Positions 1-64,000 of a stretch of 64,000 bases of DNA are shown here, piece by piece; within the stretch, counting starts at the first letter, position 1, and every line of letters starts with the position of its first letter. The notes beneath the pieces are model-generated. The model saw only the letters and a list, made by a program, of their open reading frames with translations. It ran no database searches and was not told the DNA's origin. The DNA comes from Haliotis asinina. Lineage: Eukaryota > Mollusca > Gastropoda > Lepetellida > Haliotidae. The stretch is from the NCBI RefSeq assembly GCF_037392515.1, contig NW_027133934.1, positions 1 through 64,000 of the forward strand, read 5' to 3'. Made by a program: the position numbers and the translations under genes.

Positions 1-89
1 GTTTCCAACTCAGTCAGATCCATGATGAGGTAAGGGCTGTGGTAATACTACGTTTGATTGTGTCAAATTGTCTCTTGTTCTGTGGAAGC

Positions 90-424
90 GTTTTATTTTC
101 CAGCAGGACCACGACCCAAAACATTGTTCAAAGCATTCGCGGGCCTAGTTTCGGACCCCAAATATGACATTATTAGATTGGCCAAGCTACAGCCATGACC
201 GAAATCCAACAGAAAATGTTTGGGAGTTTATGAAGGAAAGTGTCAATAAGAGAAATCTAGGCCGATATTGGGGCAGCATGGACCATGACTTTGTAACTTC
301 TTTGATCAGTAGTATGCCCCTATGAACCCTGTGTTGCTGCCCATGGTGACTTGACAAAATACTAACTGTTCTGTCTTTTAATTTGGAGTTATGTTTTGGT
401 CAATAACTTCTGGTCATACTATAA
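90..424 (+). mobile_element. Tc1-family (DD34E) transposase 3' fragment in array unit 1
   Basis: One frame reads FIFQQDHDPKHCSKHSR and, after an in-frame TAG, LDWPSYSHDRNPTENVW, the second catalytic Asp and the Glu of a Tc1 transposase with exactly 34 residues between them. The following SLISSMP matches SLIGSMP near the C terminus of the intact transposase at 35865-36839. After a frame change the relic ends in GDLTKY where the intact protein has GDLIKY. Sequence near 400-424 resembles the terminal inverted repeat of that element. The first catalytic Asp and the DNA-binding half are absent. Copies recur at +2600, +5200, +7800, +10400 and +13000. Confidence 0.85.
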
Positions 425-1078
425 CTAGGGACCTACTCTCATCCGTACGTGAACCTGGCGCAGGAAACTCGAGGTTGATAGAATGAGCAAAAGTACTCGT
501 CGAAAGGTTGTGATGTGACGCTGTACAGATCTGACATTGTAAAACATCTTTTAAATTATTCTTCCCCAAATATGTGTACTAATTGCACCATTCGACAGAT
601 TTTCCTGTTGATTCTCCGCTGTATGCACTGCATCTTTCAGACTTCAATGTATAGTTGACAGAACATACTTCCTTTCAGTCTCATCTCTGATCACCTGTCA
701 CAGTCCATATCCAGTCAGTTTATAGTCCTAGTGATGTAAGTGTTATGGATAGATTAATTGTTTTCAACTTTATACATATGGTTGTTTCTGAGCTTGTGCC
801 AGTATCCGTGCCGTTACCATGGCTGCGCGTGTATTCTACCTTCACTGCTGATTACCACATCCATTACACGCAGGTTGTGTAAATAAATACCCCAAATGTG
901 AGAGGCACTTAACAGCATCTTGTTCTTTAACCTCACATGCAAACTCATGTCCGTTATGTTGTGGAAAGCATGACATAGCACGATCTACTTTGATGTATAA
1001 GCAGACTTGCAAAACTATGAATCATGGATCAAGCAGAAACGCCTCTACAGGTTTGTACTTGAAGAATGAACATGAAGT

Positions 1079-1140
1079 GAGTGTGTTTGTGCGTGTGTGC
1101 GCGCGTGCGTGTGTGCGTGGTGTCTGGTGTCTGGTTGTGT
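1079..1140. repeat. GT/GC-rich microsatellite in array unit 1
   Basis: Alternating purine-pyrimidine tract (gtgtgt, gcgcgc, then gtgtctg steps) that could adopt Z-form DNA. It is repeated unchanged in every unit at 2600-bp spacing. Confidence 0.8.
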
Positions 1141-1475
1141 AATATCATCCTTCAGTAGAATCACATGTGACATAAAAGTTTGATTTCTAATTGAGGGTAG
1201 ACTGGCAACTAGTCTCTGAAATGAACATATTTTACAGTCAAAATCAGTTAGAAATCTAGACTTATTGGGCTTTCTTCTATATATTTGCTTCAGGGTGTGT
1301 ATGACAGACTATCATTGAGGGATAAAAACACAGACGGATGCAGGACAAATAGGGTTACTACTTTGTGAGTGAGTTAAACGCACCTTTAAAGAGTTCCAGT
1401 AGTGTTGTGAGGGAGAGGCTAGTGTGTTTCAACTTTGTCTCAATGTCGCAGAGCCATACCATTTTCCCTTCCATG

Positions 1476-1740
1476 CATCTTCATGCTTTGTTTGTTTGTT
1501 GTTAACGCCTCACTCAGCACTGTTCTAACCATATGCAGTGGTTTGTATATAAAAACCTGTGGAAAAGACAGTTCAGTGGTCAACAGCATGAGCATCAGTC
1601 TACACAGTTGGGATACGATGATGTGTCAACCAAGTGAGCCAGTCTGCCCCCCTGACCTTCTTAGTCATGACAAGCATGGGCTGCTGAAGACAAATTGTAG
1701 CTGGTATCTTCATGGGTGGCAGGTGGACAGAGAACCTGAA
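1476..1740 (+). mobile_element. Diverged SINE copy (a) in array unit 1
   Basis: Contains diverged forms of the abalone-type SINE blocks in order: cactcagcactgttctaacc, a cagttcagtggtcaacagc block, gatgatgtgtcaaccaagtg, cttcttagtcatgacaagc. The 109-codon open frame over it (1435-1764) is repeat-derived and is repeated in units 2 to 5, so I do not call it a gene. Same-strand copies occur in all six units. Confidence 0.8.
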
Positions 1741-1978
1741 GAAATTTTGACTTACTTCATGTAGACTGTGCTAGGTCAAACAGATAATATTAATTGGACT
1801 GCAGGACAGACTTCCTTGGTATGTGCATTGTGCAATAGATCCGTTATAAAATGCTCAATTCACACCTTTTCATGCACAATGGCGCAGTTATTACTAACAT
1901 GTAACAGTGTGACTCATCAATGCTCGAAGAATCGTGCATTCTGCAAATGGTTCCCCAGTTATTCCTGATAAAACTCTC

Positions 1979-2160
1979 TGCTTCCTAATGGCCCATCTTG
2001 CATGGGGGGCAATGGGGCATCCTAATGGTTCCTCACACTACAGACAGAGGTTTGGTTCCCCACAAGGTTACAATATGTGAAGCCCATTTCAGTTGTCACC
2101 TATAGTGATATTGTTTGAATATTGCTAAAAGCAAGGTAAAACAATACTTACTCACTCACC
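1979..2160 (+). mobile_element. SINE tail with tRNA-like segment (b) in array unit 1
   Basis: A ggtttggttccccac stretch resembles a tRNA B box. It is followed by the usual tail of this repeat class (gaagcccatttc, then gtgatattgtttgaatattg, gctaaaagc) and ends in actcactcac. The 129-bp deletion in unit 6 removes the front of this segment. Confidence 0.65.
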
Positions 2161-2474
2161 CCCTCACAGTGACAATTTATGGGAGATCACACTATCAGAG
2201 AGGCTATATTGGTGACATTGACAAGGGAAGATGGAGGTCACTGGTAGGTGCGTTTGGGTGAGGTGTTTTGAACCTTGAACCATTGTAAAAGTGTCAAGCG
2301 CGTTTCAACTCAGTTTTGACGCAGACCGGAGGGTGACTTGGTATAAGTATTAAAAATTGTGCAGATACCTCATGATCAAACATTACCAAAGTAATGCTAT
2401 TATATGAATAGCTCTCTGTCTGGTGTCTTGCATGACAAGATATGTGGGCATCATTACAGCCATATGATTTAGTT

Positions 2475-2628
2475 TGGTTTGTTGTTTTACACCACATTCA
2501 GCAATGTTCCAGCTATATCATGGCAGTCTGTAAATAACTGAATCTGGACCAAACAATCCAGTGATCGACAGAATGACCATCAATTGGGATACGATGACAT
2601 GTTTCAACTCAGTCAGATCCATGATGAG
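2475..2628 (+). mobile_element. Diverged SINE copy (c) across the array unit junction
   Basis: Blocks cattcagcaatgttccagc, gtctgtaaataactgaatc, ccaaacaatccagtgatc and gggatacgatgac match the SINE core in the same orientation as copy (a). The 2600-bp phase used here and the right limit of the array (15518) both fall in or just after this segment. Confidence 0.75.
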
Positions 2629-5600
2629 GTAAGGGCTGTGGTAATACTACGTTTGATTGTGTCAAATTGTCTCTTGTTCTGTGGAAGCGTTTTATTTTCC
2701 AGCAGGACCACGACCCAAAACATTGTTCAAAGCATTCGCGGGCCTAGTTTCGGACCCCAAATATGACATTATTAGATTGGCCAAGCTACAGCCATGACCG
2801 AAATCCAACAGAAAATGTTTGGGAGTTTATGAAGGAAAGTGTCAATAAGAGAAATCTAGGCCGATATTGGGGCAGCATGGACCATGACTTTGTAACTTCT
2901 TTGATCAGTAGTATGCCCCTATGAACCCTGTGTTGCTGCCCATGGTGACTTGACAAAATACTAACTGTTCTGTCTTTTAATTTGGAGTTATGTTTTGGTC
3001 AATAACTTCTGGTCATACTATAACTAGGGACCTACTCTCATCCGTACGTGAACCTGGCGCAGGAAACTCGAGGTTGATAGAATGAGCAAAAGTACTCGTC
3101 GAAAGGTTGTGATGTGACGCTGTACAGATCTGACATTGTAAAACATCTTTTAAATTATTCTTCCCCAAATATGTGTACTAATTGCACCATTCGACAGATT
3201 TTCCTGTTGATTCTCCGCTGTATGCACTGCATCTTTCAGACTTCAATGTATAGTTGACAGAACATACTTCCTTTCAGTCTCATCTCTGATCACCTGTCAC
3301 AGTCCATATCCAGTCAGTTTATAGTCCTAGTGATGTAAGTGTTATGGATAGATTAATTGTTTTCAACTTTATACATATGGTTGTTTCTGAGCTTGTGCCA
3401 GTATCCGTGCCGTTACCATGGCTGCGCGTGTATTCTACCTTCACTGCTGATTACCACATCCATTACACGCAGGTTGTGTAAATAAATACCCCAAATGTGA
3501 GAGGCACTTAACAGCATCTTGTTCTTTAACCTCACATGCAAACTCATGTCCGTTATGTTGTGGAAAGCATGACATAGCACGATCTACTTTGATGTATAAG
3601 CAGACTTTGCAAAACTATGAATCATGGATCAAGCAGAAACGCCTCTACAGGTTTGTACTTGAAGAATGAACATGAAGTGAGTGTGTTTGTGCGTGTGTGC
3701 GCGCGTGCGTGTGTGCGTGGTGTCTGGTGTCTGGTTGTGTAATATCATCCTTCAGTAGAATCACATGTGACATAAAAGTTTGATTTCTAATTGAGGGTAG
3801 ACTGGCAACTAGTCTCTGAAATGAACATATTTTACAGTCAAAATCAGTTAGAAATCTAGACTTATTGGGCTTTCTTCTATATATTTGCTTCAGGGTGTGT
3901 ATGACAGACTATCATTGAGGGATAAAAACACAGACGGATGCAGGACAAATAGGGTTACTACTTTGTGAGTGAGTTAAACGCACCTTTAAAGAGTTCCAGT
4001 AGTGTTGTGAGGGAGAGGCTAGTGTGTTTCAACTTTGTCTCAATGTCGCAGAGCCATACCATTTTCCCTTCCATGCATCTTCATGCTTTGTTTGTTTGTT
4101 GTTAACGCCTCACTCAGCACTGTTCTAACCATATGCAGTGGTTTGTATATAAAAACCTGTGGAAAAGACAGTTCAGTGGTCAACAGCATGAGCATCAGTC
4201 TACACAGTTGGGATACGATGATGTGTCAACCAAGTGAGCCAGTCTGCCCCCCTGACCTTCTTAGTCATGACAAGCATGGGCTGCTGAAGACAAATTGTAG
4301 CTGGTATCTTCATGGGTGGCAGGTGGACAGAGAACCTGAAGAAATTTTGACTTACTTCATGTAGACTGTGCTAGGTCAAACAGATAATATTAATTGGACT
4401 GCAGGACAGACTTCCTTGGTATGTGCATTGTGCAATAGATCCGTTATAAAATGCTCAATTCACACCTTTTCATGCACAATGGCGCAGTTATTACTAACAT
4501 GTAACAGTGTGACTCATCAATGCTCGAAGAATCGTGCATTCTGCAAATGGTTCCCCAGTTATTCCTGATAAAACTCTCTGCTTCCTAATGGCCCATCTTG
4601 CATGGGGGGCAATGGGGCATCCTAATGGTTCCTCACACTACAGACAGAGGTTTGGTTCCCCACAAGGTTACAATATGTGAAGCCCATTTCAGTTGTCACC
4701 TATAGTGATATTGTTTGAATATTGCTAAAAGCAAGGTAAAACAATACTTACTCACTCACCCCCTCACAGTGACAATTTATGGGAGATCACACTATCAGAG
4801 AGGCTATATTGGTGACATTGACAAGGGAAGATGGAGGTCACTGGTAGGTGCGTTTGGGTGAGGTGTTTTGAACCTTGAACCATTGTAAAAGTGTCAAGCG
4901 CGTTTCAACTCAGTTTTGACGCAGACCGGAGGGTGACTTGGTATAAGTATTAAAAATTGTGCAGATACCTCATGATCAAACATTACCAAAGTAATGCTAT
5001 TATATGAATAGCTCTCTGTCTGGTGTCTTGCATGACAAGATATGTGGGCATCATTACAGCCATATGATTTAGTTTGGTTTGTTGTTTTACACCACATTCA
5101 GCAATGTTCCAGCTATATCATGGCAGTCTGTAAATAACTGAATCTGGACCAAACAATCCAGTGATCGACAGAATGACCATCAATTGGGATACGATGACAT
5201 GTTTCAACTCAGTCAGATCCATGATGAGGTAAGGGCTGTGGTAATACTACGTTTGATTGTGTCAAATTGTCTCTTGTTCTGTGGAAGCGTTTTATTTTCC
5301 AGCAGGACCACGACCCAAAACATTGTTCAAAGCATTCGCGGGCCTAGTTTCGGACCCCAAATATGACATTATTAGATTGGCCAAGCTACAGCCATGACCG
5401 AAATCCAACAGAAAATGTTTGGGAGTTTATGAAGGAAAGTGTCAATAAGAGAAATCTAGGCCGATATTGGGGCAGCATGGACCATGACTTTGTAACTTCT
5501 TTGATCAGTAGTATGCCCCTATGAACCCTGTGTTGCTGCCCATGGTGACTTGACAAAATACTAACTGTTCTGTCTTTTAATTTGGAGTTATGTTTTGGTC

Positions 5601-8600
5601 AATAACTTCTGGTCATACTATAACTAGGGACCTACTCTCATCCGTACGTGAACCTGGCGCAGGAAACTCGAGGTTGATAGAATGAGCAAAAGTACTCGTC
5701 GAAAGGTTGTGATGTGACGCTGTACAGATCTGACATTGTAAAACATCTTTTAAATTATTCTTCCCCAAATATGTGTACTAATTGCACCATTCGACAGATT
5801 TTCCTGTTGATTCTCCGCTGTATGCACTGCATCTTTCAGACTTCAATGTATAGTTGACAGAACATACTTCCTTTCAGTCTCATCTCTGATCACCTGTCAC
5901 AGTCCATATCCAGTCAGTTTATAGTCCTAGTGATGTAAGTGTTATGGATAGATTAATTGTTTTCAACTTTATACATATGGTTGTTTCTGAGCTTGTGCCA
6001 GTATCCGTGCCGTTACCATGGCTGCGCGTGTATTCTACCTTCACTGCTGATTACCACATCCATTACACGCAGGTTGTGTAAATAAATACCCCAAATGTGA
6101 GAGGCACTTAACAGCATCTTGTTCTTTAACCTCACATGCAAACTCATGTCCGTTATGTTGTGGAAAGCATGACATAGCACGATCTACTTTGATGTATAAG
6201 CAGACTTTGCAAAACTATGAATCATGGATCAAGCAGAAACGCCTCTACAGGTTTGTACTTGAAGAATGAACATGAAGTGAGTGTGTTTGTGCGTGTGTGC
6301 GCGCGTGCGTGTGTGCGTGGTGTCTGGTGTCTGGTTGTGTAATATCATCCTTCAGTAGAATCACATGTGACATAAAAGTTTGATTTCTAATTGAGGGTAG
6401 ACTGGCAACTAGTCTCTGAAATGAACATATTTTACAGTCAAAATCAGTTAGAAATCTAGACTTATTGGGCTTTCTTCTATATATTTGCTTCAGGGTGTGT
6501 ATGACAGACTATCATTGAGGGATAAAAACACAGACGGATGCAGGACAAATAGGGTTACTACTTTGTGAGTGAGTTAAACGCACCTTTAAAGAGTTCCAGT
6601 AGTGTTGTGAGGGAGAGGCTAGTGTGTTTCAACTTTGTCTCAATGTCGCAGAGCCATACCATTTTCCCTTCCATGCATCTTCATGCTTTGTTTGTTTGTT
6701 GTTAACGCCTCACTCAGCACTGTTCTAACCATATGCAGTGGTTTGTATATAAAAACCTGTGGAAAAGACAGTTCAGTGGTCAACAGCATGAGCATCAGTC
6801 TACACAGTTGGGATACGATGATGTGTCAACCAAGTGAGCCAGTCTGCCCCCCTGACCTTCTTAGTCATGACAAGCATGGGCTGCTGAAGACAAATTGTAG
6901 CTGGTATCTTCATGGGTGGCAGGTGGACAGAGAACCTGAAGAAATTTTGACTTACTTCATGTAGACTGTGCTAGGTCAAACAGATAATATTAATTGGACT
7001 GCAGGACAGACTTCCTTGGTATGTGCATTGTGCAATAGATCCGTTATAAAATGCTCAATTCACACCTTTTCATGCACAATGGCGCAGTTATTACTAACAT
7101 GTAACAGTGTGACTCATCAATGCTCGAAGAATCGTGCATTCTGCAAATGGTTCCCCAGTTATTCCTGATAAAACTCTCTGCTTCCTAATGGCCCATCTTG
7201 CATGGGGGGCAATGGGGCATCCTAATGGTTCCTCACACTACAGACAGAGGTTTGGTTCCCCACAAGGTTACAATATGTGAAGCCCATTTCAGTTGTCACC
7301 TATAGTGATATTGTTTGAATATTGCTAAAAGCAAGGTAAAACAATACTTACTCACTCACCCCCTCACAGTGACAATTTATGGGAGATCACACTATCAGAG
7401 AGGCTATATTGGTGACATTGACAAGGGAAGATGGAGGTCACTGGTAGGTGCGTTTGGGTGAGGTGTTTTGAACCTTGAACCATTGTAAAAGTGTCAAGCG
7501 CGTTTCAACTCAGTTTTGACGCAGACCGGAGGGTGACTTGGTATAAGTATTAAAAATTGTGCAGATACCTCATGATCAAACATTACCAAAGTAATGCTAT
7601 TATATGAATAGCTCTCTGTCTGGTGTCTTGCATGACAAGATATGTGGGCATCATTACAGCCATATGATTTAGTTTGGTTTGTTGTTTTACACCACATTCA
7701 GCAATGTTCCAGCTATATCATGGCAGTCTGTAAATAACTGAATCTGGACCAAACAATCCAGTGATCGACAGAATGACCATCAATTGGGATACGATGACAT
7801 GTTTCAACTCAGTCAGATCCATGATGAGGTAAGGGCTGTGGTAATACTACGTTTGATTGTGTCAAATTGTCTCTTGTTCTGTGGAAGCGTTTTATTTTCC
7901 AGCAGGACCACGACCCAAAACATTGTTCAAAGCATTCGCGGGCCTAGTTTCGGACCCCAAATATGACATTATTAGATTGGCCAAGCTACAGCCATGACCG
8001 AAATCCAACAGAAAATGTTTGGGAGTTTATGAAGGAAAGTGTCAATAAGAGAAATCTAGGCCGATATTGGGGCAGCATGGACCATGACTTTGTAACTTCT
8101 TTGATCAGTAGTATGCCCCTATGAACCCTGTGTTGCTGCCCATGGTGACTTGACAAAATACTAACTGTTCTGTCTTTTAATTTGGAGTTATGTTTTGGTC
8201 AATAACTTCTGGTCATACTATAACTAGGGACCTACTCTCATCCGTACGTGAACCTGGCGCAGGAAACTCGAGGTTGATAGAATGAGCAAAAGTACTCGTC
8301 GAAAGGTTGTGATGTGACGCTGTACAGATCTGACATTGTAAAACATCTTTTAAATTATTCTTCCCCAAATATGTGTACTAATTGCACCATTCGACAGATT
8401 TTCCTGTTGATTCTCCGCTGTATGCACTGCATCTTTCAGACTTCAATGTATAGTTGACAGAACATACTTCCTTTCAGTCTCATCTCTGATCACCTGTCAC
8501 AGTCCATATCCAGTCAGTTTATAGTCCTAGTGATGTAAGTGTTATGGATAGATTAATTGTTTTCAACTTTATACATATGGTTGTTTCTGAGCTTGTGCCA

Positions 8601-11600
8601 GTATCCGTGCCGTTACCATGGCTGCGCGTGTATTCTACCTTCACTGCTGATTACCACATCCATTACACGCAGGTTGTGTAAATAAATACCCCAAATGTGA
8701 GAGGCACTTAACAGCATCTTGTTCTTTAACCTCACATGCAAACTCATGTCCGTTATGTTGTGGAAAGCATGACATAGCACGATCTACTTTGATGTATAAG
8801 CAGACTTTGCAAAACTATGAATCATGGATCAAGCAGAAACGCCTCTACAGGTTTGTACTTGAAGAATGAACATGAAGTGAGTGTGTTTGTGCGTGTGTGC
8901 GCGCGTGCGTGTGTGCGTGGTGTCTGGTGTCTGGTTGTGTAATATCATCCTTCAGTAGAATCACATGTGACATAAAAGTTTGATTTCTAATTGAGGGTAG
9001 ACTGGCAACTAGTCTCTGAAATGAACATATTTTACAGTCAAAATCAGTTAGAAATCTAGACTTATTGGGCTTTCTTCTATATATTTGCTTCAGGGTGTGT
9101 ATGACAGACTATCATTGAGGGATAAAAACACAGACGGATGCAGGACAAATAGGGTTACTGCTTTGTGAGTGAGTTAAACGCACCTTTAAAGAGTTCCAGT
9201 AGTGTTGTGAGGGAGAGGCTAGTGTGTTTCAACTTTGTCTCAATGTCGCAGAGCCATACCATTTTCCCTTCCATGCATCTTCATGCTTTGTTTGTTTGTT
9301 GTTAACGCCTCACTCAGCACTGTTCTAACCATATGCAGTGGTTTGTATATAAAAACCTGTGGAAAAGACAGTTCAGTGGTCAACAGCATGAGCATCAGTC
9401 TACACAGTTGGGATACGATGATGTGTCAACCAAGTGAGCCAGTCTGCCCCCCTGACCTTCTTAGTCATGACAAGCATGGGCTGCTGAAGACAAATTGTAG
9501 CTGGTATCTTCATGGGTGGCAGGTGGACAGAGAACCTGAAGAAATTTTGACTTACTTCATGTAGACTGTGCTAGGTCAAACAGATAATATTAATTGGACT
9601 GCAGGACAGACTTCCTTGGTATGTGCATTGTGCAATAGATCCGTTATAAAATGCTCAATTCACACCTTTTCATGCACAATGGCGCAGTTATTACTAACAT
9701 GTAACAGTGTGACTCATCAATGCTCGAAGAATCGTGCATTCTGCAAATGGTTCCCCAGTTATTCCTGATAAAACTCTCTGCTTCCTAATGGCCCATCTTG
9801 CATGGGGGGCAATGGGGCATCCTAATGGTTCCTCACACTACAGACAGAGGTTTGGTTCCCCACAAGGTTACAATATGTGAAGCCCATTTCAGTTGTCACC
9901 TATAGTGATATTGTTTGAATATTGCTAAAAGCAAGGTAAAACAATACTTACTCACTCACCCCCTCACAGTGACAATTTATGGGAGATCACACTATCAGAG
10001 AGGCTATATTGGTGACATTGACAAGGGAAGATGGAGGTCACTGGTAGGTGCGTTTGGGTGAGGTGTTTTGAACCTTGAACCATTGTAAAAGTGTCAAGCG
10101 CGTTTCAACTCAGTTTTGACGCAGACCGGAGGGTGACTTGGTATAAGTATTAAAAATTGTGCAGATACCTCATGATCAAACATTACCAAAGTAATGCTAT
10201 TATATGAATAGCTCTCTGTCTGGTGTCTTGCATGACAAGATATGTGGGCATCATTACAGCCATATGATTTAGTTTGGTTTGTTGTTTTACACCACATTCA
10301 GCAATGTTCCAGCTATATCATGGCAGTCTGTAAATAACTGAATCTGGACCAAACAATCCAGTGATCGACAGAATGACCATCAATTGGGATACGATGACAT
10401 GTTTCAACTCAGTCAGATCCATGATGAGGTAAGGGCTGTGGTAATACTACGTTTGATTGTGTCAAATTGTCTCTTGTTCTGTGGAAGCGTTTTATTTTCC
10501 AGCAGGACCACGACCCAAAACATTGTTCAAAGCATTCGCGGGCCTAGTTTCGGACCCCAAATATGACATTATTAGATTGGCCAAGCTACAGCCATGACCG
10601 AAATCCAACAGAAAATGTTTGGGAGTTTATGAAGGAAAGTGTCAATAAGAGAAATCTAGGCCGATATTGGGGCAGCATGGACCATGACTTTGTAACTTCT
10701 TTGATCAGTAGTATGCCCCTATGAACCCTGTGTTGCTGCCCATGGTGACTTGACAAAATACTAACTGTTCTGTCTTTTAATTTGGAGTTATGTTTTGGTC
10801 AATAACTTCTGGTCATACTATAACTAGGGACCTACTCTCATCCGTACGTGAACCTGGCGCAGGAAACTCGAGGTTGATAGAATGAGCAAAAGTACTCGTC
10901 GAAAGGTTGTGATGTGACGCTGTACAGATCTGACATTGTAAAACATCTTTTAAATTATTCTTCCCCAAATATGTGTACTAATTGCACCATTCGACAGATT
11001 TTCCTGTTGATTCTCCGCTGTATGCACTGCATCTTTCAGACTTCAATGTATAGTTGACAGAACATACTTCCTTTCAGTCTCATCTCTGATCACCTGTCAC
11101 AGTCCATATCCAGTCAGTTTATAGTCCTAGTGATGTAAGTGTTATGGATAGATTAATTGTTTTCAACTTTATACATATGGTTGTTTCTGAGCTTGTGCCA
11201 GTATCCGTGCCGTTACCATGGCTGCGCGTGTATTCTACCTTCACTGCTGATTACCACATCCATTACACGCAGGTTGTGTAAATAAATACCCCAAATGTGA
11301 GAGGCACTTAACAGCATCTTGTTCTTTAACCTCACATGCAAACTCATGTCCGTTATGTTGTGGAAAGCATGACATAGCACGATCTACTTTGATGTATAAG
11401 CAGACTTTGCAAAACTATGAATCATGGATCAAGCAGAAACGCCTCTACAGGTTTGTACTTGAAGAATGAACATGAAGTGAGTGTGTTTGTGCGTGTGTGC
11501 GCGCGTGCGTGTGTGCGTGGTGTCTGGTGTCTGGTTGTGTAATATCATCCTTCAGTAGAATCACATGTGACATAAAAGTTTGATTTCTAATTGAGGGTAG

Positions 11601-13000
11601 ACTGGCAACTAGTCTCTGAAATGAACATATTTTACAGTCAAAATCAGTTAGAAATCTAGACTTATTGGGCTTTCTTCTATATATTTGCTTCAGGGTGTGT
11701 ATGACAGACTATCATTGAGGGATAAAAACACAGACGGATGCAGGACAAATAGGGTTACTACTTTGTGAGTGAGTTAAACGCACCTTTAAAGAGTTCCAGT
11801 AGTGTTGTGAGGGAGAGGCTAGTGTGTTTCAACTTTGTCTCAATGTCGCAGAGCCATACCATTTTCCCTTCCATGCATCTTCATGCTTTGTTTGTTTGTT
11901 GTTAACGCCTCACTCAGCACTGTTCTAACCATATGCAGTGGTTTGTATATAAAAACCTGTGGAAAAGACAGTTCAGTGGTCAACAGCATGAGCATCAGTC
12001 TACACAGTTGGGATACGATGATGTGTCAACCAAGTGAGCCAGTCTGCCCCCCTGACCTTCTTAGTCATGACAAGCATGGGCTGCTGAAGACAAATTGTAG
12101 CTGGTATCTTCATGGGTGGCAGGTGGACAGAGAACCTGAAGAAATTTTGACTTACTTCATGTAGACTGTGCTAGGTCAAACAGATAATATTAATTGGACT
12201 GCAGGACAGACTTCCTTGGTATGTGCATTGTGCAATAGATCCGTTATAAAATGCTCAATTCACACCTTTTCATGCACAATGGCGCAGTTATTACTAACAT
12301 GTAACAGTGTGACTCATCAATGCTCGAAGAATCGTGCATTCTGCAAATGGTTCCCCAGTTATTCCTGATAAAACTCTCTGCTTCCTAATGGCCCATCTTG
12401 CATGGGGGGCAATGGGGCATCCTAATGGTTCCTCACACTACAGACAGAGGTTTGGTTCCCCACAAGGTTACAATATGTGAAGCCCATTTCAGTTGTCACC
12501 TATAGTGATATTGTTTGAATATTGCTAAAAGCAAGGTAAAACAATACTTACTCACTCACCCCCTCACAGTGACAATTTATGGGAGATCACACTATCAGAG
12601 AGGCTATATTGGTGACATTGACAAGGGAAGATGGAGGTCACTGGTAGGTGCGTTTGGGTGAGGTGTTTTGAACCTTGAACCATTGTAAAAGTGTCAAGCG
12701 CGTTTCAACTCAGTTTTGACGCAGACCGGAGGGTGACTTGGTATAAGTATTAAAAATTGTGCAGATACCTCATGATCAAACATTACCAAAGTAATGCTAT
12801 TATATGAATAGCTCTCTGTCTGGTGTCTTGCATGACAAGATATGTGGGCATCATTACAGCCATATGATTTAGTTTGGTTTGTTGTTTTACACCACATTCA
12901 GCAATGTTCCAGCTATATCATGGCAGTCTGTAAATAACTGAATCTGGACCAAACAATCCAGTGATCGACAGAATGACCATCAATTGGGATACGATGACAT

Positions 13001-15474
13001 GTTTCAACTCAGTCAGATCCATGATGAGGTAAGGGCTGTGGTAATACTACGTTTGATTGTGTCAAATTGTCTCTTGTTCTGTGGAAGCGTTTTATTTTCC
13101 AGCAGGACCACGACCCAAAACATTGTTCAAAGCATTCGCGGGCCTAGTTTAGGACCCCAAATATGACATTATTAGATTGGCCAAGCTACAGCCATGACCG
13201 AAATCCAACAGAAAATGTTTGGGAGTTTATGAAGGAAAGTGTCAATAAGAGAAATCTAGGCCGATATTGGGGCAGCATGGACCATGACTTTGTAACTTCT
13301 TTGATCAGTAGTATGCCCCGATGAACCCTGTGTTGCTGCCCATGGTGACTTGACAAAATACTAACTGTTCTGTCTTTTAATTTGGAGTTATGTTTTGGTC
13401 AATAACTTCTGGTCATACTATAACTAGGGACCTACTCTCATCCGTACGTGAACCTGGCGCAGGAAACTCGAGGTTGATAGAATGAGCAAAAGTACTCGTC
13501 GAAAGGTTGTGATGTGACGCTGTACAGATCTGACATTGTAAAACATCTTTTAAATTATTCTTCCCCAAATATGTGTACTAATTGCACCATTCGACAGATT
13601 TTCCTGTTGATTCTCCGCTGTATGCACTGCATCTTTCAGACTTCAATGTATAGTTGACAGAACATACTTCCTTTCAGTCTCATCTCTGATCACCTGTCAC
13701 AGTCCATATCCAGTCAGTTTATAGTCCTAGTGATGTAAGTGTTATGGATAGATTAATTGTTTTCAACTTTATACATATGGTTGTTTCTGAGCTTGTGCCA
13801 GTATCCGTGCCGTTACCATGGCTGCGCGTGTATTCTACCTTCACTGCTGATTACCACATCCATTACACGCAGGTTGTGTAAATAAATACCCCAAATGTGA
13901 GAGGCACTTAACAGCATCTTGTTCTTTAACCTCACATGCAAACTCATGTCCGTTATGTTGTGGAAAGCATGACATAGCACGATCTACTTTGATGTATAAG
14001 CAGACTTTGCAAAACTATGAATCATGGATCAAGCAGAAACGCCTCTACAGGTTTGTACTTGAAGAATGAACATGAAGTGAGTGTGTTTGTGCGTGTGTGC
14101 GCGCGTGCGTGTGTGCGTGGTGTCTGGTGTCTGGTTGTGTAATATCATCCTTCAGTAGAATCACATGTGACATAAAAGTTTGATTTCTAATTGAGGGTAG
14201 ACTGGCAACTAGTCTCTGAAATGAACATATTTTACAGTCAAAATCAGTTAGAAATCTAGACTTATTGGGCTTTCTTCTATATATTTGCTTCAGGGTGTGT
14301 ATGACAGACTATCATTGAGGGATAAAAACACAGACGGATGCAGGACAAATAGGGTTACTACCTTGTGAGTGAGTTAAACGCACCTTTAAAGAGTTCCAGT
14401 AGTGTTGTGAGGGAGAGGCTAGTGTGTTTCAACTTTGTCTCAATGTCGCAGAGCCATACCATTTTCCCTTCCATGCATCTTCATGCTTTGTTTGTTTGTT
14501 GTTAACGCCTCACTCAACAATGTTCTAAGTATATGCAGTGGTTTGTATATAAAAACCTGTGGAAACGACAGTTCAGTGGTCAACAGCATGAGCATCAGTC
14601 TACACAGTTGGGATGCGATGAATGACGTGTCAACCAAGTGAGCCAGTCTGCCCCCTGACCTTCTTAGTCATGACAAGCATGGGCTGCTGAAGACAAATTG
14701 TAGCTGGTATCTTCATGGGTGGCGGGTGGACAGAGAACCTGAAGAAATTTTGACTTACTTCATGTAGACTGTGCTAGGTCAAACGGATAATATTAATTGG
14801 ACTGCAGGACAGACTTCCTTGGTATGTGCATTGTGCAATAGATCCGTTATAAAATGCTCAATTCACACCTTTTCATGCACAATGGCGCAGTTATTACTAA
14901 AATGTAACAGTGTGACTCAGCAATGCTCGAAGAATCGTACATTCTGCAAATGGTTCCCCATTTCAGTTGTCACCTATAGTGATATTGTTTGAATATGGCT
15001 AAAAGCAAGGTAAAACCATACTTACTCACTCACCCCCTCACAGTGACAATTTATGGGAGATCACACTATCAGAGAGGCTATATTGGTGACATTGACAAGG
15101 GAAGATGGAGGTCACTGGTAGGTGCGTTTGGGTGAGGTGTTTTGAACCTTGAACCATTGTAAAAGTGTCAAGCGCGTTTCAACTCAGCTTTGACGCAGAC
15201 CGGAGGGTGACTTGGTATAAGTATTAAAAATTGTGCAGATACCTCATGATCAAACATTACCAAAGTACTGCTATTATATGAATAGCTCTCTGTCTGGTGT
15301 CTTGCATGACAAGATATGTGGGCATCATTACAGCCATATGATTTAGTTTGGTTTGTTGTTTTACACCACATTCAGCAATGTTCCAGCTATATCATGGCAG
15401 TCTGTAAATAACTGAATCTGGACCAAACAATCCAGTGATCGACAGAATGAGCATCAACTGGGATACGATGACAT
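13001..15474. repeat. Divergent terminal unit of the 2600-bp array
   Basis: This last unit is 2474 bp. Up to about 14340 it matches the others closely. From there to its end it carries many substitutions, a net 3-bp gain near 14617-14655, and a deletion of about 129 bp just after 14950, where two short ccca-type runs present in the other units are fused. Divergence concentrated in the edge unit is what unequal exchange predicts, because edge units are homogenised least. Confidence 0.9.
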
Positions 15475-15518
15475 GTTTCAACTCAGTCAGATCCATGATG
15501 AGGTAAGGTCTGTGGTAA

Positions 15519-15703
15519 CGAAATAACACCAGTGCAAACTGGGTTGGAAGCAACTGTCGGGACAGAAAGAGGTGGTCAGCCCTGTGGCTTTCCTGTCAAC
15601 ATGCAAGGGCACCTCAGACATAAGCACCAAGCATCCAAACTGATGGCCTGATGGACTATTTCCTGAATTACAAGTCACTATTCTGCCTTGTCCAGATTTT
15701 ATC
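15519..15703. other. Unique sequence right of array 1
   Basis: No repeat, splice-bounded frame or RNA gene recognised. A 63-codon minus-strand frame at 15487-15678 crosses the array edge and looks like chance. Confidence 0.5.
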
Positions 15704-15903
15704 TAATACAAGATAAATCTTATGGGTAACAACTTCTTGAATTTATTTCTGCCACCAGGGCTTGTTCTAGCCCCATCATCAGGTTGAAATGAACACACAA
15801 CCTGACAGTTCAGTTTATCCTGATGATGGGGCTAGAACAAGCCCCATAATGTCGTGAGAAATAAATTCAACAAGTTGTTATCCATAAGATTTGTCATGTA
15901 TTA
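15704..15903. mobile_element. Hairpin MITE, 200 bp
   Basis: The two arms are near-complete inverted copies of about 80-88 bp. The left arm starts taataca and runs through cttatgggtaacaactt to ctagccccatcatcagg; the right arm ends tgtatta. The centre is a short non-palindromic spacer. No coding capacity. Compact foldback with matching ends indicates a non-autonomous DNA element; I do not know its superfamily. Confidence 0.85.
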
Positions 15904-16331
15904 CTACACCAGCTTCTAAATGCCTTTGAAGAATCAAAGGTTTTATCTAGCTGGATATTACTTACTACAGCCTAAAAATATACTGACACTCTCTCACCCA
16001 TCTGCAGTCAAACAAGTTGCCTGAATCCAACAGGACCTGGGTGGTCTATAGGATTATTATAGGATATTATAGGAGCTCATCACCGCAAAAGGTGTTAGAA
16101 ACATATGAGCCTTGACTGAGCTTGCTTTGCCTGATTATGTTTTCATGGTTTATCAGCCCTGTGTTGGTTCCAGCAAGTAGGTAAAACCCTCCATCACCAA
16201 CTCAGAGTTCCTTCCAACAGCATATATACACACAATACACTGAAATATGGTTCACACAGTGTAGTAAAACCAAACTCACAGTGTAGCAAACTCACTCTCT
16301 TAACAGTCATTAGAAAGAAAAGCCAAAAGCC
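15904..16331. other. Unannotated stretch
   Basis: AT-rich sequence without recognised genes or repeats. It lies beyond the likely 3' end of the minus-strand ERICH2-like gene. Confidence 0.4.
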
Positions 16332-16393
16332 AAATGTCGTACAATAAATTTATTTGCCTTTTAAATGTCATACAATAAATTTATTTGCCTTTT
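16332..16393 (-). terminator. Duplicated 31-bp block with two poly(A) signals
   Basis: Two adjacent 31-bp copies (16332-16362 and 16363-16393, one base different) each contain TTTATT on the plus strand, which is AATAAA on the minus strand, at about 16349 and 16380. They lie about 490-530 nt past the stop codon of the ERICH2-like gene and are plausible cleavage signals. The motif also reads AATAAA on the plus strand, so direction rests on context. Confidence 0.5.
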
Positions 16394-16879
16394 CAGTTGT
16401 ATTCAAATTCAAGAAAAAATAACAAACATTTTGGATGGAATTGATATTTGGACGGAAAGTTAATCAGAACCAAATGCTGTGATTATTACAGATGCATCAC
16501 TCTTGGTCTCTGATTAACCACAGTGAAAGGTGGATGTTGTGTTCTGGTTTTAGATGCAGCAAACATACACTGATACAGAATCTGCATAAATATATCATGC
16601 TGCAACAAATAGTATGTTTATATGTAATATTTACACTGAACGAAGAACATATATCTACACAGACATTTAGCTTTGCATGCCTCGACAATTGCACATCACA
16701 CATACACACACTGACAATGGTCTGTTGATCACACATAAATACAGGTGAATTCAGTCAAATTCATGCTGAGCAAGTCAGTTCGAGAGATAAGCAGGACAGA
16801 TATTTCTATCCTGACAATATATTAAAAGATGTGCCTTAAAGCATAACAGTATAATTGTTCCAATCCTTCATATGGCCAA

Positions 16880-16991
16880 TCACACGCTGAAGTGTACTGA
16901 GCCTGCAGCTGATGCTATCCCAGAATCCAACTTGTCTTCCTGTGTTTCATTGTCATCATCACCATCATCATGATCATCAGAATCCGAGTCA
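16880..16991 (-). CDS. ERICH2-like terminal exon
   Basis: Acceptor ..gattttag precedes the exon. The first base completes an AGT (Ser) codon begun in the previous exon. The frame reads DSDSDDHDDGDDDNETQED, continues for 17 less acidic residues and ends SVHFSV then TGA at 16882-16880. Length 112 bp, that is 1 base plus 37 codons including the stop. Confidence 0.75.
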
Positions 16992-19900
16992 CTAAAATCA
17001 GAAGGATTTAGATTTTAGATGAAGTTACACTTGGAAATAAGTTTCTGTGAAATAATATGAGATTGCATATCTTGTCTTTCATGCGACTAAGACTAAATAC
17101 TGGACTTTGAGTGAGGAAGATTTACTGAGTGTCAGCTTAGAAAGTCTCAAAGTGTAGGTCATTGATGTTTACAACTTTGGGAAAATCAGTGAGTTCAGAA
17201 CATGACAGACCAACAAATATCGTTCCAACCTGTGATTCAAAGCCTTTGACCATTCCTGGTTTAAATTGAAAGAACACAACATTGCAAGGTAAACTGAGTG
17301 CCACCTGTGCCCTTCCAGACGTCTGAAGTCAATAATGATGTACATTAAAAAGAACACTTGGTTGTTACATCTGCACTTCAGGAAAAACTGTAAATTGTTG
17401 GATTATTTCTTCATATATCAGATAACTGACTCCTGTTTCCTGTGGCCTACTACTCACCTAGAATCATCATCACTGTCACTGTCATCACTGTCAGCTTCAC
17501 TGTCTTCATCACTGTCTTCATCACTGTCACCTTCCCCCTCATCATCTTCATCAACACCTTCATCATCAGAATCTGCACTCCCAGACATTTCCTCCTCCTG
17601 GTCTACAAACAGATCATGATCTACATAACCACAAGGTCTTCTTATGAGAAGAGAATTTACTATTTCCAGATTTGGAGATATTATTCAGGAGATATATGTG
17701 TATATATAAGTATGTGTTCATTGTTGCAGATTTAAACATAGATTTCATACTTACTTCCCTAATTGAAAAGCTTTGGTATTAGATTGAGTGGTGAGTAATG
17801 TGTCATTGGCTGAGTCTATTGCTTCAAATAAGTCAAATCTCAATATCTGGAAGGAACTGGGGTAATCTCTTCATTTTAACATTGTTGGTCAGCAACATTT
17901 CCAGTTGTAAACAGTGCAGGACTAAGTTCAGCATTAGTTCAAAACTGGGCAGATGGTCACATTCAGGGATAAGTGATGGTAAAGTCTACCCTACATATGC
18001 CTTTTCTGAAATGAGTAACTGATTTTGCTAAATAAACACTGCAAAATAGAATGATTTAAGAAAGTGTACCAATATTATATGGCATGAAACTTGTTGACAG
18101 TGTAGTTTTCTGTTTTGTCAATACCAGTAACACGTGCATTTACAATGCACTGAACTTGATGGTTAATAGTCATGACATATCACACAGGGTTAATAAACTC
18201 AGTTGCCTAAGATCAAAGCACATGAATCACATGTGCTTCACTGTGTGTCAGGAATGGAGTCTTAGAAACTGTCAGGAGTCAAGTTGCCACTCATCCAAGG
18301 ACTCTCTGTGCCAAACATTGCACCTCTACTCAGCTGAGCTGAGCTGAGCTGAGCTGAGCTGAGCTGAGCTGAGCTGAGCTGAGCACTATGCACAGGACCA
18401 AACACCCCCACATTCATTACTGAGCTCAACAAGAGTATATGTCATGTTTATTTGGATTGAACTTGAAGTTTGGATGACTAACCATATTGAGAACACAACT
18501 TAAAAAAACAAAATACCTTGTATGGTTTGGAACATTATACACTGGAAGTTTTCTAAAGCTGCATCGGTTGGGACTAGCAAAAAATGCTGGTATAGAGGGC
18601 ATGCTGGTTTAGAGGACTTTCCCCTTTCCAACCTGAGAACAATCTTCTGTGTGCCATAATATACGACTGAACAATGTGTGGATAACCATCATACTCGTTT
18701 TGAGTAGGCCAAACTCAAAATCTTTTATTAACTGAATTTTCTGTTCAAGAGTTATTTCCAATCTAGCCCATTTGACTTGGTGGATGACTGAGAAACTATG
18801 CCACAACAATTGATGTACATGTATTATACAAGTGACAAGAGCTTCTTACCATTCGGCCTTATCCGTACCCATACTCTCTTTATCAGGCAATGTGAATGAG
18901 CATAATACCGATGACAATCCACTGTGTTGTTAACACACATTCAGCTAATCAGCCAATGAACAAGAGATCCGAGATACCAGATGCTGGTTTAGAGAGTTCA
19001 TTACTGTACAATAAGTCAACTGGGCAGTCTTTCTTGTGCCGAAATATGGAATAGACTCAACTTCTAGTGCTGATATTGAAAGCATGCCAGATTGCAGGAC
19101 AGCTGGTTTTGAGGGCTTCCAATGTACATTAATAAATTAACAAATGATATTGTCTTAACTGCCCCCAAACATATTTGTTTATGTGGGATTAAACAACATG
19201 TTCCAAAACTTCAAAGGCTTTTGGTTATTTTAAGAGAAATGTTAAATGTTGAAAAATGTTTGAATGGCATTTAGAAGTGGAACACATTAGAAAAGCAAGA
19301 TTTATGGATGTCAACTTCTTTATTGTGAATAACACAACATTTTCTATTCTATCCTTGCTTCTTCATAAGGGTGTATGCTTGGTCCTTTATCACCTGATGA
19401 AGAACAAAGCATGCACTCCAAAATGTTGCGTCATTCACAATAAAGAAGTTGACATCCATATATCTTGCTGTTGAAAAATTCATTGCATTTGAAAATGAGA
19501 GCCTTCATAATCATCACAAAACTGGCTATCTATGTTCCCAACTCAACAATAAACATAGACTCACAATTGGTATGTATTTCTGAATTCTGTTTGTCAAACT
19601 CTGAAAATGTGAATAGTTGTGTAACAATGTAGTCTTTGTGACAATAAAAAATAGTTGGAAAAAAACCAACTATCCTTACTAACAGATTACATTATCAAGT
19701 TCTGTCTCATCAAAACAAAGTCTACAAAGATATTTGTCTCTTCTCCATCACATATTGTGATCTAATGTCAACAGCATTACATCTACATCTGCTGCAAATA
19801 TATGCTGTTTGTCATATCTATACAGAACAAAAACATAATGATATAATTCTGTCCCAGTATTACTTACCTAGTTCTATTTTTTCATCAATCAATGGTTGAA

Positions 19901-22900
19901 ATTTCAGCGCTTCAGCATTGTCAGGTTCATATAGCAAAACTGGAAAGAGATATTTAACGACAACATGTCTTTAACCTGCTTGAAACAAAAATGACTCATA
20001 TGACATATGACATGATTTGTCAACATTACCTTTGGTGACAGAGAAAACACTAGATACAATATTTACCTTACCACTAACTAAGAGCTAACAACATATTCCC
20101 TTTGAATTGATGGAAAAAACACTAACCACATTATTACTGTGTCCCTACCCTGATGATACTGATACTTACTCATTTTACAGAGCTTCTGGGCATTGAGATA
20201 ATCCTTCTCCATTAAACAGGTCACAAACTGCAAAAAACAAAAAAAACAAAAAAACAAAATAAAGTATAAAAAAATACAAATGAACACAAACAATTTTCAT
20301 GATGCTGCAAAGCATTTACTCAAAATGTAGGGACAGACTAGAAATTCTTGTCTGCCCCTTTGTATTGAAGCGTAAGCCTGGTATCGTACAACAATTATCA
20401 TCACCTAGTACAGTCCTCTACACAGCAACTCAGGTACTAGAGGTGGGTGTTGCAGGTAAAGTCATATTGCCATATATTGCGATTCGAAAACATATACTCT
20501 GATACATGTTGCAACATATTGCAAGAATATTGCAAGAATATTTGTTGCACAAAATACTACATATGATCAATTTAATGCTTGATTTATAAAGCAAAAACAA
20601 CAAAATCACTATGCTTGATTAAGATTATATACAAGAGTCATCAGAAGATGACATATCCCCCCGGACCCATATATTTGAAAGGCCAAATCATCTGACAGTT
20701 ACTTAAATCATCTGACATTTTTTTTTCAGACTAAGGTTGAATTGTTTCCATGGAATTCATGAAAAATATAAATGCCATATATCTGTAAACAGCAAAAGGC
20801 ACCACTTTAAGATCTATCTCATATATCAGCCAAGATCTGATGAAAGATATGAAATGGTTTTTGAGTTTCAAGTGCTCTGGAACAAAGCCCATCAATCCAT
20901 TCTGAGACGAAGTCAGAATTGTTTCAATGGAAACTGGGAAAAATAAACATGCAAAAACATTGTAAATATCAAAAGGCACCACTTTGTGGTCTGCCTCAAA
21001 TATCTGCCAAGTTTTGCTAAATGATATTAAATAGTTGTTCTCCAGGAATGAAGTCAATCCATCCGGTTTTTAAGACAAGGTCTGAAACGTTCCATGGAAA
21101 CCGAGAAAATAATAAATCACAAAAACCTGTAAAAACCTGACTGATATATCTTTGAAGAAAAATGTTGAATGGATTTCGAGTTGTGCTCTGGAAACAAAGC
21201 CCATCCCTCCATTTTGAGACTAAGTCCGAAACATTGCCTTGGAAACCGAGAAAATAATAAATCACAAAAAACTGTAAATAACAAAAGGCACCACTATGGG
21301 GTCTGCCACATATATCTACCAAGTTTTGCTGAAAGATATTAATAAGTTTTCGAGTTGTGCTCTGGAAATGAAACACAACTCTCAGTTTTGAGACAAAGCC
21401 TGAATTGTTTCCATGGAAACCGAGAAACCGATAAATCACAAAAACCTGCAAAGAGCAAATGGCACCACTTTGGGTGTCTGCCACACAAATCTAACAAGTT
21501 TTGAAGAAAAATATTGAATGTTTTTTGAGTTCTGTTCTGGAAATGAAGCCCACCCCACCGTTAGACTAACACCAAAATGTTCCATGGAAAAACTTAAAAA
21601 AAAAAAAAAAAAAAAAATTTCCAAAAATCTGTAAATAGCAAAAGGCATAACCACAGGTTCAGATTATTATATCTATCAAGTGTGGTCTAAAAACACTGAA
21701 CGGTTTCTGAGTTCTGATCTGAAAACAAAATGATTACGGACGGACGGACAGATGAGGCATCGACTATATCCCTCCGACATATAATGCAAAAGACTTTCAA
21801 CTATGTCAAAATGGAAGAAACAAGGAAAAGAACAATTTAACATCAACGTAGCAGATGTACAATATACTCACCCACTGAAAGCCGCCCTTTCCAGCCAATA
21901 CGGTCACATGACCATCCATGCTTGGCACTCTCTTCGAAATATCATAAGCCCGACACAAGAATTACTGTGAATCCAGCATGCCTGAGAGGGGTGGTTGGGA
22001 GGGTTTGACGTCATGAGTCAGGGTAAGAATCAAATATAAATTTTAATCAGAAAATTGCATATCTTTCCTTATCCTGACTCATGCTTATTATGCTTTAAGA
22101 ATGAGACGGAAATGCTGGATTCTGTTGACTGCCATGTAAGTACGTCCAGTACTTCACCACTGTGGGAACTATAACGGCAATAGTTTGGCCCTGTTCTTCC
22201 AGTGTTCATTGTTACAATGGGGGAATCACATCTAAAGCAACTGTATGTCAAGATTTCTATCAAGACCAGTTGTGGCCCTTCTTCATGCACAAGTATCTCC
22301 ATTGTGAATATGGGGTCATAATCTCTCGTGCTAGCCTGGTCAAGACATGTGCATGGACTCTCGACTATTATAATCCACAAAGCATATTGGTCTCCACAAA
22401 TCACATTATAAAAGAGTGAGTGCCTTTGTGGAACCGTTAGTTGTTGTGAAACAACAAGTGGCCCAAATTGGTGGATGCCAGTGTCATCCTATGTGGCAAT
22501 GTCCAAAGGTAGTTGTTGGCAAACACCATATTTGATTTCCCAAAGTTGCCCCCTATTATCGTTGTTAGCGAGCAGTTTCCATTTAGAGCAAGTGTTGATG
22601 CCAAGGCTCTCACTTCAGGGGGATTGGAGGTTCAAGTCCTGCTACTTTGTAGGTCCTCAGTATAATGGCTCTCATCCATACTGAGATATTGTTGCGGGAT
22701 ACTTTCATAGGTGTCTCAGTAGATAATGGGATGAACAGACGCTTGAAACATTGTCTCCTTGTCTTAGTACGTTGCAGATATATTTTGAACACTCTGACTG
22801 GGCATAAAGACAAGTCATATGTATCATGTGGTCCGATGACTGTAGATAATGCCAGGATGTGGAATTGTCTGTCCGGTTGTCCAGACAGTAGATTTTTGGC

Positions 22901-25900
22901 AATGAAATCCCATCAACGTCATAGATGTACAATCTCACGATAATTGGAGTTGAACCATGTCCGATTGAAGTCCAGAGCATATATTTCATGTATCATCTGT
23001 GTCGCTGTTGCTAGGGCGAGCAGAAATAGAGTTTTCTGTGTCAATAATTCAAGCGATGTCCAGTCTAGTGGCTCGTAGATATCACTCATGAGGTGCTGTA
23101 GTACAACATTCAAATCCCAAGCCCAAGTCTTTATCTGCATTGTTGGTCTTCCAGCTTGAACAAGAGTAGTAAGGTGAGTAGTTCCCGTACTTTAGTCAGC
23201 TTGATCCCTGTTTTCATGGTGATAACAGAGCTGAGTGACACCAAGTATGTCAAGAATGTAGAACCTGTCAGTCCTCTGGTATGTCACAGATGACATAAGT
23301 AGTTCGCTACTTGAGGATGTGTGGTATTCGTTGCAGTGAAGCCTTTCTTCCTGGTGTATCTTTCAAACCACATCCGTTTATCATCGTAAGAGGTGCAGGT
23401 AGATCTATGTAGAGCTAAGATGGCTGCCTTTGCTGCTTCAGAAGAATATCCTCAATGTTTTAAGCAGGCTTTGATACAATCAAGACATGAAGCTGAAACG
23501 ATGTTGGATTGCCGGGCGCTTGTTTGGTGTGTGGATGGATGAGAAAGTTCCTCCACTCTGTCATTTGTAGTGTTGGTTGTCCTAGCTCCGTGATGAGTAC
23601 TGGGAACCAATCTCTTACAGCTTTCATCTCCAGGTGGTTGATATCTTTGATGCTCGTCCAGATTCCTGCAGCCACCCGCAGCACTACCTTATGACATGGA
23701 GATGGTTGTTGTAGACCATCTGTCTAGAATGGTTGTTGCTCTAGCAAATATGTCCCAGTGCTGACATTTGATCAGCAAGTCCACCATAGTAGATATGGTC
23801 TCAAGTTATCTGATCTGAGGTGCTGAGGTGTTGAATCAGGAACCGTTGTAATGGCCATAGTTGTAGATGCCCTCGTCTGGTCAAATCCTGCACCGAAATG
23901 AGCAGACCAAGTAGACACTGCCACTGTCATAGTGGTAACAGACAGAGTAAAGCTTGTTCTATCATGGCTTGAATTTTGACTCACGGCAGTTCAAAGGAGC
24001 GATAAATCGAATCCCAAGGATTTTAAGATCTTGTTGCAGCTCTAATTCTGACTTCAATAGATTCAAACCTTGTCTTGTTACTCATCTTACAGGTAAGAGC
24101 TTTGTTTGAGTTTCCCAACAGTGAGACGAGGTCAAACTCGTTTGTAATTCACAAAGTGATCTCTGAGTCAGAGAAGAGGGCTTCCTCCGGTGAGGATGAT
24201 AGGCAATTTCTATCCCTGTCCATTGAATCCTCTCTGTCCTTCCGCGAATGCATTCATGATGCAATGAATGTCAGCATGATCCTCCTGTCTGTGTGCATCC
24301 TTGGAATGTCTGTCATTCTGTGAATGCCTTCACGCATGCCTGCTCGAATCCACATCAAAAGGATGAACGATAATGGGTGCTCCGACGAATGGGGGATGCA
24401 GACGATGAACAATTGTGGCTGTAACAGGATCCATGCGTGTAAGCACATGGCATATCGATGGGAGGAGCTTTATTAAGACTTGAGAAAGCCTACGTTGTTT
24501 GTCATTCGCATGACTTTCAAGAGTATATAAATATAATGCAAATTCTGGATTCTTAATGCCTTATCGGGACCCAAAGTGCCTCTAACCATCCTCGTCGGGC
24601 GTTGAAGGAGAGAGTGACAAGCATGGCTGGTCATGTGACCATATTGGCATGAAAGGGAGGCTTCTGGTGGGTGAGTGTATTGTACATCTGCTTCAATTAG
24701 AAAAGAACTTCAATGGAATTTCAAGAGGGAGCAGATAAGCATAATAAGCATGACTAGGGATGAGGAAAAATAAATTAAGAACACAACTTCAAACCATACC
24801 TAAGTTATGAAGTTTTTGAAAACCCGTTTTTTTATCAGGGTATCGCACTACGTATCCATTTCACACATGTGCGACATTCCATCCAAATCTGTGCCCCAAG
24901 GGAAATCTCTACAAATTTTCTATTTGAAAAAAATATTTGTTATTTTTCTGCAATCAGTACCAACATGTCGGTACAAATGTATCACAGACACATCACGACC
25001 ATCACTGACCTCCATAAGCAGCTGATTGGGAGCCTTCCTGTCCTTATCCTCTTCCTCGGAGTCACTGTCATCACTACTCTCCCCCTTCCCACCAGCAGCT
25101 CCTGATCCACCATCTTGTTTACTCTCCAAGGTGACTTTTCTACAAACACAGTTCATGGTATCGGATCAGTGTTTGCAATACTTTAATTTGCCAGCTGGCC
25201 ATCAGGGCATGGTGCCTTTCAAATCTACAGGCCCTGAATGAAATCTGCAGGCGAATTTTGTTAAAGTCAAACCAATAAAAACAAAATACACTACACCATA
25301 CAGTTTCACATTGTATCTACAGAATCAATTTGCGACTACTATGGCGCAGAGAGAAGTCTGTATTTTCGTAAAAACTGGTGTTGCCATTGACAAATCATGG
25401 ATGTTAATACAAAAATTAGAAAGATTCTGGTTGACAGATAATTCACTGTAAGACATGAGGGCCTGTGCATATTTGAAACAGCCGTCCCAGTGCAATAACA
25501 ACCTGCACTGGGCATCTGGGCTGGTGATTTTCTTCGAATGCTGTATGGGATCACCGCAAATGAAAACAGTCATTGCATACAAAGATGGAGAGGTTTGGAG
25601 TAGGCTAAAAGATATCATGACAGGTTGCAGAGGAGGTGTTGTGAAAAATAATGACATTTTTGAGGAAGGGCATTAATGACAAATTAGAGTGAAAAAAGTG
25701 AATTAGAGTGAAAAGAACCAGAGATGGTAAGATGGTTAAATTGTTATTATTTCACTGCAGAGATCTGTGTGATGTACTCGATACACTGACAGTGCCACAA
25801 TCGGTTCCATTAGGCTACACCGCCGTTCCAAACCATGGATATACAGAATGTCAAGTTACAAGATTTCTCAGGTCAATATTGTGCATGGCCTCCCCGCGCA

Positions 25901-28900
25901 TTCACCTCTGCCAAACACCGTCTCCTCATCAACTGCCTGATGCTTGTGAACATGTGGTTGGGGATTCTGTGACATTGCTCTTGCAAGGCAGCACCAAGTT
26001 TCTGCAAGTTCTGGGGTTGTTTCCTAAGACCAGGATGCATCCCAAACGTGCTTTATTAGATTAAGGTCAGGTGGCCCCAATGGCCAGTCCATGATGTTGA
26101 TTCCAGCGTTTTGAAGGAAACTTCATCCCAACATCATGGTATGTGGCCAAGCATTATCATGCTGGAACTGTAGACCTGGGCCATGAACCGCCATGAAAGG
26201 AACGAGTTCTGGTGAGCATCTGGTCATGGTAAGCAGCAGCTGTGAGGTTTCCTCAGATGACCAGAAGGCGGGAACGGTTGTTCCCACAGAAAGCACCCTA
26301 CACAATGCAACTTCCACCCCCAAATCTGTCGACTTTCTGTACAACACATTGTGCATACCGTTCACAAAGACATACTGTCTGATGCTAAGTCAGCACTTTA
26401 TCAGAGGTATGGCCTACCTTCACAGAATCCCATACATGACTTTCATTTAGCATAGAACTAACATACACAGACATACAATTGAGACAATGATTACAAAATG
26501 GTATAAACATCTTACTTTGTTTCTTTGCTTTCTGTGCATCTGCCACTGGTTCCAGCTGTTTTTTCTTCATGGTGATGTGAGCAATCTGAACACATGTTTT
26601 TAGGAGTTTCAAGGCATGACAAAGTGAGAAAGTCAATACGGAGACAATACTATTTAGCTTGATAACTATGTAAAAATCTACATCAAAATGCTGCTCTATG
26701 CAATAAATAATAAGTTGTCATCAAGACAGTTGTATGTTTTATTTTTTACCTTTATAATCACAAATTGCAGAGATGATGAAGTGGATATCAATCCAACAGA
26801 CATATTGCTTTACCCACAGCAACTTCCCCTCCAACAACTCAGACAAAACTGTCTGCTGGCACTGAGTAAAAACTATGAGTGCACCACACGTGAAAAGGTT
26901 TTTACAAGATTTAATCTTTGGGATGGGGCTGCAACAGCCATAGTGACCACCTAATACACATCTTACACTAAGCATAGAGAGCTTTGGTTTGTGTCTGTAA
27001 CAAGAGATATGAAGGCTAGTAACTGCAGCATAACATACTGTGATGTCTGGATGAGTATGAGAAAGGTATGGATGACTGCTCTTGGGAAATGTTGTCTTTT
27101 TCTGCAACGTGTAGCTCCTGGAAGTTTTCTGTCAGAGAGCCATTCTTCCTATGAAGATAAATACACAAACAATTCTTAACTCATCTGGTAACAGAAAATC
27201 TTTTTATCAAAGCAGTGAAACAGATTAGGCAGAATACAACTGGCTTTCCTTGAGGTGCTTTGGTATCAGTCCTCCCAATGAGCATCAGTTACACTACTTA
27301 ATTCCCCTTGTTCCTATCCAGCAACTGCACTGCCTTCCAATCAACATCTCTTACACTACTTGGTGCCCTCTATTCCTATCCAGCAATTACATTGCCTTCC
27401 ATTCAACATCTGTTACACTACTTGGTGCCCTCTACTCTTATCCAGCAACTGTTCTGCCTTTCAGTCAACATAATTTACACTAATTACCTCCCTTTGTTCC
27501 CAGTTCTTAGAGTCTGTCTTTTCATGTACCGGTACGTCCATTTGGTTCTTCTCCTTGACTACTTCCTTGATTACAACACTGGCTACTCACTTATATCCCA
27601 TGGTCCTAAATCTGTGCCTGTACTTCCTTCTAACCAGCTTCAGCTGCTTCAGTTAACATCCTCTACCTCCCCTTGTTCATCTCTGGTATATTAATTCCTT
27701 CCAGTTGTGCTTAAATACTTACCTCCCCTTGTTCCTCCTCTGTGACTCTAATTCTTTCCAATCAACATCAGCTACAATAGGGTCATCTCTGTCAAAATAG
27801 ACATAATAAGACTTGATTGACCTACAAGTGGTATCAACATTATGTTTGATCATAATCGTGTAAGAATTATACATTTGGAAAACAGAATCAATATCTTGAA
27901 CTAGAGGTCTAGTATCTGAGAAACTCAAATGGATTCTTCAACTCAAAACTATTTCTCCAATGGCGTCAATGAGAAGATCTGGTCCTCCATTGACTGTGCT
28001 CTGAGACAACCAGGCTCTGTTTACCTTTCTTCTTTCCGTCTGACGGCCTGCAACGAAATCTGTTTAGTTGGTGTAGGTGTCCGTCGTGTGAGGGAGGAAT
28101 CTGGTCTTGGAGGAACAGAACCTGCATGGTTTCCACGTCTGTAAGTAACCATTTATCACTTTCAGTCATACTGAGTGTGTGATTTTATTAGTTTTATGCT
28201 GTACTCAGCAATGTTCCAGCTATAGACCGATTCTATCCTGTTCTTCAGTGGTCTCAGGGATACTGACAACATAATATGGCTGTTATGACAAATTCATCAT
28301 GATAGGATAACATTGTTCACTATACAGTAAATATCACATACACGCATTCTCATTCAGACGTATTGAAAGGAAACCTATTCTAAAATTATTTTTCATAAAT
28401 TCTCTTTTACAAATAATTTTGGCAAACTAAGACAGCAAATCTTGACTGAGTTCATGAACATGACAAACAGATAAAGGATTTCATATATATGAGTTACTTA
28501 CTTTAAATGGATCTGAATATTGGTAAAATATAAGTATTTTAGATATTTACATACTCACCTCTTATCATCATTATGCATACTTGCCTTACTCTTCGAAAAC
28601 AGACTGCAGAAGTCAAGATCTAAAGCTTGCTAACCTAACACTCACAAAGGTTATTCGATTGAAGACGTACAGATGACCAGCCTCTCATGTGGCCGCTTGG
28701 AAAAGTCATTCCTTTTGTTAAGAACGAAGGGTAGAATGATGACAGTGGGGAGGTACAGATGATTCAGGCGGGCTTCAGACTTGATGATAACAGGTAAGTA
28801 TGTAAATGTCTAAAATACTTACATTTTACCAAAGTTTGTACTAACCTCTTATCATCATTATATGCATCTTATCCGACAGCACTGGAAGGCGGGAAGCTCA

Positions 28901-31900
28901 TCTATATAGCCCAGTGTATCAGACGTATGGAACAGTGATTGCTTAGGGGTCGGCAAGCAAAACAAAGACCATGAAAGTGAAGCCAGTAACGGGAACAATA
29001 GGTGAGGCACAATCACGAATGTGATACTATGGTAACAAGGTTCAAACAAGGAAGAGAACAATGCTTTGTACCTTAGTGACTAGAAGGATGGGTCATCTGT
29101 TGAGCGACAACAAGAGGTCCAAAATTCTGGAGCCCTTCAACACCCTCGACTGCCACACTGCGAAGGTTGTGGCTAGTGAAAACAGTATTGGAATTCCCAA
29201 AACAGCCCTCCATAATCGTAGGAATTGAACAATTCCTATAAAGACAAATAGTGGACGCCAAAGCACAGATTTCATGAGGCTTATTCACCTTGGGAGGAGG
29301 TAACCCAGCTGCCTTGTAGGCGCTGAGGTTGGTCGTCCGTAACCAGAGGACCACTGTGCTTCTGTTGACCTCCCCATTGCAGCTTGCTGACAAAGGAATG
29401 AAGAGACATTTCCTTGCCTTCTGTCTAGGAGATGTTTTGGAAATGTACTCCCACAAAACTCTCCCCTCATCCCCAACGACAGAGGGGAGAGTTGGGATAG
29501 TGAATCTCTGATCTGGTTGCCCTAGTAACGGATTCTTTGCCACGAAATCCATGAAATCCAAGAGTCCCAAATGGATAGCACCATGCCAAGACTGCTCAAA
29601 GTGAATTCTCGTGGTGTCTTGGGCGTGAATTTCACAAACTCGCGCAGCTGTGAGCAAAGCTGAAAAGACTGTCTTCGGAGATAGCAGGTCAAAAGACACC
29701 GGACCTAAAGGTTCACAGGGGGCACCTCATAAGTGTTACAAAACCATGTTGAGGTCCCAAGCCGGTGGATGACATTTCACCTTCTGGGCCACAAGCTTGA
29801 AGGTTTTCAACAGAGCCTGCAACTCAAGGACTCTCGACACCCGTTCATTCAGTTTCACTCCTAGAACTGAGTTGATAGCCAAGAGGTCTGTTGCGATGGT
29901 GCCACCTTTAAGTTGACAAGAATTCCGCAGATGCAGGAGAAACTCTGCCAAAACCTGAGGTGAAACTGCCATTGGTCGTACAGAGCAGGGATAAACAGAA
30001 CCATTCAAACGTAAGCCATTGGTCATCATATAGACCACCTTGTCGAAATTTACAGCACGAAAGATGATTCTTGACATACCAAACAATAACCTTTAGCCCT
30101 CAAAGTCCTCTGCAGAAGACTCAAACGCAAAGACTGAACGTCTCCTTTTCTGGGTCAAGTTGGTTGCTGTGAGGATGCCACAGAAGATTTTATTCACCCT
30201 TGCAGAAAAATTGGGTTGGCGTTGGCAAGATGTTTTAATTCAGGGAACCAGACCCTCACAGGCCACCAGGGCACGACCAGAAACAGGCAGGAAGACATAG
30301 GCATCAACATTCTTCCAAGACAGGGAAAGGGCGTCCACCGCCCATGTGGCTGGATCCAGGACTGGGAATACGTAAATTGGAAGTTGCATATTCTGGCATG
30401 TGGTGAACAAGTCTAACGTTGGGACTGGCAAACAAGAGCAAAAGCATCTGGATGAAGCATCCACTCTGTGGAAGATGGTTTGCCAGGTCTGGAGAGGGCA
30501 TCTGCCAGAATGTTCTTGCAACTTGCAATGTGCCTTGCTCCAACTACAATCAGAGCCCAATCCAGTAGATTGAACAACTGGAACCTCTGATCGAGAAAAC
30601 ACTATGAGCCTGTGGTTTCCTGATCGTGGATCACCCAAACCACCATCACATCGTCCGTGGCAAAAATGGGGTTGGAGATGATGAAGCACTCCTGCCAATG
30701 TGACTCTGTGAGGATCACAGCCTGCAGTTCCAGACTGTTGATAAGCCAGTCTTGCTGCTCTGCTAGCCACAGCCCCGGGACCGTGTGGATGCACTGAACT
30801 CCCCAACCCTGCTGAATGGCATCCACAAAGAGCTCCAGGTCAGGAGAAAACACGCTCAAAGAGACTCCTGCACAGACGTTCTTGGGGTGAGTCCACCACT
30901 GATACTACTGATGTAAAGCAATTCTGGTTGTGAGATCATCTGCTTGTATGAACAGTCTCAAGAATCTTTGGAAAGGATGGAGCATGAGTCTCCCTTGGAC
31001 TGTGAGGTCCTGTGCCGACGTCAACAGACCGAGAATGGCCTGCCAATCTCTCAACTTGAGGACCTGGGTCAAGCCCTTGTGGACACAGTCCAATATCTTC
31101 ACCAGTCCGTCGGGAGGGATTCTGAGCCTGTCCTGGTTGGTGAGGAACAAACCTCCTATGAAGAGGACTCTCTGAGAAGGCTCCAGGTGTGACTCCCCCA
31201 AATGATCAACCAACCTAGATGAAGGAACAGCTAGAGAGTGTTCTTTCTGTTTGACTAGCCTTTGACAATCCCACTGATTCATAAGGCAGTCGTTTCTATC
31301 CCCTGCAGATGAAGGAGTGATCAGAACCGTATTGCAAGTGAACAGCCACAGGGCCCAGAAATTCCAAATGGAAATACCCGAAATTGGAAATGCTGGCCAT
31401 TGAAATAAAAGGCTGGAATAAAAGGACATGGAGGCATGCACCTGGGATATCTAGGCTGATAAGCCAGTCTCCAGGTGAGATTTTGGACTGAAGCTGGTCC
31501 ATAGAAACCACGCAAGAATGAGGAGGATCCACAAAGTAAAGATTGTTGAAGACTGCCATATTGAAGATTATTCTCATTTTGTCTGTGTTTTTCTTGTGGA
31601 TCAGGAAGATCGGTGAGTAAAACCCCGGATTGGTGTTGGGCTCCTGTATACTTTCAACGTCTCGCTTGTTGAGCAGAAATTGAACATTTTCCACTATTTG
31701 CTGATGTTTTGACAAGGAATAAACTCTTGACCGTGGCAATGAGGTCATAGGTCATAGGGATCCTCCAGGAATATCAATTTGGGCTGGAAGATCCCCAATC
31801 ACAAAAGTACATGAAATAGACACTTAAACACAGAGAATGTGTGTCCTAGTGCGACTTGAGACCGTGACACTTTACATAATGAAGTTGGGGCATAAAACAT

Positions 31901-34118
31901 GCTCAAATACAAGCAGGAGAAACATTTATTCATCTGCAGTGAAGGAAAGTATGTAGCAAAAGCGAGGGGTAACATAAACAAACACATCGCAAATACACCC
32001 CCACTGGTTTAGCTGACCAGTAAATCACATCGTACCACCATTTTGACAGCACACACAACAAATTGCTGTCAAAAGCAGTATACATAAGAAAAAACAAACA
32101 ACGAAAAAGATATACGAGGACCCACAGTCCAAAACACCGAAGCATGAACCAAAATTCATGGACTCCACTCAAGAAGAGTGAGAACAGAAAAACTAGTGAG
32201 ACAAACAACTGACAAGAACGAAAAACTCAACACTGGTGAGTACATCCTTATTCAAAGTTAGAAACTAAAAAAAAAAATACCAGGTAGTTAACAAACAATA
32301 GGAGAAAATATACACCCGCACTCAAAAACTAACTACAGTATTGAGATCTCAGTACATGAATAAGAAAGAATAACTTTTCCACATGGCCATGTGAAAGACT
32401 GCGATGATCTTACCAGTCATCCGGATGTCTTCAATCAAACCACCTTTGCAAGTGTTAGGTTAGCAAGTTTTCGTTCTCGATTTCTGCAGTCTGATTTCTA
32501 AGAATAAGGCAAGTTTGCATATAATGTTGACAAGAGGTAAATAAAAATTTGTTTTGTCAGTCATCAGAAATAACAGTTTTCCAAAAACTGCTCCTGTCAA
32601 AATTATCTTTGGTAGCGACAAATGATATTTGCTTGTGGACTATCACATTTCGCACACTAAAGACTATGTCATCCTGAATTTTACCATTCACAGATAGAGT
32701 TTCATTAATTTCAAGCCACAGATGGCCCAATACATACTTGGCACTGCTAGCTTGTCTGTGGTCTCGGTAATGTTCCTTTTTCCTGGATGTTTCTGTCATC
32801 ACAGAAAATATATTTATTTGAAAATGACACACCATATACTATGGCGAATAAGCTGACCATATAGATAAGCCCACTCCCTAACTTGATCCCTAAGATCAGT
32901 GTCAGAATGGTATGTTTCGTGCATGGCCAACTCCAACCACTATGGTTCAGCTCATACCACAAGACATCTGGCAGTTACAGTCTTGGATGTTAAACATAAG
33001 TATGGTTGCGGTCAACTCACACCACAAGATTGTGGCTCTCAGTTGGGGGATATAATGACATGTTACAAATGAAACGGAATTCTGCCTCTAATCTCCCACT
33101 TCTTGAAACTGCTGGTGCAAACAACAAAACAATAGCAATTGCGCTCATTATAAACAGTACTTGTGTATCGATTGCAGGGCATTGCAAAACAACAGGAAGC
33201 AATCACCATATGTGAAGTCAGAGGAAACAGCACATGTCATTTTGCAAATGGCGACCAGACAGGATTGTGACATTTCTTTTATTATTGTGTGTAAATAGGT
33301 GGGTATGAAACTTACTAATGACTAAGAACCAGAAATGAAAACTGTATACTTTGATTTGTATTTTATTGATCATTTAAAACTAAGTGGCTGTAATCGTCGT
33401 AGACTTCCAGGCAGGTGTACCGCTAACCTGTAAGATTATCCTGACATGGCACTGATGACCTGAAAAATACTAGTGTGAAATTGTGTCTCATAGATAAGCC
33501 AACCCCCTTTAACAGGCTGCCTTTTTTGGTCCTTAAAATTCAACTTATCAACAGTAATATACAGTAAACCACAATACTGAATTCACTAAAACCATCCTGT
33601 TATTCACATGACATCACGTAAATGGTGATGTCCTATTGAACTGTTATCAATAATGGGGCAATGTGAAGACATAACATCAACTGACTAATGTGTAATGCCA
33701 CTCCTATTTTCTTATGAAATCCTGCCATGTTTATATTTCACGCTAATAATCGGCGTCACCACATCTTGAAATCTGCAAATGCATCTGTATCATGGGCCGA
33801 TGACCTACATTCACATGAATAAAGAAAGAAAAATATCAGATTATTCAATACCAAGTATACACAAGTGCAACTACTGAACAGTTAATGAAACAACAATGTC
33901 TATATTTCCAACTGAAAATCAGTTTAAACGCAGGTTCTTTTGTGTTGGAACTCTTGTATGTTGAGACATATTTAGTCAAATGAATCAAGAATTGTTCACA
34001 GACATCAACCCTAAATCTATTCTTGACCCTGTAATATAACCTCTCACCTTCTGGTTCCAGGATTTCAAGACTAGATGAATTAGAATTGTTCAAGTGCCGG
34101 TTGCCTCCTGATGGTGGT
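16880..34118 (-). CDS. ERICH2-like (glutamate-rich protein 2) gene, 5' end not found
   Basis: The minus-strand exons chain in phase over the conserved part: 25010-25134, 20170-20227, 19868-19939, 17458-17620, 16880-16991, each with GT-AG borders. The joined core reads APNQLLME, FVTCLMEKDYLNAQKLCKM, ILLYEPDNAEALKFQPLIDE and then a long Ser/Asp/Glu tail. A TPR-like helical pair followed by an acidic tail is how I remember vertebrate ERICH2, a protein of unknown biochemical role; this comes from memory, not a search. Probable upstream exons are 34048-34118, 28025-28138, 27723-27788 and 26516-26585; a weaker candidate starts at 27148. At least one exon is missing between 34048 and 28138, because the phases do not meet. 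The start codon was not found. Introns hold two DIRS fossils and several DNA elements. Confidence 0.65.
17458..17620 (-). CDS. ERICH2-like acidic-tail exon
   Basis: Reads D, HDLFVDQEEEMSGSADSDD and on through GDSDEDSDEDSEADSDD to DDDS, then donor AG|gtgagt at 17457. Two acceptors fit the incoming phase: one after tatgtag (start 17620) and one after tttgtag (start 17602), so an 18-base alternative is possible. The Asp/Ser repeats (GACAGT units) look like local codon-level duplication. The opposite strand of this exon gives a Ser-rich open frame that is not a gene. Confidence 0.7.
17621..18330. other. Intron sequence, nothing recognised
   Basis: Lies between the acidic exons and the GAGCT tract. 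Short open frames here (17798-18022, 18084-18347) have no splice context or family resemblance that I can see. Confidence 0.4.
18331..18384. repeat. (GAGCT)n microsatellite
   Basis: About ten perfect 5-bp units (gagct). Each unit contains the self-complementary AGCT, so the tract can form small hairpins on either strand. It sits in an intron of the ERICH2-like gene. Confidence 0.95.
18540..19124 (-). mobile_element. pogo/Tigger-type deletion derivative, 585 bp
   Basis: The ends are CACTGGAAG at the left and, on the other strand, CATTGGAAG at the right, with similarity for about 15 bp, both next to TA. Inside, the minus strand reads LEITLEQKIQLIKDFE (within 18609-18809), which resembles the N-terminal psq/CENP-B-type helix-turn-helix of pogo transposases. 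The rest of the transposase, including the catalytic domain, is missing. Motifs of the type tgctggtttagaggg recur near both ends. It is a non-autonomous remnant in an ERICH2-like intron. Confidence 0.65.
19294..19469. mobile_element. Hairpin MITE, 176 bp
   Basis: Inverted arms of about 70-75 bp share atggatgtcaacttctttat and tgaataacacaacatttt (gtgaatgacgcaacatttt in the other arm). The right arm reads gcatgcactccaaaatgttg on the plus strand. The centre holds cttcataagg / cctgatgaag. It is a different family from the hairpin at 15704. No coding capacity. Confidence 0.85.
19868..19939 (-). CDS. ERICH2-like exon (second half of TPR-like core)
   Basis: Acceptor ctctttccag; donor CTAG|gtaagta. 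The 72 bp give 2 bases, 23 codons and 1 base: LLYEPDNAEALKFQPLIDE then KIEL. The split codon with the previous exon gives Ile. This is the most recognisable segment of the gene. Confidence 0.8.
20170..20227 (-). CDS. ERICH2-like exon (first half of TPR-like core)
   Basis: Acceptor ttttttgcag; donor ATGA|gtaagta. The 58 bp encode FVTCLMEKDYLNAQKLCKM plus one base that completes Ile with the next exon. Phase 0 at the start fits the exon at 25010-25134, which ends in a whole GAG codon. Confidence 0.8.
20735..21760. repeat. Minisatellite, about 150-180 bp unit, six imperfect copies
   Basis: Each unit contains a tccatggaaaccgagaaaat-type block, an aaaaggcaccacttt block and a gttctggaa(a)tgaagcccat-type block. 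The first block starts near 20745, 20923, 21087, 21236, 21408 and 21569. It ends with a (CGGA)3 run at 21737-21749 followed by gatgaggcatcgactatatc. An A-run of more than 20 lies at about 21595-21617. Long minus-strand frames over it (for example 21017-21484) are periodic translations of the repeat and not genes. Confidence 0.85.
21848..24770 (-). mobile_element. DIRS-type retroelement fossil (B), broken
   Basis: Inverted terminal segments of about 100 bp face each other: one starts gcagatgtacaatatactca near 21850, and its inverted partner ends near 24694. A second inverted pair (around 22064-22100 and 24735-24768) would fit the internal complementary region typical of DIRS elements. Minus-strand peptides within 22610-23140 belong to the tyrosine recombinase, and a short piece near 23600-23690 resembles RNase H. 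Most of the reverse transcriptase region is absent. The element has many interruptions, looks old and lies in an intron of the ERICH2-like gene. Confidence 0.75.
25010..25134 (-). CDS. ERICH2-like exon with Ser/Asp/Glu linker
   Basis: Reads TLESKQDGGSGAAGGKGESS, DDSDSEEEDKDRK, APNQLLME and ends GAG|gtcagt at 25009. Two acceptors are possible: ttgtag (start 25139) and, five bases on, aaaag (start 25134). Only the second fits the phase of the upstream exon at 26516-26585 in its better frame. Confidence 0.7.
25140..25700. other. Intron sequence with a small hairpin
   Basis: Nothing coding recognised. A short inverted repeat (cccagtgcaataac ... ctgcactggg) lies at about 25493-25513. Confidence 0.35.
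25873..26365 (-). mobile_element. Tc1/mariner-superfamily transposase relic
   Basis: The minus strand gives LQFQHDNAWPHT, then DWPLGPPDLNLIKHVWD and, near the end, MRRRCLAEVNARGGHAQY followed by a stop at 25875-25873. These correspond to the second catalytic Asp block, the third catalytic block and the typical C terminus of a Tc1-like transposase. The third block has Lys where Glu is expected, and the pieces lie in different frames. The N-terminal half is missing. It belongs to a different subfamily from the intact element at 35742. Confidence 0.75.
26516..26585 (-). CDS. ERICH2-like upstream exon (probable)
   Basis: Acceptor atgtgttcag and donor CAAA|gtaag. Frame IAHITMKKKQLEPVADAQKA then KKQ, 23 codons plus one base. 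It connects in phase to the exon at 25010-25134 if the inner acceptor there is used. A second open frame would fit the outer acceptor, so the reading is not settled. Confidence 0.5.
27100..27148 (-). CDS. Candidate ERICH2-like exon (weak)
   Basis: A good acceptor (tatcttcatag) lies before 27148, and the incoming phase from the exon at 27723-27788 gives KNGSLTENFQELH. No strong donor follows: a gttgca site after CAC would keep phase 0 into 26585, and a gtcatc site is further on. An exon of this phase is needed, because direct joining of 27723 to 26585 hits a stop. The lower coordinate given here is approximate. Confidence 0.3.
27278..27500. repeat. 62-bp minisatellite related to the adjacent exon
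   Basis: About three and a half units with landmarks tcctatcc at 27312 and 27374 and the variant tcttatcc at 27436. Each unit resembles the exon and donor at 27719-27776 (ccttgttcct, then ccaatcaacatc, then tacac). Weaker relatives fill 27640-27720. Confidence 0.7.
27723..27788 (-). CDS. ERICH2-like exon (probable)
   Basis: Acceptor ctattttgacag; donor GGGGAG|gtaagta. The split codon gives Arg, then DDPIVADVDWKELESQRRNK and G, ending two bases into a codon. In phase with 28025-28138. Confidence 0.6.
28025..28138 (-). CDS. ERICH2-like Pro/Thr-rich exon (probable)
   Basis: Acceptor ggttacttacag; donor AGAAAG|gtaaac. Frame RGNHAGSVPPRPDSSLTRRT, PTPTKQISLQAVRRKEE, 37 codons with split codons at both ends. 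It joins 27788 to give KEERDDPIV. Low complexity suggests a disordered N-terminal region. Confidence 0.6.
28195..28240 (+). mobile_element. SINE head fragment
   Basis: ttatgctgtactcagcaatg followed by ttccagctatag matches the core of the abalone-type SINE; only about 45 bp remain. Confidence 0.55.
28513..32545 (-). mobile_element. DIRS-type retroelement fossil (A), broken
   Basis: A terminal segment at about 28553-28720 (acctcttatcatcattatgc, gcttgctaacctaacact) has an inverted partner at about 32380-32540. An inner inverted copy of the outer edge lies at 28793-28870, fitting the internal complementary region of DIRS elements. On the minus strand, in element order, are reverse transcriptase (31748-31296, with PGDWLISLDIPGACLHV), RNase H (about 30860-30600, with SLELQAV), the conserved WAVDALSLSW block (near 30330), and tyrosine recombinase (30086-29073, with WDLNMVL, AYKAAGLPPP and PTIMEGCF). 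Several interruptions; clearly not coding now. It lies inside the host gene span and adds about 4 kb to an intron. Confidence 0.85.
32557..33215 (-). pseudogene. Unrecognised protein-like remnant
   Basis: Minus-strand peptides such as SDTDLRDQVREWAYLYGQL (near 32850-32910) and a 92-codon frame at 32557-32835 look more protein-like than the surroundings but are discontinuous. I have a vague impression of transposon-associated proteins with a REWA-type helix and cannot name a family. It could also be intron sequence open by chance. Confidence 0.25.
33216..34047. other. Unannotated stretch
   Basis: AT-rich, no recognised repeat or exon. Presumed intron of the ERICH2-like gene. Confidence 0.4.
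34048..34118 (-). CDS. Probable upstream exon of the ERICH2-like gene
   Basis: Acceptor gtattttacag; donor CAGAAG|gtgaga. Only one frame is open: PPSGGNRHLNNSNSSSLEIL then EPE, 23 codons with a split codon at each end. Assignment to this gene rests on strand, splice quality and composition. Its outgoing phase does not match 28138, so an exon between them is missing from my model. Confidence 0.5.
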
Positions 34119-35741
34119 CTGTAAAATACAACATCCAAACAGACTGAATCATCTTGGGGTATTGCCATACAAAGATCTTTTGGCTTCTTTCATCAACATG
34201 ACACTGTAATCATGCATTTCATGTAAGAGTAACTAACAGAATACACGAATCTGGCATGGAAGGATTCATCGGAAAGTTTTGTTTGGTAAGGAGTCACCAC
34301 CATGCTAAGAATAAATGCTTACCCACAAAATATACACAATATAGCCATTTTGTCTTATTTGGTAATTTACATGAAATCGTGCTCTTCCAAATGTAAGCAT
34401 TTTGACTTTCAATAATCTAATCTGGATAAGACATTCCACTGATTAATATTATGAGTAACATCCCCAGTAACATCCCAGTGCCATCTGTGAATGTTGCTAC
34501 CAAATAAACTAGGTCAACAATCATCCTCTTGTGACAAACATCAATGTCTGAGGATCATTTTGAACTCCATTTGGATGTTTCAACTCAACTCATAATCCTT
34601 GTATGGTTATATCACCATTCTCGTAGACAGTTTCAGTTACTTAACGTAAATGTGATACCCACCTTTTGTACAAGACATTGTTTCCTTTTTCTGGTTCCTG
34701 ATACCTTTTGTTCTGATGACTTGATGTTCGATTTGTTTCCATTCTTGATCAGATGCATAAGAAGTCTGATCTTTGAACTAAAGATCTAGAAAGACAGAAA
34801 AAAATGATGCCCCTTGATAACCTTAACAATGAATGATTTTGTTACAAACTTCAGGGATACCCTGGTTAAATGTACAGGAACAGAGGAATATTATAAAATA
34901 CCTGAATCAGTACAATCACAATGCTACCCAAATTGGGGTACAGTTAGAACTTAGATATGGATTCTGTTAAAAAATGATATAGCAATGAAATATGGGTACA
35001 GCTCAATATATTATATAGGTTTATACAAACAGCAGATTTTGATTAAATTGATTGAGAAGTAACCCATTAATGTCAGTTGATCCCAATATTCTTGTAGCAT
35101 TCTTATAATAGCAATAAGCGTAAATATATGATCTTTGATCCTGCTACATTCACATTTAGATCATGTCCATGCCAGTTGTATAATGTATCCCACAGCTGAA
35201 TTCAATGTTCTGGTGATTTTGACGATTGCACTGCTAAATCAAGGAAGTAAGTATGCGTTCTGAGGGCACAAACAGTTTCATTGGTAGGATGGATGCCCAG
35301 GTGCTGTCATAAGAAGTTTTACTGACAACTGAAATGCGGAAGTTATATAAAAAGCAAATTAACATCAATATTATTTACCCAATATTGTTAATACCACCTC
35401 AGATGCATAATCAACTGCTTGTAGAACAAAAATTAGTGGGTGAAATACAGCAAAATCAGACCTCTGCTAGTGACAGGTAATATATAAATAGAGATGTATG
35501 TAATCAAAACACTCTCTCACAGTGTGGAGGGAAAAGTATGGGTCATTGTTGAAAAGACATACAAAATACCCAGATGTGGCAAGCAGCTACAGTTTTGCAG
35601 ATACAATGCCATCAACACCATTTTGGTAAGAGTTCTGACCCTTCCCCATCCCAAATAATATTTATAAATTAATTTATACTGGAATTATTAAGAAAACCTA
35701 AGAGAACAAATTACTAGAGGACTCGCAAAACAAATTAAGTA
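34119..35741. other. Unannotated stretch
   Basis: No convincing exon, repeat or RNA gene seen. An 81-codon plus-strand frame at 34544-34789 has no supporting context. Confidence 0.4.
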
Positions 35742-37032
35742 CAGTATGGTTCAAAATTATTGAGAATAGCTAAAGCATTTCATATTATTAAACGAGAACA
35801 AATCAGATAAAATTGAATGTATTGTGAACGTGAACTGACCTTTTCATGTTGTGTAGGTAACAATTTAATATTTTATCAAGTCTCCTTGAGCTTCACGGCA
35901 CAGTCTAAGACGGGTAGGCATACTTCCTATCAGAGAGGTTAGTGTCTCGTGAGTTATGCTGTCCCAGTATCGGACCACTTCTCTCTTCATGTCTACAATT
36001 TTTGTCAACCCCTTTTGATTCACACATTCCTTCATCATCCCCCAAATGTTCTCAATGGGATTTAAGTCAGGACTATATGCAGGAAATGGTAATGCAGTCA
36101 CATTTTTCTCCTGAAACCACTGCTTGGCATGTTTTGCGGTGTGTTTAGGATCATTATCTTGCTGCAAAATCCAGTCATTTCCATAAAACACATGTGCACT
36201 TGGAAGGAGAAAATTATCTAATATGTTAGTGTAGCGTTGACTTGTCAGATTTCCCTCAAACACACACAGCGGGGTCGTTCCTAATAAGGATATCCCTCCC
36301 CATACATGAAACTTTGGGCTGTATTTAGGTCGTCGATACAACGGTACAGACTTTGTCCATATTTTCACATTATTGGGATATACCGATATTGAGCTTTCAT
36401 CAGTAAAAATCACATTTTCCCAGTCAAAGTTTTCATGTGCCAAACACCACTCAACACGCCTGTCTTTATGTTCTTGTTTCATGAGAGGAGAAGGAATTCC
36501 AGTCTTTTTCTCCCATCCAAGATCAATCAAATTTCTTCTAACTGTAGATTTTGATACAACTGTTGATCCCCTTTCTATCATTTCATACCTGATGTTGGAG
36601 ATGCTTGCCCTTTGCTTTTTAGACGCTAAAATTCCCAGCCGGACGCGATCTGAGAAGTCCAATTTTCTGGGTCTCCCTGCTCCTTTCTGGTGCCCAAAAT
36701 CCTTTCCCTCTTTAAAATTCTTCCTAATCCTATACACAGTAGAAAGAGGAGTTCCTGTTCTCTTTGCCAATGTATTTACATCATCAATTCCTTGATTACA
36801 CAACTCAAAAATCAACCTTCTTTTATCTCCAGCAGACATTGTTGACAGTGCTGAGGAAAATGACGTCTGCTACAAATTCAGGGGAGGTAACTCTAATTGT
36901 ACTATACTCAGTAGGCCAAGATGAGTTACCTCCCTTATACCATTACTTAGTTTTAAGTATCAGTGAATCAGTTGAGGTGTTAGGATAGCTCAAAGTAAGA
37001 AGAAAAATTCTCAATAATTATGAACCAGACTA
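35742..37032 (-). mobile_element. Complete-looking Tc1 (DD34E) transposon, 1291 bp
   Basis: The left end is CAGTATGGTTC then AAAATTATTGAGAAT. The right end, read on the other strand, is TAGTCTGGTTC then ATAATTATTGAGAAT, so the inverted repeats are about 26 bp with three mismatches. Both ends are flanked by TA (35740-35741 and 37033-37034), the Tc1 target duplication. One open transposase gene fills most of the element on the minus strand. Length, ends and coding content all fit an autonomous Tc1 element. Array 1 carries worn relatives of the same family. Confidence 0.93.
35865..36839 (-). CDS. Tc1 transposase (DD34E), 324 aa, open
   Basis: Cut-and-paste transposase that would bind the element's terminal repeats and insert at TA. 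N-terminal residues 1-45 form a helix-turn-helix (STVYRIRKNF at 33-42). A GRPR minor-groove motif lies at 55-58 and a second helix-turn-helix around 96-109 (SKSTVRRNLIDLGW). The catalytic residues are D147 (in FTDES), D228 (in LQQDNDPKH) and E263 (in SPDLNPIENIW), with 34 residues between the last two. The length is normal for the family, and no stop or frame break is seen. The ATG at 36839 opens the frame just inside the right inverted repeat. An intact frame implies recent arrival; activity cannot be judged from sequence. Confidence 0.93.
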   Translation of the reverse strand: MSAGDKRRLIFELCNQGIDDVNTLAKRTGTPLSTVYRIRKNFKEGKDFGHQKGAGRPRKLDFSDRVRLGILASKKQRASISNIRYEMIERGSTVVSKSTVRRNLIDLGWEKKTGIPSPLMKQEHKDRRVEWCLAHENFDWENVIFTDESSISVYPNNVKIWTKSVPLYRRPKYSPKFHVWGGISLLGTTPLCVFEGNLTSQRYTNILDNFLLPSAHVFYGNDWILQQDNDPKHTAKHAKQWFQEKNVTALPFPAYSPDLNPIENIWGMMKECVNQKGLTKIVDMKREVVRYWDSITHETLTSLIGSMPTRLRLCREAQGDLIKY

Positions 37033-37034
37033 TA

Positions 37035-37735
37035 CAATACATATTCGGTTGAACCAATTGCCTTTGAATGAGGTACTAATGCATTATACAGGACACCAGC
37101 CTTCCATATTATTTAGGTGGACCTGATGCTTCTCATATTGAAAATATAAGTATACTGGCATCTCCTATTCTCACGGTACTTATGGATATCGACTGAAAAC
37201 ATAATACAAACAGTTCTTTTCGTAATTGTGTGCTTGTTTTTAAATGAAGAGATTCTCCCTCTAACATCTGCATCTATCAACTGCTTGATCCATCAGGTGC
37301 ATTATTGCACGTGAGCTCGATGAAAAACACGGTCGTCTGCCACTGATTTTTCGAGGCATCTCCCATTCTCATGGCATAACGAGAAAGTAACGTTATTAGG
37401 TGTAAGGAAGGGGCGATCACGGCGGAAAATGTGTTTACTGCGAGAATAGGAAACCCGCGAGAATAGGAGACAGCCCTATACTTGTTGATTTTTTTCTTAA
37501 TGAATAATAAATACCCTCTAGTAATAAGGGGGGACACCTTGCGTACCCTCCTATAATTTAGCGCATCCCAAACGTTCCTGCCGGTATCTGGTATAATGTA
37601 GTATTTAATTAAATGATATTAAAGACAAAAAATATGTTTTTGTCTCCCATCGTTGAAAAATCCTAAAACTGCGATATAACAGCTGGCCTAAACAAACTGT
37701 CATTTCCGTCATTTCATACAGATTTCTACGCGAAT
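37035..37735. other. Unannotated stretch with iterated short motifs
   Basis: ggcatctcctattctcacgg (about 37158) and ggcatctcccattctcatgg (about 37356) are imperfect direct copies. gcgagaatagga occurs twice near 37440-37468 in the inverted sense. No gene recognised. Confidence 0.45.
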
Positions 37736-37741
37736 TCATAC

Positions 37742-37807
37742 AGTTTACACATTGGTTTTCAGTTTCATACCTCAGTGCAACGATAGAAATGCACTGTCAA
37801 TCCTTAA
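37742..37807 (-). mobile_element. Diverged single arm of the 43.8-kb palindromic element family
   Basis: Read on the minus strand from TTAAGGATTGAC, about 60 bp match the arm of the palindrome at 43739-43960 (tatgaaactgaaaaccaa against tatgaaactaaaaaccaa; cgttgcactga against cgttgcattga). The TTAA at 37804-37807 is shared with the left end of the candidate 9.4-kb element. Confidence 0.65.
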
Positions 37808-39032
37808 CCCCCTGGATGCCAAATTTTGTTTTCAGCTGCACATTTTCGTAAGGTTTGAGAAGTGAACGTTATGCGAGAATTGCGCTCGCGTGGTCCTGGA
37901 TCTGCGTATGGCTATAAAATTACACATAAATGTAGAATATTTAATTTCCTATCCATTGGTATAAACATATCTGCGACTACCTCAGGGGGTTGAGAAATAG
38001 ACACTGCTAAATGTTGTCCAAAACTTGTGTGTGTGTTAAAAAACAGTAAATTTCTCCGTTTTTTTATCATGCACTGATAAAAGCACTCTGCCATGATTTT
38101 CTTAATTTGTCATCTTTACGTTAAGTGTGAGTGAAGAAAATATAGCTTGATATCTGAACAACATAAGTGTATATGAAATGCATAATGTCATACACACAAA
38201 ATAAAAAATGACCCGCAATAAATGTCAAAATTCGATTTTCTTCTGTGACACCAAACTTCGACAGAGAGGTCATGCACGTATGACCAATAAAGGGGCATAA
38301 CTCCGCTATGCTTTACATTAAGTCAATGTAACTCATATCACATGGAGAGAATTAGCTGTGGATACGGACAGTATATTTTTGTTATGTTTTGTTCACACTG
38401 AACCAAACTATTCCGGTATAAAGTTCCCCATTGTGAGCGGATACCATCTGGGAGTTTTACAATTTATAAGAAAAGATGCCAATGTACAACATCAGAAAGC
38501 AGGTAATAGCAATTCGGATGGCCCAATCCGATACATAATTTAGTTCTTAGATTCCCATATTCTCCTGTTTGTGTACATGTATTTTGATTAATTTTGCATC
38601 ATTATTAACACAGTAACAGACACATTTTCAAATGTAATGAAATAACTGAAAATAATGCGACATTTTAGTTGACGTCATGGTATGTTTTGTGTATTTTGTG
38701 ACGTCGGCAAAAGATGACACTGGTTTGCTGATTAGTATATATCTAACCTAATTTCCACTCAATGTGTAAAAGATCTCGGCTTCTGTGTCAGAATTCAACA
38801 CTTTCTAGACAAAACATAAAATGAATGGCTTTACCGCTGAAATAGTGTCCTGAATATATCAACAATTAGACGGTTTTACTACGTATCTTATTGTGAGCAA
38901 CACGCGCACCTGTCAGGCATCAATTTAGCATAAATTAAAATTTTATAACACCTGAATATTCATTGAATATTCATTTAGAATATACACTTTTCTTCGTATG
39001 ATTATGTAATTATTTCACTTCATAAGTATGCA

Positions 39033-39661
39033 ATGAAAGGTACAAAGAAATCGCTTTTTCAGTATGGAACTATTAGAATATGGACGTAAGGTTTGTCCAA
39101 ATAAAGACATGACCTGGTTTATATGTTTTTAAACAATTTTTGTATAAATATTGTTTGAGTTAGCTATTCTGCCATTAAAATATGTTTTAATTGAATTTTA
39201 ATTGACTTTATTATCTAAAACAATGATAATGAATCATAAAACGATTTTGACAAACTCACACTTGGTCAGTCAATTTTCATAACTGTTTTGTCTATAAAAC
39301 GACACAAACCAATGCAATGAAGAAGACAATTCTTTTAAACATGTGTGCCCATACATTGCATACAATGTACAAATTATTTTCATTAATATTAACCATATAA
39401 TTATTATAAGCATGCATGAAAGGTACAAAGAGATCGCTTTTTAGTAACGATCTGTTAGAATATGGACATAAGGTTTGTCTAAATATTCTGTCATCTAAAT
39501 ATGTTTTAATCAAATTTGATCTGACTTTATTATCTAAAACAATAATACTGAAACATAAAACGTTTTTGACAAACTCGCACCTGATCAATCAATTTTCATA
39601 ATTGTTTTGTCTATAAAAAATGACACAAACCAATGCAATGAACAAGACAGTTCCTTTAATC
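39033..39661. repeat. Imperfect direct duplication, offset about 320-385 bp
   Basis: 39033-39340 and 39416-39661 share blocks in the same order: atgaaaggtacaaag, gaatatggac, aaggtttgtc, ttattatctaaaacaat, gacaaactc and gacacaaaccaatgcaatga. The first copy has extra sequence in the middle. By eye they are clearly diverged. Confidence 0.8.
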
Positions 39662-40194
39662 CTCTCAATGCTGCCGTCGAACCCATTCGACAATAGTGCA
39701 GGAAATTGACATCTCCAAATAAAACTTGCAATAATTATTCAACGAGTCGGATTTACATGTCATATGAATTATGGATGGAGTGTACTAATTCTCACCGTTT
39801 TAAATATATAATGTTCAATATGTTTATATACCTTAAAACGAAACGCCCGCAAAATAAAAATGAGATCGCCGAATTTCTCGGCACGCAGTCGAAAATAACG
39901 GCCATTGTTGACTTCCTGTGCACCACGTCGTGTGGTACCCAGACTAATATTTTCTTCATAATGAAATATTTTTTTGATAGTTTAATCAATATTTTGTGTT
40001 CCTTGACAAAGAGAAAGCCCATAAGTTCCCCATTTTCTAAAAATTAGTAACTTTAGGCTCAAATAATTATAAACAAAACCAATCTCAATGTTACATCACC
40101 GATTGGACGAACAGGAACGATCATGGCAACGGCGGTAAACAAACAACTCCACATGTATCGTGATGCCGAAGAAAATGGGGTGCAGGTTAAAACA

Positions 40195-40705
40195 TCACCA
40201 CAGCAAAACGACACCTGGCGAAAACGTCACCGTTTGGACAGAACGGAACCTTCCCTTGGCGAAAACGGCTACAAATGTTATGGCGAAAATGTCACCATAT
40301 ACAATTTTAAAAAGGATGAGCATTGATGTGATGACTTTATTGTATTGTGAACTTTGGATAAATAAAAACTTTGGACTTTGTGAAATAAAAACATATATAT
40401 TAGGTAAGTAGACGTTATTGGATTGTGAACTTTGGATGAACATTGATGTGATCACTTTAGTGTTTCGTAAATAGACTTTGTGAAAACATAGATATTACCT
40501 AAATATAAATAAATAATATATCAGGAATATATCAGGTAAGTATGCCCATCAATATATAACATTAACACTCACCAAGCTGCTTGCATCATGTTTAGATAAT
40601 AAATGCGTCTACTCTGTCGACAATGATTAGCCGTTTTCACCAGTTTGGTGCCGTTTTCACCAAACGATTTTGGTGCCGTTCTGCTGTGGTGCCGTTTTAG
40701 CTATA
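40195..40705. repeat. Clustered AAAACGGCACC-like 11-mers in inverted groups
   Basis: On the plus strand at 40195-40295 the motif recurs as AAAACGACACC, AAAACGTCACC, AGAACGGAACC, AAAACGGC and AAAATGTCACC. On the minus strand at 40630-40700 it recurs as AAAACGGCACC, AGAACGGCACC, AAAACGGCACC and AAAACGGC. The context ccacagc precedes one copy in each group, so the groups are partly inverted copies of each other. A 67-codon frame (40123-40326) spans the first group. Confidence 0.65.
40310..40505. repeat. Imperfect duplication of about 115-120 bp
   Basis: gcattgatgtgatgacttta and acattgatgtgatcacttta are each followed by related gactttgtgaaa and acatatata / acatagata blocks and a taggtaag or tacctaaat end. 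Confidence 0.5.
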
Positions 40706-41532
40706 ACCCAAGAAAATGTGCCATCCCTTTGACATATCCAACTATTTTATCTGGAATTAATTACACGGTGTGAATAGGTAAATGTTATTGTCTCTGCACA
40801 GAAATTGCCAGATTTAGCGATTTTATTTTGATTTTGTTTGATAAACTTTCCAACATTCACAAAGTTGACAGCCGTAGATGACCTGAAAGGGCGTGGCCAA
40901 ACTCGCGGTCTTTCTAAGTGACACAATACGAAGGATGTTTGAAACTACGTGTTCATAAGCAGAATCTGAACACATATACATTGAAAGAAACCGACTCAAT
41001 ACCTACATAATGCAGATCATGAAACAATATCACAATATTTGTAATTGTACCCACCCTTGATGAAACCGGAAGCACGTACACGGCATGGCACTCGTGGAAG
41101 TAAAATATGAACGAGTTGGAAAACGACCATTGATACATTTTCTAAACTGATTCAAATTCCTGTAAGATCCATACTATACACCAGAATTACCTTTCAGTCA
41201 ACCTCAGTTATTTACTGTTAGTTGTGTTCAATAGCAGTTGTCATTTGTTGCTTGTGTTGTAGTATTTCTCCTCAAGTTAGCCGTCGATGTGTTGATCTTT
41301 CGTTTAGCAAATCCGAAGTTGATGATTTTCGTGGTCTATTTTTTTCAAAGAATGTTCTGACACGGGGAGACTTATAAATTGTCAGTGTGTCGTAACAATA
41401 ACATTATATTGTTCTGTGTATATCGTCACAAGAAGTACAATTTTGATGATTGAAGATGTCATGAAAATATTATTTTTCCTTTTGCAGAAACGAACGAAAC
41501 CAAAGCTAGTGTGAGAATATAACGTACAGTAA

Positions 41533-41997
41533 ATGTATTTCATAAACATTAATTACTGCTTAGAAAACAACTGTCATCGTCTTTGTGAATCGGTATTTAA
41601 TTTAGACATTGAAACAGCTAAACATCACATCTTTTGTACACGAATTTGGAGCAAAATTGAAATTATTTTGTTACTCCAAACAGCTGAGCTTTCGGTGTTA
41701 ATTCTACCTAGTATAATGCAGGTAATGTTTCAGATCAAATTGTTTAACGTGTGTGCATATTTGTATAAAAAAATCATGTCATGTGGCTCACTCCGTGGCT
41801 CCATACAGCTTTTAGATATTGCACTAGTGCAATCTGAACTGCAAAATGTACCTCATGTTTATGGCCATACTTTTTACCTACTTGCACACTGTCTATCAAC
41901 ACTCTATGTTCATATTTTACTGTTAAAACAGACTTCATCTGGGAAACAGACTGATGATCCAAACTCTTGGAGCAGTGATTACACTGACAGTGATTGA
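41533..41997 (+). CDS. Unrecognised 154-codon open frame
   Basis: The longest open frame in the 38-47 kb block; ends SGKQTDDPNSWSSDYTDSD. It lacks conserved motifs known to me and has many Cys, His and Leu residues typical of chance frames in AT-rich DNA. No splice or promoter context was recognised. Listed only because it stands out in length; it could be part of the candidate large element or noise. Confidence 0.15.
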   Translation: MYFININYCLENNCHRLCESVFNLDIETAKHHIFCTRIWSKIEIILLLQTAELSVLILPSIMQVMFQIKLFNVCAYLYKKIMSCGSLRGSIQLLDIALVQSELQNVPHVYGHTFYLLAHCLSTLYVHILLLKQTSSGKQTDDPNSWSSDYTDSD

Positions 41998-43738
41998 AAG
42001 ACAGACTCATTTTTTTCTTGTGATGAAATTTCGTGAAGTCATATGAAATTATCATACCAGACCTAGAATAATTTTGTTGTAGTGATGTTTTGAATATGGA
42101 ATATCAAAACTACAAGTGACAGATAATTAAGTGTTGAGCAGGAGGTGCAACCTGTGTTAGTCTGTGGCATCAAGGTAATCATGTGGTGGCACCAGGGACA
42201 AGTAGATTTCTTTTTTTCCTAATACTGAGCTCTGCAGTGAGTGTTTTTTTGTTGTCCAGTTTGGAGCTACTCATTATGAATTCAATTTAGATCTTTTCAT
42301 TGCCATATTTATATGACAAAGACATATATATCAAATGCTTCCAGATCTTAAACGAAAGGCTGCTCAGTCCTTGGCATTTTGTTATTCAAAGAAGACTGGT
42401 CTTGATGTTTCTTGTTTTATGATGGTTTAGGCTATTGAACACTAAATAAGTTTAGTACATGTATACCACCATCAGACACTTCAGCAAACAGAGACAATCC
42501 TTGAAATTTCAATAGACTCATTTCATATTGTGACATAGCTCCTAAACCCAGGAAAAGACAATAAGGTAGAATAATATATATTTACAGAATATGAAGCCTG
42601 TTTACTTTCACCAGAGACAATATAACTTATTATGTGTATATGGTTTCTTTTTTATCAAATGATAACATTTTCTGATAAATATACTGTTACTGCAAGAACA
42701 TAAATGACATTAGTCATGTATGATTCAAAATAATTCAGTAAACAAAGTGGTACTGTTGAAAACAAAAATAGCTCATCACCCATTTGTATTTGATTTACAT
42801 TTTGGCACGATATTATAAAGAAATAAAATACACAAAATAATATGTAACATCTATCCATATATTTTATGGCATACATGTAGTTGTATTAAAGAATTGTGTA
42901 AAATTGTCAGTTTTCAACACTACTGAAAGACATTAATTAAAATTTGGTTATGTACACGTTGCTAATGCATTGACAGACTTTAAGTGTCTTTGCCCTTGTC
43001 TATTTTGGAGAGAAAAATAATTGTCATATTATTAATATCAATTAACATATGAAAATATATGAAAAGACTTAAAGTTGTAACCAGTTATGAAACATAAGGC
43101 ATTGACAAATCTATCATAAATATTCAACAAGAACGTTAATTTATTGCATAAAATTATGAATGTAATTCAACTTGCTCTGAATTTTTCCAATCGTAATATG
43201 AACGCAATATCTATCAAATCATCTCCGATTTCATGTGAAACTATAACTGAAAATATATTTTAGTTTATAAAACATGTATACTGCAGTTCCTACTACACTA
43301 AGTCGTCACAAAAAGAAAAGCATGAATGTTATTTTGAAACACAAATGCCACTCCCATATCCGCGCACCTGTTGTTGAGAATGATGTTTGTAAACGTTTTT
43401 GTGTCGGACCATGAGAAAAAAAGAATAAGCTGGGATCAACATGCATCACACTTATATCTTTGCTATCTTTATACTTAGTGGACAATAAAGTAATGTGCCT
43501 AATATGAACAAAAATTCAAATAAAGATACTTAAAAACTTGCATGTGCAGTGTTGATCGACTACTGTTTCCGGGTCACGGGAGCATACAAGGTCAAACTGG
43601 TTCGGCTATGTGCGAATTATATAGTCAAAAATACACCAAGAAAATTCTATGAGCTCTGATTAATCATTTTAAACAGTTATTTGTGCTAAAGTTGGGTTTG
43701 TCAGACGAAATATCTCCAACTTTTCTGTTAATATTCAA
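41998..43738. other. AT-rich unannotated stretch
   Basis: No repeat or gene recognised. Confidence 0.4.
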
Positions 43739-43960
43739 TTAAGGATTGACTTTGTATTTCTTTCGTTGCATTGAAGTATGAAACTAAAAACCAAGGTGCA
43801 AACTTTTGTAAGAATCCGCGGATTCTTACAAAAGTTTGCACCTTGGTTTTTAGTTTCATACTTCAATACTTCAAGAATCCGCGGATTCTTACAAAAGTTT
43901 GCACCTTGGTTTTTAGTTTCATACTTCAATGCAACGAAAGAAATACAAAGTCAATCCTTA
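43739..43960. mobile_element. Perfect-arm palindromic foldback element with internal 63-bp duplication
   Basis: The left arm 43741-43818 (78 bp) is matched without mismatch by the inverted right arm 43882-43959. Between them, 63 bp repeat the centre: ccgcgg palindromes are centred at 43818/43819 and 43881/43882, so 43770-43867 is itself a 98-bp perfect palindrome. The left end starts at TTAA and the right end is followed by TTAT, suggesting a TTAA target. Because of the symmetry both strands carry open frames starting with the same peptide (MKYETKNQGANFCKNPRILT). Perfect arms point to a very recent origin or to conversion between arms. Confidence 0.9.
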
Positions 43961-44313
43961 TAATTAAATTCAGGAACAAATACTATACCCTGTCAACAAT
44001 ATTTTCTTTAAACGTAATCAAATTCATGGAAACAGATATCTTTGTTACCACCGATTAACATTTTCGGTGTAAGAATTTGGTAATGACGTGACATGACTCA
44101 CGTGACTCATCTACATAAAATGACACGCCTGCCAAACCATGAGCCAATCAGAATAGAGCACCCCCAAACAGCTGTCAATCAACCAAGCTAACATCGGTCA
44201 ACGAATCAGAGTGGAACAACTCAACGTGACGCGTCCCAGTATCGGCAAAGTTTCAAGTTCAAACGTTTGAATTACTGCCTGCGAACTGAAAGAGACAGTT
44301 TGAAAAGTGAGAA

Positions 44314-44460
44314 ATGGAAATGAAGCCCGATGATATGAAGTTAGTGGAACTGAGATTGTAGTATTTGCGCAAGCAGAAAGAGGCTGTGATGTGACTGGGA
44401 TTGCGATGCCATGAACTGATGTTCCAACGTGCGCACGCTCTTGTCGAGGCGTTGCAACCT
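44314..44460 (+). pseudogene. Possible SAP-domain-like remnant
   Basis: An ATG followed by EMKPDDMKLVELRL and, after an in-frame stop, YLRKQKEAV resembles the LVELRxYLRxR core of SAP DNA-binding domains. Further on, another frame gives ELMFQRAHALVEAL, like the domain's second helix. It is interrupted and short. It may be the fossil first exon of a mobile element in the candidate 9.4-kb block. Confidence 0.3.
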
Positions 44461-44699
44461 TATTAACGTTCACGGATAATTTTGAGTTGTTTGTTTATGT
44501 TAACCACAATGTATCACTTCAATGTTTACCCAAAGTTCATTAAGGTACCCGAGTGCAAGGGAATTCCCCCGCTGTGTAAAGGGATTCCCCGACATTCCTC
44601 AGGTCCGAAAGTAGTCCGGTTCGGTGGGCGTGGCTTATTTTTTTCAGATTCATTGGGAAATGAAATCAAAAGAAATGTTCCCAGTTAACCAATCAGATT

Positions 44700-47190
44700 G
44701 CCAGAATTTTAATGAACACAATAAAAATTTAATTATTAACGAATGAATTTCATCAGGCAATCCCTGTCTGTGACATCACATCCGGTGACCTTTGCATTTA
44801 CTAGAAAACAAGTTAAATTTCACGATCTTAATTTTCGTCTGTCTCTCGTCATACTAAACAGAAAATGATACATGAAACACTTGTAGAATGAGAAATTCTC
44901 CCTCTTTCGCCAGGTCATACACAGAAGAGTTCTGTAATCTTTCTTCTGACCAAAAAAGCTATATTTTATGTAGGAGTTGGACGAAGCGCGCCATGTTTGT
45001 TTTTCGTACGTGTAACACGATCTAAGACCGTCTTTTTGCGGGTTTGTGCAAAACTAATTGAACCATAACAATTGAAATTTGCACTCATGAATGTTTATAA
45101 ATCATGTATTTTATTCTGCTATTTTCATGACATGACACGTTTGAATAAACGTAATAGTGCCATCTCAATAAGACCTATCATGACATCGAAAATATGATTT
45201 GTTTATGACGAACGTTTTCGATTATTTTTTTTCAGAATTAATTTTTAATTTGTCGTCGTGAGGATATCTGCCGATACAAATATACGAAATTAAAGTCAGA
45301 TACTTATGAAATATCAGTAGTAAGAATATTGAAATCGGTTTGCGATAATTGGACAATCTATACGGCTCCTAATATAAAACGCATCCGGCTGTCAATCGAG
45401 CAGTTCAGTTAAATTCAATAAAATTTTCTTTATTTATGTTTGTCTTGTAATTAATATCTGTACGTTTAAAATTATCTGGATATTTTTTTTATAATAATGT
45501 TTATTTTTGTATCTAGTATTAATGAGCTGAATATTTTTTCAGTTGTTCCTTATTTAATGACACACCGACTGTTTGAAATCACCCACCCTCTTATCAGCGC
45601 CTTATGCTGAAATTAATTCAGCAGGCTAAAGGTTAAATATGTGTGCCTATAAATTTCATAAAATGTACAAATAATATTTATTAATTTTATCAGTTCTACT
45701 TATAAGGTTGAATTAAATCGCTGTTTATTAACCTGTTCATATGAAACTGCAATATTTGTCCCAAAGTATTGAATATTCTACATCATAGGAACTAAAGCAC
45801 ATGTTGCAGTATTGGCTATGTGTGATCTTCCAACACTTGTCTAGAGGCTTAAAATGTGGTAAAGGACACGTAATGAGTCAATTTCCCATGTAAATATTAT
45901 TCAAACAATCAAAAGCTTTCAAAGAATAAAAACGCATACCTTATATCCACATATGAACATGGATATATACAAATACTGAAATCAGTTTCATGAAAAAATG
46001 TCTGAATGATACGCAAAATATACATCACAATACTAAAAGTGCAATCGGACTGATATGGCCATTGTGTTTTCTCTTGTTCAACCGACCTTCACCTCAAAGA
46101 AATTGCCTAATATGTGCAACAATGTTGACGTGTGACATCACTACCTATGACCAGTTTCTTTCAAAATGGCAGCTTCGCTGACAAGGGTAGACAGGATTTT
46201 ATGAGGACTCTTTCCTTGATTCAGGGATCTTTTGTACATAAATGTGAGATGTAAGTAATCAGAATTATTCTGACTATCTGTGCATTGTTATATGTTTTTA
46301 TAGCTTACATTGTAAAGGACGGAAGAAGCCAGAAATGCTGATGAGTATCGCTCTCATTCTACGTCATTCGTGTGTCAGTTATGGCGTCACGCTGCACTAA
46401 AAGTTTGACAGTTTCAAATGAATTATCAAATGATTGCATTGTATCTATTTTTAATTTGCTATTTCTTGCTACGTTACTCTTCTGCTCAATATTCTAAGCC
46501 ATTGTAAGCAATAATTACATGGCTGGATGCTGGAAAATTTCCGAAAATGCTACGCAGTGTAAAATCAGAATTTTTTTGTTTACATTTCAAACAAGTGCTG
46601 TCTTTCGAGCACAGTGTTCGTTTTCATACCTAGTATCTTTTGTTTTGTTTTATCTAGACAGTTGGTATTGGTGACAAAAACCATTTGTAATTTGATTCTA
46701 AGATATGAGGGGAATTAAATGATGCATTTCTCGTAGCTGACTATGAAATATAAGCGAAGTAGTAGGCATCTCAATACCAGCAGTCTCGAAACAGGATTTT
46801 GTAAACACCATCCAATATGTAAGTGCATTTTCGAAAACATCCCAACCAATTCTGCGTTCATCAGCGACGTTTCAGAATTATCATTACTGGTTACATGAAT
46901 ACTTGATATCAGTGATCAATAATATGCTATTTTTGAGATTCAATACTCACAGTATTTATCCGACTTTCACATTTCCAAACATATAGCAATAACGCTCTGA
47001 ATCGCGATTTTGGATACGGTGAAAAATGGCGACATTTACGATGAAGCCTATTTTGAAAAGCAATTTTAAGTACTTTAGCGTGGTCTGAGATAATAGTGGA
47101 TGGTATCAAGAAACAGGGAATTTTCCACAGAATTCAAAACAATGAAGTATATATATGTGCGTGGTATTCAAAGTGAGGGGTGAAGAGAAG
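44700..47190. other. AT-rich unannotated stretch
   Basis: No gene, RNA or repeat recognised up to the subterminal palindrome at 47191. Confidence 0.4.
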
Positions 47191-47421
47191 GGACATATAT
47201 GTCCCTGTGGCATCCAGGGGTTAAATCAACGTTCGTGATCATTATTTACATTAAAAGTGGTACATGTTAATTTCAAAGTCAGAAGAAACGGGATTGGTTT
47301 ACCATAAATTGGGAGTAGTGCACTTTACCTGGCGCACTATGTGTCACTAACATAATTGCCATGATAAACTATTAAAAATCTTAAACACTTGTTATTACCT
47401 ACCGAAGTTACTACATTTCAT

Positions 47422-47439
47422 CCGCCATATTGTTTGAAA
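47422..47439 (+). promoter_or_regulatory. YY1-like element at a candidate transcription start
   Basis: CCGCCATATTG lies a few bases before an ATG in good context (gaaaATGG). CCGCCAT near the start site is typical of animal housekeeping and mitochondrial-protein promoters. Position fits a promoter for the COX14 gene downstream. Confidence 0.4.
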
Positions 47440-47486
47440 ATGGCTTCCGTGAGACGGCGTCTAGCTTTACCTGATACTGAGAAAAC
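47440..47486 (+). CDS. Candidate first exon of COX14
   Basis: ATG opens MASVRRRLALPDTEK followed by two bases and a donor (AAAAC|gtaaat). It can join the COX14 exon at 49866 if the second AG of the cagag acceptor is used, giving Thr then MRKIRKHL. If the first AG is used, translation would instead start at the ATG in the next exon and this exon would belong to the 5' leader or to another transcript. It lies outside the tandem array, so it is present once. Confidence 0.4.
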
Positions 47487-47489
47487 GTA

Positions 47490-48085
47490 AATCTTTAAAA
47501 AGAAAATGTTGTTCATTCACATCATCAAGAACAATTCAAATAAAATGGCTATATGGCGGTTTTGTTAATAAAAAGGAACGAATTAGGACAATGTGCTTAT
47601 TGTGTGAATTTCTCACAACATTGGCTTTGCGTGATCAAGTTAAATGTGAAGGTCATATTTAAACTGATTCTTTGGATGATATGCGTGAAGTGCTTAGCGC
47701 TTTTAGTTTGTTTATGTAGACAAGAACCCAGTCAAGGTCATATTTGTCTAAGCGGACTTGCACGTTTCTTCGAGGTAAACTTGATGGTTGATAAGAAACG
47801 TAGATATTTCATTTGATGACACACCACGGAAGTAGGCATTTTAAGTTATTATTTTCAGCCCATGTATCCACCCACTAATCAAACGATGCTTGTCAAACAG
47901 CATTAGAATATTTTTCACAACAACACATCGATGATTTAGAACCTGTCCACTGTTTCTCAATCTCATTGAAATGGACGCGACATGATTGAAAATATCTTGA
48001 GCGACTTGTTAAAAATGTGTAGTTTCTGAATAGGCTTTTCTGCATTTTTGAATGATTGATTCTGTATATGATACCATGTCATCTT
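47490..48085. other. Intron or intergenic stretch
   Basis: An 87-codon frame at 47553-47816 has no supporting context. Nothing else seen. Confidence 0.4.
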
Positions 48086-48087
48086 TT

Positions 48088-48150
48088 AGTCAGTGCTAAG
48101 GATATGGCTGGCGCTGCACTCAGCAATATTTCAGCTATATGTGGGTGCTA
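48088..48150 (+). mobile_element. SINE head fragment
   Basis: gctgcactcagcaatatttc then agctatatg matches the SINE core. Only the head is present. Confidence 0.55.
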
Positions 48151-48189
48151 AGAATATGAAGTTGGTGTGATCATACACTAAGCTGTATA

Positions 48190-48436
48190 AAGGAGACCCT
48201 CGACGATCCATATTAGAGTTGATCTTCAGCAAGCCACGTTTGTCATAAGAGGTGACTAACGGAAATGGGTCGTCAGGCTCGCTGACTTGACTGACATGTC
48301 ATTGTATACCAACTGAACAGATAAATGTTCATTCTGTTGATCATAGGATTGTCTGATACAGACTTGATTATTTACAGACTTCCGCCATATAGCTGGAATC
48401 TTACTGAGTGTTGCGTAAAACTAAACTCACTCATAG
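48190..48436 (-). mobile_element. Abalone-type SINE, minus strand
   Basis: Read on the minus strand: gagtgagtttagttttacg, then ctatatggcggaagtctg, cagacaatcctatgatcaac, gtcagcgagcctgacgac and tagtcacctcttatgacaa, in the usual order. Full head-to-body copy, moderately diverged. Confidence 0.85.
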
Positions 48437-48939
48437 GGATAAAACTATAACACGGTATGAATTGAAATGCAATATTTTGCCTTCACTTCTGCATGCTGTA
48501 ATGCAATCGGAAAATTTTTTTTTTCATTTTTGCACTGTAATTTTATCAACCTTTTTAAACTTTTTCTAAAATGTCAAGAAATCAAAGCATTTTGTAACAA
48601 TCTATGCATTTATTTGCTGGAAGTAAGCTCTCATATGCTGAGCCAAATAGAACTGAACTAAAGGCCTTGTATCTATCATACTGTGGTAAGAGTACACAGT
48701 TTCATCAATACTCATTCACCTTGTAAAGAAAGAGGCTTGTATATCTCTATGTTATTTTCAATGACAAGCAATTTTTTTTCTTGAGATAATGATACTTGCA
48801 AGTTAAGCTGATTTTCTAATTGCAAGAGTCTTTTTCCTCTTATGTGTGTAGCACAGAATATTCTTTCCTTTGATGACTGTTATGATCTGTTTTTATTGTC
48901 AACTGTTTCAAATGTCACTGGCTCAGAAGAGATACAGTA

Positions 48940-49180
48940 CTGGACCCAGATTTTCGAAGCTCTCTTAGCATTAAGATAGTCATAAGTGCCATACATTAAC
49001 ATTAACTTACGACTATCTTACAGGAATGGCAATTTTCCACAAATCCGTGGAAGTCTGCTGATTTAAATGCAAATCGATTGGTCCTGGACCCTGTCAGGCA
49101 CCTGCAGCCCCCATACCCCCCAGATGATTTTTGCCACCACTGCTCTTAGCACTAAGAGAGGTACAAAAATCCAGGCCCAG
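48940..49180. mobile_element. Inverted-repeat MITE with a foreign centre
   Basis: The left end ctggacccagattttcg with gctctcttagc is inverted at the right end (gctcttagcac to atccaggcccag). Behind the left end sits a second nested inversion (aagatagtcataagt / cttacgactatctta). The centre from about 49021 to 49140 (caggaatggc to gccaccac) is not palindromic and looks like a later insert or a rearranged core. Confidence 0.65.
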
Positions 49181-49541
49181 CAGTTTGCATCTCTGATTGG
49201 CTTGATATCTTGATGATGTTGAATGTTGTAAGAAGTCTGAATAAATTGTGTTGTCAAGCTTGGTGAGCTGATTGATTGTTTGGCATCATGTCCTTATGCT
49301 GAGGATTATTGCTGGTAAGATTGGTTAGAATAATCTCTAAGTAACACCAGTCACTTCTGTTGCAGGTCCACACTTGACTATTTACAGAGTAGAACAGGAA
49401 TACAGCTTACTGCAGCATTAAGCAACTGCTCTGAATTATTATTTGCAAGTAACAGTTGATATTCCCCAAGATATCTTTAGCTGTGCTTGACTTATTTTAT
49501 TCTTGAGAAAAATACAATATTTTGAATATGAGGTGATAAGT

Positions 49542-49553
49542 GAGTTGAAACGA
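49542..49553. repeat. Target-site duplication, left copy
   Basis: gagttgaaacga, repeated exactly at 49777-49788 around the SINE. Only this first SINE of array 2 has both copies. Confidence 0.85.
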
Positions 49554-49776
49554 GCGAGTGAGTGAGTTTAGTTTTACGTCGCACTTAGCAATATTCCAGC
49601 TATATTTCGACGGTCTGTAAATAATCGAATCTGGACCAGACAATCCAGTGATCAACAACATGAGCATCGATCTGCGCAATGGGGAACCGATGACATGTGT
49701 CAACCAAGTCAGCTAGTCTGACCACCCGATCCCGTTAGTCGCCTCTTACGACAAGCATAGTCACCTTTTATGGCAA
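49554..49776 (+). mobile_element. SINE at the left edge of array 2 (original copy)
   Basis: Starts gagtgagtgagtttag and contains caatattccagctatattt, cagacaatccagtgatcaac, ccacccgatcccgttagtcg and tcttacgacaagcatag. Flanked on both sides by gagttgaaacga. It differs from the later copies only upstream of 49630 (ctatattt for ccatatgg; cgaatc for cgagtc). Confidence 0.93.
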
Positions 49777-49788
49777 GAGTTGAAACGA
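49777..49788. repeat. Target-site duplication, right copy
   Basis: Second gagttgaaacga. It is also present after every later SINE in the array (54390, 59003, 63616), without a left partner there. Confidence 0.85.
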
Positions 49789-49866
49789 ATAAAGTGATAA
49801 AGATATTAGTACACATAATAGAGTCAGTGAATTAGGATTGTTAAATATTCCTAATGTTTTCAGAGG

Positions 49867-49990
49867 ATGAGGAAAATAAGGAAACACCTTGTCTATGATG
49901 TTCTTCACAAAAGTGTGGTGACAGGATTGATCGGACTGACCGCAATAGGATGTGGACTGCTGACTTGGAGGGGTTACAGATACCTGACAT
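49867..49990 (+). CDS. COX14, copy 1, exon encoding the membrane segment
   Basis: COX14 is a small inner-membrane protein that helps translation and early assembly of mitochondrial COX1 (cytochrome c oxidase). The exon follows tgttttcag and ends ACAT|gtgagt. It encodes MRKIRKHLVYDVLHKSVVTG, LIGLTAIGCGLLTWRGYRYL, T. From VYDVLHKS to GYRYL it aligns without gaps to human COX14 as I remember it, sharing D, K, LT, G, R and the final Y-x-Y. Residues 15-34 form one membrane helix with basic residues on both sides and no cleavable presequence. The 80-residue protein is longer than the human 57. The ATG may be the start or may continue from 47440-47486. Confidence 0.75.
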
Positions 49991-50435
49991 GTGAGTAACC
50001 TGCAGTGCTCCACTTTATACAAACTATGTAAGCATCAAACTGAATCTCTTTAGTAGTTACAGATTTTTTAAATAGTCCTTTTTCTTGTGTATCTGGATAC
50101 CTGGCCAAACTGCTTCACTCAGTAAATGAAGAGACATGCCCTCAGTCATGTTGACTACATCTTTCTTCCCTTGATATTCAGACATAAACTGCATAAGGGC
50201 AAAAAGTAGAAATCCAGTAAGAAGACAAAGATCTTTAGTTGAACACTTATGCTACCAGTGCATATAAGTAACAGCAACACGTAAATCATTATGAAACTTG
50301 ACCTCGTTGCATGTATGCATGTGAACAAGAATTAGACTTCAACATTTGCATGTTTACACCAAATGTAGAGTTATTGGTAAAGTTTTACACAGAACAGAAA
50401 AAGAAGAAGAGGAATTTGGGGTATTTCTTTTGCAG

Positions 50436-50554
50436 ATGTTCGGCCGCTTCAGTTGGAAAGGAAACGGATGCTGGCTGAAGAACAGATGAGGATGGAGCAG
50501 AATGAAAAGGAGGCGGAGCTGCTACGACGTCAGAAAGAGGCTGAAGCTCTGTAG
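50436..50554 (+). CDS. COX14, copy 1, last exon
   Basis: Acceptor ttcttttgcag. The split codon gives Tyr, then VRPLQLERKRMLAEEQMRME, QNEKEAELLRRQKEAEAL and TAG at 50552-50554. The charged, helical tail (probable coiled coil) corresponds to the short RRAQRQAAEEQ tail of human COX14 but is extended. A plus-strand AATAAA at 51138 is a possible poly(A) signal. The antisense frame at 50385-50567 is a shadow. Confidence 0.75.
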
Positions 50555-50599
50555 AGAATAAGAACATCTGAAAGTGTGATAAAAAATTGTAAAAAGACT

Positions 50600-53500
50600 C
50601 TCCCTAGTCTGAACGGTGATGCAACATGACCTAAAAGAATAACAACCAAGAAGACCATACTGTACAGGCGTTAAACAGCAGAACATCTGGCTTGATTTGA
50701 TTTAGACCTATGGACAAGATTGTAATTCTTCAAGATGACAAGAGGAGTCCATTTTTGTAACAACCTGCATGTTTGTTAAATGCTGAAAATGTCAAAATAA
50801 TGCATTTAGGGGAGGGCATTAGTTTTTAATGTTGGGTTACACACTTACTTACCCTAATCTCATCAACATGGATAACAAATGAATTGAACTCTTATTTGCA
50901 TATAGAAATATTTCAGAATGACTAAATGTTATGAAGGAAATCATTAACATCAGTACAGTGTGCAGCTTCACTTTTCGCAAAGTTGACAACTCATATTTTG
51001 TTTGTGATTCTGTCTTATGACCCCATCCCTGTCCCTGACACACAGGCCCATCAAAATATTCCTCTTATTCATCCTCAAATTACTGCAGATGCTGGCCAAT
51101 GGCGACTTGCTGTTTTTTCCAACTCCCTGATCCAACAAATAAAACATATAGATCTTTTGGGTTTCATTTCTATAATTAGGTTTGTATAAGTTTTGTCAGG
51201 TCAAGGATCTGGAATGTGTGGACATTGTGTATGTAATGGTTTGAATGCTAGTGATAAACGGAAATCACATGCGAGGAACAGGCACAGAAGAACCTGTTTC
51301 TACATGTTATAGTATCAGTGTGTCAGTGCTGCTGTATATGTGAATGTTCAGGAAGGATTAAACTTTTCATCATACTGTAGAAGTTGTCTGTCAGTCTGTG
51401 TTAACCATGTCATGATCACAAATAATGGTAATTTAAGACCTTTTTGCTGTGAGCTACTGAAGTACAGGATATGAAAAATCTATAGAGTTTTATGACAAAT
51501 TTGTTCAGTGATGGCAAGACGAAAATACAACATAAGGGTTTTTGCTTGATGTAGATAAACATACAGGCCACTGAACAATACATGGCAATGTGTAATAGCA
51601 TAAAATTGGGTTGACCTGATGACGCTGAGTGTTATCATCTCTTTTCTTTTGAATTTGAACAAGAAACAAACTTAGACATTTTAAAATATTAACATTTTCA
51701 GTGATTCTGTTTAATGATTTTTTTTTCTAAATTACATGAAAATCATTCACTTCTTGACATCACAGCATCATCACAATATCATGTTTAGTACAAAGGTTAT
51801 CTTGAAAGACTGTTTAAGCGTACCTGACCTGATAGTCAGTTTTTACATTATGAACATAGATATATGTTTCCTTTGACACTCAGGTTTGCAGTATATTGGG
51901 GTGGTGGTGTTGGTGTTCCTGTGTGAAGTGATGACTCCAACTGTGAGGCTTACGAACATACAGTCAGCTCTCATCTATCCGACACTCAATTCGACAATCA
52001 CGTTAATCCAACCAAAAACTATTACAATGAGAATTGTGTCCATCCACAAAGCTCCAAAAAGGTGCATATTTACTTAAAAAACAAATCACATTTACTCAAT
52101 TAATTACAATTATGAGAGTACAAAAACATACAAGAATCACTTCAAACCCAGTAGGTATATACAACCTTTTGCACTTGACTCAATTAACTGAACTGGCTTG
52201 CATATGATAATTTATTGCGGCACCCAAACTCTACACCAGCATTAGCAAATGTTAAGTGATGCCTATAAAAACATACACTATTACAGCGGTAGTTACATGA
52301 CTTCCATGTTGAGTGTTTCAAAAAGGTTGGCAACTGTTTGTCAACACAAGAATTACTAAAAACTCAGGCCTACTGAGAAGCATGTATATTTATATATTAC
52401 AAAGTGTTAATTACCCCATATGGGTAAGAAACTCTGAGTAAACATACTCAATTCTTTAAACTAGTGGGAGAATACAAAATGCTAGTTACTCCTCAAAAAA
52501 TGCAATTACTTATAACTAAACGGACATGGGAGTAACTACCCTATTGCTTGAAAAATTATCTGGAGCTCAGGATCCAGATCTCTCTCCAGTTGGCAAGAAA
52601 ATGTTCAGTCAGTCAAAACCAAAACACTAAAGAAAATATTTAAAAGGTTCAACTGGTACACTGTATAGACTTCAGGCTTGACCCATCCATGTTAAAACAA
52701 ATGTAAAGTCACAATCTGTAGGTCACAAGTACATGTACAACTAAAAGAGTGCAATAGCTGTGCTTGAAGATGTGCGCGAATGGTATGTAAAAGAATTGGA
52801 AAACTTCTTAGATTTGCTCATCCATAGTTTGAAGATGTTTTACAGGTATTTACAGTTTCGTTTTCTCCAATCTCCCCCTGATATTTGGAACATTAATGTA
52901 TTATCAAATTAATAGTAGTGTGGTTATCTTAAGTAATTAGAAACGAACTAGATGGCATGGCAAGATTTTTACCTGATATCACGATTTGACAAAAGTAACC
53001 ACACATCAAGCGAGAGGCTTGTAAGTTCCCTCAATCATCAAGTAATATGGCTTTATCCCCCTTCTAGCAATATTCCAGAAATATCACAGAAGGGGACACA
53101 GAAATGCTCCATAACCAAGGACTGTGTGGTGAGTACGAACTATTTCATAGGTACTGGGATGTAAAATAGAACAATTGTTACCCATATTTCAGAGGGATCG
53201 AACATGTAAACTTTGTACCTGCAGGTAAATACCTAATTACCAAACGAGAGATGCTAATAATCCCATATGTTTTTTACGTCTGCTTCATAAAGTACCTAGA
53301 GAGCATGTTGAAAAAAGAAAGTTTGTTATTAATGATGCAGATTTTTTACTCAGCTGATTAGAAAAATAGCTTGGTCCAGGGGTTAAAAATGCAAAGGTAG
53401 GGGTTGGCCATTACAGGGTTTACAGTTGTCTGGATGCTGCGTAAGCTCTATCACCCCGCAGAATCTCCTTAAATTCATTTTAAAACAGTATACTATGAAG

Positions 53501-54160
53501 TATAACTGAATAAGTTTTCCTTAGGCTTAGCTGAACAAATCAAACCTTGATAAACTTGTGAGTTAATTTACGTCATACTCACAATAGTGTATACCAAACA
53601 GAATTTTGTACACCATAACAGGCAAGCACACACACACTTCTCTCCTCTAAATATGGGTTGTTTCTTAATGAAAGGCAACAAACAAGAAACACTTACTCTC
53701 ATCATGTATTTATATTTTATTGCATCACAACAGTTATTGAGGAGTGACAGTTCCAATGATACACAAATGTTGTCATATTCGCCCTGGAGATGTGTTGACA
53801 ACAGCACCACTGATCACACAAGCACAATGATACACACACATCCTTGTCTCTCACACTAATTAATGGTAGATAATAACGTGCATGACCATAATGAGGCTCA
53901 GATCATAGAAAATAAACTTTGTACTAATCTAGATAACAAATCTACAACAAAAATATCATACATCAATTTCATAATCATGGCTTACAGCCATTATTTTAAC
54001 ATGCGTTTTATGAACACCATATCATTGCATTACATTAAACAGACATGACTGATGTCACTGAATATTTTAGATATTGCCTCAACTTCTTTGTACCAATGAA
54101 TGTGTAACTACCCCATTTCTGTAGGACCAGAATTTGTTCAGGGTGTTTCTTGTGAGGAAA
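50600..54160. other. Non-coding body of array-2 unit 1
   Basis: AT-rich; no further exon recognised. Near 51958-52010, ctctcatctatccgacactc and ttaatccaac resemble worn pogo/Tigger end sequences but no partner was found. 53047-53130 is a reversed SINE tail. The whole stretch repeats at +4613 and +9226. Confidence 0.6.
53047..53130 (-). mobile_element. Reversed SINE tail inside the array-2 unit
   Basis: tttatcccccttctagcaat, attccagaaatatcac and aaggggacacagaaatg are the minus-strand form of the tail seen at 2090-2150. Copies at +4613 and +9226. Confidence 0.6.
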
Positions 54161-54163
54161 AGG

Positions 54164-54389
54164 TGAGTGAGTGAGTGAGTTTAGTTTTACGTCGCACTTA
54201 GCAATATTCCAGCCATATGGCGACGGTCTGTAAATAATCGAGTCTGGACCAGACAATCCAGTGATCAACAACATGAGCATCGATCTGCGCAATGGGGAAC
54301 CGATGACATGTGTCAACCAAGTCAGCTAGTCTGACCACCCGATCCCGTTAGTCGCCTCTTACGACAAGCATAGTCACCTTTTATGGCAA
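54164..54389 (+). mobile_element. Hybrid SINE at junction of array-2 units 1 and 2
   Basis: Left flank cttgtgaggaaaag, right flank gagttgaaacga: the flanks are not duplications of each other. The first half has the ccatatgg and cgagtc variants; the second half matches the copy at 49554. This is a recombinant between two SINEs. Confidence 0.9.
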
Positions 54390-54479
54390 GAGTTGAAACG
54401 AATAAAGTGATAAAGATATTAGTACACATAATAGAGTCAGTGAATTAGGATTGTTAAATATTCCTAATGTTTTCAGAGG

Positions 54480-54603
54480 ATGAGGAAAATAAGGAAACAC
54501 CTTGTCTATGATGTTCTTCACAAAAGTGTGGTGACAGGATTGATCGGACTGACCGCAATAGGATGTGGACTGCTGACTTGGAGGGGTTACAGATACCTGA
54601 CAT
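54480..54603 (+). CDS. COX14, copy 2, membrane-segment exon
   Basis: By eye identical to 49867-49990 with the same acceptor and donor. No copy of the candidate first exon (47440-47486) lies upstream within the unit. Confidence 0.7.
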
Positions 54604-55048
54604 GTGAGTAACCTGCAGTGCTCCACTTTATACAAACTATGTAAGCATCAAACTGAATCTCTTTAGTAGTTACAGATTTTTTAAATAGTCCTTTTTCTTG
54701 TGTATCTGGATACCTGGCCAAACTGCTTCACTCAGTAAATGAAGAGACATGCCCTCAGTCATGTTGACTACATCTTTCTTCCCTTGATATTCAGACATAA
54801 ACTGCATAAGGGCAAAAAGTAGAAATCCAGTAAGAAGACAAAGATCTTTAGTTGAACACTTATGCTACCAGTGCATATAAGTAACAGCAACACGTAAATC
54901 ATTATGAAACTTGACCTCGTTGCATGTATGCATGTGAACAAGAATTAGACTTCAACATTTGCATGTTTACACCAAATGTAGAGTTATTGGTAAAGTTTTA
55001 CACAGAACAGAAAAAGAAGAAGAGGAATTTGGGGTATTTCTTTTGCAG

Positions 55049-55167
55049 ATGTTCGGCCGCTTCAGTTGGAAAGGAAACGGATGCTGGCTGAAGAACAGAT
55101 GAGGATGGAGCAGAATGAAAAGGAGGCGGAGCTGCTACGACGTCAGAAAGAGGCTGAAGCTCTGTAG
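55049..55167 (+). CDS. COX14, copy 2, last exon
   Basis: By eye identical to 50436-50554, including acceptor and TAG stop. Confidence 0.7.
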
Positions 55168-58100
55168 AGAATAAGAACATCTGAAAGTGTGATAAAAAAT
55201 TGTAAAAAGACTCTCCCTAGTCTGAACGGTGATGCAACATGACCTAAAAGAATAACAACCAAGAAGACCATACTGTACAGGCGTTAAACAGCAGAACATC
55301 TGGCTTGATTTGATTTAGACCTATGGACAAGATTGTAATTCTTCAAGATGACAAGAGGAGTCCATTTTTGTAACAACCTGCATGTTTGTTAAATGCTGAA
55401 AATGTCAAAATAATGCATTTAGGGGAGGGCATTAGTTTTTAATGTTGGGTTACACACTTACTTACCCTAATCTCATCAACATGGATAACAAATGAATTGA
55501 ACTCTTATTTGCATATAGAAATATTTCAGAATGACTAAATGTTATGAAGGAAATCATTAACATCAGTACAGTGTGCAGCTTCACTTTTCGCAAAGTTGAC
55601 AACTCATATTTTGTTTGTGATTCTGTCTTATGACCCCATCCCTGTCCCTGACACACAGGCCCATCAAAATATTCCTCTTATTCATCCTCAAATTACTGCA
55701 GATGCTGGCCAATGGCGACTTGCTGTTTTTTCCAACTCCCTGATCCAACAAATAAAACATATAGATCTTTTGGGTTTCATTTCTATAATTAGGTTTGTAT
55801 AAGTTTTGTCAGGTCAAGGATCTGGAATGTGTGGACATTGTGTATGTAATGGTTTGAATGCTAGTGATAAACGGAAATCACATGCGAGGAACAGGCACAG
55901 AAGAACCTGTTTCTACATGTTATAGTATCAGTGTGTCAGTGCTGCTGTATATGTGAATGTTCAGGAAGGATTAAACTTTTCATCATACTGTAGAAGTTGT
56001 CTGTCAGTCTGTGTTAACCATGTCATGATCACAAATAATGGTAATTTAAGACCTTTTTGCTGTGAGCTACTGAAGTACAGGATATGAAAAATCTATAGAG
56101 TTTTATGACAAATTTGTTCAGTGATGGCAAGACGAAAATACAACATAAGGGTTTTTGCTTGATGTAGATAAACATACAGGCCACTGAACAATACATGGCA
56201 ATGTGTAATAGCATAAAATTGGGTTGACCTGATGACGCTGAGTGTTATCATCTCTTTTCTTTTGAATTTGAACAAGAAACAAACTTAGACATTTTAAAAT
56301 ATTAACATTTTCAGTGATTCTGTTTAATGATTTTTTTTTCTAAATTACATGAAAATCATTCACTTCTTGACATCACAGCATCATCACAATATCATGTTTA
56401 GTACAAAGGTTATCTTGAAAGACTGTTTAAGCGTACCTGACCTGATAGTCAGTTTTTACATTATGAACATAGATATATGTTTCCTTTGACACTCAGGTTT
56501 GCAGTATATTGGGGTGGTGGTGTTGGTGTTCCTGTGTGAAGTGATGACTCCAACTGTGAGGCTTACGAACATACAGTCAGCTCTCATCTATCCGACACTC
56601 AATTCGACAATCACGTTAATCCAACCAAAAACTATTACAATGAGAATTGTGTCCATCCACAAAGCTCCAAAAAGGTGCATATTTACTTAAAAAACAAATC
56701 ACATTTACTCAATTAATTACAATTATGAGAGTACAAAAACATACAAGAATCACTTCAAACCCAGTAGGTATATACAACCTTTTGCACTTGACTCAATTAA
56801 CTGAACTGGCTTGCATATGATAATTTATTGCGGCACCCAAACTCTACACCAGCATTAGCAAATGTTAAGTGATGCCTATAAAAACATACACTATTACAGC
56901 GGTAGTTACATGACTTCCATGTTGAGTGTTTCAAAAAGGTTGGCAACTGTTTGTCAACACAAGAATTACTAAAAACTCAGGCCTACTGAGAAGCATGTAT
57001 ATTTATATATTACAAAGTGTTAATTACCCCATATGGGTAAGAAACTCTGAGTAAACATACTCAATTCTTTAAACTAGTGGGAGAATACAAAATGCTAGTT
57101 ACTCCTCAAAAAATGCAATTACTTATAACTAAACGGACATGGGAGTAACTACCCTATTGCTTGAAAAATTATCTGGAGCTCAGGATCCAGATCTCTCTCC
57201 AGTTGGCAAGAAAATGTTCAGTCAGTCAAAACCAAAACACTAAAGAAAATATTTAAAAGGTTCAACTGGTACACTGTATAGACTTCAGGCTTGACCCATC
57301 CATGTTAAAACAAATGTAAAGTCACAATCTGTAGGTCACAAGTACATGTACAACTAAAAGAGTGCAATAGCTGTGCTTGAAGATGTGCGCGAATGGTATG
57401 TAAAAGAATTGGAAAACTTCTTAGATTTGCTCATCCATAGTTTGAAGATGTTTTACAGGTATTTACAGTTTCGTTTTCTCCAATCTCCCCCTGATATTTG
57501 GAACATTAATGTATTATCAAATTAATAGTAGTGTGGTTATCTTAAGTAATTAGAAACGAACTAGATGGCATGGCAAGATTTTTACCTGATATCACGATTT
57601 GACAAAAGTAACCACACATCAAGCGAGAGGCTTGTAAGTTCCCTCAATCATCAAGTAATATGGCTTTATCCCCCTTCTAGCAATATTCCAGAAATATCAC
57701 AGAAGGGGACACAGAAATGCTCCATAACCAAGGACTGTGTGGTGAGTACGAACTATTTCATAGGTACTGGGATGTAAAATAGAACAATTGTTACCCATAT
57801 TTCAGAGGGATCGAACATGTAAACTTTGTACCTGCAGGTAAATACCTAATTACCAAACGAGAGATGCTAATAATCCCATATGTTTTTTACGTCTGCTTCA
57901 TAAAGTACCTAGAGAGCATGTTGAAAAAAGAAAGTTTGTTATTAATGATGCAGATTTTTTACTCAGCTGATTAGAAAAATAGCTTGGTCCAGGGGTTAAA
58001 AATGCAAAGGTAGGGGTTGGCCATTACAGGGTTTACAGTTGTCTGGATGCTGCGTAAGCTCTATCACCCCGCAGAATCTCCTTAAATTCATTTTAAAACA

Positions 58101-58776
58101 GTATACTATGAAGTATAACTGAATAAGTTTTCCTTAGGCTTAGCTGAACAAATCAAACCTTGATAAACTTGTGAGTTAATTTACGTCATACTCACAATAG
58201 TGTATACCAAACAGAATTTTGTACACCATAACAGGCAAGCACACACACACTTCTCTCCTCTAAATATGGGTTGTTTCTTAATGAAAGGCAACAAACAAGA
58301 AACACTTACTCTCATCATGTATTTATATTTTATTGCATCACAACAGTTATTGAGGAGTGACAGTTCCAATGATACACAAATGTTGTCATATTCGCCCTGG
58401 AGATGTGTTGACAACAGCACCACTGATCACACAAGCACAATGATACACACACATCCTTGTCTCTCACACTAATTAATGGTAGATAATAACGTGCATGACC
58501 ATAATGAGGCTCAGATCATAGAAAATAAACTTTGTACTAATCTAGATAACAAATCTACAACAAAAATATCATACATCAATTTCATAATCATGGCTTACAG
58601 CCATTATTTTAACATGCGTTTTATGAACACCATATCATTGCATTACATTAAACAGACATGACTGATGTCACTGAATATTTTAGATATTGCCTCAACTTCT
58701 TTGTACCAATGAATGTGTAACTACCCCATTTCTGTAGGACCAGAATTTGTTCAGGGTGTTTCTTGTGAGGAAAAGG

Positions 58777-59002
58777 TGAGTGAGTGAGTGAGTTTAGTTT
58801 TACGTCGCACTTAGCAATATTCCAGCCATATGGCGACGGTCTGTAAATAATCGAGTCTGGACCAGACAATCCAGTGATCAACAACATGAGCATCGATCTG
58901 CGCAATGGGGAACCGATGACATGTGTCAACCAAGTCAGCTAGTCTGACCACCCGATCCCGTTAGTCGCCTCTTACGACAAGCATAGTCACCTTTTATGGC
59001 AA
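58777..59002 (+). mobile_element. Hybrid SINE at junction of array-2 units 2 and 3
   Basis: Same hybrid variants and mismatched flanks as the copy at 54164. Confidence 0.9.
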
Positions 59003-59092
59003 GAGTTGAAACGAATAAAGTGATAAAGATATTAGTACACATAATAGAGTCAGTGAATTAGGATTGTTAAATATTCCTAATGTTTTCAGAGG

Positions 59093-59216
59093 ATGAGGAA
59101 AATAAGGAAACACCTTGTCTATGATGTTCTTCACAAAAGTGTGGTGACAGGATTGATCGGACTGACCGCAATAGGATGTGGACTGCTGACTTGGAGGGGT
59201 TACAGATACCTGACAT
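59093..59216 (+). CDS. COX14, copy 3, membrane-segment exon
   Basis: By eye identical to copies 1 and 2. Confidence 0.7.
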
Positions 59217-59661
59217 GTGAGTAACCTGCAGTGCTCCACTTTATACAAACTATGTAAGCATCAAACTGAATCTCTTTAGTAGTTACAGATTTTTTAAATA
59301 GTCCTTTTTCTTGTGTATCTGGATACCTGGCCAAACTGCTTCACTCAGTAAATGAAGAGACATGCCCTCAGTCATGTTGACTACATCTTTCTTCCCTTGA
59401 TATTCAGACATAAACTGCATAAGGGCAAAAAGTAGAAATCCAGTAAGAAGACAAAGATCTTTAGTTGAACACTTATGCTACCAGTGCATATAAGTAACAG
59501 CAACACGTAAATCATTATGAAACTTGACCTCGTTGCATGTATGCATGTGAACAAGAATTAGACTTCAACATTTGCATGTTTACACCAAATGTAGAGTTAT
59601 TGGTAAAGTTTTACACAGAACAGAAAAAGAAGAAGAGGAATTTGGGGTATTTCTTTTGCAG

Positions 59662-59780
59662 ATGTTCGGCCGCTTCAGTTGGAAAGGAAACGGATGCTGG
59701 CTGAAGAACAGATGAGGATGGAGCAGAATGAAAAGGAGGCGGAGCTGCTACGACGTCAGAAAGAGGCTGAAGCTCTGTAG
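59662..59780 (+). CDS. COX14, copy 3, last exon
   Basis: By eye identical to copies 1 and 2, ending in TAG. Confidence 0.7.
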
Positions 59781-62700
59781 AGAATAAGAACATCTGAAAG
59801 TGTGATAAAAAATTGTAAAAAGACTCTCCCTAGTCTGAACGGTGATGCAACATGACCTAAAAGAATAACAACCAAGAAGACCATACTGTACAGGCGTTAA
59901 ACAGCAGAACATCTGGCTTGATTTGATTTAGACCTATGGACAAGATTGTAATTCTTCAAGATGACAAGAGGAGTCCATTTTTGTAACAACCTGCATGTTT
60001 GTTAAATGCTGAAAATGTCAAAATAATGCATTTAGGGGAGGGCATTAGTTTTTAATGTTGGGTTACACACTTACTTACCCTAATCTCATCAACATGGATA
60101 ACAAATGAATTGAACTCTTATTTGCATATAGAAATATTTCAGAATGACTAAATGTTATGAAGGAAATCATTAACATCAGTACAGTGTGCAGCTTCACTTT
60201 TCGCAAAGTTGACAACTCATATTTTGTTTGTGATTCTGTCTTATGACCCCATCCCTGTCCCTGACACACAGGCCCATCAAAATATTCCTCTTATTCATCC
60301 TCAAATTACTGCAGATGCTGGCCAATGGCGACTTGCTGTTTTTTCCAACTCCCTGATCCAACAAATAAAACATATAGATCTTTTGGGTTTCATTTCTATA
60401 ATTAGGTTTGTATAAGTTTTGTCAGGTCAAGGATCTGGAATGTGTGGACATTGTGTATGTAATGGTTTGAATGCTAGTGATAAACGGAAATCACATGCGA
60501 GGAACAGGCACAGAAGAACCTGTTTCTACATGTTATAGTATCAGTGTGTCAGTGCTGCTGTATATGTGAATGTTCAGGAAGGATTAAACTTTTCATCATA
60601 CTGTAGAAGTTGTCTGTCAGTCTGTGTTAACCATGTCATGATCACAAATAATGGTAATTTAAGACCTTTTTGCTGTGAGCTACTGAAGTACAGGATATGA
60701 AAAATCTATAGAGTTTTATGACAAATTTGTTCAGTGATGGCAAGACGAAAATACAACATAAGGGTTTTTGCTTGATGTAGATAAACATACAGGCCACTGA
60801 ACAATACATGGCAATGTGTAATAGCATAAAATTGGGTTGACCTGATGACGCTGAGTGTTATCATCTCTTTTCTTTTGAATTTGAACAAGAAACAAACTTA
60901 GACATTTTAAAATATTAACATTTTCAGTGATTCTGTTTAATGATTTTTTTTTCTAAATTACATGAAAATCATTCACTTCTTGACATCACAGCATCATCAC
61001 AATATCATGTTTAGTACAAAGGTTATCTTGAAAGACTGTTTAAGCGTACCTGACCTGATAGTCAGTTTTTACATTATGAACATAGATATATGTTTCCTTT
61101 GACACTCAGGTTTGCAGTATATTGGGGTGGTGGTGTTGGTGTTCCTGTGTGAAGTGATGACTCCAACTGTGAGGCTTACGAACATACAGTCAGCTCTCAT
61201 CTATCCGACACTCAATTCGACAATCACGTTAATCCAACCAAAAACTATTACAATGAGAATTGTGTCCATCCACAAAGCTCCAAAAAGGTGCATATTTACT
61301 TAAAAAACAAATCACATTTACTCAATTAATTACAATTATGAGAGTACAAAAACATACAAGAATCACTTCAAACCCAGTAGGTATATACAACCTTTTGCAC
61401 TTGACTCAATTAACTGAACTGGCTTGCATATGATAATTTATTGCGGCACCCAAACTCTACACCAGCATTAGCAAATGTTAAGTGATGCCTATAAAAACAT
61501 ACACTATTACAGCGGTAGTTACATGACTTCCATGTTGAGTGTTTCAAAAAGGTTGGCAACTGTTTGTCAACACAAGAATTACTAAAAACTCAGGCCTACT
61601 GAGAAGCATGTATATTTATATATTACAAAGTGTTAATTACCCCATATGGGTAAGAAACTCTGAGTAAACATACTCAATTCTTTAAACTAGTGGGAGAATA
61701 CAAAATGCTAGTTACTCCTCAAAAAATGCAATTACTTATAACTAAACGGACATGGGAGTAACTACCCTATTGCTTGAAAAATTATCTGGAGCTCAGGATC
61801 CAGATCTCTCTCCAGTTGGCAAGAAAATGTTCAGTCAGTCAAAACCAAAACACTAAAGAAAATATTTAAAAGGTTCAACTGGTACACTGTATAGACTTCA
61901 GGCTTGACCCATCCATGTTAAAACAAATGTAAAGTCACAATCTGTAGGTCACAAGTACATGTACAACTAAAAGAGTGCAATAGCTGTGCTTGAAGATGTG
62001 CGCGAATGGTATGTAAAAGAATTGGAAAACTTCTTAGATTTGCTCATCCATAGTTTGAAGATGTTTTACAGGTATTTACAGTTTCGTTTTCTCCAATCTC
62101 CCCCTGATATTTGGAACATTAATGTATTATCAAATTAATAGTAGTGTGGTTATCTTAAGTAATTAGAAACGAACTAGATGGCATGGCAAGATTTTTACCT
62201 GATATCACGATTTGACAAAAGTAACCACACATCAAGCGAGAGGCTTGTAAGTTCCCTCAATCATCAAGTAATATGGCTTTATCCCCCTTCTAGCAATATT
62301 CCAGAAATATCACAGAAGGGGACACAGAAATGCTCCATAACCAAGGACTGTGTGGTGAGTACGAACTATTTCATAGGTACTGGGATGTAAAATAGAACAA
62401 TTGTTACCCATATTTCAGAGGGATCGAACATGTAAACTTTGTACCTGCAGGTAAATACCTAATTACCAAACGAGAGATGCTAATAATCCCATATGTTTTT
62501 TACGTCTGCTTCATAAAGTACCTAGAGAGCATGTTGAAAAAAGAAAGTTTGTTATTAATGATGCAGATTTTTTACTCAGCTGATTAGAAAAATAGCTTGG
62601 TCCAGGGGTTAAAAATGCAAAGGTAGGGGTTGGCCATTACAGGGTTTACAGTTGTCTGGATGCTGCGTAAGCTCTATCACCCCGCAGAATCTCCTTAAAT

Positions 62701-63389
62701 TCATTTTAAAACAGTATACTATGAAGTATAACTGAATAAGTTTTCCTTAGGCTTAGCTGAACAAATCAAACCTTGATAAACTTGTGAGTTAATTTACGTC
62801 ATACTCACAATAGTGTATACCAAACAGAATTTTGTACACCATAACAGGCAAGCACACACACACTTCTCTCCTCTAAATATGGGTTGTTTCTTAATGAAAG
62901 GCAACAAACAAGAAACACTTACTCTCATCATGTATTTATATTTTATTGCATCACAACAGTTATTGAGGAGTGACAGTTCCAATGATACACAAATGTTGTC
63001 ATATTCGCCCTGGAGATGTGTTGACAACAGCACCACTGATCACACAAGCACAATGATACACACACATCCTTGTCTCTCACACTAATTAATGGTAGATAAT
63101 AACGTGCATGACCATAATGAGGCTCAGATCATAGAAAATAAACTTTGTACTAATCTAGATAACAAATCTACAACAAAAATATCATACATCAATTTCATAA
63201 TCATGGCTTACAGCCATTATTTTAACATGCGTTTTATGAACACCATATCATTGCATTACATTAAACAGACATGACTGATGTCACTGAATATTTTAGATAT
63301 TGCCTCAACTTCTTTGTACCAATGAATGTGTAACTACCCCATTTCTGTAGGACCAGAATTTGTTCAGGGTGTTTCTTGTGAGGAAAAGG

Positions 63390-63615
63390 TGAGTGAGTGA
63401 GTGAGTTTAGTTTTACGTCGCACTTAGCAATATTCCAGCCATATGGCGACGGTCTGTAAATAATCGAGTCTGGACCAGACAATCCAGTGATCAACAACAT
63501 GAGCATCGATCTGCGCAATGGGGAACCGATGACATGTGTCAACCAAGTCAGCTAGTCTGACCACCCGATCCCGTTAGTCGCCTCTTACGACAAGCATAGT
63601 CACCTTTTATGGCAA
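63390..63615 (+). mobile_element. Hybrid SINE at junction of array-2 units 3 and 4
   Basis: Same hybrid variants and mismatched flanks as the copies at 54164 and 58777. Confidence 0.9.
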
Positions 63616-63705
63616 GAGTTGAAACGAATAAAGTGATAAAGATATTAGTACACATAATAGAGTCAGTGAATTAGGATTGTTAAATATTCCTAATGTTTTC
63701 AGAGG

Positions 63706-63829
63706 ATGAGGAAAATAAGGAAACACCTTGTCTATGATGTTCTTCACAAAAGTGTGGTGACAGGATTGATCGGACTGACCGCAATAGGATGTGGACTGCT
63801 GACTTGGAGGGGTTACAGATACCTGACAT
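63706..63829 (+). CDS. COX14, copy 4, membrane-segment exon (gene cut by window end)
   Basis: By eye identical to the other copies. Its last exon would begin near 64275, outside the window. Confidence 0.68.
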
Positions 63830-64000
63830 GTGAGTAACCTGCAGTGCTCCACTTTATACAAACTATGTAAGCATCAAACTGAATCTCTTTAGTAGTTACA
63901 GATTTTTTAAATAGTCCTTTTTCTTGTGTATCTGGATACCTGGCCAAACTGCTTCACTCAGTAAATGAAGAGACATGCCCTCAGTCATGTTGACTACATC

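What the first reader, a model, noticed from the sequence alone, without database searches (positions are those of the whole stretch)
49542..64000. SINE-to-SINE unequal crossing-over amplified COX14 exons
The first SINE (49554-49776) has a perfect 12-bp target duplication (gagttgaaacga at 49542 and 49777). The SINEs at 54164, 58777 and 63390 keep only the right copy; their left flank is cttgtgaggaaaag, and their first halves carry different variants (ccatatgg, cgagtc). Each junction SINE is therefore front-of-right-SINE fused to back-of-left-SINE, with the exchange between 49630 and 49776. This is a direct footprint of non-allelic homologous recombination between same-strand SINEs that turned a 4.6-kb segment holding two COX14 exons into a tandem array.
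Basis: partly seen in the sequence, partly recalled or inferred. Interest (0 to 1): 0.8.

Follow-up and report, generated by a model that had tools for sequence, protein, structure and literature searches.

The report
SINE-mediated tandem duplication of COX14
In one of two haplotypes of what looks like an abalone genome, a 4.6-kb piece carrying a small mitochondrial assembly gene became a tandem array, most likely after two copies of a short repeat recombined; the assembly also keeps an unexpanded version for comparison, but the mechanism itself is a familiar one.

Summary
Exact 4,613-bp units run from the first SINE-like element to the contig's end at 65,284: three complete, a fourth partial. 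Three junction elements (54164, 58777, 63390) are chimeras: front and left flank from one site, back and right flank from SINE1.

The window is C61, a 65-kb contig apparently allelic to C10:5.62-5.68 Mb. C10 has the unexpanded allele: SINE1, one unit, and an empty site where the junction elements start. SINE1 is therefore shared; a second insertion (SINE2) is inferred on the C61 lineage. One homologous SINE2-SINE1 exchange best explains the first duplication; later growth needs only unit-unit exchange.

The unit holds a complete two-exon COX14 CDS (80 aa). An apparent splice acceptor just upstream suggests that promoter and 5' exon lie outside it (inferred).

Intact SINE2 and the array's right end are absent from this assembly, so a one-step, retrotransposition-coupled origin, a segmental duplicate or an artefact remain possible.

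The kind is well known (Alu/Alu NAHR); the before/after pair is the attraction.

The parts
49542..49553 (+). left target-site duplication of SINE1 (gagttgaaacga)
   Evidence: exact match to 49777-49788; on C10 this copy reads gagttgaaacaa
49554..49776 (.). SINE1, SINE-like element, short form ending in ggcaa on the plus strand; shared by both haplotypes. Its own transcribed strand is probably the minus strand
   Evidence: C10:5670977-5671200 aligns to the family member here; 35 further copies examined; orientation
49777..49788 (+). right target-site duplication of SINE1; left edge of unit 1
49777..54163 (+). repeat unit 1 (4,387 bp without the element); the period with the element is 4,613 bp
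   Evidence: identical to units 2 and 3; 1 SNP and 2 small indels against C10
49867..49990 (+). COX14 coding exon 1, unit 1 (ATG at 49867; apparent splice acceptor ttttcag at 49857-49863; donor gtgagt from 49991)
   Evidence: PF14880 41.1 bits; sequence; spliced frame
50436..50554 (+). COX14 coding exon 2 with stop, unit 1
   Evidence: spliced 80-aa protein scores 53.4 bits against PF14880, cut-off 25
49630..49776 (.). interval in which the SINE exchange must lie (147 bp, SINE1 coordinates)
54149..54163 (+). left flank of the first hybrid element; equals the C10 sequence just left of the empty site (the G at 54163 may belong to flank or element)
54164..54389 (.). hybrid element 1: front of the inferred SINE2, back of SINE1
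54390..58776 (+). repeat unit 2, with COX14 exons starting at 54480 and 55049
58777..59002 (.). hybrid element 2, identical to hybrid 1
59003..63389 (+). repeat unit 3, with COX14 exons starting at 59093 and 59662
63390..63615 (.). hybrid element 3, identical to hybrid 1
63616..64000 (+). start of partial unit 4 with COX14 exon 1 at 63706; the contig continues to 65,284 (1,669 bp of unit in all, identical to unit 1, exon 2 included)

Best explanation
Two-step origin on one haplotype. First, a second copy of the same SINE-like family (SINE2) inserted, in the same orientation as SINE1, at the site that is still empty on C10 (5,675,593), about 4.4 kb downstream of SINE1. Second, a homologous exchange between SINE2 and SINE1 (between sister chromatids or near-identical homologues) fused SINE2's front to SINE1's back and duplicated the 4.6-kb segment between them. 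Once two units existed, ordinary unit-unit unequal exchange raised the copy number to at least three complete units plus a partial fourth. Shown: the hybrid, the array as assembled, the empty site, the shared SINE1. Inferred: an intact SINE2, the kind of exchange (crossover, break-induced replication or single-strand annealing), the order of the later steps. Each unit has a complete COX14 CDS, but the apparent splice acceptor ending about 87 bp after SINE1 suggests that the promoter and 5' exon were left outside, so the extra copies are probably poorly or not expressed (inference).
For: Base-exact flank swap at three junctions and identical hybrids. The exchange is in register: the hybrid aligns to C10's SINE1 over 224 bases without a gap. 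The hybrid front carries the family state at three sites where SINE1 has rare ones. The C10 allele has SINE1 and one unit and is empty where the hybrid begins; the empty site was found once, and its left flank once on C10 and three times on C61. The family is a target-duplicating retroposon. COX14 model.
Against: No intact SINE2 and no right end of the array were found in the assembly. The only unexpanded allele at hand lacks SINE2. No site in 49630-49776 separates SINE1 from an ordinary family member (L034 matches 147 of 147), so the length of the exchange tract is unknown. The side of SINE2 that is kept is the side that target-primed reverse transcription would make first if the element lies on the minus strand, which the one-step rival predicts. 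Exact identity of units is also what an assembler's consensus could produce; no reads were available.
Confidence: 0.74

Rival explanations
1. One-step, retrotransposition-coupled template switch: while SINE2 was being reverse-transcribed at the empty site, the growing strand (left flank plus SINE2 front) invaded SINE1 4.4 kb upstream and was extended on that template, so that the insertion itself made the duplication and no intact SINE2 ever existed.
For: The element probably lies on the minus strand: a tetranucleotide run of variable length (a tail) is at its plus-strand front, truncated copies lose the other end, and paired A- and B-box patterns occur on the minus strand in 9 of 35 copies and on the plus strand in 0 of 35. 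Target-primed synthesis would then begin exactly at the left flank of the hybrid. No SINE2 is seen in the unexpanded allele or elsewhere.
Against: Needs an unusual intermediate; ordinary insertion followed by NAHR needs only known common steps. The orientation evidence is indirect: ARAGORN found no tRNA in five copies, and Rfam gave only chance-level matches on one.
Confidence: 0.13
2. Assembly artefact: the unit number, or the whole array, comes from an assembler walking a cycle or from chimeric reads.
For: Small contig ending inside the array; units without a single difference.
Against: The junction (an element with a different front on the C10 right-hand flank) does not exist on C10 and cannot be made by looping the C10 allele, which has no second element there; a 0.2-kb repeat is too short to cause a loop if long reads were used (general knowledge; the platform is unknown). 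Copy number is less secure than the junction.
Confidence: 0.08
3. C61 is a paralogous segmental duplication, not an allele of C10.
For: C61 is a separate small contig; the stretch 20-27.5 kb is 0.7-2.1% divergent while the other bins are at 0-0.3%.
Against: The single-copy part (15-54 kb) is collinear with C10 in three blocks of 99.26, 99.78 and 99.77%; both contig ends fall inside arrays, which explains stranding; the full unit and the empty site have no third place.
Confidence: 0.05

Closest known systems
Alu/Alu-mediated rearrangements in humans (TE-mediated rearrangements by homologous recombination; PMC9675761, passages seen)
   Same: Same-orientation elements, exchange in register, chimeric element at the junction, duplication of the interval
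   Different: A different repeat family in a probable mollusc; here the product went on to an array of more than three units, and the empty site of one parent element survives on the other haplotype
Model of tandem gene duplication between haplotypes by unequal crossing over at transposons, Acropora corals (PMC12314368, passages seen)
   Same: Transposon copies 5' and 3' of a gene, possibly on different haplotypes, mispair and duplicate the gene; duplicates then drive further NAHR
   Different: In the passages seen it is offered as a model; here the hybrid element and an unexpanded allele are read at base level
Yeast CUP1 arrays (PMC4232551, title and start of abstract in a search listing only)
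   Same: Single-copy and tandem-array forms of a small gene exist within a species
   Different: The title attributes those arrays to nonhomologous recombination; here the junction lies within homologous elements

Membership tests
SINE-mediated NAHR duplication | chimeric element at the junction with flanks of two loci | tested here: met
SINE-mediated NAHR duplication | exchange at homologous positions, same orientation | tested here: met
   hybrid aligns without gap to C10's SINE1 over 224 bases; tandem direct units
SINE-mediated NAHR duplication | both parent elements present on an unrearranged chromosome | tested here: inconclusive
   C10 has SINE1 but an empty site for SINE2; no other unrearranged chromosome is available
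SINE | dispersed short element with target-site duplications | tested here: met
   26 of 35 copies against 27 of 1,190 mismatched pairs
SINE | internal Pol III promoter (A and B boxes) or small-RNA head | tested here: inconclusive
   suitably spaced A- and B-box patterns on the minus strand in 9 of 35 copies, plus strand 0 of 35; 7 of 2,000 shuffles of one copy have such a pair. No tRNA by ARAGORN in 5 copies tried; no Rfam match at gathering score in the window and only chance-level ones on one copy. 'SINE-like' is the safe name
SINE | 3' tail shared with a partner LINE | not tested
   not tried
COX14 | match to PF14880 over the curated cut-off, complete CDS | tested here: met
   53.4 bits, cut-off 25; ATG to stop, 243 nt
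COX14 | expression and assembly function of each copy | not testable with these tools
   no RNA data

The most novel reading that the evidence does not exclude
The duplication was made in one step by the SINE2 insertion itself: the strand growing from the nicked target (left flank plus SINE2 tail and front) switched to the neighbouring SINE1 and was extended there, so that retrotransposition directly founded a gene array and no intact SINE2 ever existed.
Probability: 0.13. Interest if true: 0.7.

Novelty: new member of a known kind. Interest (0 to 1): 0.38.

Why it matters
It appears to catch the founding of a gene array in a probable abalone, with an unexpanded empty-site haplotype and the hybrid-element array in one assembly. 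That makes the model 'transposon insertion, then mispairing, then array' directly testable in relatives and populations, and it points to a COX14 copy-number polymorphism that removal of alternative haplotypes from assemblies would hide.

Tried and rejected
Reading past the contig to the last SINE: impossible, the contig ends at 65,284; the C10 right flank and the empty site were found on C10 only, and the full unit on C10 and C61 only. A single insertion with a 4.6-kb target duplication: rejected because the right side of every hybrid is SINE1's own back half and flank. Narrowing the exchange inside 49630-49776: no SINE1-private site there. Dating by unit divergence: only 1 SNP and 2 small indels separate a C61 unit from C10, so zero differences among units say only 'recent or homogenised'. 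Naming the element: Rfam on the window at gathering score gave 0 matches, on one copy only chance-level ones; ARAGORN found 0 tRNA genes in 5 of 35 copies tried. My first reading of the short forms as internally primed was dropped: with the element on the minus strand they are ordinary 5' truncations. Literature: searches listed no paper recognisable from title or start of abstract as describing this locus; only passages of PMC12314368 and PMC9675761 were seen.
Full report
What the sequence shows. From 49542 the window holds a SINE-like element (SINE1) with an exact 12-bp target duplication, followed by a 4,387-bp unit. After the unit the sequence reads cttgtgaggaaaag and then another element of the same family, whose right flank is again SINE1's right flank. 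The period is 4,613 bp. Comparing the contig with itself at that offset gives no difference from 49630 to the contig end (11,042 compared positions). Units 1-3 and the three junction elements are identical. The contig, C61, is only 65,284 bp long, so the array is three full units plus 1,669 bp of a fourth, and it is cut by the contig end.

The unexpanded allele. C61 aligns collinearly with C10:5.62-5.68 Mb. The 15-54 kb part falls into three blocks of 99.26, 99.78 and 99.77% identity. In 2.5-kb bins the difference is 0-0.3%, except for a patch of 0.7-2.1% between 20 and 27.5 kb. C10 has SINE1 (aligned part 5,670,977-5,671,200), one unit, and then, where the hybrid element starts on C61, plain sequence without an element. 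The left flank of the junction is found without mismatch on C10 once and on C61 three times, with one further one-mismatch place on C3. The empty site is found once, on C10. The unit at full length was found only on C10 and C61; 36 further listed matches cover only a dispersed repeat inside it (40 candidates scored of 1,292). I read C61 as the other haplotype, stranded because both its ends lie about 15.5 kb inside tandem arrays: a 2.6-kb array on the left (17 complete copies and partial ones in the C10 stretch fetched) and this one on the right. That read length set these ends is my inference.

The element. Thirty-five other genomic copies were fetched (20, 15). They come from the 41 places listed, a capped list (40 candidates scored of 548); the five matches from this locus and a neighbouring partial match on C14 were left out. 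Two of the 35 (L066, L067) are one duplicated locus. 26 of 35 have a target duplication of at least 11 bp by my search; pairing left and right flanks of different copies gives 27 of 1,190. So the family is retroposed. Its own orientation is probably the minus strand: the tetranucleotide run at the plus-strand front varies in length like a 3' tail (2 to 6 full units among the copies; the pattern mis-scored L035 and L041 and could not score L064), truncated copies lose the other end, and spaced A- and B-box patterns occur on the minus strand in 9 of 35 copies and on the plus strand in 0 of 35. No tRNA gene was found by ARAGORN in the five copies tried, so I call it SINE-like.

The exchange. Within 49557-49776 the hybrid and SINE1 differ at 49601, 49606, 49607 and 49629. 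At the last three the hybrid has the family's commonest state and SINE1 a rare one; at 49601 the hybrid is rare (C in 2 of 35). SINE1 on C10 has the same four states as SINE1 on C61, so these changes are likely to predate the split of the haplotypes. After 49629 the hybrid equals SINE1, but another copy (L034) does too at 147 of 147 sites, so the exchange lies somewhere in 49630-49776 and cannot be narrowed. The hybrid aligns with C10's SINE1 without a gap, as homologous exchange demands.

Mechanism. The simplest history is insertion of SINE2 at the C10-type empty site, one homologous SINE2-SINE1 exchange, then copy-number growth by unit-unit exchange. C61 keeps SINE1 at its left, so in this history the left-hand parent carried SINE1 and SINE2; the right-hand parent needed only SINE1. 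Units 1 and 2 are identical although C10 and C61 units differ by 1 SNP and two small indels. This leans weakly to a sister-chromatid or same-haplotype exchange, or to later homogenisation. A one-step origin would give the same hybrid: if the element lies on the minus strand, target-primed synthesis of SINE2 would begin at the very left flank that the hybrid keeps, and the growing strand could have switched to SINE1. Because no intact SINE2 is known, this is not excluded.

The gene. Each unit has two exons that splice to an 80-aa protein scoring 53.4 bits against Pfam COX14, cut-off 25. The search of the assembly shows five places for the first exon: one on C10 and four on C61. Both exons are the same on C10 and C61. 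The ATG at 49867 is preceded by ttttcag and agg, an apparent splice acceptor, which suggests a 5' exon and promoter upstream of SINE1, outside the repeated unit. The array thus multiplies coding exons and probably not the promoter; no RNA evidence was available.

Organism. The genome has six matches to Pfam Egg_lysin, all on C14, and a piece of one exon matches solved sperm lysins at up to 46 bits. That these lysins are abalone proteins is recalled. The species was not identified.

Known or new. Rearrangements by recombination between same-orientation elements, with chimeric elements at the junction, are described in humans (PMC9675761, passages), and the haplotype-mispairing model has been proposed for coral gene arrays (PMC12314368, passages). 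This is a new and unusually well preserved case, not a new kind.

Noticed in passing
1-15518: A 2,600-bp tandem array without Rfam match at gathering score; the C10 stretch fetched has 17 complete copies and partial ones, and the array reaches its left edge at 5,590,001. On C10 the units carry two diverged pieces of the same SINE-like family in the same orientation (about 74% and 80% identity) and a short third one in the other.
   Followed up: partly
L040, L046, L056 and window 49554-49776: Short-form elements end at ggcaa, well before the usual end of the other copies, and are followed at once by the target duplication, which in 4 of 4 begins with GA, the two bases with which many longer copies continue. 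With the element on the minus strand these are 5' truncations with a 2-base microhomology.
   Followed up: partly
20000-27500: A patch of 0.7-2.1% divergence between the haplotypes amid 0-0.3% elsewhere.
   Followed up: no
52063-52568: A dispersed repeat of about 500 bp inside each unit, with 36 further places listed in the genome at 72-78% identity (capped list).
   Followed up: no
L066 and L067 (C5:35693676 and C5:35574072): Two copies of the element 120 kb apart with identical printed flanks, suggesting a segmental duplication.
   Followed up: no
35868-36869: An open frame of 334 aa on the minus strand that looks like a mariner/Tc1-type transposase (recalled likeness, not searched).
   Followed up: no
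43810-43930: A 63-bp tandem repeat (1.9 copies, 100% matches) at which the C61-C10 alignment breaks.
   Followed up: no
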